64,000 nucleotides of DNA from Macrosoma leucophasiata (taxonomy: Eukaryota > Arthropoda > Insecta > Lepidoptera > Hedylidae): the NCBI GenBank assembly GCA_036365455.1, contig JAWQUS010000001.1, positions 21,927,001 through 21,991,000 on the forward strand, in the 5' to 3' direction. The position numbers were made by a program, and so were the translations under genes. The notes beneath the pieces were generated by a model, which was given only the letters and a program-made list of their open reading frames with translations, made no database searches and had not been told where the DNA came from. Position 1 is the first letter of the stretch. Every line of letters begins with the position of its first letter. Below, in pieces: positions 1 to 64,000 of the stretch.

Positions 1-744
1 CACGAGCTCACTGAAAGAAACCTAATGAACCGTGTACTCATTTGAGATTCTTTATTACGACGTAATGAAACCGAATCATTTTTGAAGAAGCTGATAACTG
101 GTGATGAAAAGTGGATCACGTACGACAAGAACGTGCGAAAAAGGTCGTGGTCAAAGGCCGGTCAGGCTTCACAGACTGTGGCGAAACCCGGGTTAACTCG
201 CAATAAGGTGATGTTGTGTGTGTTGTGGGATTGGAAGGGCATTATTCATTATGAGCTATTACCACCAGGCAGGACTAAACACTCGATTCTGAACTCTACT
301 GCGAACAACTGATGAGATTAAAGCAAGAAGTTGAGAGAAAGCGGCCGGAATTGATCAACAGAAGGGGTGTGGTGTTTCATCATGATAACGCTAGACCTCA
401 CACATCTATAGCCACTCAGCAAAAATTAAGAGAGTTTGGCTGGGAGGTGTTAATGCATCCGCCGTATAGTCCTGACCTTGCACCTTCAGATTTCCACCTG
501 TTTCGGTCTCTTCAGAATTCTTTATGCAATGTTAGGTTAACATCACGAGAGGACTGCCAAATCCACTTGTCGCGGTATTTTGTCCCAAAATTTTTATAGC
601 AATGGGATCATGTCCCTACCTACAAGATGGCAAAAGGTTATCTAACAAAATGGTACATACATACTTTAGTTAAATTTAAATAAACTATTAAAAAATGTTT
701 TGAATTATCTTAAAAAATGCGAAGAAACTTTTTCCCCAACCTAA
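1..744 (+). mobile_element. mariner transposon, 3' part, broken transposase
   Basis: This is a mariner (Tc1/mariner, D,D34D) copy cut by the window start. The reading frame holds the three acidic-residue regions of the catalytic core: ITGDEKWITYD near 97-125, HHDNARPH near 378-400 and YSPDLAPSDFHLF near 462-500. It is broken by an in-frame TGA at 43-45 and by a frameshift between about 270 and 312. The 3' terminal inverted repeat ends at 744 (CCCCAACCTAA) and is followed by TA, the usual mariner target. A second copy of the same family lies at 56318-57605 on the other strand. Not a functional transposase. Confidence 0.93.
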
Positions 745-1034
745 TATATTAGGCGGCCCTACAAATGTTGTTCTACCAAACAATATATGAGTTACAGCCA
801 TTTCCTTACAATTTTTTTTTTAATCAAGCAAGTTCCTTAGTCTGTGTGAGTAACAGGTTTGATTTTTTGTATATAGTTTTATTATTTTTCAATAGATGGG
901 ATAATAGTTGTGTTGCAAAGATATGAACTAATGGGAATAATTGAGATAATTCAATAGATAAAGAAACTTATGAAGAAACTTTTCATTATAAAATTATTTA
1001 AAAATTGTTTAAGCAGCTTTATATAATAATCCCC

Positions 1035-1175
1035 TATTTAATATTATAAATGCGAGAGTAACTCTGTCTGTCTGTTACATTTTCATGTCCAAACGACTGA
1101 ACCGATTTTAATGAAATTTGGTACAGAGATAGAGTTGACTTTGAGAAAGAACATAGGCTACTTTTTAAACAACAT
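1035..1175. repeat. Helitron-like or similar dispersed repeat fragment
   Basis: The stretch has the wording common to a dispersed lepidopteran repeat: a tgcgagagtaactctgtctg start, then an actgaaccgattttaatg core. Related wording occurs in the Helitron-like copies at 39503 and 55857. No ends can be fixed here and the class is uncertain. Confidence 0.4.
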
Positions 1176-1205
1176 TTGCATTTGTAACAGCAAGTTATTA
1201 ATAAA

Positions 1206-3290
1206 ATAATAGATATTATTTATTTATTTATTTATTGTTATTATATTATTATTAGTTGGTTGTGTGGAAAACAAAGAATGGTAGTGCATTTAGAAAATCG
1301 TTAGAAATAGATTACAAGCCATTATAGTAATTTGAAAGTATTTTGCAGAGCAAAGTATGCGAGTAATATTATGGAATAAACAGGATAATACAGACTTACA
1401 TAAAAATAATATATATCTCATATATACAAACTAAATAATATTTATATACATATGCCTATATAAATACTATAATAAATATATATATATATACATGAATAAT
1501 GTCTGATCATGAAAGCAACATAAGAGTAAAATATAACTTTCAAACCTGTATCGAAAATAACTCAAAGCATATTAAGAAAATAACCACGGAGCTTTCTTTT
1601 AAATGAGAATCTACTGGATGATTTTTTTATGTCCACGGGTAGCGAATTCCAGAGCCTTATTGCCGAAACTGTGAAAGAGCTGGCCATGAAACCGGTTCTG
1701 TGAGAGGGAATTTGAAGAGTTAGAGATTCCGACGAGCGTAGACTATGACTATGAGAGTAGCCCAGAAAATTAAAATTGAGTTTGAGATAATCAGGAGAAC
1801 TAGGATCGTTTAAAATGGAGAATAACAAGCAGAGTATCCTAACAGACCGTCGCTGCCGGATAGGAAGCCACTTAAGCTTAGACCGAAAAGACGAAATGTG
1901 GTCGTATTTACGAAGTCCGTAAATAAACCGAATACAATTATTTAAGATACGATCCAATTTATTTAGGAGATCCTGGGAAAGGTCCGGAAAGCAGACATCA
2001 GCATAGTCAATGATGGGTAGAATTTATTAATAACGAAAATAAGAGAGGTGAGAGAATACCGCCCTGCGGAACACCAGAGGTTAAGTCGCACCAGCCGGAT
2101 AAATCCCGGTCAATGCGAACCGCCTGCTGGCGACCGTGAAGATAAGACGAGAACCAATCCTGAACAAGTGATGAGGCGCCAACTTGCGTGAGAATAGTAA
2201 TAAGAATGTCGTAGTCTACAGCATTAAATGCATTGGAAAAGTCAATTAAAACCAATACCGTCAACAATGAATTATCCATTGCTGTCCTAACACCTTACGT
2301 AATTTTAAGCAAGGCTGTCGTCGTACTGAGGCTTGGCCGAAATCCAGATTGGTACGTGGAAAGAAGGCTATTTGCAAACACATGATTGGAAAGTTGTCTG
2401 TGTACTACAGCCTCAAGTACCTTAGATAAAAAAGGTAAAATGGAGATCGGCCGGAAATGATTTTCCAAACAAGGACTTGAGACTTTTGGAAGTGGAATTA
2501 CATGCGCCATTCAAGGGGGAAAGTCCCTGTTTGTAAAGAAAAAATTATAATGTGTGTAACGAAAGGGAGAATACAATTTAAAATAAGTGTTATCATAACT
2601 CTGCTAACTTCATCACAGCCGACTGCTTTAGACTTGATGGAATACAATATCTTACACACCTCATCACAAGTAACAGGAGAAAAGGAAAAGGAGTGAAAAA
2701 CTGGCATGGAAGTGAGGTTCTGAATTGTTTGAAGCTTAGTCTGTTGAATAAGGATGTAATTTTTTACAAAATGAATGTTGAGCTGATTAATTGAGATATT
2801 GGGACCAAGTAAACTTTGCTGAGACTTAGATAAGCCAAGAGATTTCAGAAACTTCTATGAGATGCCTGCAGTCCAATATAACTGAATCCAATACAGATTC
2901 AAGAACAGTAAAATAATGTATTGTGAGCGGACAATAAACAACTCCAAGAACAGCTTTTACTCCGCGGACAGAAGTTTCAATAAAAATATATTCTGGATCA
3001 CTATTATAAGTAGATGGAGAAGATAAGAGAATTTTATATGGGATGTTACTATGTAAATATATAGCAACACCCCTGGCTCGTTTACCTATGCGATCATAAC
3101 GAATGAGAATAAAGTTAGGCAAACTAAAAGCAGCTGACGGGAGATCAGGTTTGAGCCACGTTTCAGAAACAAGAATTGCATGGGTACATGTATTAGAAAA
3201 TGAGTTCAAAAGCTCCGAATGATGTTGTGGAATGCTTTTAACTAAGAGTGGCTTATTGAGCAGAAATGATTAAAATAAGAATGCAAATTG
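1206..3290 (-). mobile_element. CR1/Jockey-group LINE, degenerate, with internal deletion
   Basis: Read on the minus strand the element runs from an AP-like endonuclease (3209-2826, with SETWLKPDLPS and DRIGKRARGVAIYL) into a reverse transcriptase. The RT shows FRPISILPFLSKVLE, the motif A region LIDFSNAFNAVDYDIL and SGVPQGGILSPLLFSL. Straight after the latter the palm segment with the YxDD motif is missing: the frame jumps near 2010 to the C-terminal segment LNNCIRFIYGLRKYDH through KRKLRGYFLNML (stop at 1562). Frames shift at about 2500 and 2290. The 3' end has a short AATA-type tail near 1206-1255, as in CR1-like elements. A sister copy is at 44030-45092. Dead copy. Confidence 0.85.
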
Positions 3291-3773
3291 CTTTTTTTTC
3301 TAGGAATAGTAGATTGAATTTTTTGCTAAGTTCAAGTTGAACTTTTTAAATCCAGTAGATTTCAGGATGTACAGACAGAATTTTTGGATGAATTAATTTG
3401 TTTAAAAATTTTAATTTAATATTTATTTGTAGGATGTTCTTCTTTCTTTGATTTTCATTGAAAGAATCACAAAACCTACTCTATGAACAGAACATGTAGA
3501 GATAAAGTGCCTAATTTTGAACATATATCAGAAATGGTATATTTGTGGAGAAAGTTGAACCAAGCTGGCCACATTACGTCATCCACCATGAACCACCGAA
3601 AAGCGGGAAGGTAGTTAAGGGAATAAAAAAAAACATTATAACCTTGTTATCATTACATAACCTATGTTTACAAGCAACGCGCGATTATTTGTCAGGGATA
3701 ACAGGTTGAAAGACGAATGACAGTGATACGACGCCAAAATAGGCTAGATTTGGCGACCGTAAACAATGCTTAC
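3291..3773. other. No gene seen
   Basis: AT-rich DNA between the LINE and the acidic exon. In the minus direction it would be the first intron of the gene whose first coding exon is at 3774-3909. No motif recognised. Confidence 0.5.
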
Positions 3774-3909
3774 CTTCGTCACTGTCGTCTGCGGCCAGCG
3801 GCGGCATTGTGTCTTCCGGATCCCTGTACTCGTTCAGATCGTCGTACCCATCGTCGTCGAAGTCGTACTCATCTCCTGGGCCCGAATATGGTGATCCTTG
3901 GTACGACAT
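3774..3909 (-). CDS. First coding exon of an unrecognised acidic protein (partial)
   Basis: On the minus strand an ATG at 3909 opens a 45-codon exon that ends in GACGAAG followed by GTAAGC, a strong splice donor at 3773. The product begins MSYQGSPYSGPGDEYDF and is very rich in Asp, Glu, Tyr and Gly, with DDDGYDDLNEYRDPED and ending ADDSDE. An in-frame ATG at 3936 would add nine residues; I prefer 3909 because MSYQG starts the acidic, low-complexity stretch. The remaining exons lie before the window or within the repeats at 1-3.3 kb, where I saw none. The gene is divergent from SH3BP5/FCHO, with start codons about 1.95 kb apart. I do not recognise the family. The call rests on the clean donor and biased coding composition, so it is a good but unproven exon. 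Confidence 0.6.
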
Positions 3910-4529
3910 AGTCGACGCAACGCGTAACAGTTGCATACAGATCGGCTGTGATCACTGCCTCACAAACAACCCCTGGACGCGCGTACTCGAGCACAAAACT
4001 CGGGTAACAAGTTGCAACAACAACTTATGTCACTCATAGAAAGAAATTCTCTAAACAGATATCTCTCTTGGTGAAACAACGAAACTGGAGCAAATTGATT
4101 TCGAAGTTGTTTTACGTCAAACTTGTAAGCTAGCCGGATAAATTTAATAAACGTTAAGTGACACGTTTAATGTGATGGAAGATGCGTTAATAAGCGAGAG
4201 CGAGTGAGAAACCCGATCATTTATAATTACCTGCATACATTTTTACTTAGTAGTATAATATCATAGACAAAGTATAATGCTTCGTAATTGATATGACTTA
4301 TAGTGTTTGACTTGATAAATGTCGATATTTTGATTTTTTTAAAACTATTCAAACTTTTTGTTCCTATTATTTTCTAATAATTTATTGCAACCATGAAGCA
4401 TTACTGAAACGTCACAGGAGGGTTGTCTTAAGTGGCGTATTTAGGCGTGGGTGACGTGGCTTCTGCCCACGACCGGTATGGCGATGTTGACTTGTGTAAC
4501 TCATGAACCTGTTGTTCAAAAGAATTGCT
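3910..4529. other. Upstream region of the divergent minus-strand gene; no gene seen
   Basis: No coding potential recognised. This is where the 5' UTR and promoter of the acidic-exon gene would be expected. Confidence 0.4.
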
Positions 4530-4853
4530 CAGTACTATAATACAATACGGGCCACCGGCTGCGGTAGACCGGAGGGGAGTAGCTATTTGCTCTCTGTCTA
4601 AGTACAAGCCCAAGAGGGCCTATGCCTGTCGCCTAGATGTTTAAATGTGTGCCTGGAATGGTTTATGTATTTTGTTAAAGTCAAGGTGTGAGTTTCTTAA
4701 TAATAGACGATTTTTGTAGTGTGTGTGTGAGTGTGTGTATCACACGCTGTTCCCCCTGCAAAAAATGACAGACTGTTTTGCATCGGTAATAAACGCTATG
4801 GCTACTCCCCTCCGGTCCACCGCGGCCGGTGGGCCGATTTACTCTATGGTCAG
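4530..4853. mobile_element. MITE family M, copy 1 (~50 bp inverted repeats)
   Basis: A non-coding element with long terminal inverted repeats (gggccaccgg...ggaggggagtag on the left; its complement ctactcccctccgg... on the right). The interior has the conserved segments caagcccaagagggcctat and gtcaaggtgtgagtttc. Copies are at 19864-20155 and 27745-28312. It sits in the putative promoter interval between the divergent genes. Confidence 0.75.
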
Positions 4854-5318
4854 TGAGTTAAATGAACTCCTCACATCTATATATTTTAAATTAGTGCACA
4901 CACACCATTGTGCGTTGTAAATAAAATAAAAAACCTTGATTATTCCCACATTTTCTGGCAAAATAAAATTAAAAATGCAAATATTCTAATTAAAAAAACA
5001 TAAATGGTCTGTGAAATCAGTTAACAAACGATAATTTTACGTGATAACGACATGAAAAAACATGCGTCACGAGTCAAATGCCTGGATCGATCGTGAACGA
5101 GACACATTTCCATGCGTGTTGTCGGCGTTCATCGATTTATAAGACGTTTTCACGTCAAAAGTATATTGTAGATTGTACTTCCAAGACAAAATCATTTTGC
5201 TGTTGATGAATAACCATTACAATTTAATGGTGCATATATTTACCTGTACAATTTTTCGAAGTGAAAGCTTCTAAGGCGTTGTGATTTGAAAGTCGATGAA
5301 ACGAAAAATCGACAGTAA

Positions 5319-5372
5319 TAAAAAAAGATCCGGACGACTTGAGAACCTCCTCCTTTTTTCGAAGTCAGTTAA
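5319..5372. repeat. Short dispersed repeat (aaagatccggacga... type)
   Basis: About 54 bp with agatccggacga, gagaacctcctcc and ttcgaagtcagtt. Nearly the same sequence is at 43109-43163, inside a SINE remnant. Class unknown. Confidence 0.6.
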
Positions 5373-5613
5373 AAAGAGATAGACTCATAAATTCACAAGA
5401 TTTAACGTGGGAGATAATGAGATAAGAAGCATTATATAGTGTCTCTAATGAAAATGTTTGAAGGTTTCACTTCTTCCACGTGTGAACTGAACGGAATTGT
5501 ACACGTGTTTTTTTTTTACTTTGCCACTGATATAATATAATTATATCGATTAGTTTTACTCGCAATCTCTAGTCCTCATAGAAAAAAAACAAAAATTGTC
5601 TATTATTATTATT

Positions 5614-5637
5614 TGACGTCAAGTAGGCGGACGTCAT
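5614..5637. promoter_or_regulatory. Two CRE/ATF-like sites
   Basis: A perfect palindromic TGACGTCA at 5614-5621 and a second GACGTCAT at 5630-5637, about 230-250 bp upstream of the SH3BP5 start codon. TGACGTCA is the known CREB/ATF site; function here is inferred only from position. Confidence 0.35.
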
Positions 5638-5862
5638 CTTGTATGAAATATTCTTTGATTATTTTTTAGTAAATTAAACAATCCTAGTGTAACAGCGTCT
5701 GCGTTTCTAACTTTAAAATTAGCTTATGAAATGACAAGTTTAGTGGTGTATGTTTGATTGGACATATAATTAATTAAATGAGTGGCGTGAGGGCGACGCT
5801 TTGCTATTGTGGCGGTGATGTAATTTAGGCGATTGGGTGGCTTCCCAGACGTAGGCAGTACA

Positions 5863-5931
5863 ATGGAAGAATCCTCTTTTACTATCCCGGCCGATGACAA
5901 TGGTGACACTGAGCTCGACCCTAGAATACAG
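5863..5931 (+). CDS. SH3BP5: SH3BP5 exon 1
   Basis: ATG at 5863; 23 codons ending ELDPRIQ, then the donor GTCAGT. The ELDPRIQ end matches the conserved start of the SH3BP5 helical core, which fixes both the frame and the family. Without splicing, the frame runs only four codons into the intron to a TGA at 5941. Confidence 0.93.
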
Positions 5932-8900
5932 GTCAGTGCGTGACAATATAATGTATTGAGTAACTGTATTGCCTTTTATTAGCAAAGATGAGTGTCAACT
6001 TCGTAGATTATTTCGCCAACGAGCACAATGGATACGATATTTTGTACCAAAACATGAAATACGGACTGATAGCTAGCAAAGAACTCTCGGAGTATCTCAG
6101 GGAGCGATCGAATATCGAAGAGTCCAATTCGAAATTGCTCGCTAAGCTAGCCAAACAAGCAAATAGCAACTGCGCCCAGGGCACTTTTGCTCCTTTCTGG
6201 GGCGTGCTCAAGTGCTCAGCTGAGAAACTCAGCAATTTACACCAACATATGTTCCAAAAAGTCAGTGAACTGGTCAAAGATGTTGCCCGTTATGCTGATG
6301 AGCTGCATAAAAAACACAAAGCGGTTAAAGACTCAGAATCTAGCACGTTAGAAGTAGTATTACTCATACAGAACACAAAACAGGCCTTGCAAAAGGCTAA
6401 AGATGTTTATACAACTAAATCAACGGAGCTCGACAAGCTACGCAAAGATAATGCCTCTGCCAAAGATATAGAAAAAGCTGAGGTCAAGCTGAAAAAGCTC
6501 CATGAGGACTATAGGCAGCTTGCGGAGAAGTACAATCTGGTAAAGCAGGACTTTGAGAAAAAAATGACCCAAACCTGTAAACACTTCCAAGACGTTGAGG
6601 AAGCTCATTTAAAACAAATGAAACAGTTTGTTAATGCTTATGCGGACATTATTCAGAACAACCATGACCTTATGGGTCAGGTCCATAGAGATTTCAAACA
6701 CCAGTGTCTAGAGTTAACCGTTGAAAAACTACTGGAGCAATTCCTCGTAGAGAAATACAATGCAATAGAAAAAGCAAATCTTATTGAACTTCCTCCTACA
6801 TTACCAAAACCGAGCTCAGCCAACAATTCTATATCGGAAGCTGATCAAATCTCTACAGTCTCGAATGGCTCACATAAGCCTACAACAATGAAAGCAGCTA
6901 AAAAAGAACCATCTTTTGCAACTAAGACCTCAAGAAGAACTACCTCGCTTTTGAATTTATTTACACCCAACTTTCAGAGCAAAGATGAACCCAGTGGAAG
7001 TACAGAAGGTGCTGCTCCTTGCTCAGCACCATCTAGCCCGAGTGGAACACCAGCTACACCGGTAGCACCTGATAAAGATGATAATATGGGTCGCACAAAT
7101 CTAAGAGAATCAAAATGGTTTCTTCGTAGTAGAAGAACTAAAAGTAAACCAAAAAAATCAAAGAAAAAAAAAGATGAGATATCTGAAAACTCAAATGCAG
7201 GGGATAAATCTGATTTGGAAGAGAAAGAAGAAGAAGTACCTTCTAAAGATGACTTGATGAATTCTCCAGAAGTTGACGATGAAGGTTTTTGCATTAGACC
7301 TAAAGATGAAAAAGGGAGTGTGTACTCGTCTACAGACTCAGATTCTGAGGAAGAGAGGGATCAGAAAATTCATGTAGAAATTAAACCGATTAGTAACGGA
7401 AGTGCACCCATGTCAGCCAGTGTGGATGAGCTCAGGGCAACTGTAGAAAATATCTCTTTGGGTAAATACAAAATAGGCACTAATCGGCGCGGCTCTAATG
7501 CAAACACCAGCAAAGGGAGTAGTGATCGACCTATGGATAGTAGTGACCGACCATTCCTCATAGATCTTTTCCCCACCGCCAGCAACCCCGCCTCGCCACA
7601 TGGAAATATTTCAAATCCCTATGCTCCTCTGCAGGCAAATCAGTCAAATTTACTCGAAAGTCCCACTCCGGTATCGACAGCAGAAGTAGGCGACCTATTT
7701 TCGGAAGTTGGTGAAATGAGCCAATCCAATTTCCGTACTTCTACACCGACGATATCGACCATATCCTTGCCACGCCCACCGTCGAGGCGATCCGAGGGGG
7801 ACTTCCGCACCGCCGGCTCTTCCGGCTCCCGGGGACCCTCCCCTCTCACGATAGGCATGGCTGACACTATACCGTTAGCTGTCGCTTTCCACGAGATAAT
7901 ACACTCGTACTTTCGTGGCACGGAAGAAACGAAATGCCAAGTCAAAATGTCCGGTGACATGATGCTTTCGTTCCCCACCGGCATAGTTGGCGTGCTCGCC
8001 AACAATCCGAATCCCGCGAAACTGTGTTTCAGATTGAAGAATATACATAGATTGGACAACGTCCTACCCAATAAACAACTTATTAGCATAAACACAATGA
8101 TGTCCACAAGAGACACCACCGTTGTCGAATTCAACATGCCCGCCCTAACTTCTCTGCTGAAGCGACAGTCGGATAAGAATCCCACGGCTCAGTATTTTAA
8201 CGTAGACATTCTTAAGTACCAGATCCGACCGAAAACTGGCGCGGCATCCTGCCCGTTCCAGTTGGTATCCTATTGGAAGTGCGAGCGCGACCACACAGAT
8301 CTAAAGGTTGACTACAAGTACAATCTTCACGCTATGAGTCCACCATCGCCGTTGCTCAACGTATCGATATGTGTGCCAATGAATGGCGCTGTAACAAATG
8401 TTATTGCAATGCCCAAGAATAGCTGGAACGCGGAAAATGAGCAAGCGCTGTGGCGCTTCACTGAGCTGTCCCAGCACTCGGAGGACAGAGGCGTGGGGTC
8501 GCTGAGGGCTCGCTTCGAGTTAGCCAAGGGCCCATCCGCGAAGTCGACCATCTCTGCCCAGTTTAACTGCGAGGGCGCGACGCTTTCCGGCATCGAATTC
8601 GAATTGATAGGCAGCGGGTACCGTTTGTCCCTCGTGAAACGCCGCTTTGTCTCGGGAAAATATATTTGTGATAGTGACGTGTACTGATCGGTCCAAATCG
8701 CTTATGAAATTCATACTTATAGATGTAAATTTTGTACGCGACGCGTAATTTTCATTATTGAATTTGGTTGAGGGTGAATGAATGTTTGGTACCTTGTAGG
8801 ACTGTTTCCTGTCCACAGTAATAAGTTACTTTTGAATCACAATATTTGTCAATTTTGATGTATAAAATATATTTAGTTATAGTTTTACTCATAACAGCAT

Positions 8901-11900
8901 TTTTATAATATAGTTATATTCACTGCATTACTAACTTATTTCTCAAAAATAGATTTTGTGCCATTATGTATGACTAATTGATAGTTATTGCGTTTTCTGA
9001 AAGGTAATCTTTACATGCAGAGTTATTTTTAAAGCACCCAGTTTCAAATGTCAGTGATATTTTCGTTGGAAGGATAGCATTGGATTTTAAACATCTACTT
9101 GAACCTAATTTTCATCTATTACCAAAAGCTTTAAATAACTATTTTGTAAAGAATTCACTATTTATCACTATCTTGTTTTTATAATCTATTAATATGTCAA
9201 ATAAGATTATCCTTTTATAATGGTTTCATTAATATGAATGAAAAAGAAGTCCCATAAAGTGTATAAATTCCTATAAAAAGTAGCAATAATTCATAAAATT
9301 ATTTCTGAGTACATGCAGTTTATGAGTTGCCTCAAATATACTCATATTCTGGTGATACCAGATTATTATTATATCTTTCAACAGAAACCATTTGATTAAA
9401 CAGTGATATTGTTCTCAATTATTTTTAGGCTTTATAAACAATTTAATTAACATATCTTATTGTAATTTACATGTAAATGAGTGTTGTTTCTGTGTCAATA
9501 TCTAATTGAATGTATTCTTAATAATTATTATTTATAATTATCCAATGTATTAGACATTAATTTACAATTTTGTTTAATTTCATACAGTTAAATTGTTAGA
9601 GAAACAGAGCCTATTATCGAGATAATAACTCAATATTAAGTAAAATACTAATTCGTTTTAATGAAAACATGTCTTAATTGAAAAAAAATGACTTCATGAC
9701 TTCATGAGATTAATTATTGGTACATAATTATCTTGTACAACTGGGTTTAGAAAAAACAAATCTAAATATTATGTGCACCATCATAGATAATTTTCTTTTA
9801 AATTCAATTCTTTCAATTACATAGATGTTATTCTGGTGTTTGATAAATTATATGTCTGTGCGGGGTTACATTTCTTTAAGTAAATATTTTATTTTGCTAT
9901 AGAAATTTGAGTTGAATAGTAGTAACACACGTCCGGATTTGGTACAGAGCAGACCGCAGATGCGGTACGCTGCGGACCAAAACTGGCCGTGTGTTGAGGA
10001 GTCCGGCGGACATAATTATTATTAATCAAGTCCGACGCTGTTCGCCCGCACGGATTTCGGAATTCGGTCCGCCGTACCGAATCCGGACGTGTGTTACTCC
10101 AAGAATGTTTGAATTATTAATTAAGGCATAAAAAGATAATGTAAATACCTAATTATTCTACAAATATTACCTAATATTCACCCACCATTTAGAATTTTGA
10201 CCATGCCTTAGTTATTGTCTATGGGACTAATTATATAATTGATAGGCCTTGATAATTCTTTATTTTGTTTAAGTTAATTATATATGAGATCTTAACTAAA
10301 TTTGTTTATTACGATAGACACTATTAAATAGTGGATTATGATGTCTGTATTATAAAATAATCGTAACTGGCAACATTACAATGGTTGCCAATTGAATATG
10401 GTTCTATCAATTAAATTGAATTTAATTGAATCTCTGAAACTAATGGAATTATATTGTTTTTTATTGTAACATTCGGTTTATGATATATCAGGTGGTAATT
10501 CCACCTGCTCAGCTATTTTTCTGTTGTTCGAAAATTGTTATTAGAGTATTTTTTCTTGTTTCGACATTTATTACAATATAGGTAGATTGTAATTTTATAA
10601 TTTTATTTTACTCAATTGTAATCTCATTTTTTGTTGTATTTTTTACTTATTCGGATCATCACTACTGTCAACTTGGCCTAAATATACCTACGTTATAGAA
10701 ACTTTACCAAATGGGAAGTGTTCATATTGTTAACAGTTAGATGTAGATCGAGACCTACCCGAGTACAACTGAACCATTCCATTACATCTATTAAAACACG
10801 TTAAGTTTTTTTTTTAATATAATAGTTATGTAGATCACTATCAAATCAAACTTGCGTTCAGTAAACCGATTGTATTGTTATTGTATTAGGCGTATTAAAT
10901 TGCAATGAATACTGAATGCGTAAAATATTTTTGTATTGTAAAATTTATCTCACTGTATAATTATAATGTAATCTTATTGTAATCGGTAATTAAATATAAT
11001 GTTTAAGAAACAAGTGTTATTTTTATTTGGTGTTAAATTCATATAATCTTGGGATGCTAAGTAAGTACAATTTGTTTAGTAGATGCTTTAGTAGGGACAG
11101 GAAACGTCCAATAAGGTACTAAGATATCGTTTATCTCGAGATATGTAGTTGCGCGGTTGTGAAATGCTTGCAGTGATATGTTTCCCGTCTCTACGTGTTG
11201 TTTGCTCTTGCCATATGTATGGGAGTATCGTGTGAGGGTGCCGTGCGATTGTCTAAAGTATTTCACGACGTTTCAGGTGGAACTGGAAAAGCTGAACGCT
11301 GCTACTGACGAGATCAACAAATTGGAACTGGAACTTGATGTGAGTTTTTTTTTCTGATAGTTTGTAAGGGCCGTCCTTAAAAAACGTCACGCTAAAATAA
11401 GCCTTTTCTGACCTTGACCCCTATTGTCACGTTGTGTCACACTATGAGTGACCCCCGCCTACAAATATTACGTCACAAAAGTGAGATCCTCCCTCCGAAT
11501 ATGACAATTTTTTTAAATTATTATTTTCTAACGCAATATTAATTTAAAATATTTTAATGAACTGCGAGCGTCACGTTGCCGTAGACCTCCCGTTCCCCCT
11601 TGTCACTTTTTGTCACGCTCAGCGAGACCCTTCCCCCCTTGTATGTGAACGTATTTTAAAAACGGTACCTAATCTAAAGCCATTGCCGTACAAAAAAATA
11701 AAATAAACATCAAGCTAGTCCCATCGTCGGTGTGAGCAACGCCTTTGAATGTTTTCAATTGCATTAAAATTATTTTCTCACGCGCTATTATTTGCTACAA
11801 CTTCTAAGATATATATTAACTAGCTAATTATATACTATAACTAATTATATACTTTTTAATTACGAGTAAGTATTATAACAATGATGTGCATAAAATGCTT

Positions 11901-14900
11901 CTAAGGAAACTAAAGTATTTAATTTCTTAAGGATACTGTAATGGTCTAAATAGCTTTCCAATTACCACATTGTAAGTGACCAATTTTTTGTTAAGTTATA
12001 TTGTGTATCGTAAGCTATCCATAAAAGATAGACAAATGCTATCGCGGACTTTTTTGTAGATCTACCAAAGGGAAAGTATTCCAACATATATTGTTTTGTT
12101 CCATCTCAAAAGGTTTAGGCAGCGTCTTCGATGAACGCTTCGATGAAAAAAAATCAAGCCGCCTGTGTGGGTTGATTTTTACGGACACCTCCAACATGAT
12201 ATACCTATTTTATTTTAAAGAAAAATGGAAAGAAAAATTTGACTTCAGGCGAGACTCGAACTCGCGGACAGGACTTCAGTAGCTCAATTGGAAGAGCGGC
12301 TGGACTAGATTCCCAGTAGGCCGCGAGTTCGAGTCTCGCCTGAAGTCAAATTTTTCTTTCCATTTTTCTTTAAAATAAAATATATTTCACAAGCATGTGT
12401 TAATGCGAAATAATATAAAAACAATGATATACCTACATCAAAACACAGAACCAACTAATAAATCTTAGAATTTACAAATGCGGCACTATTAAATTAAATA
12501 TATTATAATAGATAGGGAACAATTAAATTAAATTTATTTACTTAATTAATGTTAAATAGATGCCTATTTAGAATTACATATACTTGGGTGTTTATATTTA
12601 ATTTAAATTAAGCGAGTTTGTGATCGTCTATGATATATCATTAACCACCTAAATTTTAGCCCAAGGCCAAACATAGATATTTATTATTGAACACATACTA
12701 TGATAAAATACGAGTACCTAGAAACAAAACCAAAGCATCTGCATTTTGATCTCTGGTTTTTATGTAGATGTGTATAGGCTGCAGCCACCTACGGCCTAAA
12801 TCTTATCTACTTATAAGAGAGAAAAATAAGAGATATTTTTTTTAGGAAAATATAAAATGATACTTATTTATAGATACTACACACGTTCACAAATAAATAT
12901 TAACATGAATGTAGGTGAGAATGGGTCGGTGGAAGCACTCATGAAGACAAACATAGATTTTTTATAATTTATAATATCACATTTCATTTCAACAGTTAAT
13001 TCACAAGAGAGCTAAGAATGTCAACAAAAATGGAAAACAATGTTCCTATACCAAGTTTTTGTATCTTTCACATATCCGCTCTCGCTACACACGACCGGAT
13101 TCGGTCCGGCTAGGGTTGCCAGGCGTCCGGATAAAGCCGGACATAGTTAGGCCTTTTGACCTCGTGTCCGGTCAAAATATACGAAGACCGGCTTTTGTTA
13201 GGCTTTTTAAATTTCTTAAACGAGCGAGCGCCGAGCACAGGTGAACACTTCTATCGCGGGTGTCCGGCCTTTTTACCCAAACGTCCGGCTAATCTTGACG
13301 GTCTGTTCGGTTATTAGGTTCAGCGACCTGGCAACCCTAAGTCCGGCGGACTGAATTCGTCAACCAAAGCAGACTAGGCAGACAACGCATCGGACTTGAT
13401 TAATATCTAATAATTATGTCCGTCGGACTCCTTTACAAATATATACTATTTAATTATAGATGTTCTGAAGAAAGGCCGGGCCTATGCGTGTTTTTATGAC
13501 GTCTTTTGTGGCCACGATCGATAACCCAGGTGATCCTTTTAAAAATACATGTCATTACAAAAGGTAACGTTTCGTAGGTAACCTTGTTGTTAGAAACTCT
13601 ATAAATCTGTTTCCACTTACAGTACGAGCAAAACTTACATGCCACTGATGCCACTAAGTGAAGTTACAATTACAACACTCCACAAATATCCGAATAATGC
13701 GCTGACGCGTTCCGCGCCCGCCCCTAGACGACCCTGCACGAACCACGAGGTTGTTTTCCGGTTATCACCAACCGAGTGTCCCTCCGCGACGTCCTAAGGT
13801 TCGGACCCACAGGGGTCTCCCTTAGGCAGTTACGCTTTGTCGGCGTGACAAATATTTATGTACTGACCTAATTTCAAAACTTTCAAGACATTCAAGCTTT
13901 CTGCTAAGTGTATCAATTTCCTCTTCAATATCCTATATTTTAAACTAACGGCCCACCCCGGCTTCGCCCGCGCTGCTCCGTTCCTATTAGTCGTAGCGTG
14001 ATGATATATAGCCAATAGCCTTCCTCGATAAATGGGCTTTCTAACACTGAAAAAACTTTTCAAATCGAACCAGTAGTTCCTCAGATTAGCGCGTTGAAAC
14101 AAACAAACAAGCTCTTCAGCTGTATAATATTAGTATAGATTATTCAGCTATATGTTTGTTACTCAAGGTTTTTCTTGTGACAGCTTTAAATAATTTTTTT
14201 GCAAGCAAAAGTGGACTAATTTAGTAAAAAAAATCAGACAAATTGATATTTTTTTGAAGTCGGCTAAAAACAGATGCGCGCGCAATCTGATGCGTATCCT
14301 GTATAGCTGGCTGATATGGCGGACGTAGCGTTCGATCACGATTGCTATTTATTTCGACCGCAAATGGTACTGATAACGGTACATAATGAACGTGGTGGCA
14401 GGGACGGTGTTCGACCACAGCAGAGCATGAATTTAGGACACATGCTATTTTTCACTCATTTCATTCTGGCGCTGATTATATGCTATGGGTTGGTACCTAT
14501 TACTTTATTTTTCTATCCGTTATATGAGTATTTAATTGCTCAATTAAATTAGCGGATTCTGGCACACATCCGGATTCCAAATGAGATTAATATAAGTACC
14601 AACATACTTACATATTGAATAATAATAAATATAATAATAATGGCAACCCATTATACGTCCCACTGCTGGGCACGAGTCTCTCCCCTTTTTGGGGGGAGGT
14701 CTGGAGCTTACTCCACCACGCTGCTCCAATGCGGATTGGTGGAGGTGGGTGGGTTAGTGGCCAACCCACTGTCGGGTGTTTTCAAACCGCCCATAAGGCC
14801 TCCGACAAGGTTTAACGACTGCTATCCATCGATAGCAACCGGGACCGACGGCTTAACGTGCCCTCCGAAGCACGGAAACGCGCATTTAATTTGCCACTTG

Positions 14901-17900
14901 CGGTCACCCATCACACTACCCGACCGCGCCCGTAGTGCTTAACCGAGCAGATCGCTTACGATCTACACCAGCCGCTGGGTCATGCGCGCTTCGCTTCACA
15001 TATTGAATGCTAGATGAATATTACTTCATTAATTACGTAACGTAACTTCACGCCTGTTATCGTTTTTTTTTTTCTCCTTTGTATAATAAAACAAGAGGAG
15101 TAAGTAATGTTGTGGATGACTTGACAGGAGTCCTCGCTACGGTTTACGGGCGACTTAAGTCAATATCAAGATGAAAGGTGTGTATAGAGTGGATTAGGTA
15201 TGTATTTTGAGTTTAGTTATTATGTGATGATATCTCATGTATTTGTAGGTAAATGCATGCATTCAAGCAAACATGCAAACACCCACGATTCGCCGGTTAC
15301 GTTTTTGGCCCAAGTAACAGGTGGCGAGCCTGTTGACATCTCCGGGCACATTACCAAACTGGAAAAATCTCAATAGAACCAGAGATATAGGCCTTTACAC
15401 CATTATCTCTGATAACCCCCTACCCGGGAATCGAACCCAGGACCTCAGCGTAGTAGTAGTGGCCTGCTACCACTAGGCTACCGAGGCAGTTACTACATTA
15501 ATTAATACGCGTAAAATAGTTTTGTGCAGGTATTTTGTGTATTTTTAAAGATGGCTTTTTAGAAATGTTTTCGTTCTTTCCCATTGCCAACCCTTATTTC
15601 CGCAAATCATCAACTCCGCTTCCGCAATTCATGAACGGCACTTACTTGAATTGCCGTTGTCTATTCAGTTGAGTTTCCTTTCAGTCAATTGTACGCTCTT
15701 TGGTATAAATACATGAAAAACGATTCCGCATTCGAAGTTAGATGAATATTCAAAGATATGTTAAATATCTCTCGGTTTATCGATAATTGGAGCCGATATA
15801 TTGAATTTCCTACAATTTAGTTATTCTAGAGTTTGCCTGCGAGTCAATGGTTGGAATTTATTTTTTTGTCTAGCAACGGTGGCCTAACTACAAGTCCTTT
15901 AAGAGTATACAACATGTAACGGGAATAAGGCACACTCTCTAACACTCCGATTATAAAATCGAGTTATAATCTTAATACATGAACTGAAATTACATGTTTA
16001 TGTATTTATTTATTTTTTTGTTTAAGAAATAAGTTGTCCTCAATTTGTACGAACAGTATGCACTGCACACCCTATGCATACTTACCCTACCTCTACCTGC
16101 GGCCGCACATAAAACACGAACCTACTCACACACGCACACTGTTGCAATGTGCACGCACACTGTTGCGTACCTTTATTTAACATTCGCTAGTATTAAGATT
16201 ATTTTTTTTATTAAATTATTATTTATATCTAATAAAAAGCACGTCTCAACGAATTCTAATAAACTTGTTGAGATTAGCATTTTATTATGGATAGTCGTGC
16301 GTGTGTATTGACTGTTCACCAAATGGGTGACCATAATTTCCTTAATTGTAATTAATTTTGGGACAAATTCCGAAAATCGATTTTAGGCATTTTTGATACG
16401 GGTAATAACCTATATCAAAAATGCCTTAAATCGATTCGGTTATCGATTCTGAACAAACTAGTTTCGGATTGTACATTTAATCCTGTTACACGTTGTATAT
16501 GTCGTAGCGCCTTTTTTCGACTTTATTATTTTTATTATTAATATTTTTTTCACTTCAGACAACCATTTATTTAGAGAACATACAGCATATTATTTTAATT
16601 ATAGACAGTTCCTTATCCCGTAGCAAAGCGGACACTTAACAATGCAAATGCTTACGCGTAGGTAATAACACGGAATAGATTATCTACTCTGTGGGTAATT
16701 ATATGTTAATCTCAGGTCATAAATTGGTCAGATATTGTAAAATGTGTCTTTAAGTGTGTGAAAAACTACTTTTTTCTAGATTTTCCCTATCAGCTTATCT
16801 GGGCCGATTTTTATAACAATCAAGCTTACGGTTTTTCCGTGTATAGGATAAAGTAAGAGAGGTACAGACTGAATAAGTTTTTAATAACATCAATTTATGC
16901 GATAATAAAACCACTGGTCGACCTTGTTTTTGATCTGTCAAGGTTTTGTGTTGTCGTGTTTTACCTATACAAAATAAATCTTCTCTAAAATAATTTTATG
17001 TAATAAACGTGGCAAACAAGCATGCAGTTCACATTGATGTTAAGTGATGACTGCAGCCTATAGACACCTACACAATGACCAGAGGTCAAATTGCAGATGC
17101 GTTGCCACTCTTGAGGCCTAAGGTGTTATGCCTCTGTGCCGGAAATTACAGGGCCGTAGATTACCGCCTGACCGGAACAAGATAGTGCTGAACACTACCA
17201 TTTAGCGGCAAGTATATTAGGTAATGCGGTGGTGCCTACGATCGCGAGCTCCATCACTGGAGCTCTACCACCAGTTATATACAGTTATTAATAAAAATAA
17301 TAAGAAAACTGCCACATGAGCCTTGGTTCTCGGTACTCGTAGACGACATCATACGATAGTTTCGACATCATAGAGTGTTATCTCTGCTGCACACTGCCTA
17401 CGTAAGCACTGAGAGACCGGTATTGGTCCAAACTTGATCAAAATTGTCGAAAAACGTCACATAGGTAAGATGCGAAAGAGATAATGCTCTACTGACCCGA
17501 AATAAGCCGAAGTCTCCTTTCTAAGGTCGTTGAGATATTTCTTATTGGATACTTGTACTACGTCACGAATAACAAATTCTAAAAATATTTGAACTTCATT
17601 AACAAGCAGGTAACCTGTCATCTATCACTCTCCTTTACTCCTCTCCTATTTGAAAGGGACAGCGCATTCTATTTCTATTTGTACACCTGATCAATTCATA
17701 GATAAAGGATCACATTACGGTCACAAGCATTGCATACCGATCCACTGACTCAATGGTATGTCCAGACGGAGGCAAGCGAAGACTATGAATACGCTTATCA
17801 GCAGCCCCGGATCTTCAATTTTTTTTAGGCGGGGCAAAAACTGACATATGCCGCCCCCGCCCTCTTGTATTTATTTTTACCTTTATCATCTTTATCATTT

Positions 17901-20900
17901 TAGCTATCAGATGTCCACTATGACAAAGGCCTACCGGAAATAATGCATCAACTGCTGTTCTTTTCGTGTTATGCATATTTATTTACAGGTGTATAGACAT
18001 GAACGCGTAGGATATATATTATATTTTATACAAATTTATGATGATTTAAATAATTAATTTGGCCGCCCTCTGAACTTGCCGCCCGGGGCATAGGCCCCGG
18101 CTTGCTCCCCCCTAGAGCCGGGGCTGCTTATCAGTTCCGTATCTAGTACGTAATATACTGGGTGTCCCAGAACTCAACGTCAAGCCGAAACCGGGTGATA
18201 GGATAGATGGTAACAATCGTGTGAAAAATAAAAAAAAATCCATCCCTTTTGTTTTGAAAATTATGGGCACTTTACTAAAACAGAATTATGATCATTTTGT
18301 AACCATTGTTTGGTTACTGTGGTTAAAATTAAATATTTCTTTATTTTTAGTCATGTTCTTGTATACATAAGTATTTATTCTATCACCCGGTTTCGGCTTG
18401 ACGTTGAGTTCTGGGGCAGCCGTTATTAGGTTTCCTTAAAAGGAAAAAAGGTACGGTCGCACAATTGATCTTTTTTTTTATTTATTGGCATAGCTTATTA
18501 TGCATATTGCCAGTGTCAAGTAAAACGATATTTCGTATTCGTTATAAGCCACGTAAAAGTCAGTCAGTCAGTCAATTTATCAGTCCGTCAGTCAGAGTCA
18601 CAGTAATTCGAATAAAGCGATGGCTACTTCACCAGGACATTTACAATGAAGTTTTGGAGGTAACCCGAAAGAACGTTTTTTCGCACTGTTATTCTATTTA
18701 CCTATACACGAGCACTGTAATAAGCCTATATCAAACAAAATGCCACCAACTTTATTGATTATAACTCAAAGATACACCAAGAAAATGAAATAAACTAAGA
18801 GCACCACACGCATCTTTCAAGGTTCCCGCCAAAACTCCACAATTGATCTTATGAGGGTTCATAAGATCAATTATTGTGCGTCCGTCTATAAGTTAGACAA
18901 CATAGATCGTTTCATCTGCAAGACCCAGAAAATTATTGTCTACGATTGAGTTGAAAGGAGATGTTGCAAAAATGTATGGACCTCCGGCCATGTATTGTAC
19001 ACAATATCAATAACAGGCAATCAATATAAAAACGTTTTTTACTGCATATTTTCACTTATTTAGTTTAGTTTGCAGTTACAAAATATTATTTTCAGTTAGA
19101 ATTGCAACTCAAACCAACATGGCGAATATGGCGGGCGACGTCATTTTGACATTTTCATTTTTTAAATTGTTTTTTGATTTTAAAGTACTTGGAGAAAAAA
19201 GTAATATTTTCTAAATACTATCGAAATCGATTTCATGTGTTAATTTCTAAGAACTTAAACTAATCGATTTCCAATTTAAAGAAGCGTCGGCTGTTTCGCC
19301 GCCATGTTGAATATGGTTGAAAATTATAAAATCGTTTGAATTTAATGTGGTAGTAACTCTAAAATATATACTTGAATAAATTAATTGTAATTTTTTTGGA
19401 TTCTTCTTTAATTTACCCATTTTTTGAGGACGTGTACGAACTAGAGCCGAGCTCGCAACATCTCCTTTGTTACACACAATATAAACCATAACCAAAAAGA
19501 TGAGTACTATCTGAGGGTGGGGTCAAAAGTCTTAGGAATCGGCGTGCATGTATAAAAAGTATGGTAATGTAGAAAAAGCACGGGTAAATTAAAAATGAAA
19601 GTTTTATTGTACATATTTAGTACCTGTGTAATTTAATACCTTATCAAATAAAAAACCTAGAATTCCATACAAACGCTTAATTTTGTTTCTATTACACAGA
19701 CATCAATCAGTGACGTGTATTTACACGTGCACCTGTGTGCGTAGCACGTACAAAAAAACACCAACCGTCGCCCATAAGAGGGGAAGCGGTTGAGTGATGC
19801 AGGCAAATCGGGCGGGACGTCGAAGTGTCCATTCTATACGTAGTATTATTACATATTCTCAGCCCATAGAGCAACACCGGAGAAGAGTAGCCATATGCAG
19901 GCTTTCCCCTCTGTCAAAGTACAAGCCCAAATGGGCCTATACCTGTCGCCTAGATGTTTAAATGTGTGCGTGAAATTGTTTCTGTATTTTGTTAAAGTCA
20001 AGGTGTGAGTTTCCTAGTAAAAGACGATTTTTGAGGCGTACATGTGTCGCGCGCATTTCCCCCCGCAAAAAATGACAAACTGTTTTGCATCGGTAATAAA
20101 CGTTATGGCTACTCCCCTCCAGTCCGCTGCGACCGGTGGCTCGTGTTGCTCTATGAAGAGACCTTATTGTGTGGATCTCACACATTTATTTTATGGTTAT
20201 ATATAGACAGTTTTAAGTTTTCCACACTCTGCCTTCCCCGCTATGGGACTTTGCGTGAAGATACATACATACTCTTTCTAATGTGTGGTAAAATTAGAAG
20301 ATAGCAATCATGGGTAGAACCGTGGATCGGTGTTTATAAAATAACAATATGCACCGATAGTTGCATCTCTAGCCCTCACTGCATGAGTCCAACATATGGG
20401 CGAGGCGAAACATGGCTGACTTTGTATAACTGGGTGAATTAAATAACTACTTATGATGTCACCTGCAACTAGTATCATGTTCGTTTACAATTGGATTACC
20501 GGCTTAGAGGACGATTATTTGCCTTGTGTTCAGGGTAAAGTTCACTTTGTTATGTACCATCAAAGAACCACATCGGTGCCTTATTTGTGTAGCGATAAAG
20601 TCTAATTTGCTCGCTTACCTAATCTATAAGGACGTTAGTAAATGCAATAACGCGAGACGAATTGTATCGTCCTGTGATAAAACTACCGCCACTGCGATCG
20701 CCAATCCTCATGCCAAGCGTGGCGATTCGGGCATATTCTCTCCAAAATTACGCACAAACGTGGGAAATGTGGGAATCGTTGGTTAAGGCTTTTGTCCAAC
20801 TGTGAAAAGGCAGAAATCTTAACCCTTCATTACAATAATACCTACTACGTATAGAATGGACACTTCGACATCCCGCCTATTTCCCCGCCTCACCCAACAT

Positions 20901-23900
20901 CCTCCCCTCTTATGGGCGACGTTTGGTATTCTCTATGTGCTACGCACACAGGTGCAGGTGCAAATACACGTCACTGATTGATGTCTGTGCAATAGAGACC
21001 AAATTAAGCGTTTGTATGGAATTTCGCGGAGTGTCCGCGGTGTGCTACGGACGTGTAGTTACATACCTACATAATGTTACATAAAAGCAGTAATTCTGCT
21101 GTTACCATTCTTCACTCGTGCCATATAGAATTTAGATGTCTTAATACCTATGAATATGTGCTAAGATCACGGCCATCAATCTTGGATTCTTGGTTTCTAC
21201 TTAATCACGCATCACTTGATTTCTATTTCGTCAGATAATGTTCACATCCGCTGACTAACGCGAGCTCATTCTTGTCTCAAATGCCATTATTAATGTATCT
21301 TTTGACATTAAATACCTAGGTAGTGAGTGATATTGTTTATTCTTCCAATATGAAGACTACGGGGCCATCCATGAAGTACGTCACGCTAAAATAAGTTATA
21401 AGCTGTTTCTGACCCCCTCCCGTCAATGTCACACTATCTGTGACCCCCCTAAAAATATTATGTTACAAACTAAGCCCCCCTCCGCTGAATATGATAATTT
21501 TGGGAATAGTCCTAACGAAATATTATTTAAAAATCTGTTGATGAACTGTGAACGTCGCGTTGCCGTGCATTCCCGTCCTCCCTGTCACATTTTGTCACGC
21601 TCAGTGAGACCCCTTATAATTTATACTATCGTAAGATTTCTACCATCGCCTTACCTAATTTATCTGCTACTGCTACGGTCTTGTAAAATATGAATTGTCC
21701 AATTTCTCCATAATATCCCAGTCACTTTTCAAAGAAAGTTGCTTGCTTGCTTCACCACTTTCTTAGTTTTTTTTATGTAATGGAAGTGGCAAACAAGCAT
21801 GCAGTTCACAATGATGTTAAGTGATGACTGCAGCCTTTAGACACTTACACAAAGACCAAGGTCAAAATTCAGATGCGTTACCACTCCTGGTGTTATGCCT
21901 CTGTGCCGGAAATTACAGGGCCGTACATTACCACCTGACCGGAACACGGTAGTGCTGAACACTACCATTTAGCGGCAAGTATATTAGGTAATGCGGTGGT
22001 GCCTACGCCCGGGAGCCTCGTCACTGGAGCTCTTCGAAGGAAGGTAATTTTTATTGTTAAATGTAACTTACGACCACTTTCATAATAAAGACATTTTTGT
22101 ACTTTCGTACCTATTTCGAAAAAGGGAAGGAGAAATATACGCATAAAAGATTTTTGCGATAAGTCTTGACTGAATTAGAGTGCCTTTCTCCTATCTACCT
22201 ACCTGTGTACGGTCATGTACCTATGTAAAATGTAGAAATGTTACAATGTTCCTAATGCATTGATCTCGCACGCTATAGGTGGGTAACTCTGTAATACTCA
22301 CAACTATGCGTAGGTAATATATATGCGACATTGTGTACGCAGCGACGGCGTCCTATAAAGCGACGGTTGCATAACAAGATGAAAGAAATCCTGTTACGTA
22401 CGTACCTGCCGGTTTCCAGTTTTACACCGGTCCGCTACCATTGCGGGCTTGACATGTACTTTCTTGTTTTATATTATTTCGCAATAACACATGCTTGTGA
22501 AATATATTTTATTTAAAGAAGAGCGGCTGGACTAGATTCCCAGTAGGCCGCGAGTTCGAGTCTCGCCTGAAGTCAAATTTTTCAAATTAATCCGAATATT
22601 AGCTAACATAAAACAAGAAACCAGTTGTGTACCCCATTTTAAAGAGCTAAAAATGCTAACATTACCTTCCATATATATTCTAGAAACATGTAAATTTGTT
22701 AAAACCTATCCAGCCTTTTACACAAGACGCGCATACATCCCTACAAATCACCTACTACGACACCAAAATAGACTAATGCTCCCTACCTCCCGTCTAGCCA
22801 GCCATTCGTCAAGTCCTTTTGTTATGAGCATAAAAATATATAATAAATTACCAACACCATTAAAAAACGAAACAAACTACAACACATTCATTAAAAATAT
22901 CAAACAATTACTCATCGATAAATGTTACTATAATATTCAGGATTATTTGAGCGACACCTTCAAATTATATTTTTTAATCTAAATAAATGATAATATTTAA
23001 CTTTCCCGTTATTACATAAGCTTCCCCTCTTATGTTGCTATAACCCTAACAGGGTGTCATTGTACAATACCACCTATGTACCCATATGACATAACGCAAA
23101 AAATAATTTGAATTTAATTCCCATAAGATTTGGTTTCGCACACTAAAATGGTATGAAGTAGGTGATACCTATACCTACTTTCTTGTGTTTATCTTAACTG
23201 TCATAATTTTTTTTTTTTTTTTATGTAATGGAAGTGGTAAACAAGCATGCAGTTCACATTGATGTTAAGTGATGACTGCAGCCTATAGACACCCACACAA
23301 AGACCAAGGTCAAAATGCAGATGCGTTACCACTCCTGAGGCCTAAGGTGTTATGCCTCTGTGCCGGAAATTACAGGGCCGTACATTACCACCTGACCGGA
23401 ACACGATAGTGTTGAACACTACCATTTAGCGGCAAGTATATTAGGTAATGCGGTGGTGCCTACGCCCGCGAGCTCCGTCACTGAAGCTCTACCGATAATG
23501 TTTCATTCATAAGTATTTTCTTCGTGTATGATAGACAGGTTTACATTTTTTCTCAAACAGTGTTTACTAAAAATAAACATTGAAGCCACAGCATATATAT
23601 TTAGTTTATCTTATTTTGCAAACAATTTCATACAGATATTGTCGTAAAACATTTGCGGAGCCAACACAACGTGCGTAATCTCAGCCACCGCATGGAACGA
23701 CGACAACATATATATATATTTTTTATGTTTTTTTTTATGTCGGGCTTTGTGAAGGCGGCCTGTCTCGAGACGGCACTAGTCTACTTCACCGGGCAATTGG
23801 CAATCGGCGAGCGCAGAAGGCGCTCCAGCCTAAGCAAAAAAGTTAGCGCAACTGCCTAAGGGTGACCCATGCGGGTCCGTGCCTCGGCTTAGGACGTTGC

Positions 23901-26900
23901 GGAGAGACATATGAGACATATGCGAATATGGGCGGTGCAACTTTCGCTCTACTCCATTCGGTTGGTGATAACCGGAATGGCATCGGCCTCGCGGGGCCGG
24001 AGATAGGGTCGGGATCAGGGGCGGGCGCGGCGCGAAACGCGTCGGCGCGTTGTATTGGCGGTTTGTGCAGTGTGGTTCTGTAAATGATTGTTCATAGCGG
24101 CGATGGCCAACGTGGTCTCATCGTCCTGATCTTTTAAGACGTGCCTTGGACGTCTCCTTTTGGCGCGATCAAAAGGAGTGTAAATCGCGGCCGCTCTGAC
24201 CAGCGGATTCGGGTGGTGACTCGCCCGATCGAAATAGCGAGCTGAAGCTCGCTTCATAAACTGCCGGATGGTAGGCAGGTTTGCGTCAATGTGCAAGTTT
24301 TTATTACGTACGTACCAAGGCGCGCCTACGGCTCTACGTAAGAATCGATTCTGCAAAGTTTGAAGCTTGCGTAATGTTGTGTTTTTCGCGTGGGCGAATA
24401 CCGGGGATGCGTAACATAGTATGGGCCTTATGCAGGACGTATAGGCACGGAGTTTGTTCCGGGCCGATAGCTTGCTCTTTTTGTTTAATAAACAATGTAA
24501 TTGGGACAACACGAATGCAGCCTTTGCGCGCGCTGCTTTTACATGTGCAGCGAAGGTCAGATGCCGATCAAGCGTCACTCCTAAGTATTTGATTTAGTCC
24601 ATCCAGGGGATGGGCTCGTCAAACATTTGGACTGGGGCTACGTTAGGTCTGGGAGCGGGGTCCCGTATAAAGAGTATGGCAGCGCTCTTGCTAGGATTTA
24701 CCTCTATACGCCAGCGGCGGAACCAAGACTCAAGGTCTTTGGCCGCCGCTTGCAGGGCTTTCCTTATGATCTCTGGCTTTCTGCCAGAGACGTAAATAGC
24801 AGTGTCGTCAGAGTACATTGCCACCTGAACGCCGTGGCGGACAGGGATATCGCTAGTGTATAGCGTGAACAGGAGGAGGGAGAGTACGGGTCCTTGATGT
24901 CATCTTTTATGGTGGAAAGGGGACATTGTTGACATAAAAGTAGCTTTATAGTAGTAACACACGTCCGGATTCGGTACGGCGGACCGAATCCACCGACCAA
25001 ATCCGCACGAGTGGACCGCATCGCACTTGATTTTTTTCTTTAATTTCTAATAATTATGTCCGCCGGACTCCTCTACACACGACCAGATTTGGTTCGGAGC
25101 GTACCAAATCAGGACGCGTGTTACTATTAGTACCTACTTACCGTAAAATTAAGAATTGATTGTCAATTACTGATGATTATTTTTTTAAATAATTTTTGGG
25201 AATTTTTCTTTTTAGGTGAAATGTCGAAGGTTGATTTAAGGGTGTCAGGCAGTTAGGCACCAATTTAAAATACTCGTTTTCGCATGCATAGAGTTACTCT
25301 CATGGATAGCGAAAAAATATGCGACGCGCATATTCTTGATGACGGAGAAATCTGTCATATTATTATATTTCTGTATTGTTCAGTTTATTAAAACGGATTT
25401 ATACTAGTTCACCTATCTAGAAATGTTCCAAGGTGCATGCGATGACGAGGTCGTCGCGGGCGCAGCTAGATGAGGTCAATTAGTGTAACACCCGGCTCCT
25501 GTGCCACTTGGCACTGGTTACGTAATGTTTGTCGTACTTACTTATAAAGAAATTATATCATCACGATTTACTGAAATGTTAGTCCGAACGATCCAACCGT
25601 TATTTTTATCAATACAGTTATAACTCGGATATTTCCTAATGAAACTAATTGCAAAAGTTTTTTTTTTAATTTTACGAGTATTTCTGACAGCTAAATATAA
25701 CTCCAGGAGTAATGATTTGAGACAACGAAAGAATTAAAAAGAGATGATCTTTAATTTATCACTTTCTTTGCGGTGATTTAAAATAAATCATTTATTAGAA
25801 ATAGAAATAGAAATAGAAATAGAAAATATTTTTATTTCGAATAGATCTTTACAGATACTTTCAAAACGTCAATAAATCATAAACTACCTAGAGCGAATAA
25901 CCATTACATATAGTAAAGAAAAATCATATATTAATAGTAAATTAAAAATTAAAATTTAAACTATTTGGTTAAAACATAATAATCATAAAATTTTTCAATT
26001 CCTTCAATGATAATAAATGAAGAAAAAGAAAAACTTATTCGTCAAGATCAATGTTATTCACTTAGCAGAGTTCCAAGTGCAGTCACTACTGAGAAGAACT
26101 CCGCTACCCAACAAACTCAGTAAGAGCTCTTTTAAATGAAAGCTTAAATCTAGTACAGATTATCGTGAAAAATCAAACAATGTCAACGTCCATAGCATAG
26201 ATGCAAATAAACTGCTATCTACTAAATGTGATGTAGCCCCTGCAAACCAGTACAGACCAGTCCCCACCAACAGCACCCGTTCACGAGTATGACGCATGTG
26301 ACAGCCATTGCCCTCCTCGACCATTTTATTAATAATAGATCTTAGGCTGGAGCGCCTGCGCTCGCCGACTGCACGGTGAAGTAGACTAGTGCAGTCTCGG
26401 AACAGACCGCCTACATGGCATGGCAAAGCATGGCATACAAGTACGTCAAAAAAACAGACAAGCATGAGTTTTGAAATCTATCTAAGTACTCGTACTTAGT
26501 TTAAATTGATGGTAAAAGACACTGCTGATGTTTTACCTCTTGCTAATGCGGTACATAAGATACATAACAATTAAGCGGTGGTTCCTTTAACCTAGAGTTG
26601 TAACACCAGTAAACATTATGGAAACTACAAATCCTGGATCATCTTACAGGAGTCCATGAAAACATTTCATCTCTTGCTGAACGAGACATCGCGGCGACTC
26701 CAAGGGTTGACCAAGAGGCTGGGCACTTGCGTGGACAAATCTCGGCCGTACCACGACGCTGTAGCTGCTGCGGCTACCGCCCGAACGGAGTGCCAACGCG
26801 CTGCCGTGCAGTTCCAGAGAGCTAGCGGTAAGTTTGAAATTGGAACACACATTGACTTAAACATGTTTCATCCAAGAAATGTCCATAGATCACATCGGTG

Positions 26901-29900
26901 CCAGATAATATGTAATAACTAATACTACGTATAGAATGGACACTTCGACGTCCCGCCCGATTTCCCTGCCTCACCCAACCTTCTCCCCTCTTATGGGCGA
27001 CGTTTGGTATTCTCTACGTGTAAATACACGTCACTTGTTGATGTCTGTGTAATAGAGACCAAATTAAGCGTTTGTATGGAATTTTGGCGGAGTTGCCGCG
27101 GTGTGTCGGTGCCGGTTCCGGTCGGTTAGGCGATACGTTTTTGGATCACAGAAAACTTCTTGAACAGAAGATATAAACGGTATTTACAGAGGCGAATCAG
27201 CTTAGCCCTTAGGAAAGCAGTAATTCTAGGCAAATTGTAAGACGAACTTTCGCCTGAGTTGTTCCTCTCGGCGCTACAAAATGGTGTTCTTCTGAAAAAA
27301 CTGACGTCACATTTCGCAGCTCTCTTGTTATTGCTTATGTTAGTAGGCGACTTTCAAGAAGGTGGCTCGTCTAAAAAAGCTACCTAATTTAATCGTAAAT
27401 CGTGAATGCAATAGACAGACAGGTAGAGTTAATTTCACATTTATATCGTTAAGGATGTAGAGTGAGCTATGTCATTAATTTCGATTATGGCAGTAACATT
27501 GGCGTTCCAATCAAATAACATGTTTAGCCGTCAACAACACACCCCTTTGCCACCCAGCGTATCTTATCAGCGGTAATAAATTGGCGGCTTCCCGTGGGAA
27601 GCAGGGAGCATAGGCAGGGGAAGGCCGTGCCAAAGACGTTGAGATTTAATGTTCGCGAATATTGATTTGTACTCGTAAATATTTATGATTTGTTATGTTG
27701 TGAAAGCGGTAAATAAGCACGCAGATCACATTAATGGAGTGAATACTGCAGCCCATAGAGCAACTCGGCCCACCGGTCGCGGCGGTCCGGAGCCAGAGAA
27801 TATGTAATAACTACGTGTAGAATGGACACTTCGACGTCCCGCCCGGTTTCCCCGCTTCACCCAAGCCTCTTATGGGCGACGGTTGGTATTTTCTACGTGC
27901 TACGCACACAGGTACAATACACGTCACTGATTGATGTCTACACAGACATCATTCAGTTACGATTTGGTCTCTATTACACAATAGAGACCAAATGAAGCGT
28001 TTGTATGTAATTTTGGCGGACTGTACGCGGTGTGCCGGAGGGAGTGGCCATAGCGTTTATTATCGATGCAAAACAGTCTGTCATTTTTTGCGGTGGGAAA
28101 TACATGTGACACACACACACTACAAAAGTCGTTTATTACAACGAAACTCACACCTTGACTTTAACAAAATACATAAACAATTTCCCGCACACATTTAAAT
28201 ATCTGGGCGACAGGGATAGGAACATTTGGTCTTAGTCTTTGACAGAGGGAAAGCCTGCATATGGCTACTCCCCTCCGGTCCGCCGCGACCGGTGGCCCGT
28301 GTTGCTCTATGACTGCAGCCTATTGCCATAGAGATAAAAAAGTGTGCCTGTCAGCTCCGATGTACGACGGGTGTTCACTCGGTGTACGTAAGGAGATCGC
28401 TAGTGTGCGGCCGAGTGAAACACGTCCGCTCGATCGCAGCGCTAGCGGGGGAATCGCGCGTAACGCCTCAACTTTCATGATGCACTTGATTTTACTCCTC
28501 ATAAAAGTTTCGTACCGAGCCTTATAACTAGTATTGTTTCTTAAGGAGTGAACCCCAAAAAACAATGTCCGCATAACTCAGAACCACCTCACCAAACTAT
28601 ACTCTTAATTAAAAAACACACTCAAATCGCTCCACTAGCTTGTAAGTTCTAGGGTCTAGTCTAGTTCTAGTTTACTGGTGGTAGAACTCCAGCGACGGAG
28701 CTCGCGGGCGTAGGCACCACCGCATTACCTATTTTATATTACATTATACTTGCCGCTAAATGGTAGTGTTCAACACTATCGTGTTCCGGTCAGGTGGTAA
28801 TGTACGGCCCTGTAATTTCCGGCACAGAGGCATAACACCTAATGCCTCAAGAGTGGCAGCGCATCTGCATTTTGACCTCTGGTCATTGTGTAAGTGTCTA
28901 TAGGCTGCAGTCATCACCTAACATCAATGTGAACTGCATGCTTGTTTGTGACTTTTATTACATAAAAAAAAAGTTGTACCGATACCAATACAAAAGTTTA
29001 GATTATAACGAAAATTACAATCAAATGACAACGACATGTTTAGCTGCCAATAACATATATCTCTTGGCCACCCAGCGTATCTTATCAGCGGGAACAAATT
29101 GCCGGCTTCCCGTGGGGGAATGGGCAGGGGAAGGCTGAGCCAAGGACGTTGAGATTTAATGTTCGCGAATATGGGTTTGCGGTTTGCCATATATTTATGG
29201 ATGGATTTATCGCAGATTCATAAAATAAAAATATGAAGTTGTACTAAATTTTTTTTTCGCAATAACACGTGCGAGTGAACTTTAGAAATTAAAAAAAAAA
29301 CGGAAAGAAAAATTTGACATCGAACCTGCGACCTCAGGATAACCAGTCCAGCCGCTTTACCACTAAGCTACCAAAGTCTCACACCTATGCATCAAATTTT
29401 GCTTTCCCCTTTTTGATTTTTAACAGATTAAGGGAACAGCGACATCTTAACGATATTGTATAAATAAACTGCAAAGTCTTTCATATCTGTTGTATAGCTA
29501 TGTATCAATTAGTTACTCGTATCAATGGATGTCGTTCACGGACCCTAAATCGGTTAAAAATCAAAAAGGGAAAGCAAAATTTGACGCATCGTTGTGGGAC
29601 TTCGGTAGCTTAGTGGTAAAGCGGCTGGACTGGTTATCCTGAGGTCGCAGGTTCGATTCCTGCCCGAAGTCAAATTTTTACTTCCGTTTTTTCTTTAATT
29701 TCGAAAATATGAAGGTTTATCCATATTTGCCGTCCGTATCCAGCCTTGCATTAAATAACCACCACCTACTAACTAATACTAATTAAGTTAATTCGCATGC
29801 TTGAAACATAGACTTGTAGGACTAATTGATGACCATTTCACACCCTTCAGCAGATACCTATATTACTCTACTTTTATGGGTTTTAGACTTGCTATCAAGG

Positions 29901-32900
29901 CAATTGTATTATTCTTGCGTAGATTCATTTATTTTTATTGTGATCGAGCTTCGTTCGGCATTTTTGTTGGAAAATCTTGTTTTTGGGGCTCCGAACCTAA
30001 AGAGAGAAAAACGGAACCCTTTTAGTGCCAAAATCAAATAGCACACGGACGGGACGCAGGCAACATCTGTATGACATGACACACAAATACATTCAACGTA
30101 ATTTTTTTGCAAAACCACTATCAATATTTAAATATATATTTATTGTATTTTATATATTTATTTATGTAGATTATTTTGTAGGTATATGTATTATTTTATG
30201 TATATTCTTATATCTATGTATGTATGATATGTAAACATTTTAGTTTCATTATAAGCATTTCTATTTTTTTTACTAATGTCGCTCACCATTTTCTTTTCCA
30301 TACTACCAATGGTTGACTGGTAGAGAATTCTTTTAGCGTTAAGTCCGCAATTTGTTCCGATATTTATATTGTGGAAATAAAGAATAAATAAATAAATTCA
30401 TTATTTTAAATTAATCAAAATGTACGTAGTTCGTTTCCTTGATAACGTTTCCTGTTCGCCCTTGAATGCGTTCGTTACACTTATTGACTGATTTTTTGAT
30501 TGTCAATTTTTAATGATATTCTTTTTTATTGATGAATATATTTTTTATACCTGTTCTCCTATTCCAAACACAAACAAATAAAAAAACACGTAAATCGAAA
30601 TCACTGATGGTAGAGCTCTAATGGCGGAGCTCGCGGGCGTAGGGACCACCACATTACCTAATCTACTTGCCGCTAAATGGTAGGACCATCGTGTTCCGGT
30701 TAGGTGTACCTTGTAATTTCCGACACTGAGGCATAATAATACCTTAGGCCTCAGAGATGGCAATGCATCTACATTGAAATCTCTGGTTGCATGTAGATGT
30801 TTATAGGTTGCAGTATTACTTACCATCAATGTAAATTGTGTGCTTATTTGCCACTTCGTGACAGAAAAAAAAACATTGCACTTGTGCGAAACCATTTTAA
30901 TATTGAGTCTTAAAGTCTTAACCCGTCAAGGAACGTGAGCCCGCCGGCGTAGGCAGGCTCACGTTCCTTGACGGGTTTTACGGGTTACTTCCCTTAGGGG
31001 TAGGCAGAGAGTATAGAGGGAGGTTTATGAATAGTTGAAATTAATTGCCATATTTTCTCGTGAGCTGACGGGTTGTCATATCATTCTGTAAAAATTAAGT
31101 ATTGCCTGACAGAGAATCACAGAACAATTACATTTTTGGTATTTCCTGTTTAAAAAAATGTTGTACTTATAAATTACATCTTACGTACTTGTTAAAATTA
31201 CAACATCTCAGAGATAAATGTGGAAACACACACTTCAGGTGTCACTGTGAGTCAAACATTGCTCGATAAGATACGTACGGCCGGTTTTCTGTTGTCACAC
31301 ACCTACTCGTGTGTAACTGTATCGCTATCTCTGACCTTGCCAATCGATATTTCAACATGAAATCACATCTCATTCCTTACAATGTTGACGCCATCTTCGC
31401 GTCTACAAATCGGCGAGATAGTTTGAAATAACGATACAAAGAAAAAAACGACAAAGAGCCGGTGTTGCCAGATCGGGGGATTTCCCCCTAGATTTAGGGG
31501 TTTATAGTTATGGGGGAAAAGTATTTGTGGGATTTTTAAAAACACATCAGTTACATTTTATTTAAAGAAAAATGGAAAGAAAAATTTGACTTCAGGCGAG
31601 ACTCGAACTCGCGGCCTACTGGGAATCTAGTCCATAGCCATAGTAGTAGCTGGACTAGATTCCCAGTAGGCCGCGAGTTCGAGTCTCGCCTGAAGTCAAA
31701 TTTTTCTTTCCATTTTTCTTTAAATAAAATATATTTCACAAGCATGTGTTAATGCGAAATAATATAAAAACATCAGTTACAGTTTTTACCATATATCACT
31801 TTCCTGACGTTGTGTGTTGACGTTTTTTCACCATCTTTCATTACTTGAGCACCGCAACTAGTCGAGGTGGAGATTTGAGATGTTGAGATAACGAATAAAT
31901 TTAGCCATAAACAAACAGTAAAGTTTAGTAATATATTTTAATAATTTTAAGCCGAGAGCTCGTATGTTGAAACTTTTCAACTCCGAGAATATTTATAAAA
32001 ATATCAACGGCAGTGACATCGACTCTCTCGATATTTTTTTCTGACTATCAAAGCCGAACTTTATTAGTTACTAGGGGCCGTTCAAGTATTACGTGAGCAC
32101 TAAGAGGGGGCAGGGGGGGGGTCATTGCTCTGCTTATTTTGGATGACATGGGGGGTAGGGGAGATTCCCGCAAATAATGCATACGTTTAGGCACTCGCTT
32201 TAGAACCGAGTAGAGGAACTACCAGCTTTGCTTACTTTTGCTGACAAGGGGGATGGGGGGGGTAAAGAATTGTAATAAATCTGCTTACGTAATACTTGAA
32301 CGGCCCCCTAGCTGTGCTCGCGACTTCGTCCGCGTGAGAATGTATGATGTTCAGTATCTACCCGGACGAAGTCGTGGGCGCAGCTAGTATAAAAGTATGC
32401 TTAGTTGCTCCTTATTACATACGCGATATATATTCCCGAGATTAGCGGGAGCAAACAGACAGACAGACAAAAATTGAAAAAAATGTTGTTTTGGTATATG
32501 TATCGTGTATACATAAGCATTTAGTAAAAAGCGGTCATTTGAATATTACAAACAGACAGTCCAATTTTATTTATTTGTATAGATTAAAACGGAGCTGTGA
32601 TCTGTGAGTCTGCGATTTAAAGTTTATGTCGAAATTAATCTATGAGCAAAGAAAAACAAAGCCCAATTTCTATTATAAATACTTTTCGTAATGCTAAAGG
32701 CATTTCTCAAACTCTTTAAAAAACCGCGGCATGCCACCATCCGCTTGGTGAGGGTATTCTAGGGGATTTTTAGGGGGAAACCAAAATACTCTAGAGGTAC
32801 GTCGCCGGGACCATCTGGCAACACTGCCAAGAGCTTGGTAAATCTTGTTTTTAGGGCCCCTAACCTCAAAACCAAATAGCATGCGGGCGGGTCCCAGTGA

Positions 32901-35900
32901 ACAGCTTACTGGTGGAAGAGTTAAAGTATAGGAACTTGAGGGCGTAGGCACCACCGCATTACCTAATTTATCTGCCGCCAAATGGTAGTGTTCAGCACTA
33001 TCGTCTTGTATAGCCCCGTAATAATTATAGCAGAAACGTAACAACTTAGATCCCGGGAGCGGCAACGCATCTGCATTTTGTCAGCTGGTTTTTGTGTAGA
33101 TGTCTAAATAAATAAATAAATAAATAATCTTTATTTCTTTAACAAAATGTTTTATGACACAAATAGGCTGGAGTCCCCTTTTAAGCATTGTAAAATGCCT
33201 GTGCCAGAGGGCTCCGCTCTTCTAATGTACAATTCTTTCGTTAGATTTATTTTTTTACTTACAATAGGTGCCTACCAGTGATAGAATAAGTTCTATCGAA
33301 GAAATATCCGGTCCGTCACGTAAGTGACTTATTTGTATGATGTTAAAGTCCAATTACTATAGGCTACACAGGTGAGCTGCGGGCTTGTTTGCTACCTTCC
33401 TTACATAAAAAAAATCTAGAAGTAGATAGCCTATAAGCACCGTTGAGGCAGTATGTAATTAATTTGAATTATTCCAGAGTTACACGCAGCCGCCAAGGAG
33501 ACGGTGACGTTGGCTGAGCAGCGCTTCGTGAGCAAGCAGGACGAGTGGCAGTTCGACAACAACTGGCAGGAGGTCCTCAATCATGCCATCATCAAGGTAC
33601 CCTTTTTGGAGTTTACTCTTTAAGAAACGATTTGAATTATAAGTCCCCGTACGGATATTTGAAATTCTAAGCGCGCATGGCCCCGCGGCTTTTGCAGATC
33701 GTAAGCGATCTACTCGGTTAAGTATTACGGGCGCGGTCGGGTGTGTGATGGGTTACCGCTAGTGGCAAATTAAAAATGCGCGTTTCCGTGTTTCGGAGGC
33801 CACGTTAAGCCGTCGATCCCGGTTGCTATCGATAGACAGTGGTCGTTAAACCTTGTCGGAGGCCTTATGGGCGATTTTTTTCGATTGGGACGATTCAAGT
33901 GTTGCCAATACGAGTATTATTATACCTACTTATTTATGTAAAGATTATATCTCACAACACATTGAGTTTGGCACAAGTCAAATTCTAGTTGTAAGACATA
34001 CCAATTCTATCGTTCCATTGAGAAAACCAGAATTTAAACTAAAACAATACTAGATAATTTATATGATATTTTTAAAGAAAAATGGAAAGAAAAATTTGAC
34101 TTCAGGCGAGGCTCGAACTCGCGACCTACTGGGAATCTAGTCCAGCCGCTCTTCCGCTCTTCCAATTGAGCTACTGAAGCCCTGCCCGATTTGTCAAATC
34201 TTTCCTTCACATCTATTGCATTGCTTTATGGTAGCAGTAGCGCCATCTATTACCAACTATGCTAGTTAGGCAACCGATATAATAGACTTTTCAGTTTATT
34301 GAATATCGTAAAGAAGTCGCTTTTACCCTTAATAATTGTTTTTATATTATTTCGCATTAACACATGCTTGTGAAATATATTTTATTTTTAAAGAAAAATG
34401 GAAAGAAAAATTTGACTTCAGGCGAGGCTCGAACTCGCGACCTACTGGGAATCTAGTCCAGCCGCTCTTCCAATTGAGCTACTAATCTTTCCTTCACATC
34501 TATTGCATTACCATAAAGCAATGCAATAGATGTGAAGGAAAGATTTGACAAATCGGGCAGGGCTTCAGTAGCTCAATTGGAAGAGCGGAAGAGCGGCTGG
34601 ACTAGATTCCCAGTAGGTCGCGAGTTCGAGCCTCGCCTGAAGTCAAATTTTTCTTTCCATTTTTCTTTAAAAATAAAATATATTTCACAAGCATGTGTTA
34701 ATGCGAAATAATATAAAAACAATTTATATGATTTAATATTTACAATAGGTGGGTACGTATTGTCCCTACCTATTCACTTACTACTTACTGACTTGTGAGA
34801 GCATATTACGTAACGAACATTTTGTGGTTTGCTCTCAGCTCATTAATTCGCTTTCTGGGCAAAGTGCCAGTAATAAATGTTATGTAATTTTTGGAAAGCC
34901 TAGCGATCTTTCAACGAATAGGTACGAGTAGGTATATTAATTCTGCGAGCCGCAACATCAGTGATAGTATGCAGTTTCTTAACGACTTCTTTTTGTTTAC
35001 GGTTTTTTTATTTCCAGAAGCAAACTAGAACTGAACTGACATTCATGATAAACGAATAATTTAGTCTATAAATATCTATAATATATAAACAAGAGAATTT
35101 AATGTAAATGCATTAAAACTTCTTTATTTCAATGAGTGTAGCTCGCCAAAATCTAAGATTATAGGTACCTACTATACTTCCTTTATATTTTTTTGCAAGT
35201 ATGTAATAGGTAATAATATTGTGGTTATGGGTAAAGACAAGAAAGAAAGATACCCATTAAAATTTTGTAATGGTTGACATTAAATTACAATGTATAAGAA
35301 TATTGATAAAGACGAAAGGTTACGTAAGATACATGCAAAGAAATACGATTTCATTTGTTAACGACTTCATGTTTTTTTTTTAATGTAATGAAAGTACAAT
35401 ACAAGCTTGCAGTTAATTAGAGCTCCAGTGACAGAGCTCGTGGGCGTAGGCACCACCGCATTACCTAATATACTTGCCGCTAAATGGTAGTGTTCAGCAC
35501 TATCGTGTTCCGGTCAGGTGGTAATGTACGGCCCTGTAATTCCCGGCACAGAGGCATATCACCTTAGGCCTCAGGAGTGGTAACGCAATTGCATTTTGAC
35601 CTTGGTCTCTGTGTGGGTGTCTATAGGCTGCAGTCATCACTTAACATCAATGTGAACTGCATGCTTGTTTGCCACTTTCATTACATAAAAAAACCAGCTG
35701 AAAGGGCTTGTTATGATTAATGTCTTAAAGCAAGGAACGATCACTTAACTTATAACATTTTTTATTCATTCATTAACCTCTTGAGCTGCAGTAAATTATG
35801 ACAATTGATTTCATATTGTTCGTGGACGATATCGTCCACGCGTAGCTCATTACACACCTATTAATTACACGTACACCTATTAATTATATCTTGAAAATGT

Positions 35901-37031
35901 TTTTAGGTTATGGATGCAGAGAAGAGAAAGGCGGAGAGTGGACGCGAGCATCAAAAGAAAGCGGCCGCTTACATTATCTCTGAAAAAAAGGTTCGTATGT
36001 ATTCTAGCGCTGTGTTCGATTCGGCAATGATCTGATAATTTTTTATGATCGATTATTGATTAATTCATCCATTGTTCCTTGGAAGAAGGTCTCTTTGGTA
36101 GTAATTTCAATCCTTCTCCTTTCAGGTGGCCCAACTAGAAGACAATCTTAAACGCAACATTATAAAATCCCGGCTTTATTTCGAAGAGAAAAAGCTCTGT
36201 GATGAACAATTGCAGATGCAGAATGAGAAAATTGAGAAGTTACAGCGTCTCATCGCCGACGCCAAGTGCCGTTATTCCAAATCATTGAAAGCTCTCGAAG
36301 AAATCTCGGAAGAAATACACAGAAGACGAGGCGAATATCCACCTGGGAAAGATACAATACCAGTTGGACCGAGGGAGCCTGGCGTTGGGGCAGAAAGAGA
36401 CCCGATACACGACGAGGGGCAACTGGATACGAAAGAAGAAAAAGACGAGGATTCGAGCCTCCAAGAGTTGAGAATGCGTGTGCGTGAGCTTGCGCTGAAA
36501 CCGATAGACCGGAAAGACGTGGAGACAGACGAAGCTTGGGCTCAAGAGCTGAATGAGACTATAAACAAGCTAGACCAACTGTTGATGATGAAGGAAAGCA
36601 ATCAGCAGAAGCGATCCAAGTTTACAGCGAGCTCACCAAGGAACACCAGCGCGCCCTCTACCAGCACCAACACCGGTTACCAACCGAGCGACTGGAAAAC
36701 AGACTCGAATTTGTCCAGAACAAAGTCTGTAAGCCGGGAAGTTGTATATGAAACCTCAAACCCGCCGATTAGTAAGTCTGATAAATCGAAAAGCATGATG
36801 TCTTTAGATGTGCTAGCTTTAGCCAGAGACACTACAATGATGGACAGGGAATCATATTTGAAGGCTGTTATAGAGGATAAGTCGCCTACGGAGACGTATA
36901 CAGAGAGTAATTCAGATAGGAATGATAGTCCCGATGATATACTGATGGTGGAATGCGATTCGAGTGATTCTACACAGAATCCCGTTATAAGAATGACTAG
37001 TTCGACTATCACCGATAGTGATAATAGTTAA
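5863..37031 (+). CDS. SH3BP5: SH3 domain-binding protein 5 homologue (parcas), six coding exons
   Basis: Coding exons are 5863-5931, 11277-11339, 26650-26827, 33478-33596, 35907-35990 and 36126-37031. All borders are GT/AG and the frame joins throughout to give 472 residues. SH3BP5 proteins (Drosophila parcas, worm REI-1) are antiparallel coiled-coil exchange factors for Rab11 and were first described as binding Btk and JNK. The recognisable core is residues 17 to about 230: ELDPRIQ, VELEKLNAATDEI, LGTCVDKSRPYHDA, LAEQRFVSKQDEWQF, WQEVLNHAI, the KAESGREHQKKAAAYI helix and IIKSRLYFEEKKLCDEQL, ending near EEISEEIHRRRG. The C-terminal tail is acidic, serine-rich and probably disordered. The length fits the family (human SH3BP5 is about 455). 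Intron 1 carries an intact FCHO gene on the same strand; introns 2 and 3 are full of transposons. Family assignment is firm. Confidence 0.95.
5988..8687 (+). CDS. FCHO2: F-BAR domain only (FCHO) endocytic adaptor, intronless, nested in SH3BP5 intron 1
   Basis: A single 899-codon ORF. FCHO proteins bind curved PtdIns(4,5)P2 membrane and recruit Eps15, intersectin and AP-2 at the earliest stage of clathrin-coated pits. Residues 1 to about 275 are the F-BAR coiled-coil domain (YDILYQNMKYGLIASKEL; GTFAPFWGVLKCSAEKL; FEKKMTQTCKHFQDVEEAH). Next comes a long Ser/Pro and acidic linker with a basic patch near 375-395 (RSRRTKSKPKKSKKKK) and DLF motifs (LIDLFPT, GDLFSEV). Residues from about 625 to 899 are the mu-homology domain (PLAVAFHEIIHSYF; WKCERDHTDLKVDYKY; IGSGYRLSLVKRRF). 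Length equals the vertebrate proteins, so it looks complete. The start is supported by an in-frame TAA at 5961 and an A at -3. FCHO genes I know of have introns, so absence of any intron suggests a retrogene, but the ORF has no disabling change. Orthology to FCHO1 versus FCHO2 is not resolved. Confidence 0.95.
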   Translation: MSVNFVDYFANEHNGYDILYQNMKYGLIASKELSEYLRERSNIEESNSKLLAKLAKQANSNCAQGTFAPFWGVLKCSAEKLSNLHQHMFQKVSELVKDVARYADELHKKHKAVKDSESSTLEVVLLIQNTKQALQKAKDVYTTKSTELDKLRKDNASAKDIEKAEVKLKKLHEDYRQLAEKYNLVKQDFEKKMTQTCKHFQDVEEAHLKQMKQFVNAYADIIQNNHDLMGQVHRDFKHQCLELTVEKLLEQFLVEKYNAIEKANLIELPPTLPKPSSANNSISEADQISTVSNGSHKPTTMKAAKKEPSFATKTSRRTTSLLNLFTPNFQSKDEPSGSTEGAAPCSAPSSPSGTPATPVAPDKDDNMGRTNLRESKWFLRSRRTKSKPKKSKKKKDEISENSNAGDKSDLEEKEEEVPSKDDLMNSPEVDDEGFCIRPKDEKGSVYSSTDSDSEEERDQKIHVEIKPISNGSAPMSASVDELRATVENISLGKYKIGTNRRGSNANTSKGSSDRPMDSSDRPFLIDLFPTASNPASPHGNISNPYAPLQANQSNLLESPTPVSTAEVGDLFSEVGEMSQSNFRTSTPTISTISLPRPPSRRSEGDFRTAGSSGSRGPSPLTIGMADTIPLAVAFHEIIHSYFRGTEETKCQVKMSGDMMLSFPTGIVGVLANNPNPAKLCFRLKNIHRLDNVLPNKQLISINTMMSTRDTTVVEFNMPALTSLLKRQSDKNPTAQYFNVDILKYQIRPKTGAASCPFQLVSYWKCERDHTDLKVDYKYNLHAMSPPSPLLNVSICVPMNGAVTNVIAMPKNSWNAENEQALWRFTELSQHSEDRGVGSLRARFELAKGPSAKSTISAQFNCEGATLSGIEFELIGSGYRLSLVKRRFVSGKYICDSDVY
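8691..11040 (+). other. Probable FCHO 3' UTR and intron DNA
   Basis: About 2.3 kb of AT-rich sequence with few repeats (one MITE at 9921-10098) follows the FCHO stop. No exact AATAAA was noticed. An ATTAAA at 10989-10994 followed by a GT-rich stretch is the best late poly(A) signal seen. The low repeat load compared with the rest of intron 1 is what a transcribed 3' UTR would show, but this is inference. Confidence 0.35.
9921..10098. mobile_element. MITE family A, copy 1
   Basis: Terminal inverted repeats AGTAACACACGTCCGGAT and its complement enclose GC-rich inner repeats (ggtccgccgtaccgaatccgg). A second copy is at 24953-25125 and a half copy at 13087-13437. Confidence 0.8.
11277..11339 (+). 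CDS. SH3BP5: SH3BP5 exon 2
   Basis: Acceptor TTTCAG at 11271-11276, 21 codons (VELEKLNAATDEINKLELELD), donor GTGAGT. It joins in phase 0 to exon 1 and continues the first core helix of the SH3BP5 family. Confidence 0.92.
11366..11668. mobile_element. MITE family C (gggccgtcc... ends), copy 1
   Basis: Starts agggccgtccttaaaa and ends ttttaaaaacggtacc, with internal tgtcacgctcagcgagaccc. Related copies are at 21361-21620 and 39810-40069. It lies 26 bp after SH3BP5 exon 2. Confidence 0.7.
12209..12430. mobile_element. tRNA-like repeat family T, head-to-head copy
   Basis: A left arm (12209-12263) is the reverse complement of the 3' tail of the family. It is joined to a plus-strand tRNA-like unit (acttcagtagctcaattgg, about 12270-12345) and its tail (taaaatatatttcacaagca). 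The unit has an A-box-like TAGCTCAATTGG and a B-box-like AGTTCGAGTCT. The arms form an inverted repeat of about 54 bp. See the finding on palindromic tRNA-like elements. Confidence 0.75.
12733..12795 (+). repeat. Bm1-like SINE, 3' fragment
   Basis: Matches the family 3' region (gcatctgcattttgatctctgg, gtgtataggctgcag). No 5' part. Confidence 0.6.
13087..13437. mobile_element. MITE family A fragment carrying a nested insertion
   Basis: The flanks (acacgaccggattcggtccggc on the left to 13110; gtccggcggactgaattcg on the right from 13341) rejoin to a continuous family A sequence once the insert at 13111-13340 is removed. Confidence 0.75.
13111..13340. mobile_element. hAT-like MITE with target duplication GTCCGGC
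   Basis: A 230 bp non-coding element with inverted ends TAGGGTTGCCAGG and CCTGGCAACCCTA. It is flanked by GTCCGGC at 13104-13110 and 13341-13347; 7 of 8 bases match if an 8 bp hAT duplication is assumed. The ends and duplication length point to hAT. It is inserted in a family A MITE. Confidence 0.75.
13945..14139 (-). mobile_element. Helitron-like non-autonomous element
   Basis: On the minus strand it starts TCTATACTAATATTATA directly after an A and ends ...CCGTTAG before T. The interior holds the common lepidopteran wording: gtttgtttcaacgcgctaat, aggaactactggttcgat, tatcatcacgctacgacta. The A|TC start and TAG|T end fit Helitron insertion, though TTAG departs from the usual CTRR. Confidence 0.65.
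14625..14995 (-). mobile_element. SINE with tRNA-like head and RTE-type tail (family R)
   Basis: Sense on the minus strand: head with A-box-like wording (ggtgtagatcgtaagcgat), body (gctatcgatggatagcagtcg) and a 3' end cagcagtgggacgtataat followed by an ATT repeat tail. The tail wording is that of lepidopteran RTE LINEs. Other copies: 33669-33872, 38390-38480, 46319-46685, 60224-60555. The 66-100 codon ORFs here are chance. Confidence 0.8.
15041..15495 (-). mobile_element. tRNA-derived SINE (family S), split by an insertion
   Basis: Sense on the minus strand: A box TAGCCTAGTGG and B box GGTTCGATTCC both match the Pol III consensus. Body and 3' end (gattacaggcgtgaagttacgt type) follow. About 175 bp (15060-15235), beginning with a run of T, interrupts the 3' part and looks like a small poly(A)-tailed insertion on the minus strand. 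Other copies: 45253, 47040, 55346, 58384, 61337. Confidence 0.8.
15906..16499. mobile_element. ~590 bp inverted-repeat element (family P), copy 1
   Basis: Ends tatacaacatgtaacggga and its near complement (tcctgttacacgttgtata). The interior has caaatgggtgaccataat and repeated ATCGATT words. The copy at 42423-42981 is inverted. No transposase; superfamily not recognised. Confidence 0.7.
16997..17275 (-). mobile_element. Bm1-like SINE (family B), full copy
   Basis: Sense on the minus strand from actggtggtagagctcc (5') to the A-rich end gtttgccac...attacataaaa (3'). The 5' block resembles the silkworm Bm1 SINE (ggtggtaggacc...ggtaccacc). This is the commonest repeat in the window, with about 18 copies or fragments on both strands. 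Confidence 0.85.
17336..17530 (+). repeat. Unclassified dispersed repeat (family Q), copy 1
   Basis: Shares gtaagcactgagagaccggtattgg and cgaaataagccgaagtctcc with an inverted copy at 48722-48912. No coding potential, no clear ends. Confidence 0.6.
17802..18126. mobile_element. hAT-like MITE with 8 bp target duplication CTTATCAG
   Basis: Inverted ends CAGCCCCGG and CCGGGGCTG are flanked by exact CTTATCAG at 17794-17801 and 18127-18134. An 8 bp duplication and CAG...CTG ends are typical of hAT elements. No transposase. Confidence 0.85.
18157..18423. mobile_element. MITE with ~45 bp inverted repeats
   Basis: The left end (gtcccagaactcaacgtcaa then gccgaaaccgggtgatag) is mirrored at the right (ctatcacccggtttcggc then ttgacgttgagttctggg). 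No coding content. Confidence 0.8.
18473..18838 (-). mobile_element. ~370 bp retroposon (family G), copy 1
   Basis: Sense on the minus strand: 5' ggagttttggcgggaacc at 18838, 3' end a run of A (T run at 18473-18480 on the plus strand). Flanked by a perfect 12 bp duplication ACAATTGATCTT at 18461-18472 and 18839-18850. Sister copies at 51673-52045 and 54620-54994 have the same ends. See findings. Confidence 0.85.
18886..19660. other. Intron 2 DNA, no gene or repeat recognised
   Basis: AT-rich sequence; the small ORFs have no recognisable content. Confidence 0.4.
19661..19862 (-). repeat. Dispersed repeat family X, copy 1
   Basis: Contains ctatacgtagtattattaca, gggcgggacgtcgaagtgtc and caatcagtgacgtgtatt. 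Copies on the other strand: 20847-21050, 26918-27115, 27788-28040. It directly abuts the MITE M copy at 19864. Confidence 0.7.
19864..20155. mobile_element. MITE family M, copy 2
   Basis: Ends ccatagagcaacaccgg and gtggctcgtgttgctctatg; interior as in the 4530-4853 copy. Confidence 0.75.
20156..20846. other. Intron 2 DNA, nothing firm
   Basis: Mixed composition; an 86-codon ORF at 20526-20786 has no recognisable domain and probably lies in an old repeat. Confidence 0.35.
20847..21050 (+). repeat. Dispersed repeat family X, copy 2
   Basis: Contains acgtatagaatggacacttcg, tcttatgggcgacgtttggt and gcgtttgtatggaattt. Confidence 0.7.
21361..21620. mobile_element. MITE family C, copy 2
   Basis: Starts ggggccatccatgaagtac; contains cacgctaaaataag and gtcacgctcagtgagacc. 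Confidence 0.65.
21768..22034 (-). mobile_element. Bm1-like SINE (family B)
   Basis: From a T run and atgtaatggaagtggcaaac to gcctacgcccgggagcc...actggagctct. Some short internal losses. Confidence 0.8.
22440..22585 (+). mobile_element. tRNA-like repeat family T, internally deleted fragment
   Basis: Left tail (ttatattatttcgcaataac) fused directly to the 3' half of the tRNA-like unit (agagcggctggactagatt to cgcctgaagtcaaattttt). Confidence 0.65.
22587..22985 (+). mobile_element. LINE reverse transcriptase C-terminus, 5'-truncated
   Basis: Frame 22653-22982 reads LTLPSIYILETCKFVKTYP...LASHSSSPFVMSIKIYNKLPTPLKN...FIKNIKQLLIDKCYYNIQDYL, the typical C-terminal segment after the RT of Jockey-like non-LTR elements. 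Only the end remains; it joins a family T fragment at 22586. Confidence 0.65.
23208..23492 (-). mobile_element. Bm1-like SINE (family B)
   Basis: Nearly full: T run, atgtaatggaagtggtaaac, through gtgcctacgcccgcgagctc to ctgaagctctacc. Confidence 0.85.
23650..24905 (-). mobile_element. Jockey-clade LINE, 3' part of ORF2 and 3' UTR
   Basis: On the minus strand, 24824-24594 reads MYSDDTAIYVSGRKPE (the YxDD active site as YSDD) and SWFRRWRIEVNPSKSAAILF. After a stop at 24594, 24578-24015 reads TLDRHLTFAAHVKAARAKAA and LRAYTSCIRPILCYASPVFA...APWYVRNKNLH. That is the palm/thumb end of Jockey ORF2. The 3' UTR near 23750-23830 recurs at 26330-26425. 5'-truncated and broken by the stop. Confidence 0.85.
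24953..25125. mobile_element. MITE family A, copy 2
   Basis: AGTAACACACGTCCGGAT at the left; gcgtgttact at the right; interior attatgtccgccggactcc shared with the 13087 copy. Confidence 0.75.
25126..25796. other. Intron 2 DNA; no gene seen
   Basis: A short gtcgtcgcgggcgcagctag at about 25450-25470 resembles the 3' end of a dispersed element also seen near 32366. Otherwise nothing recognised. Confidence 0.35.
25797..26155 (-). mobile_element. LINE 3' end with hexamer tail
   Basis: On the plus strand it begins with several agaaat units and atttttatttcgaatagatc. On the minus strand this is a 3' UTR with a short tandem tail, as in CR1-like elements. The far end (near 26100-26150) resembles a degenerate C-terminal coding stretch. 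Confidence 0.5.
26330..26425 (+). mobile_element. Jockey LINE 3' UTR fragment
   Basis: taggctggagcgcc...gctcgccga...gtgaagtagactagtgc matches the complement of 23750-23830 at the end of the Jockey copy. Confidence 0.6.
26650..26827 (+). CDS. SH3BP5: SH3BP5 exon 3
   Basis: Acceptor TTACAG at 26644-26649; 59 codons plus one base; donor GTAAGT at 26828. Reads ESMKTFHLLLNETSRRLQ, LGTCVDKSRPYHDA and TECQRAAVQFQRAS. The split codon completes as Glu with exon 4. The conserved KSRPY motif of the family is present. Confidence 0.94.
26918..27115 (+). repeat. Dispersed repeat family X, copy 3
   Basis: tatgtaataactaatactac start, gtatagaatggacacttcg, end near ttttggcggagttgccgcgg. Lies 90 bp after exon 3. 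Confidence 0.7.
27116..27690. other. Intron 3 DNA; no gene seen
   Basis: A segment at 27560-27680 (cttatcagcggtaataaattg... ggcttcccgtgggaagc) recurs at 29080-29180, so part of this is an unclassified repeat. Confidence 0.4.
27745..28312. mobile_element. MITE family M, copy 3, containing a family X insert
   Basis: Left terminal repeat 27745-27787 (catagagcaactcggccc); right terminal repeat ends at 28312 (gtggcccgtgttgctctatg). A family X copy occupies 27788-28040 between the left end and the MITE interior, so X inserted into M. The flanks at 27690-27745 are a Bm1-like SINE fragment, making a three-level nest. Confidence 0.7.
28674..28975 (+). mobile_element. Bm1-like SINE (family B), full copy
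   Basis: actggtggtagaactccag at the 5' end; ggtcaggtggtaatgtacgg in the middle; gcttgtttgtgac and attacataaaaaaaaa at the 3' end. Confidence 0.85.
29298..29690. mobile_element. Second tRNA-like repeat in palindromic arrangement (family U)
   Basis: A minus-strand tRNA-like unit (about 29320-29385) and a plus-strand one (29600-29672) face away from an AT-rich centre of about 130 bp. The inner arms tttgctttccc...tttttaac and gttaaaaatc...gggaaagcaaa are complementary. The plus unit folds as a cloverleaf: acceptor gacttcg/cgaagtc, T arm gcagg/cctgc with loop ttcgatt. The anticodon stem has a mismatch. Confidence 0.65.
30603..30872 (+). mobile_element. Bm1-like SINE (family B), diverged
   Basis: actgatggtagagctctaat to gtgcttatttgccacttcgtg; several internal losses. 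Confidence 0.75.
30920..30977. repeat. Perfect 22 bp inverted repeat (hairpin)
   Basis: Arms 30920-30941 and 30956-30977 are exact complements (acccgtcaaggaacgtgagc on the left) with a 14-base spacer. Not preceded by a recognised gene. Confidence 0.85.
31561..31775. mobile_element. tRNA-like repeat family T, perfect palindrome
   Basis: Arms 31561-31634 and 31651-31724 are exact 74 bp reverse complements with a 16-base spacer. Each carries the 3' half of the tRNA-like unit and its tail. The right side continues into the family tail (atatttcacaagcatgtg). Confidence 0.85.
32074..32307. mobile_element. MITE with gggccgttcaagtattacg ends
   Basis: Inverted ends GGGGCCGTTCAAGTATTACG and cgtaatacttgaacggcccc, flanked by CTA on both sides (possible 3 bp duplication). 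The interior has G runs. Related in its ends to family C. Confidence 0.75.
32310..32580. repeat. Unclassified dispersed repeat with inverted gcagctagt words
   Basis: cgcgacttcgtccgcgtgag (32319 on) is mirrored at ggacgaagtcgtgggcgcag (32362 on). The A-rich stretch after it (gggagcaaacagacagacag) is common wording of lepidopteran repeats. Ends not defined. Confidence 0.5.
32908..33412 (+). mobile_element. Bm1-like SINE split by a LINE 3' end
   Basis: 5' part 32908-33104, 3' part about 33346-33412 (ctataggctacacaggtgag to gcttgtttgctacc). The insert at 33105-33345 starts with taaataaataaataaataa and holds aggctggagtccccttttaa; it reads as a minus-strand LINE 3' UTR with a TTTA-type tail. Confidence 0.65.
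33478..33596 (+). CDS. SH3BP5: SH3BP5 exon 4
   Basis: Acceptor ATTCCAG at 33471-33477; 119 bp; donor GTACCC. Reads (E)LHAAAKETVTLAEQRF, VSKQDEWQFDNNWQEVL and NHAIIK, matching the family EQ...W.EMLNHA segment. In frame with exons 3 and 5. Confidence 0.94.
33669..33872 (+). mobile_element. Family R SINE, 5' part
   Basis: gcgcgcatggccccgcggct head, bgate wording gatcgtaagcgatctactcgg, body to cggaggccttatgggcg; the tail is missing. Confidence 0.7.
34066..34330 (-). mobile_element. tRNA-like repeat family T, long copy
   Basis: Minus-strand unit: tail at 34066-34100, tRNA-like unit 34100-34182 (a duplicated cgctcttc word), then the family leader (gatagatggcgctactgct type, gcctaactagcatagttgg) up to about 34330. 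Confidence 0.7.
34334..34724. mobile_element. tRNA-like repeat family T, ~390 bp palindrome
   Basis: The outer ends aattgtttttatatt and its complement are at 34334 and 34724. The arms meet at 34509/34520 around a 10-base spacer (accataaagc). The right arm has a complete tRNA-like unit with a gaagagcgg duplication; the left arm lacks the tgacaaatcgggcaggg segment. Contiguous with the copy at 34066-34330. Confidence 0.75.
34730..35370. other. Intron 4 DNA; no gene seen
   Basis: AT-rich sequence, nothing recognised. Confidence 0.4.
35418..35692 (+). mobile_element. Bm1-like SINE (family B), head-to-head with a truncated copy
   Basis: Plus copy from agagctccagtgacagagct to gccactttcattacataaaa. 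Just before it (35372-35417) is the 3' end of a minus copy (T run, gtaatgaaagtacaatacaag). Confidence 0.8.
35907..35990 (+). CDS. SH3BP5: SH3BP5 exon 5
   Basis: Acceptor TTTTAG at 35901-35906; 28 codons VMDAEKRKAESGREHQ...AAAYIISEKK; donor GTTCGT. Phase 0 on both sides. Confidence 0.93.
36126..37031 (+). CDS. SH3BP5: SH3BP5 exon 6 (terminal)
   Basis: Acceptor TTTCAG at 36120-36125; first codon GTG is Val within the protein, not a start. Reads VAQLEDNLKRNIIKSRLYF, DEQLQMQNEKIEKLQRL, CRYSKSLKALEEISEEIH (end of the Rab11-GEF core), then an acidic Ser/Thr-rich tail of about 240 residues (for example SDRNDSPDDILMVECDSSDS), stop TAA at 37029. Confidence 0.95.
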   Translation: MAQLEDNLKRNIIKSRLYFEEKKLCDEQLQMQNEKIEKLQRLIADAKCRYSKSLKALEEISEEIHRRRGEYPPGKDTIPVGPREPGVGAERDPIHDEGQLDTKEEKDEDSSLQELRMRVRELALKPIDRKDVETDEAWAQELNETINKLDQLLMMKESNQQKRSKFTASSPRNTSAPSTSTNTGYQPSDWKTDSNLSRTKSVSREVVYETSNPPISKSDKSKSMMSLDVLALARDTTMMDRESYLKAVIEDKSPTETYTESNSDRNDSPDDILMVECDSSDSTQNPVIRMTSSTITDSDNS

Positions 37032-37211
37032 TTTTTGGAAGCGGATGAATGACTTATATATAAAAAAAATAACTTCTGTATGGATAATGATTGGAAATCA
37101 ATATCAGACCGGGTGACGGTAAAATATTATAATATGTCTAAAATTCGAATGAATGGTCGCGATGTGGTATTTAGAGTGACAATCTTGGTTTTATTAGTTT
37201 CCAAAATCGAC

Positions 37212-37471
37212 AATAAAGTTTCGATACACATTTTTTACCAATAAATTGTTATTTTTGCGTCGTAATCGCTGTGAATGGACGATTTCAATATTACATGTCT
37301 TGATCAAATATTTGAAGTTAAATGTTACTACATATCTTACATTTTTTTTTGCGAGATTTTTTGTCGAATATCTACATTTTGTTCTTGTTAACCCACTTTA
37401 AACTGTTATTAAAGCTAAATATTTAAACGTTGACAATTTACAATTAACAAATTGTGTACTCAACAAATAAA
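37212..37471 (+). terminator. SH3BP5 poly(A) signal candidates
   Basis: AATAAA at 37212-37217, 37240-37245 and 37466-37471, that is 180-440 bp after the stop. The first two lie close together ahead of a T/GT-rich stretch. Confidence 0.5.
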
Positions 37472-37662
37472 GCTGGAGGATTGTTGTTAAATGATGGATA
37501 ACCTATCTATCTGGATTAACCTACCTAACCTACTTTCTGGATTAAAATACTGTATTAAAATTAACAATCACAAGTTTATATTTGAAATTGTAGCATATAA
37601 GTTTGATAATTAATAAAATATGGCAGCGGTTAAAGGTATTTTCTGGGTTGACATAGGTTAAG

Positions 37663-37912
37663 TTGTTTTATATTATTTCGCATTAACACATGCTTGTGTT
37701 ATATCGGTTGCCTAACTAGCATAGTTGGCAATAGATGGCGCTGCTGCTACCATAAAGCAATGCAACAAATGTGAAGGAAAGATTTGACAAATCGGGCAGG
37801 ACTTCAGTAGCTCAATAGGAAGAGCGGCTGGACTAGATTCCCAGTAGGCCGCGAGTTCGAGTCTGGCCTGAAGTCAAATTTTTCTTTCCATTTTTCTTTA
37901 AATAAAAATATA
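37663..37912 (+). mobile_element. tRNA-like repeat family T, plus-strand copy
   Basis: Leader ttatattatttcgcattaac and gcctaactagcatagttggc; tRNA-like unit 37800-37875 (acttcagtagctcaatagg to ctggcctgaagtc); tail ttctttccatttttctt. No head-to-head partner here. Confidence 0.75.
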
Positions 37913-38110
37913 GGTTAAGTTATATTTTATTAAGATTTAAACACTCATTCTAGTTATAAAAGATGTGAGCACACTTATTTAATTTACAGCCAATTCTAGA
38001 TTGGTTAGGATTTTCTACTAAATAAGGCAAGACAGTGACCGACTGGATATTTCTTCTATAGTTAATCTACTCACATCAAGTTTTCAGTCTTGTCAAGTCA
38101 ATATATTTAC

Positions 38111-38230
38111 GCTGGGCTGCACGAAGGTATTTGTTAACACATCCTTCTCTTACTATAACAGATTTCTTTAAGTAAGAGAAAGATTTGAAATGTTATAATA
38201 CCTTTAACGAATATCGTGGTGCAACCCAGC
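38111..38230. mobile_element. Small foldback MITE (family F), copy 1
   Basis: Ends gctgggctgcac and gtgcaacccagc; most of the interior is self-complementary (cttctcttact... / agtaagagaaag). A second copy is at 61821-61951. Confidence 0.75.
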
Positions 38231-38389
38231 TTTAATATTATAAATTCAAGATTTCTTCGTAAATAAATCAAAAGCTGTAGCGTGTATTGCATATAGGTAA
38301 ATAGGTAGAGCTCACCTAGCCACCTCATCAAAAAAATAAACTGAAATACTTAATTTTTCTTTAGATTTAAATATTAAAAATAAGTAAGG

Positions 38390-38480
38390 AGTAAGCTCCA
38401 GTCCTCCCCCTAAAAAGGGGAGAGACTCGTGCCCAGCAGTGGGACGTATAATGGGTTGCCATTATTATTATTATTAAAAA
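38390..38480 (+). mobile_element. Family R SINE, 3' end
   Basis: taagctccagtcctccccct to cagcagtgggacgtataatg and an ATT tail. Confidence 0.7.
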
Positions 38481-38507
38481 TAAAGATTTCGATCATTCTT
38501 AGTTTTT

Positions 38508-38789
38508 TTTTATGTAATAAAAGTGGCAAACAAGCGTGCAGTTCACATTGATGTTAAGTGATGACTGCAGCCCATAGATACCCACACAATAACCAGACGT
38601 CAAAACGCAGATGCGCTGCCACTCCTGAGGCATTAGGTGTTATGCCTCTGTGTCGGAAATTACAGAGTCGTACATTACCACCTGACCGAAACACGATAGT
38701 GCTGAACACTCCATTTAGCGGCAAGTATATTAGGTAATGCAATGGTGCCTACGCCCGCGAGCTCCGTCACTGGAGCTCTACCACCAGTG
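38508..38789 (-). mobile_element. Bm1-like SINE (family B), full copy
   Basis: T run and aaagtggcaaacaagcgtgc to ggagctctaccaccagt at 38789. Confidence 0.85.
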
Positions 38790-38799
38790 AAACCAAGTT

Positions 38800-39080
38800 A
38801 TTGGTTTTCTAAAGGAATCAAGAACCCCAACCCCATCTTACTGCGAGATTCTGTGGTACGCTCAGCTCGTTCTGCCCTATATCAATGCACGCCACTGATC
38901 AATAAATATAGCCCGTTGTTCAATAGGTTATATCTTATTTATAATATAATTAAGAAATCATTCCACCGAATAGTTCACAAGTATTTTTTAGCTACAGTTA
39001 TGTTGTGTTGTAAATATTTTCAGTATATATTTTATGGTTGTATTTTATATGTTATGCGGGATACCTGAGAAGACTCGTTA
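38800..39080 (+). mobile_element. Possible LINE coding remnant
   Basis: The frame FSKGIKNPNPILLRDSVVRS...LYQCTPLINKYSPLFNRLY looks like the C-terminal end of a non-LTR ORF, but I cannot name the clade. It ends in an A-rich stretch near 39150-39190. Confidence 0.35.
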
Positions 39081-39502
39081 TATGTAGTATGATATAAGAA
39101 AATATTAAGAACTCATTATGTATGGGCAATAAATTATTTAAGTTCATTAAGATAAAAAAAAAAACATTCAATTAATTAAAAAAAAATGTTTTTTTTTTTT
39201 ATTTTAATTGTTGAAGGCATTTACATCAATTCTTAAACAGCTGGGGCTGTCAAGGAAGAGTGCCTTCAAGGAAATTGCGTATCCAGCATCATAATCTGTA
39301 TTAAATTTATCGTTATTAACATTTTTGGAACTCTCTTTCTGTATTTTTTTAAGAGTCAGAAGGTCTACGAAAGAAATCATTCGGGAACGTATAAGACTGC
39401 AATACACGGTTGGTACTTAACTATGGTTGTAATTTTAATTATAATCATGAACGATTCGGCGATATCGAATGATCTTCGAGGTCTTTAATTGAATGAACAT
39501 AA

Positions 39503-39763
39503 TCTATACATATAAAAATGCAACCCGTTTTCCTTGGTCACAGCATCACGCGTGAATGGCTGGACCGATTTGGCTTATATTGATTTTGAATGATTTTTGG
39601 AAGTCCAGGGAATGTTTAAAAGGTAAGAAAATATTATGAAATTGAAGGGAAATAGTAAAAACCACCATTTCATTTTCCCATACAAATAGTCCGTATCTAT
39701 CAAACCTTTGACACATGTCATATTTTCATTCTGAGGCAATACGAAGTTTGCCGGGTCAGCTAG
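39503..39763 (+). mobile_element. Helitron-like non-autonomous element
   Basis: Begins TCTATACATATAAAA directly after A (39502) and ends GCCGGGTCAGCTAG before T (39764). This is the A|TC...CTRR|T layout of Helitrons with no target duplication. Interior wording ggctggaccgatttggctta is shared with 55857-56043. Confidence 0.7.
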
Positions 39764-39809
39764 TAATATATGAATAAACAATAGCCATTAAAATACATTA
39801 ATATGATAT

Positions 39810-40069
39810 AAGGGGCCATCCATAAAGTAATTCACACTAAAATAACCTCTCTCCCCCCTAAAAATATTACGCCACAAAAACTAAGAGCCCGAATATGACA
39901 TTTTTTAAATTACCTGATAATAATGTAACTAAATATTATTTTAAGATATTTTAATGAACTGCGAACTTCACATTGACGTGGACCCCTGTCCCTTTGTCAC
40001 ATTTTGTCGCGCTCAGCGAGACTCCCCCTCCGCCCGTTGTATGCGTTTTATGAACGGACCCTTACGATC
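39810..40069. mobile_element. MITE family C, copy 3
   Basis: Ends aggggccatccataaagtaa and gttttatgaacggaccctta are inverted repeats. Confidence 0.7.
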
Positions 40070-42094
40070 ATTGTCTATCAAAAATGTAAACATCGATTCG
40101 ATGTCGCCGAATGGTTGTGAGTTTCTCTTTTATCGTGGCATTTTTAGAGTTATACATTTATTTCTCGTATCGAATATATTATTATTAAACATAAGTTGGT
40201 ATTAAATACACTCATATTCTTTCATTGGCATTAGAGCTTCTTTTCGGGGTTGTACATTGTGACGACCAAGACCTCATAAAACGTTTTTAGCTTTTCAAAT
40301 TGTGAGAGGCTTAGCTCCTCTCCCACTCTTATAATATGAAGACAATGCAAGAAGTGTGTTGTTGAGAATATTGTCCGTTTAAAAGCTTTTAACAAATAAA
40401 CATATTGTAACAGAAATACGCGCACCTCACACAAACTGCGCTTGCCCTCCACGATACTACCTGTTTTTTATATACTAAGGCAATATACTGATATGGTATA
40501 ATACTTTTCAATCATTTTAATAGCTTATTTATTAGAAATTCTCAAAAATTCAAAATAACGGTCGAATATTTTTAGCTAAACTACAAAATATCGATATGAA
40601 AAATTCTAATGAATCACGCTAAACTTGTAATTATGTGTGTCCATAGCCCTCTGATTTCAGATTCCCCGTATTTGTGACCATTGGTCGATCATGTTTCTTT
40701 CATTTATCTTGTTTGCATTACTTCTAGCCATTGGATTCGTATGTCATTGTAAACCAATGCAGATTATAATACAGAAGACAGAATGTACCAACTCACACAT
40801 GTATGGAAATGAAATTAATACTCTTTAGGCGCACTGTTTTACAATTAATCATAGGTATTTTAAAAAGCATTTATTTAATAAAGTGAAGTGTTTAATTTTT
40901 AAGTAACTTCATGTTGAATATGAATCTAGAATACTTATGAATTTTGAATAGTTTTATATACGAAATGATTAGTAGACTCTTAAAGAATTTTCTTAGACAT
41001 AGTCGAATAGTTAAATAATGAATTTTGGTGAGCCATATATGTGTAATACGACAGCATGACTTTGTTGCTGGTGTAGATTTTGGTATACAATTAAATTTTG
41101 GGTAAATTGACTCTGATAAAACTTATTACAGGTAACAAGGATCTAGAGGCATCTGCTCAAGTTTTTCTATGATATTCAGTTTGTATTTACCACAGATCAT
41201 ATATATCTTGGTTGCGAGGTATATGCCATAGGTATGCATTAAGTATGTTCTCTGTGTTTATATGGCTAGTTGACCTGTGTCAATAGTAATATTGATTTTT
41301 TTTAATTTCTTAAAGTATATAATTAATTTCAGAATGTTTATAAAAAACTACTAATAATTCAATTTAAAATACAATTTCATTTTCCTTAAATGCTATACGC
41401 CATGTTGTATTGTCATATGCCGTCATACAGATTGTAAACATTACAATGTCAAAGAGTCATCCACATGTCTCTTGTGGTCATTTTAATTTAGGGTTTGTTT
41501 GCTATCTCAATAGTAAAACGTCACTGGTATAGACCAATGACGTCATAGGGCAGATAATCTAAACATTCATGTTTTTTTTTTAATTAATGTTTTATTGTTT
41601 TTATGTGGCGAAAAAATATAAGAAATATTTTTACGGCGTACTAAAACAACACTGAACGAGTTTTGAGGCTTGTTTAGAAAAAGTGTCAACTAGCCTGTTA
41701 TGTAATAGGAATCCTGTTCGTTGACATAAGTACTACCTTTATCTTTTTATAAATAAGATTCAACAATTGCACCACTCAAGTGGAACCTTATAGTGTAATA
41801 ATGCACAGTCTGTCTGTCTGTATAGCACTAACATTACTAACAATCTCGTGACTCTTCACTAATCCTAGTGTTATAACACAAATAAATGTTGTGAATCCAG
41901 ACAAGATTTTTTTAATAGCTCCCTTCCTGTCGGTTTGATTTCTCACAGAATGTAAAAGTGACGTCTGTATGAAACTATCAAAACGAGCATCGTTGCCTTT
42001 TAAGCTATGATCGCAGATCGCACTAACATTTTTTTAAACTTGACTTAAGGGTTTAACTTCCTATGTTCATTTTGTTTCACAGACGTTTCAAACT
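40070..42094. other. Intergenic AT-rich DNA, no gene seen
   Basis: Two kilobases without a recognised repeat or coding stretch, between the convergent SH3BP5 and acyl-CoA oxidase genes. Notably low in repeats compared with its surroundings. Confidence 0.45.
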
Positions 42095-42168
42095 CTTTTT
42101 ATGAAACGAAGGCAAGCAAACATGCAGCTCAGGGGGACGACCGCCTAACACAAATGCTTTCGTTTATG

Positions 42169-42345
42169 GTTTTTTTTTTTTTTGTCATGGAAGTGGCAAA
42201 CAAGCATGCAGGTCACATTGATGTTAAGTGATGACTGCAGCCTATAGACACCCACACAATGACCAAGGTCAAAATGCAGATGCGTTACCACTCCTGAGGC
42301 TGAAGGTGTTATGCCTCTGTGCCGGAAATTACAGAGCCCAGAGAT
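42169..42345 (-). mobile_element. Bm1-like SINE, 3' part, inside composite element
   Basis: T run, tggaagtggcaaacaagcatg to ctgtgccggaaattacagag; the 5' half is absent. Confidence 0.75.
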
Positions 42346-42422
42346 TATTGGTTTTGATTATGACAACATCTTATCAGTTTCATACCACCTAACTTTTTCC
42401 TGGAAGTGTTTTCGTCAGCAGG

Positions 42423-42981
42423 TATACAACGTGTAACAGGATTGAATGTACAACCCGAAACTAGTTAGTTCAGAATCGATAACCGAATCGATTTCAGACA
42501 TTTTTAATATAGGTAATATTTTGTCCCAAAGTTAATTAAAATTAAGGATATAATGGTCACCCATTTGGTGAACAGTCAATACAAACGAAAATAAGACTAA
42601 CGTTTATCCAAAATAAATTGCTAGTCTCAACAAGTTTATTAGAACTCGTTGAGACGTGCTTTTTATTAAAAATAATAATTTAAAAAATAAAATAGTGGAA
42701 AATAAAAATTAATTTTATTACTAGCGAGTGTTAAATAAGGGTACGCAAGTTACGCTACATCACTTTTTTTCGGTTCGTGTTTTATGTGTGGCCGTAGGTA
42801 GAGGAAGGGTAATTATGCATAGGGTATGCATACTGTTCGTACAAATTGAAAACAAGTTATTTTTTAAATAAAAAATATTAAATACATGAACATGTAATTT
42901 CAGTTCATGTATTATGATTAAAACTCGATTTTCTAATCGAGGTGTTAGATAGTGTGCATTATTCCCGTTACATGTTGTATA
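42423..42981. mobile_element. Family P inverted-repeat element, copy 2
   Basis: tatacaacgtgtaacaggat at the left, gttacatgttgtata at the right. Inverted relative to 15906-16499; includes caaatgggtgac complement and atgcatagggtatgcatac. Confidence 0.7.
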
Positions 42982-43068
42982 ATTAGGAGCAAAATGTTTT
43001 AATAGTCGGTACAAAATGGACAAGATAAGGTCCTAAACGAAAGCATTTCAGTTAGGCGGTCGGCCCCC

Positions 43069-43280
43069 AGATGTTAAGTGATGACTGCAGCCTATAAACA
43101 TCTGCACAAAAAAAGATCCGGACGAATTGAGAACCTCCTCCTTTTTTCGAAGTCGGTTAAGAAAAACCAAAGGTCAAAATGCAGATTCGTTGCCACCCCT
43201 GAGACCTAAGTTGTGTTTCCCTGTTATAGATATTACGGCTCCATACATACCATCTAACCGAAACACGATAAACTACCATT
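43069..43280 (-). mobile_element. Bm1-like SINE remnant (host of the composite element)
   Basis: gatgttaagtgatgactgcag and gtcaaaatgcagattcg, with a copy of the short repeat seen at 5319 inserted at 43109-43163. Confidence 0.6.
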
Positions 43281-43283
43281 TGT

Positions 43284-43570
43284 ACTGGTGGTAGAGCTCC
43301 AGTGACGGAGCTCGCGGGCGTAGGCACCACCGCATTACTTAATATACTTGCCGTGGTAGTGTTCAACACTATCGTGTTCCGGTCAGGTGGTAATGTACGG
43401 CTCTGTAATTTCCGGCACAGAGGCATAACACCTAATGCCTCAGGAGTGGCAGCGCATCTGTATTTTGACGTCTGGTCATTGTGTGGGTGTCTATAGGCTG
43501 CAGTCATCGCTTAACATCAATGTGAACTGCGCGCTTGTTTGCCACTTCTATTACATAAAAAAAAAAAAAG
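43284..43570 (+). mobile_element. Bm1-like SINE (family B), full copy
   Basis: actggtggtagagctccagt to gtttgccacttctattac and an A run of 13. A further fragment in reverse follows at 43578-43640. Confidence 0.85.
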
Positions 43571-44029
43571 ATAGATACGGTAATGCGGTGGTGCCGCCTA
43601 CGGCTTCGAACTCTTGCACTGGAACTTGGCCGCAATTGTTAGTTGAAATTACCTTACTTAATCGTTACTTGGCAAAGATGTGCTGCACAATTCTAGTCAA
43701 TGTAGTGTGGTCCGAGTACGCAATTTTAAGTGGCCTAACTGCTTCTTTTCTGTTGCCACCAAAACATCTTCAATCAACTGAGACTGTGTGAGATTTTAAA
43801 CTAAAATAGGTGATATTTCGGTAAAAGACATTAATTTGCTTCGAATTTACCCATTTGCAACAAAAATAGTAATGGGCACTAGTTCTCTTTAGCGTATTAT
43901 TCAGTGCAAAATATTTGTAAAAGGAGATTTATTATAATCAAGTGTAAACCTACTTAAGAGCTGGAGTTCCAAAGAGTAGCAGTCACTTAACACATCAATT
44001 CCTAAGAGACTCCAAAATACGATAGGTAG

Positions 44030-45092
44030 AATAGAATATTCTTTATTGTACACCAGAATTGAAGACAAATACAGATGTTATTATAATAACAGTAGGCAAT
44101 ACAATAAGGCGGTCTTATTGCTGAAAGCAATCTCTTCCAGACGACCTTAAGGTGGAAGGAGAATCATCGTTATTATTGCAGCAGTAGGGTGTACATTCTC
44201 TAAACACTCTGAAGTAATAAATACTTAAACATTTATATTGCATAAATACATAAATAATTCTATCAATAATAATAATTTGAAGCATACATATAACCACAAC
44301 AATGCAAGGAATATTAAACATTATTTTCGCTGAGATAGTACTTATTCAGCTGTTTTTTGAATGATGGAAGAGTCTGTGCTTTACGTATCTCCAACGGCAG
44401 TGAATTCCACAAGCGCACTGCCGTAACTGTGAAAGATTTAGAAACGAAGGAAGAGGAATGAAGAGGAATTTGGAGAAGAAGATTTTCAGAAGAGCGGAGG
44501 GAGAGAGAATTGGAAAGGCATAGGTAACTAAAACGACTCTTAAGATAATTAGATAGATATTATAAGAAGCAGTTTGGGGAAAGAATAGTAGACAGTAAAG
44601 AAGAGAGAGAATGTGCGTATTCCTGCGAAGGGGAATGGGAAGCCACTTGAGCTCAGTTCGGAATTCAGAGACATGGTCATACTTGCGCAAGCCAAATATG
44701 AACCGTATACAAAGATTTTGTAGACGCTCAAGTTTGTTTAGTTGCTCCTGTGTTAGGTATAGATAACATATGTCGGCATAGTCTAATATAGGGAGAAGGA
44801 TTGATCGAGCTAGCGCAACCTTAGTGGAAGTAGCCAAAAAGTTTTGCTATCTTCTAAGAGAGCCAACAGCACTGAATATTTTCTTGCTTACTTCGGATAT
44901 CTGCCGACTCCACGTCAAACTCTTATCGATTATCACGCCAAGGTCCTTAACACTATCACAAAATGGTATTACTGTACCGTCGAGAATTATTTGTGGTATT
45001 TTTGTCCAGTCAATTTTCGAATGCATTCGAGAGCTGCCAACTATGATTGCCTGATAGGTAGGTATATAGGCCGATAAAATAATAAAAGACAA
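44030..45092 (-). mobile_element. CR1/Jockey-group LINE, 5'-truncated C-terminus
   Basis: On the minus strand, 45060-44847 reads QAIIVGSSRMHSKIDW and SVKDLGVIIDKSLTWSRQIS. After a stop, 44837-44700 reads ARSILLPILDYADICYL and RLQNLCIRFIFGLRKYDHV, the same C-terminal block as the element at 1206-3290. The 3' UTR ends near 44030 with gtacaataaagaatattcta. Frames are broken several times. Confidence 0.82.
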
Positions 45093-45252
45093 AGTGATAT
45101 TTATTCATTTTATTCATACATCGGTCGGTGCATTCAATTACGAACAATTTTATATCTATAACATTCAATTACAGGTCGCGCAAAACTTAAATGAAGCCGT
45201 GAAAATAGTTATAATTCGATGCCAAGAAGGCGATAAAAACGTAAAAAGAAAT

Positions 45253-45405
45253 GTGACTTCACGCCTATAATCCCCGAAAGAGTAGGCAGAGGTAAATGCA
45301 TGCATTCAAGCATAAATGCAAACACCCACGATTCGCCGGTTACCTTTTGGTTCATGCCTACCTATCTCCGAGGTACTGGGAAACTTCCAGAAAATGTTGG
45401 CTATC
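45253..45405 (-). mobile_element. Family S SINE, internally deleted 3' part
   Basis: cttcacgcctataatccccg, gcatgcattcaagcataaat and cacgattcgccggttacc, then gaggtactgggaaacttcc without the piece between. Confidence 0.65.
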
Positions 45406-46318
45406 GTCTGGCCAAAATTGCCACTCGCTCTCTGTTTCGCCTATGTAGTCGTCGAGTTAAAAGACAAGCGCAGTTTACGGAGACAACTTCACTCAGTAGC
45501 ATTTAAGTTTTGGACGTACTGTACATAATTCGATTAATAAGAACAAATTTCATCTAAACGTCATTTGAGGAAGGCACTTCTAAGGAGTGAACATTAATTT
45601 GAAAATAGATAGTGATCAATTTATTAATTAAATCATAAATGCGTATAAAAATAGATAATTATGGAATATGGAATAAAATTTTATATTTAAAAATATAGTG
45701 TCTTTGTGACAAAAAGATATAGTCTCATCTTGTTCCAAAGAGTATGCGAGTGACAAGCATGGAATATACCATATTTTTTTTAAATAATTGCTCGAAACGT
45801 CATTTTTAATGACAGAATTCCAAAAGACAAACCAAGAGTATCTACAGACAAAAAATTTATGCAGATGTCACAAAGATGTGGAAAGAAAAGCGGTTAGCAT
45901 TACCAAGATCTATTTGACACCATGATGCGCAGCCTAATAATTGACTGCAACACTAAAACTACCCTGACACTATGAAAATAATAATTACATTAACAATTTC
46001 ACTGCGCACTAATATTCTGTCTACCTGCTTCACGTTATTCTGTAGGCAAACAACATTACATAAATGTCTCTTTTTCTTTTAAAAGGCTCTCAAGAACGAC
46101 ACCTGAGTTATAATACTGATGATATGATAATTACTTTTATGTGACTAGGTACTGAGAAACAAGTCAATATGAAAGTATGCTCTGAGACATTTTATTTTAT
46201 AAGATAATTTAAGATATACTATTACCAGTATCATTAATTATAGTTAAGATGTAACAATAAGATCACGAATATATTACAATTATTATTTAAAGCGGAAAAA
46301 GGAAGAAGGAAAAAAAAG
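45406..46318. other. Intergenic DNA, no gene seen
   Basis: AT-rich, nothing recognised. Confidence 0.4.
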
Positions 46319-46685
46319 GAAGCGCGCATGGCCCAGCGGCTGGTGTAGATCGTAAGCGATCTGCTCGGTTAAGCACTACGGGCGCGGTCGGGTAGTGTGA
46401 TGGGTGACCGCTAGTGGCAAATTAAATGCGCGTTTCCGTGCTTCGGAGGGCACGTTAAGCCGTCGGTCCCGGTTGCTATCGATGGATAGCAGTCGTTAAA
46501 CCTTGTCGGAGGCCTTATGGGCGGTTTGAAAACATCCGACAGTAGGTTGGCCACTAACCCACCCACCTCCACCAATCCACATTGGAGCAGCGTGGTGGAG
46601 TAAGCTCCAGGCCTCCCCCCAAAAAGGGGAGAGACTCGTGCCCAGCAGTGGGACGTATAATGGGTTGCCATTATTATTATTATTA
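46319..46685 (+). mobile_element. Family R SINE, full copy
   Basis: Head agcgcgcatggcccagcggc (A-box-like TGGCCCAGCGG), body gcacgttaagccgtcggtcc, end cagcagtgggacgtataatg and an ATT repeat tail. It is the most complete of the five copies. Confidence 0.82.
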
Positions 46686-47039
46686 TATTATTTAATGCGC
46701 AGTGACATAATTTACAATATTGATTAGTTACAATCATTAACAACATACATATAACAACAATAGCACAATACTGAATTCTACCTGATATATTGTACGCTGC
46801 ATAGATGGCATTAACATATATCTATAATATACATAAATTGTTAATAACTTAAGATCTTAAATGGAATCCCATAAACAATAACAAATATATTCAACTAAAC
46901 CATGAACTATTACCATAAATTATGATTGGATAGACTTAATTAATAAAATCAGGAATATTTTTAAAATGACACATTTAATTCTAATTCAGTTAAATCAAGT
47001 CACGGTAAGTATATACGCTTTTCTCTGCGTGTCGGTCTC

Positions 47040-47325
47040 CAACGGAATATCACGTCTGTATTCCCGAAGGGGAAAGCAGAGACAAATTGCATGCATTCAA
47101 GTATACATGCACAAATCGTTCAATCACGATTCGTCGGCCACGTTTTGTGCCATGTAATAGGTGGCAAGCCTATAGATATCTCCGGGCACATTACCAAACA
47201 CCAAGGGTGGCACTGAGGAAAATGGAGCTGATATTTCTGATGGATATTTCCTCGACCCAGGGATCGAACCCAGGACCCCAGCTTGGTAGTAATGGCCTGC
47301 TCCCACTAGCCTACTGAGACTGAAA
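47040..47325 (-). mobile_element. Family S tRNA-derived SINE
   Basis: Sense minus: cagtaggctagtgggagcag head, B box GGTTCGATCCC, 3' end near 47060. Confidence 0.7.
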
Positions 47326-47329
47326 TCTG

Positions 47330-47846
47330 AAATTCTTCAACATTTCATAAGGTTAACTATTAAGACTTTCGACCTATGTGATATTTAATTCGGACTGTGT
47401 ATCAATTAATCTATTGTAATTTTTTTTTAGCATTAGACGGAAGGAATTTAGGTGTTTTTATAGCTAAGTCATATGTAAAAAGTTCAAAAATGTCGATCTT
47501 CATTCCGAAAACTAATGATACCTATACAATACTGTATTATTTTCAAATATTAGGTTTTAAACAATACTTTTTTCGAATTCCATAACAGTAATTGGCAACA
47601 CATTTATTTTATATTTAATTAAACTTATGCGTTTTCTAAAACGTCTCCTATAAAAGACCTAAAGATGTAGTGGTCAAGAACACAAAACGAACGGAATACG
47701 ATATTATAATGACAACAAATTAAAAAAGAATACGTTTATCACGCACGCACGGCACACAACATGGTTTTTCTATTAAAGTCGGATTAAACACAATGAAAAT
47801 TTTGCTGTCATATCATATACAAAAAGTTTTGTGATACCAGAGCTTT
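47330..47846. other. Intergenic DNA, no gene seen
   Basis: AT-rich; nothing recognised. Confidence 0.4.
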
Positions 47847-47988
47847 AGAGTGCCTAGTGCGAGATTTTCGATCGCGATTTTCGATCGATCCACCGCTAGA
47901 TGACGCTCCTTCAATTCCATACAAATACTTTTACTCTTACGCGATCGAATTCGCGTAAGAGTAAATAAAATCTCGCACTAGGCACTCT
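47847..47988. mobile_element. Short MITE with 22 bp perfect ends
   Basis: agagtgcctagtgcgagatt at the left, its complement at the right. The interior has a palindrome cttacgcgatcg / aattcgcgtaag and the word ttttcgatcg twice. Confidence 0.8.
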
Positions 47989-48721
47989 GCTTCTGCGTTT
48001 CCCTTCTGTCTAATTCTAAAAAAAAATGTACTATAGAATGTAGTCAAACCTTGTCCCAGTATTAGTTACTTAGAAAAAGTGATTCACTGCCCTGTCAATT
48101 AATAACTATTTAAAATTCGTTTGTAAAATAGAAGAAGCGATAGCTAGAGGAATAGATTTTTATCCGTTTTCACACATCATTTTTATCAGATTGTTATTGT
48201 AATAAGAATGAAAAATCTAAAAATATCGCACCTACAACCAATTTCTAATGAAATAACAAAGTTCATAATTTCTTATTACAATGACTACATTTCTATCAGA
48301 TAATGATATTTGAAAAGAAATAACTATTGGTAATTAATAAATGCCCGAATAAATTACCGAATGCCCGCTGGGTGCCAGTAATAATCATATAACCTTTGGC
48401 TTCTTCTCTCTTACTAACTATATTAAATGATTAACCATTTAATGACTCGCAATATTTTGGATTAGTGGTTACTATTGTTAATCGTGCAGACTACACGCTA
48501 GTAGTGATAGAACAAACTTAAGCATATAAAAATATATATTCAACATTAATTCGCTTAAATACAGTTACGCAATGTATCTTAAAAATAATAAAAAACAAAA
48601 TTCTCCTAGAAAAATATAATACACAAGGAATCTTGGATTCCAACGTGATAAAAAATATTGGACACAGTGTTACGGGTGTATCGGGTACGCCCATACAGTA
48701 TCCTACAATAAATATTGCACA
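47989..48721. other. Intergenic DNA, no gene seen
   Basis: Very AT-rich; no gene or repeat recognised. Confidence 0.4.
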
Positions 48722-48912
48722 TCGACTTTAGGAAGGAGACTTCGGCTTATTTCGGGTCTGTAGAGCGTTATCTCTTTCGTACTTTACTTATATGACGTTT
48801 GTCGAGCATTTTGTTCAAGTTTTGACCAATACCGGACTATCAGTGCTTACGAAGGTAGAGATTACACTACGATATCGAAACTAGCCGAATTTTTCTTTCG
48901 TAGACTCGATGT
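48722..48912 (-). repeat. Unclassified repeat family Q, copy 2
   Basis: Complement of the 17336-17530 copy (ggagacttcggcttatttcg; accaataccggactatcagt). Confidence 0.6.
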
Positions 48913-49990
48913 TCATTATTTCTTGCTGGGTACTGTTACATTCGAAAACAGCAAACCTACAATTAGTGCTTCTTAACGAAAATAATGAAATTAAGATAAA
49001 TGAGGTAACATAATATATTTCAAATGCATACCAGTAAAATTACCATAAATATATTTTAGAAAAAGTTTTAACAGCAAAAAACATTCGTATTTCCGTGATT
49101 AACTTTCACAAATGAATGTAACAATGATTTTTATATTGAAATAAGTACTTAAATGTAAGTGAAATAATCTGCAACCCAAATCTCGTACATTAATACGTCT
49201 TAAGTGACTGTGTAAAAACGCTACGCAAGGCGTTTGCCAAATCAATGGAGGTAGCTGCATATAATTTTTCAAACTGCTGTCAGACAAATGTGATCTTAGT
49301 CTGTCCGGGTCGGAAGCTGAAAAGCGACCGAAACGTCGGGTTGATTTAAAAAACATTTCAATTTAATATACGCGAGGTAAATCCGTAAAAATAATTTTAT
49401 TTCAATCAGTGTTAGACTGTTTTATTTATTAATTGAAAGTAGTATTTTTGCAAAAAATAATTATATGAATCAGTATTTTCATTTAATGTCGTATCGTTTT
49501 GTCCAACCTGTATATTATGTAATTTTTTTGCTTCTTCTAAGACATTTTCCCATCATTCATCACAATCGATCCTCGTTCGTCTCTCATCAATAATAATTAT
49601 TCTGCAAATGCATTCGGTTCATTAAATGTGGCACCGGCTATAAGAATCTAAAATATATCTTACATATCACAACTGTACATTATCAATTTATTAAATAATA
49701 AGATCTCTCGAAATTCAGTGATGATACTGGTGTGTAATCATATATAGATGAAATGTAAATAATTATCTCTTAAAAATACTACTGTTTTAGTATCATATAA
49801 TAATAATCATAAAATATAAATAGTAAAATGGAAGAATTGATTCCGTGCTATAGATCTATAAGTAACATCCCAAAAAAAATTCTGTGTTATACACCATTAA
49901 TTAAACATCTCATCTCACAAAAAAAGGCATCACGGACTGTTATCAAACTTCACATATGCTTCCGTAAAAACAACAAAAATACGATATTTT
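48913..49990. other. Intergenic DNA, no gene seen
   Basis: AT-rich. The 85-codon minus ORF at 49099-49356 has no recognisable domain. Confidence 0.4.
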
Positions 49991-50402
49991 ATTTTTAAAG
50001 AAAAATGGAAAGAAAAATTTGACTTCAGGCGAGACTCGACACTTGTGAAATATATTTCACAAGCATGTGTTAATGCGAAATATTATAAAACAATTATTAA
50101 GGGTAAAAGCGACTTCTTTACGACATTCAATAAACTGCAAAGTCTATTATATCGGTTGCCTAACTAGCATAGTTGGCAATAGATGGCGCTACTGCTACCA
50201 TAAAGCAATGCAATAAAAATGTGAAGGAAAGATTTGACAAATCGAGCAGGACTTCAGTAGCTCAATTGGAAGAGCGGCTGGACTAGATTCCCAGTAGGCC
50301 GCGAGTTCGAGTCTCGCCTGAAATCAAATTTTTCTTTCCATTTTTCTTTAAAAATAAAATATATTTCACAAGCATGTGTTAATGCGAAATAATATAAAAC
50401 AA
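49991..50402. mobile_element. tRNA-like repeat family T, long palindromic copy
   Basis: A short minus-strand arm (49996-50040) cut just after gcgagactcga, then the tail word cttgtgaaatatatttcacaag (itself a palindrome). It continues with the leader (gcgacttctttacgacattc, gcctaactagcatagttgg) and a full plus-strand tRNA-like unit at 50249-50325. Confidence 0.72.
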
Positions 50403-51131
50403 AAATACGATACACGTTTAATCACTGAAATAAAAACTACCGAGAGAAAAATGATTTAAAACATATTAATACATTCGATCCTTTATCGGTAAAATGATTT
50501 ATACATTCCATCCTATATCGGTGTTGTAGCGACACTTTACGTTTAATATAGAAATGCTCACGGCAAACTAAGCGTTTGCACGTCATTTGTTTCGTCACCA
50601 TAGTGCCGCGCACTCCGCACCTCAACCCGCCTAAATTAACCGCTACAATGTAACAATTATTATTCTGAAATATACGAGCATGGTGATCAACATGGACTTC
50701 TCATTTTACATCCACTACTATCTGAACACGCCAGAAACTTCAACATTGGCCACCTCATAGAAACGCCAAAGTGTTATGAAATCAAAGAACTTCAAAAACA
50801 AAATCAAATCCTATTTAAAACGACACGCGTTCGTTTAAGAAGATTTATAGTTTTAAACTACTATATTTCAGGGTTCCAAATCACAAAGATCATTATTAGA
50901 TAACAATCAGATATGTATCCGACAATAAATTTTAATAATAAGTAATAATTTACAACAATAGATATTCTCATAATTTCAAATTGTAAATCAACAACAGAAC
51001 CAAATCTTCAATTTCACAAAACATATATACCATTCGATCATTGTCTACTGGACAGCATCCACTGTAAATGCTCAATGATACTACTCTGTCTCATCTGTAT
51101 TTACTATCTAGATATACTTTGCAGATAACAT
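50403..51131 (-). other. 3' flank of the acyl-CoA oxidase gene
   Basis: AT-rich sequence after the stop codon (minus strand). An ATTAAA read on the minus strand near 50930 is a possible poly(A) signal. No other gene seen. Confidence 0.35.
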
Positions 51132-51227
51132 TTATAGCTTAGCGGAAGGTATGACGTCTCTCCACCACGGTGTGCGCTCAAAGGCTCCCGGCTGAGTGAA
51201 GAAGGCTTTTTGAAGATTTTGATATAG
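51132..51227 (-). CDS. ACOX3: ACOX3-like terminal exon with PTS1
   Basis: Acceptor TTTTCAG, then LYQNLQKAFFTQPGAFERTP, WWRDVIPSAKL and TAA (51134-51132). The WW and final AKL match the end of ACOX proteins; AKL is a functional variant of the SKL peroxisomal signal. Confidence 0.93.
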   Translation of the reverse strand, partial: LYQNLQKAFFTQPGAFERTPWWRDVIPSAKL

Positions 51228-54200
51228 CTGAAAACGAAAAAAAATGAGTGTCATATATTCTCTATCTATCATGTTTTGCTAAAATATAATCAATCTTTCA
51301 TAACACCTTAGGCCTCAGAGGTGGTAAAGCATCTGCATTTTGATCTCTGGTCTTTGTGTGGGTGTCTATAGGCTGCAGTCATCACTTAACATCAATTGTG
51401 AACTGCATGCTTGTTTGCCACTTTCAATACATAAAAAAATATATTTGTCATACCCAATCTGAACAGACTAAATATGAGAAACAGATCGCAAACGATATTA
51501 AAAAAAAATCTATTGTTCTTGTTGTTCTCGTACGGTGTCAGTGTACGTGCCTCAGGAAACGGCCAATCGCGAGCCCATTCTAGCTTGCACACATTTACAC
51601 ACGACAGGCATACACACACATACACATGGACATCTTTACCATAATCAAGGATCAACCGTCAAAGATAGACTTTTTTTTTGCGTTATTGGCAATCGCTATT
51701 ACGCATATTGCCAGTGTCAAGTAAAACGATATTTTCATATAATTCAACATAAGCAGCGTAAAATTAAAGTCAGTTGGTCAATTATCAGTCAGTCAGTCAG
51801 AGTCACAGTCAGTAATTCGAGTAAAGCGATGGCTACTTTACCAGAATATTTACAATGAAGTTTTGGAGGCAAAATGAAAAGCCATGTTTTCGCCCTGTTA
51901 TTCTATTTCACTATACACGGGCACTGTAATAAACCTATATCAAACAAAATGCCATCAACTTTATTCTATATAACTCAAAAATACACCAAGAATATGAAAT
52001 AAAATAAGAGCACTACACGTCTCTTTCAAGGTTCCCAAAACTCCCCAAAAGAGATAGACTTGTGTTCATTCTTCTAAGACATGGAGGATGATTAACAGAA
52101 TATATAAAAGAGTATCACATTATGAAACCCACCTTTCCATCGCTCCTCCCCAGTACAGAGTTGAGAACGAAATCGGTCGGCGAAAGCGCGTCGACCACGC
52201 TCACCACCTCGCCTTTCACATCCGCGCACAACTCCAAAATGGCTTCCCTCAACAACCGAGCCAAATCCTCCCCCCTCGAATAACCACCTTGGTACATCTC
52301 CACCAAATGTTTGTCCAGCGACCAGAGACCGTATAAAGAGAAGAGTTTATATAGAACTGGCTGCAACTCTTTCTCTTTTTTCTCTATGGACTGCAAACTG
52401 TAGATTATGGCTAGATACTCCGCGTACACCTGCGTCAAAGTCTGCCATCTGTACACCTGCGATTTGTTTTTGGCTTGCACTTTGGTTAAACCCTTTGTGA
52501 TTTCAGATTCATTCTTCTCGTAGGTGTGTTTCAAGAGCCAACATATCAGCCATTTGTATGTTGATATTATGACTGAAACAAAAAAATATTATAAAAAAAC
52601 CCTAATATTTAACTTTTAATAAATTTTTAAATTGTCTTGTTGGATTTGTGAACTAGCTGTTCTTAGGCATCAAGTCCGGTGAATTACAGACCCCCTCCCC
52701 CCCGAGGGTTTCCGCCTTGTCGTGGCGGGGGGACTCAGTACCCGGTGGTCATCCTCACACCGGCAAACCCAAGAGGAACCCAGAGAGGGGGCGGCGTTTG
52801 GCGTGGCTCAGTCCGCCACTCGCTGCCGTGAAGAGGAGACGGCTGGCGAGGAGGTGTACGGGTATTTCGTTGGCCCTGCACCCTATCCCCAGCCGCCTAA
52901 CGGTGGTCCCGCCGTCAGATGGGGACGTGTTGGGGCCGTGGGGGGCGAGGGAACCAAAATGTCTTCGACGCTCCCCCAGGGCCGGACTGTGTGGCCTTGG
53001 ACCCCTCCACCTGCGCGTCTTGGGACGCCTGGTGTTGTGAGTGGTCGGGGCAGGGACCTTCGGGCGACGGACTAGGGAAAGTTCATCGCCCGACTGGAGA
53101 GGTCCCGGGCTGGTTGGCGTGCAGGTGTTCCGCACGCCACTAGTAGTGGTTGGAGCCGAAAGGCTCCGAGGAGGGCTCGACAGCGAGCAGCCGGTGGGGT
53201 CGCGGATGTGTGCGATAGCGTTCCCGTGACCCCGCCACTGATGGCGGACGAGTCGGAACACCCAGGGGTTTTTAGTGGGTAGACGGATGTCCTTTCCCGG
53301 AGTCCCACATAACCCACCCCTCCCCCCAAGGGTGGGTATGCGTAACGCAGTTTCCCATAATAAAAAAAAAACTGAATTACAGACCAGACGGTGTATTCTG
53401 TAACTCGGTGACCATCAATTTGTAAGCCACTTTGCTCTTATAGTCACAGAGTTGCAGAATATGCCTGCCGGTGGTAGAAGAGTGACGTTTATCTGGTTGA
53501 GAGGATTTATATTCATATCGCAAGATAATGAAAATAGGTCCGATTAATATCAATAGGCTCCGCATAACTCACAAATATTGATTAATTATGGGTATACGTG
53601 GATATAACACAGTTCTGACTACGAGTTTTTGTTTATTATAGTTTCTCTATCTCTATCGAAATTCTAGTAATTATCACTGGATCGTACATAACGAACTAGT
53701 CAAACATACGCCGCCCGCATTGATTAAAGCAAGACTGCGAAGCCATTAATTCGCGTTGTAATGACAATACAAACTATACTATAGTAGATGAGCGTATTTA
53801 AAAGTGCAGAGACACTGGAGAGAGAATTAAAAGACTTCAAAATAATCACTCACATTCAGGTGTTTTCAGCTCCTTAGTGTTCGTGCAGTGGAAACTCCTC
53901 TCCATGATCGTCTTGAACTCCTTCAGAAAGGCGACAGTGCCGAGAGGGGAGTCAACGGTGTTCCCGGACACGGCGGCTTCGTACTGACGCAGCAGCCAGT
54001 TGCCGGTCTGCTGCGAGAGCACGCTGTTGTCGCCCTCGTACGTCACTGTGGGCTCGTGGTTGCTCCTGATGTCGCCTAGGTTAGCGCACTGATGGCCAAG
54101 AAAAAAAAGATAATGAATTAGCATAAGTTGGGGTATTACAGTACTGTGCTAAACACAGTATATCCGCACAGTGTACAAGGTGTAGCCGGAAAGGTCCAAC

Positions 54201-57200
54201 AAAATTGAGAGGTAATCATCTATATCAAGTTTCAATTCATTTGACGTTAACAATAACAATGAAATCACAACTCTTTTTTTTTTTCATACAAAGGTAAAAA
54301 ATATTTATGTGTCATTTTATTTGACAACCCTAACAATAACAAGTCGCCAATGAAAACGCTCAGCATTTCACATACACATACCGTGCGTGGTAATTGTGAG
54401 GCGAACGGTACGCGTGTGTGAATCAAAGTTTGACTCGGAATAACTGATGATATTACATCAATTATTTCGAGTCAAACTTTGATTAACACACGCGTACCGT
54501 AGAGAAAGAAAAAGATAAAGAGCTCGGGAGATGAAGTCAACATCAGTATAGGCATGGACTGTTGAAGTATTATTGGACCTTTCCGGCTACACCTTGTATA
54601 TACGGGGAAGTATAGTCAAGGAGTTTTGGCGGGAACCTTGAAAGATGCGTGTGGTGCTCTTATTTTATTTCATTTTCTTGGTGTATTTTTGAGGTGTATA
54701 TTAAATAAAGTTGGTCGCATTTTGTTTGACATAGGTTTATTACAGTGCCCGTGTATAGTGAAATAGAATAACAGTGCGAAAACACGACCTTTCAGGTTGC
54801 CTCCAAAACTTCATTGTAAATGTTCTGGTAAAGTAGCTATCGCTTTACTTGAATTACTGACTGTGACTCTGACTGACTGACTGATAAATTGACTGACTGA
54901 CTCTGACTCATACGCTGCTTATTACGAATACGAAATATCGTTTTACTCGACACTGGCAATATGCGTAATAGCGATGCCATAACAATAAAAAAAAAGTATA
55001 GTCAACGCAGCATAGTGGATATGGTAGACGGTCACCTTGAGGTACCCGTGCCCCCCGCAGGCCTCCCGGCAGCGCTGCGCGGCGTGCAGCACGGTCCACG
55101 TGAGCAGCGGCTTGCTGCACGACACCATCGCGTGGATCTCTGAAACCGCCTCACTCTGTATGCCATACAACGCACACGTCAGTACATAGCACATCCTGCT
55201 CTCGGATTTGGTGGGAGTGGAATGGGGTCTACACGCCAAAAATGTCCATATAGCCCGATGGCTTTATTAGAAAATAATATTTTTAAATAGTTTACAGTAC
55301 CCCCTAAATATTTAACGTATAAGCAAAACAAATTAAAGGTTTAACTGACTCAGTAGCGTAGTGGTAGCAGGCCAGGCCACTACTACTACGCCGGGGGTCC
55401 TGGGTTCGATTCCTGGGTCGAGAACTATCAGAGATAACGGTTTAAAATCCTTTATCTCTGGTTCTATTGGGATTATACCATTTTCTGGAAGTTTCCCAGT
55501 ACCTCGGAGTTTGGTAATGTGCCCGGAGATGGCAACACGTTCGCCACCTGTTACATGGGCCAAAACGTAACCGGCGAGTCGTGGATGTTTGCATGTATGT
55601 TTGAATGCATGGCTTTACCTCTGCCTACCCCTTCGGGGATTACAGGCGTGAAGTAACTATTTTTTTTAATTAAAGGGCACCAGTGCCAATGCATCTTCAT
55701 TGAAATCTGTAATTTTTGCAATCCATGAGAACGCGTGCTTGTTGGCGACTATGATGACATAGAAATAAGTAAGAATAATAGAGATGTTGATTTTTTTTTA
55801 ATTATAACTAGAAAATAGTGTAGGATAACTAAATAAATTTTGTCTCGAAAACGTTATCTATACATATAAAAATCAATTGCTGTTCGTTAGTCTCGCTAAA
55901 ACTCGAGAACGGTTGGACCGATTTGGCTTATTTTGATTTTGAATTCTTTTTTGGACGTCATTACTGCATTTCTGTAAAAACATTATTTACTAAAAAGTTG
56001 TTGTAAATCGTATAAAAAATACAAAAGTAAAATAAGTCACTAGTTCTTTTATATCACCCAATTCAATCTCGAATTTTCATCATTTGTGCATCTGTACCTC
56101 CTATATCCTATTTGAAGGTAAATATTTTCATATGATATTTTCATAAGAAGTGATTTTAAAAGTAGGAAACATTTCAAACCAAAAAGTATCATATTGGCGC
56201 ACATGCTTTTTATCAATTTGTCGCAAGACGACGTCAGACACATGTTTCACATTAATTCACAGATGAGTAGATTACACAGCGACTATTGGCGACTATTGGA
56301 GTATAGAGGCCATTATATTAGGTTGGGGAAAAAGTTTCTTCGCATTTTTTAAGATAATTCAAAACATTTTTAATATAGTTTATTTAAATTTAACTAAAGT
56401 ATGTATGTACCATTTTGTTCGATAACCTTTTGCCATCTTGTAGGTAGGGACATGATCCCATTGCTATAAAAATTTTGGGACTTCTCATCAAAATACCGCG
56501 ACAAGTGGATTTGGCAGTCCTCTCGTGATGTTAACCTAACATTGCATAAAGAATTCTGAAGAGACCAAAACAGGTGGAAATCTGAAGGTGCAAGGTCAGG
56601 ACTATACAGCGGATGCATTAACACCTCCCAGCCAAACTCTCTTAATTTTTGCTGAGTGGCTATAGATGTGTGAGGTCTAGCGTTATCATGATGAAACACC
56701 ACACCCCTTCTGTTGATCAATTCCGGCCGCTTTCTCTCAACTTCTTGCTTTAATCTCATCAGTTGTTCGCAGTTGAGTTCAGAATCGAGTGTATAGTCCT
56801 GCCTGGTGGTAATAGCTCATAATGAATAATGCCCTTCCAATCCCACTACACACACAACATCACCTTATTGCGAGTTAACCCGGGTTTCGCCACAGTCTGT
56901 GAAGCCTGACCGGCCTTTGACCACGACCTTTTCGCACGTTCTTGTCGTACGTGATCCACTTTTCATCACCAGTTATCAGCTTCTTCAAAAATGATTCGGT
57001 TTCATTACGTCGTAATAAAGAATCACAAATGAGTACACGGTTCATTAGGTTTCTTTCAGTGAGCTCGTGAGGTACCCAAATATCGAGCTTTTTTTTGTAC
57101 CCAGCTTTTTTCAAATGCACCAAAACTGTTTTGTGATCAATTCTCAGTTCTTCAGCTACGTCGTAACTACTGATATGTCGATCTTGCTCCACTTTTTCAA

Positions 57201-60200
57201 AAATGGCATCCATTTTATCCGTAATAGGGCGACCAGAGCGAGGTGCATCTTTGACATCAAAATTTCCGGATTGAAAACGCTTAAACCAAATTTGTGCTAC
57301 TCTCACAGACACTGCACTAGGTCCATAAACATCGCAAATTTTTTTCGCGGCTTGCGTAACATTTTTGCCTTTTTTGTAGTAAATTTTTAAATTGTATCGA
57401 ATTTTTTCATTAGATTCACTCATCTTGACAGTACGAAAAACAAATGAAAATCACACATTTGCCTAATTTGAATTTAGAATTATGTTTCTTCAAATTTTAA
57501 CTTTCAATGATACCAAAACCAGCCAGATACAAATACTAAAGCCAAAGAGATTTTATTACAAGTTCATACATACTATAATGCGAAAAGACTTTTTCCCCAA
57601 CCTATTATTATTATTTACTGGTGGTAGAGCTCCAGTGACGAAGTTCGCGGGCGTAGTCACCACCGCATTACCTAATATACTTGCCGCTAAATGGTAGTGT
57701 TCAGCACTATCGTGTTCCGGTCAGGTGGTAATGTACGTCCCTGTAATTTCCGGTACAGAGGCATAACACCTTAGGCCTCAGGAGTGGCAACGCATCTGCA
57801 TTTAGACCTCTGGTCTTTGTGTGGGTGTCTATAGGCTGCAGTCATCACTTAACATCAATGTGAACTGCATGCTTGTTTGTCACGTTTATTAAATAAAAAA
57901 ATACATATTATGTGCCAAAATTATTTGAGAAGTAAAAAATGAGAAAAATCACATTTCATGGTCAAGTACTAGTGTATATTGCTTATAATAACTATCGGAT
58001 ATAAGATCCGAAGTTATATAGCCCCTTCAATGTCGTTATATCAGATTTCGACTGTAATGATAATGGATTAAATTTACATAAAGAATCATTGCACATCGTG
58101 TATGGACATTTATTTGTACAAAAATAAAAAAGATCACAGGTTTAACAGCTTTAGAATATTATCTTCAAAGCCTCTAAAATTCCTGGTGTTTAAGAACATT
58201 TTTAAATCAAGGAACAATCTTCCTTCAAACGCTAGTCGCGATTTAGTATAATACCTAAATTATTAAAATTTAAATACACAACAAGCTTTAAGAGTTGTCA
58301 TATTTTATTTGCCGCAATGACACATGGCAGTTTTTTTTCTTTAATAAAAAGTGTTTTTTTCTTGTAATATATTCTTGAAAACGTAACTTCACGCCTGTAA
58401 TCCCCGAAGGGGTAGGCAGAGGTACATGCAAATACCCACGATTCGCCGGTTACGTTTTGGCCCATGTAACAGGTGGCGAGCCTGTTGACATCTCCGGGCA
58501 CATTACCAAACTTTGAGGTACTGGGAAATTTCCAGAAAATTGAAAAATCCCAATAGAACCAGAGATAAAGGCTTTTTCACCATTATCTCTGATAACCCCC
58601 TACCTGGGAATCGAACCCAGGACCTCCGCGTAGTAGTAGTGGCCTGCTACCACTAGGCTACCGAGGCAGTTATAATAAATTCTTGATTCTGGAGATTCTC
58701 ATCTAATATATTATATATCCCATTATTCCACATTAAACCTTTTTAAAAATTTGTTCTACGAGTATAAATCTTGCTATGATCCTTTTGACAATAAATCAAC
58801 ATAACAATTTCCTCAAACACTTGCTCAGCTTGGAATAAACCGGTTAAGTGCGTGTCGGGCCACGCGCAGTGTAGGCTTCCGTAGTTTTTAGGTTTGATTA
58901 ATATAATTAAAAATTTTTTTTTTTCATGTTTTTTTCTACTACTTTGTCGGCGTGATTAATGTGTATACTTGTGTATACTTGTTGCGCTAAACCGCAGACG
59001 GACGGACGGACGGACGGACGGACATGGCGAAACTATTAAAGCCTAAGCTATTCACTAAGTGACAGAGTGACCGGCATCGACTTACCAAATTGTCGACCTT
59101 AAGTCCGGCGTTAGACTTCTCAACGATGTTGAGGTAGATGAGCGTGAAGGTCTCAATGTAGAGCCGGAATATCACCGCCGCCGACACGTAGCCGAACAGC
59201 CGCCATTGCTGTCAACAAACACAATGCATTAACATTGACTATGTAAATGTATTCGTTTACCTACGTATCTTTCCGCCGCGGGGTTTAAAATAAAATAAAA
59301 TACGCTTACACTCACAGCCCCACAGTAGGTATAAACCTGTGTCGTGGGTGCCGTTGTACACACGCAACACAAACACAAACACTCAGACCCGAACCAAATA
59401 TCTGTAGGCCATACAAATATTTGTCCCGATGCGGGGATCGATCCCGCGACCCTTCGAATCAAACGGTCATCTCACACCGCTGGACTAACCGGGTCGTCGA
59501 AATCAAATCAAAAAGTTTATTTATCATTTGGGATTACAAGGATCGCTTATGATACGTCAGTATATACATCTTCTCGTTCATCTTACCGCAGTGTCTCAAG
59601 ACCAAGGTCTTTGACCAGTGTGTGTTGCCAGTGATGACATATGGAACTGAAACGTGGTCGCTCACTATGGACCTCATAAGGAGGCTCAAGGTCACGCATA
59701 GAGCAATGAAGAGAGCTGGGTTTCCAGAAATGAGGAGATCCGCATGAGAATCAAAGTTACCGACATAGCCCGTTGAATAGAAAAACTCAAGTGGCTGTGG
59801 GCATGGCACATAGCTCGAAGAACCGACGGCCATTGGGACAGAAAAGTTCTTGAATGGCGACTACAGGTACACCAAGCCTAAGCAGGCCCCCCCCACAAGA
59901 TGGACCGACGACCGATGTGGCAATATTTGGGACAGGCCTTCGTCCAGCGGTACGTCTTTAGGCTGAAATTATGATGATGATTTATTATTTAAAGTACTAA
60001 CATGGAGCTCATACTCCAAGAGCGGTATCTCCTTGTGTCGCTCGCCGAACTGCGTGCGCGTCGCCGCGTACCGTATCGCGATCGCCACCACGCTCGATAT
60101 CGAGTGGCAGCTCTCTTGCATTATGCCTATCCGACCTGTCGACAAATAAATACTTCACACACTTTCTATTGAAAAAGTAACTTCTTAACTATCAGCTTAT

Positions 60201-61672
60201 TATTATTTATGTTCATTTATTTATAATAATGGCAACCCATTATACGTCCCTCTTCTGGGCTCGAGTCTCTCCCCTTTTTTGAAGGGAGGCCTGGAGCTTA
60301 CTCCACCACGCTGCGCCAATGTAGATTGGTGGAGATACGGGTAAGTGGCCAACCCGCTGTCGGATGTTTCCAAACCGCCCGCCCATAAGGCCTATGACAA
60401 GTTTTAACCGCGACGTGCCCTCCGAACTACTCCGAAGCACGGAAACGCGCATTTTAATTTGCCACTAGCGGTCACCCATCACACACCCCACCGTGCCCGT
60501 AACGCTTAACCAAGTAAATCGCTTATAATCTACACCAGCCGCGGGGCCGTGCGCGCTTCACACCAGCCACCAGTAGTCACCGTCGCTCATGAACATTTCC
60601 AACACCAGGGGAGATACCAAGGCGCTGCCAGCCCAAGACTCTTTTGACGCTATTTTTGAAGAACCCCATTTTGTACCGTGGGAGCACCTCCGAGGGAAGT
60701 TCGTTGACATTACATTTGGCAATCCTTCGAATGGAGAGTTGAGAATTTCCGTTGAGAAATCTAAATGATACCTGTCTATTCCTTGACATTAAATTAACAG
60801 TTTAAATACATACATTAAGAAGTATTTATTGCAACGATTATTTTAATTATGTTATTAAGCAATCATTAAAACGTATGAAATATGTTTATGACTTTTTATC
60901 AATATTATTACGTAATGTACACAAATTACAACCAATTCACTTTTTGTATGAATTATTTGTAATTCCTGCCAATAAGATAACATTTTAGACAATATTTAAA
61001 ATAACTATATTGAATGTATTCAAAAAACAAAATATTTTATTATTTATGAAAAGTAATAGGATATAGGACATTCAGGGCCGAGATCACTGTCGTAATAAAA
61101 CGTTTTACGTTCTTAAACGAGTTCAACAACACTATTTGGATTTTACCGACGAAAATTGTTCGTTTAACCATAAAAAACCATATCGACGATAAGGTTGAAA
61201 TTGGATACAAATTTTAAGCTAAACCGCGTGTTAAACTCAGTTCCCAGAGCAAACGGTGAAATCCGCTCTTCCGTCCACACAAAATTGCGATGCGACGCGA
61301 ATTGCTGCGATGCGATTTCGTCTGACATATTGAAAGTGTCAACAGGCTCGCCACCTGCTACATGTGCCAAAACGTAACCGGCGAATCGTGGGTGTTTGCA
61401 TGTATGCTTAAATGCATGCATTTACCTCTGCCTAACGCTTCGGGGATTACAGGCGTGAAGTTACGTTATATTTTTTTGCTTTCGAATATTATCAGTTCTC
61501 AAATCTTTCAAACTATATCCAACACTAACCAGCAGATAAATTTTCCAGTGCCGCCCCAAGTATTCTGGAAGGTTCGGAGAAAGAGCTCTCGTAGGTGCCA
61601 TCTTCTGTGACGTCAGCTGTCCTGTTCAGCAGGTTCTCGCGCGGTATTCGGTACTGATTGAACATTATAAAC
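51132..61672 (-). CDS. ACOX3: Peroxisomal acyl-CoA oxidase (ACOX3-like), last seven coding exons
   Basis: Exons in order of reading: 61672-61530, 60135-60002, 59208-59086, 55155-55036, 54088-53854, 52572-52133 and 51227-51132. They join in frame (about 429 codons) with GT/AG borders. The enzyme is an FAD flavoprotein that oxidises acyl-CoA to trans-2-enoyl-CoA with release of H2O2, the first step of peroxisomal beta-oxidation. Visible family marks: RIPRENLLNRTADVTEDGTY, AIRYAATRTQFGER, CREACGGHGYLK, TYEGDNSVLSQQTGNWLL (the Glu of YEGDN aligns with the catalytic base of rat ACOX1, E421), and a C-terminal AKL stop, a PTS1 peroxisomal import signal. TYEGDN..LLQQT wording is nearer to ACOX3 than to ACOX1 (FEGEN). 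The N-terminal ~260 residues, including most of the FAD domain, lie past the window end. Introns hold many transposons. Confidence 0.93.
51303..51438 (+). mobile_element. Bm1-like SINE, 3' half
   Basis: aacaccttaggcctcagagg to gcttgtttgccactttcaat and an A run; lies in the last ACOX intron, antisense to the gene. Confidence 0.75.
51673..52045 (-). mobile_element. ~370 bp retroposon (family G), copy 2
   Basis: Sense minus. T run after the left duplication, ends near ttcccaaaactcc. Flanked by AGATAGACTT at 51663-51672 and 52052-52061. A 4 bp loss (gcgg) near the 5' end relative to the other copies. Confidence 0.8.
52133..52572 (-). CDS. ACOX3: ACOX3-like exon
   Basis: Acceptor TTTCAG at 52578-52573, 440 bp, donor GTGGGT at 52132. 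Reads FIISTYKWLICWLLKHTY, WQTLTQVYAEYLAIIYSLQ, LYGLWSLDKHLVEMYQGGY and LSPTDFVLNSVLGRSDGK. This is the C-terminal all-helical domain of acyl-CoA oxidases. It joins the upstream exon at a split codon (Phe). Confidence 0.94.
52693..53372 (+). mobile_element. GC-rich 680 bp retroposon with 13 bp target duplication
   Basis: A GC-rich island in an AT-rich intron, starting ccctcccccccgagggtt and ending cccataataaaaaaaaaa. Flanked by exact TGAATTACAGACC at 52680-52692 and 53373-53385. Open frames of 107 and 117 codons (plus) and 168 codons (minus, 52755-53261) are long because of GC content; none shows a domain I recognise. It may be an internally deleted or 5'-derived piece of a GC-rich LINE. Confidence 0.85.
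53854..54088 (-). CDS. ACOX3: ACOX3-like exon with catalytic Glu region
   Basis: Acceptor CATCAG, 235 bp, donor GTGAGT at 53853. Reads CANLGDIRSNHEPTVTYEGD, NSVLSQQTGNWLLRQYEAAV, SPLGTVAFLKEFKTIMERSF. The E of TYEGD is in the position of the catalytic base known from rat ACOX1. Confidence 0.94.
54174..54598. mobile_element. MITE with tacaaggtgtagccggaaag ends
   Basis: Inverted ends of about 24 bp starting with TA, suggesting Tc1/mariner-type targeting. It contains an inner palindrome at 54420-54500 (aatcaaagtttgactcg / cgagtcaaactttgatt and cgtacgcgtgtg-type arms). Confidence 0.8.
54620..54994 (+). mobile_element. ~370 bp retroposon (family G), copy 3
   Basis: Sense plus: ggagttttggcgggaacctt at the 5' end, aacaataaaaaaaaa at the 3' end. 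Flanked by AAGTATAGTCAA at 54608-54619 and 54994-55005 (one A of overlap is ambiguous). It sits 30 bp past the splice donor of the ACOX exon at 55036-55155 and 10 bp from the MITE at 54174-54598. Confidence 0.88.
55036..55155 (-). CDS. ACOX3: ACOX3-like exon with CGGHGY motif
   Basis: Acceptor CATACAG at 55162-55156, 40 codons SEAVSEIHAMVSCSKPLLTW, TVLHAAQRCREACGGHGYLK, donor GTGACC. CREACGGHGY is the signature of acyl-CoA oxidases. A second AG inside (TTTCAG near 55141) would break the frame, which decides the border. Confidence 0.92.
55346..55660 (+). mobile_element. Family S tRNA-derived SINE, full copy
   Basis: A box TAGCGTAGTGG and B box GGTTCGATTCC; body with cagtacctcggagtttggta; 3' end ggggattacaggcgtgaagt and an A/T-rich tail. 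Confidence 0.85.
55857..56043 (+). mobile_element. Helitron-like non-autonomous element, short
   Basis: TCTATACATATAAAA after A at 55856, ggttggaccgatttggctta in the body, possible end CACTAG before T at 56043/56044. The 3' end is less sure than for the 39503 copy. Confidence 0.55.
56318..57605 (-). mobile_element. mariner transposon, both ends present, frameshifted transposase
   Basis: Terminal repeats ttaggttggggaaaaagt (56318) and actttttccccaaccta (57604) bound a ~1.29 kb element. The transposase starts on the minus strand at 57423 (MSESNEKIRYNLKIYYKKGK). It shows the paired helix-turn-helix region (NVTQAAKKICDVYGPSAVSV; SSYDVAEELRIDHKTVLVHL), then ITGDEKWITYD, and loses frame near 56920. 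The rest (HHDNARPH, YSPDLAPSDFHLF) is readable at 56759-56394 in another frame. Nearly identical in protein to the copy at 1-744, but broken at different sites. Confidence 0.93.
57617..57900 (+). mobile_element. Bm1-like SINE (family B), full copy
   Basis: actggtggtagagctccagt starts 12 bp after the mariner end; ends gcttgtttgtcacgtttatt and A run. Confidence 0.85.
57901..58383. other. ACOX intron DNA; nothing recognised
   Basis: AT-rich. Confidence 0.4.
58384..58672 (-). mobile_element. Family S tRNA-derived SINE, full copy
   Basis: Sense minus; A box TAGCCTAGTGG and B box GGTTCGATTCC; 3' end complement of cttcacgcctgtaatccccg at 58388. Confidence 0.85.
58996..59023. repeat. GGAC tetranucleotide microsatellite
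   Basis: About seven gacg units, 63 bp past the ACOX donor at 59085. Confidence 0.85.
59086..59208 (-). CDS. ACOX3: ACOX3-like exon
   Basis: Acceptor TTGACAG, 41 codons QWRLFGYVSAAVIFRLYIET, FTLIYLNIVEKSNAGLKVDN, L; donor GTAAGT at 59085. Helical middle region of the oxidase; phase 0 both sides. Confidence 0.92.
59255..59497 (-). mobile_element. tRNA-derived SINE (another family)
   Basis: Sense minus: gacccggttagtccagcggt head with A-box-like TTAGTCCAGCGG and B-box-like GGATCGATCCC. The body has cctactgtggggctgtgagt and ends in a TTTTA repeat near 59290. Confidence 0.7.
59570..59975 (+). mobile_element. RTE-clade LINE, C-terminus and 3' end, degenerate
   Basis: Interrupted frames read FDQCVLPVMTYGTETWSLTM, IRRLKVTHRAMKRAGF and PPTRWTDD, the well-conserved end of RTE ORF2. 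The 3' end is an ATGATG run at about 59970. Several stops. Confidence 0.82.
60002..60135 (-). CDS. ACOX3: ACOX3-like exon
   Basis: Acceptor GTCGACAG, 134 bp, donor GTTAGT at 60001. Reads (G)RIGIMQESCHSISSVVAI, AIRYAATRTQFGERHKEIPL, LEYELH. R-Y-A-x-x-R-x-Q-F is the strongly conserved acyl-CoA oxidase/dehydrogenase motif. Confidence 0.94.
60224..60555 (-). mobile_element. Family R SINE
   Basis: Plus strand starts aataatggcaacccattatacg (complement of the tail); ends ctacaccagccgcggggccgt (head). Some internal loss. Confidence 0.78.
60558..60790 (-). mobile_element. LINE ORF2 C-terminal fragment
   Basis: On the minus strand: IRRIAKCNVNELPSEVLPRY, KMGFFKNSVKRVLGWQRLG, GVGNVHERR stop. This looks like the tail of a lepidopteran non-LTR ORF2 (NELPxxVxPxxY..G.FK..V). 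It lies inside an ACOX intron but does not fit the oxidase. Confidence 0.55.
60791..61336. other. ACOX intron DNA; nothing recognised
   Basis: AT-rich. Confidence 0.4.
61337..61466 (+). mobile_element. Family S SINE, 3' part
   Basis: gtcaacaggctcgccacctg to ggggattacaggcgtgaagtta; 64 bp from the ACOX exon at 61530. Confidence 0.78.
61530..61672 (-). CDS. ACOX3: ACOX3-like exon (first one in the window)
   Basis: Acceptor TTCCAG at 61678-61673, 143 bp, donor GTTAGT at 61529. Reads FIMFNQYRIPRENLLNRTAD, VTEDGTYESSFSEPSRILGA, ALENLSAG. It corresponds to the FN.VRIPR..LLNR.GDVTP.GTY segment of ACOX proteins. The preceding exon must lie beyond 64000; none was found between 61.7 and 64 kb. Confidence 0.93.
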
Positions 61673-61820
61673 CTGGAATAAATAGATTTTTTTACAGTTT
61701 AACCACAGAGCCAGTTTATAAATTACTTTAATAATATGTCGCAGGTGTACGAGTATATTTAAAACCCGATCTTTAAGGCTTGGACGGAGGTGTAAGGTGG
61801 GGACATGAATCCAACACTGA

Positions 61821-61951
61821 GCCTGGGTTGCACCAAGACTAGACCAAGAAAGTTATTGTAACATTTCACATCCTGCTCTAACTTTAACAGATTTCTTTAA
61901 GTTAGGAAAGGATGTGAAATGTTCGTGTGAAACTCGAGGTGCAACCCGGGC
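61821..61951. mobile_element. Small foldback MITE (family F), copy 2
   Basis: gcctgggttgcaccaaga and ctcgaggtgcaacccggg ends; self-complementary interior (ttcacatcctgctctaac / gttaggaaaggatgtgaa). Confidence 0.75.
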
Positions 61952-62002
61952 TAAGAAAGGCCTTTTTAATCAATTAGATTAAATTGGGCGATATTACTCT
62001 CA

Positions 62003-62275
62003 GACTGGTGGTAGAGATCCTGTGTAGGGACTCGAAGGCGTAGGCATCACCGCATTAGCTGATCTATCTGCCACCAAATAGTAGTGTTTAGCACTATCGT
62101 GTTCCGGTTAGATCGAATGTATGGCCTCGTAATAAGTATCACAGAGACATATCAACTAAAATCTCAGGGATGGCAACACATCAGCATTTTGACCACTGGT
62201 CTTTAACTAGGCTACAGTCATCACTTAACATCCATGTGAACTGCTTGTTTGCCATCTTCATTACATAAACAGACA
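62003..62275 (+). mobile_element. Bm1-like SINE, diverged
   Basis: gactggtggtagagatcctg to gcttgtttgccatcttcat. Confidence 0.75.
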
Positions 62276-62591
62276 CGGACAGACCCTGTAGAATACATGG
62301 TTCTATCGCAGAAATATATTTAGATGCCAAAGTTTGGCCAAACTGCCAAATAAAATTTATATTTTTCCTCACCATATCAACAAAGCGGGAAACAACTAGT
62401 TCATTTAATAAAAACAGCATCGTGCAGTCATTGGATTACGGCTTATTTAATAATCATTGCATATTAATTAATTACAGACTGATAAAATGTATAATCAAAC
62501 AGTTCCTTAACAAACAAAATTCAATACATGTTTAATTTTATTTACTGACTCACACGTTTCATATTTCTATTAAGAATAGAATTAAAAATAG

Positions 62592-63014
62592 AGGGCGTAG
62601 GCACCACCGCATTACCTAATGTATATGCCGCCAATTGATAGTGTTCAGCAGTATCGTGTTCTGGTTAGATGGTAATGTATGGCCCCGTAATACTTATCAC
62701 AGAGACATATCGACTAACTGTGAGTTTGCATTGATGAAACATTCACATAAACAGATGTTAAAATGATAGGTTTGACAGCAGTGCGAACGCTAGCACCAAC
62801 AAGACATTCATCGCAATACATACTTTATGCGACGAGTTGCGAAACATCATCATGTTTAATGTTTTTAGTGCAAACAAGGGGTAAGATCGCATGGGTGGCA
62901 ATGCATCTGTATTTTGACCTGTGGCCTTTGTGTGTGTGTCTATAGGATGCAGTCATCACTTAACGTCAATGTTGCTGCAAACTGCATGCTTATTTGCCAC
63001 CTTCATTAAACAAA
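62592..63014 (+). mobile_element. Bm1-like SINE with ~150 bp insertion
   Basis: 5' part 62592-62722 (gagggcgtaggcaccaccgc), 3' part from about 62880 (ggtaagatcgcatgggtggc to cttatttgccaccttcatt). The middle is unrelated sequence. Confidence 0.7.
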
Positions 63015-63206
63015 GAAAAAATTAGATATATTAAGGTTTCAAATACCAATTTTTGCCACAGCATGGTGTGACTAGCTAAATGGTTATATTGGGAGGTGTG
63101 AAAAATTCACAACTCTTCGGTCAGCTGTGTATCATCGTGCAAAAATAAAGGATTGATTAATATATCGCACCCTCAGTATAAAGTCATAATTACAAAAAAT
63201 ACTTTT

Positions 63207-63504
63207 ACTGGTGGTAGAGTTCCAGTGACGGAGCTCGCGGGCGTAGGCACCACCGCATTACCTAATATACTTGCCGCTAAATGGTAGTGTTCAGCACTAT
63301 CGTGTTCCGGTCAGGTGGTAATGTACGGCCCTGTAATTTCAGGCACAGAGGCATATCACCTAATGCCTCAGGAGTGGCAGCGCATCTGCATTTTGAACTC
63401 TGGTCATTGTGTGGGTGTCTATAGGCTGCAGTCATAACTTAACATCAATGTGAACTGCATGCTTGTTTGCCACTTTTATTACATAAAAAAAAAAAAAAAA
63501 AAAA
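63207..63504 (+). mobile_element. Bm1-like SINE (family B), full copy with long A tail
   Basis: actggtggtagagttccagt to gccacttttattac and an A run of about 20. The unbroken tail suggests a young copy. Confidence 0.88.
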
Positions 63505-63874
63505 TAGTTTTAAGAATCTGGATTTTTCCTATTCAAATATATTTTTCAAACAATTTTTTGGACATTTATAGGCACAAATAAGAATTGCACAATACTTAAA
63601 CGGTCCGCTTTCGAAAGAACGCACATTACTGATTTCACAACAATTATTTTGTGCCGCATTCAAAAACTCAATTTACAAAAAAATAAGATGAGGCTTTGAG
63701 AGGGTGCGATATGTAGAAAGAAACGTGGTAAGTTTGCAAGCTAGAAATCTGGTGGACCCGCTCTTTCTCTCTATCTACACCTACAGGACTCATCATTGCA
63801 TTAACTTAACGACGAGGGGGAGGGTGGTCAAGTGTGACGGTACATGTTAATAAGATAGGAAAAAGCGTGACGAT

Positions 63875-64000
63875 GTAGAGCTCTAGTGACGGAGCTCGCG
63901 GGTGTAGGCACCACCGCATTACCTAATATACTTGCCGCTAAATGCTAGTGTTCAGCATTATCGTGTTCCGGTCAGGTGGTAATGTACGGCCCTGAAATTT
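63875..64000 (+). mobile_element. Bm1-like SINE, cut by window end
   Basis: gatgtagagctctagtgacg to ggtaatgtacggccctgaaa. Confidence 0.85.

Follow-up and report, generated by a model that had tools for sequence, protein, structure and literature searches.

In the 64,000-nucleotide stretch of Macrosoma leucophasiata DNA that was analysed here (the window), an intact, intronless gene for FCHO was found inside the first intron of SH3BP5, on the same strand. FCHO acts in starting clathrin pits. The host gene encodes a Rab11 exchange factor, as described in the available parts of two papers (PMC6138693, PMC6419104). With moderate confidence, we favour a model in which a retrocopy landed in SH3BP5 intron 1, became the lepidopteran FCHO gene and uses the SH3BP5 upstream promoter region, with two-way processing and an additional start for SH3BP5 isoform X1.

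The FCHO ORF occupies positions 5988–8687 of the + strand, with its ATG at 5988, 899 codons, a stop codon at 8685–8687, and no introns. Residues 1–891 of FCHO from Epargyreus clarus (P0001) aligned to 5988–8681 in a single unbroken tblastn match. Pfam domains FCH (PF00611) and muniscin muHD (PF10291) were both detected above cut-off, and the ORF has the architecture of a muniscin, with F-BAR/FCH at the N-terminus and a mu-homology domain at the C-terminus. Its PDB matches include the F-BAR domain of FCHO2 (2v0o) and the muHD of FCHO1 (5jp2), and residues 424–518 match an FCHO2 chain of 7og1. The ORF is not a chance one, because it is 2.7 kb long and has homologues at E = 0; both chance and assembly error are ruled out by the identity to the Epargyreus protein, which is 91.8% across 891 residues.

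The SH3BP5 gene model was built by aligning a lepidopteran orthologue (P0121) to the window. It comprises six mapped coding exons with GT donors and AG acceptors, all on the + strand (exon 1, 5863–5931, MEESSFTIPADDNGDTELDPRIQ; exon 2, 11277–11339; exon 3, 26650–26827; exon 4, 33478–33596; exon 5, 35907–35990; last coding exon, 36126–37031), and encodes a protein of 472 amino acids. The ORF of the last exon (36105–37028) matches Pfam SH3BP5 (PF05276), and this exon also matches SH3BP5 in the PDB; these matches and that of the whole protein to P0121 place it in the family marked by a PF05276 coiled-coil domain across the exons. Exon 1 joins exon 2 in frame across intron 1 (5932–11276, +; donor CAG/GTCAGTG, acceptor TTTCAG/GTG), and its N-terminus recurs in 17 lepidopteran SH3BP5 records, 10 of them identical to the window and 7 with one substitution. 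Since the mapped coding exons flank the FCHO ORF, FCHO is nested in intron 1, with its whole coding region inside the intron on the same strand and 56 nt between the donor at 5932 and its ATG. An earlier note made from the letters of the window had described an intact 899-codon ORF in this position and orientation, together with the donor and the gap; the ORF, the unbroken tblastn match and the exon boundaries from the orthologue alignment bear out all of these points.

A search with the FCHO protein gave 975 matches, the best 120 of which were listed; 16 named lepidopteran taxa among these 120 have one FCHO entry each, of 890–915 residues, with no isoform labels visible. In two of these taxa, Danaus chrysippus (P0003) and Eumeta japonica (P0024), the FCHO model starts with the 23 residues that SH3BP5 exon 1 encodes, and the FCHO sequence follows. 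Because these models begin with exon 1, the exon adjoins FCHO on the same strand in both species. A junction-directed search matched 21 of 22 candidates, and exon 1 was present in only 2 of the 21, again Danaus chrysippus and Eumeta japonica; the other 19 proteins start at the FCHO start, one of them with 8 extra residues. The two fusion proteins were rejected as proof of fusion transcripts, both being gene models. As the adjacency is common to the danaine butterfly Danaus chrysippus and the bagworm moth Eumeta japonica, both members of Ditrysia, the arrangement is, on the evidence of these predicted proteins, old and predates much of Ditrysia.

The longest contig recorded for FCHO was also compared with that recorded for SH3BP5, in those species for which both tables give one. 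The two are equal to the base in five of six lepidopterans (Epargyreus, Amyelois, Pararge, Aricia and Leptidea) but not in the sixth, Bombyx mandarina; in other insects, where some contigs are scaffolds, they agree in one of four (Anabrus, with a 1.24-Gb contig) and are unequal in the remaining three, Lycorma, Gryllus longicercus and Hetaerina. Such agreement is weak evidence, because a value stands for a whole 90% cluster, of which it gives the longest contig. Equality was rejected as proof of nesting, since all that it shows is that one contig carries both genes, and Bombyx mandarina and Anabrus are cases to the contrary. Conservation among species, a feature of promoter-sharing pairs, is seen in the adjacency in the Danaus and Eumeta models, with the longest contigs as weaker support.

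An FCHO ORF that lacks introns, holds a single fixed splice form and sits in the intron of another gene is most readily explained as a processed copy. Seven pairs of predicted FCHO isoforms from Periplaneta, Zootermopsis, Anabrus and Schistocerca differ in internal length and have zero mismatches, and therefore point to introns within the ancestral FCHO coding region. The Periplaneta isoform segments are of 31, 54 and 14 residues, and all three cassettes are fixed in the window ORF, in Epargyreus and in the caddisfly Arctopsyche, with the third diverged in the window. A processed origin, as the retrogene of the earlier note would require, is supported because cockroach and termite isoform segments are fixed in one lepidopteran ORF that has no introns; FCHO here fits the description of an intronless copy of an intron-bearing gene, the outgroup introns being read from predicted isoforms and not from genome structure. 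Retroposition scars, by which a retrogene may also be recognised, were sought around FCHO as a poly(A) tract or target-site repeat, and none was found above chance (the longest shared word, of 10 nt, was reached by 32% of 300 shuffles, and the longest A run was 8). Retroposition scars fade with age. The lack of surviving scars also favours a history in which FCHO is not a retrocopy, its introns having been lost one by one and the gene moved here by DNA rearrangement, but introns are wholly absent, even where the outgroup isoforms place cassette boundaries, and the location is new, as FCHO and SH3BP5 have different longest contigs in three of four outgroups (some of them scaffolds); we consider this history very improbable. 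In a tree of the window ORF and 57 of the 120 listed FCHO proteins, Lepidoptera and Trichoptera formed one group (32 tips, support 0.999), whose stem has a length of 0.31 substitutions per site. This long stem, in a tree that includes P0030–P0033, is compatible with retroposition in the common ancestor of the two orders. The retrocopy appears to be the sole FCHO of each named lepidopteran among the 120 listed of 975 matches. DNA of relatives was sought in viral and prokaryote contigs, where 4 and 5 pattern-matching stretches, respectively, were found, none encoding a relative.

Exon 1, a possible first exon common to FCHO and SH3BP5 isoform X2, is followed by a candidate 51-nt mini-intron (5932–5982, +) that ends in a polypyrimidine-rich acceptor. 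The acceptor-like sequence, ..TTGCCTTTTATTAG followed by CAAAG and the ATG, is separated from the FCHO start codon by 5 nt. On an ad hoc scale it ranks at the 96.7th percentile of the 3442 + strand AGs in the window, which falls among the five SH3BP5 acceptors (76.6 to 99.9, the exon 2 acceptor being the lowest). The stretch preceding the ATG reads ctgtattgccttttattag, then caaag, with a TAAC motif ∼20 nt before the intron end. An alternative AG immediately before the ATG is weak (48th percentile), and use of the equivalent AG is implied by the Danaus model; the residues AAK and AAN before the ATG in two other open-leader proteins would permit the same AG/C arrangement. Because a good 3′ splice site lies 5 nt before the ATG, splicing is likelier than intron retention for FCHO mRNA, so that of the two routes previously proposed for this mRNA, retaining or trimming the start of intron 1, retention has lost ground.

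Three ATGs, at 5863, 5894 and 5900, lie in exon 1 upstream of FCHO. When exon 1 is joined at 5983, ATG 5863 opens 25 codons with a stop that overlaps the FCHO start (ATGA), and the frames from ATGs 5894 and 5900 (43 and 41 codons, respectively) extend 86 nt beyond the FCHO start. With exon 1 joined at 5988, ATG 5863 is in frame with FCHO and yields a fusion of 922 codons, the kind seen in the Danaus model; without splicing, its frame stops 47 nt before FCHO. These start codons are a real difficulty, and the main one, for a first exon common to the two genes. Because they would precede FCHO, a start inside exon 1 has to be considered, with FCHO having its own compact core promoter over exon 1 or the 56-nt gap, transcription starting downstream of the SH3BP5 ATG, an unspliced mRNA, and regulatory DNA but not the first exon in common with SH3BP5. 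Such a promoter would avoid the upstream start codons and would agree with most lepidopteran models, which begin at the FCHO ATG, but it leaves the good acceptor at 5983 without use; we regard it as a possible, if rather unlikely, arrangement. The statement in the earlier note that there is no room for a separate promoter is too strong all the same, as starts inside exon 1 or an overlapping core promoter are possible. Both the use of the acceptor at 5983 and the avoidance of the exon-1 start codons would be accounted for if FCHO mRNA came from a separate upstream non-coding exon that is spliced to 5983 past SH3BP5 exon 1, but no such exon was identified on reading 4500–5862, and this route is judged distinctly improbable.

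Downstream of FCHO, the 2490 AT-rich bases at 8688–11177 contain no AATAAA on the sense strand versus 3.9 expected (p 0.02, Markov resampling) and seven on the antisense strand versus 7.7 expected; the test was done post hoc, and counts elsewhere in the window are mostly above this expectation, so the result is a hint only. Absence of AATAAA between FCHO and exon 2 may let some polymerases reach exon 2. Six copies of ATTAAA occur between the FCHO stop and 11177, the last of which (10989–10994, +) is a candidate FCHO poly(A) signal.

Contiguous with exon 2 lies an alternative first coding segment at 11178–11276 (+), assigned by leader matches to SH3BP5 isoform X1 (MFPVSTCCLLLPYVWEYRVRVPCDCLKYFTTFQ). 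Among 77 SH3BP5 records, 17 begin with exon 1 and 13 with the X1 leader or a variant of it; a further 6 extend to the N-terminus, and 41 belong to none of these classes. Twelve of the 13 X1-type leaders match the window at 22–30 of 32–33 residues and the remaining one at 12 of 22; the leader was seen in 0 of the 6 other N-termini. To judge from these records, the X1 N-terminus is conserved in Lepidoptera, and because the leader is also open into exon 2, SH3BP5 is likely to have its own start downstream of FCHO. The claim that SH3BP5 mRNA arises by splicing over the whole FCHO gene may hold for isoform X2, but such splicing need not always occur, because of this conserved second first exon downstream of FCHO. 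The X1 N-terminus is cysteine-rich, which might affect membrane binding.

Rfam and ARAGORN returned only tRNA-like matches in the window, none of them within 5863–11339. Three tRNA-Ser(AGA)-like sequences were found by ARAGORN at 12272–12348, 37800–37876 and 50250–50326 (+), the first with flanks repeated in inverted form, perhaps as part of a tRNA-derived repeat; a tRNA-Thr(GGT)-like sequence lies at 29598–29672 (+) within SH3BP5 intron 3 (Rfam/ARAGORN). The window also contains an acyl-CoA oxidase (PF01756) coding stretch (52118–52588, −) and a mariner-like transposase fragment (HTH_48; 56878–57450, −).

In the model that we favour, a processed (reverse-transcribed) FCHO copy with one fixed splice form would have inserted just behind SH3BP5 exon 1. 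The insertion would date back to an ancestor of the ditrysian Lepidoptera or of a larger group, and the copy would now serve as the lepidopteran FCHO gene in place of its parent. FCHO transcription would be driven from the SH3BP5 upstream promoter region and start at or around exon 1; its mRNA would be spliced to the acceptor 5 nt before the ATG, or not spliced there, and polyadenylated before ∼11.0 kb. Isoform X2 would be produced by splicing across the entire FCHO gene to exon 2, and isoform X1 from the second start downstream of FCHO, with a separate promoter. Against this model stand the shortness of the 51-nt mini-intron, the exon-1 ATGs, the 19 of 21 models without exon 1, the weak AG at the ATG, the differing longest contigs of Bombyx mandarina, the agreeing ones of the outgroup Anabrus, the absence of scars above chance, and the possible presence of a parent copy among the 855 matches beyond those listed. 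Shared transcription of FCHO and SH3BP5, as proposed earlier, is plausible from the sequence; that the locus couples pit formation to Rab11 recycling can at most be inferred. A more elaborate version, which we think unlikely, would make exon 1 a three-way switch, in which joining to 5983 gives the 25-codon uORF and FCHO, joining to 5988 gives FCHO with a 23-residue SH3BP5 N-terminus ahead of the F-BAR domain, as the Danaus model predicts, and joining to 11277 gives SH3BP5. Acceptor choice would then balance pit initiation against Rab11 recycling, and the X1 start would safeguard the supply of the recycling factor while the first promoter is taken up by FCHO.

A literature search, by title and mostly outside subscription papers, on the FCHO/SH3BP5 pair, intronless or nested FCHO, lepidopteran SH3BP5, Bombyx FCHO, Bombyx retrogenes and nested genes of Lepidoptera found no report of the pair among the titles listed, and the available main text of a paper on lepidopteran retrocopies (PMC11675541) contains no FCHO, F-BAR or SH3. 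The class of same-strand nested or promoter-sharing genes is known, and FCHO/SH3BP5 is a new insect case. The comparisons below draw on the available parts of the papers cited. In the cholinergic gene locus, VAChT lies in the first intron of ChAT (PMC3053374), and the likeness drawn in the earlier note stands, since both loci have a single-exon ORF in the first intron of a host gene from the same pathway area; several promoters and alternative splicing, both of them predicted here, and long conservation are further shared traits. The genes are different ones, however, and at the FCHO locus the exon that precedes the nested ORF encodes host protein, the gap is 56 nt and shared transcription is putative. 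If the first region is shared, the locus would be an insect equivalent of ChAT/VAChT, linking an initiator of endocytosis with an activator of Rab11, and would have been kept through much of ditrysian history.

PELO is nested in intron 1 of ITGA1. ITGA1/PELO and CPNE1/RBM12 are among 24 human promoter-sharing pairs (PMC2568002), and FCHO/SH3BP5 resembles the CPNE1/RBM12 type in its unrelated coding sequences on one strand, one proposed 5′ region and conservation among species. In that type the shared exons are non-coding and backed by cDNA, whereas the candidate shared exon here carries the host start codon and is known from gene models alone. H13/Mcts2 likewise has a gene nested in a host, with nested transcription that interplays with host processing, but Mcts2, itself a retrogene (PMC3107425), differs in being imprinted and in having an intragenic CpG-island promoter of its own (PMC13309782). 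Expressed human retrocopies use resident promoters and splice sites, and some are joined to host exons (PMC2584115), as proposed here; in contrast to them, the FCHO retrocopy is apparently the sole FCHO of each named lepidopteran among the matches listed. If the model is true, a conserved trafficking gene has survived in retrocopied form, limited to a single fixed splice form and transcribed from a borrowed promoter.
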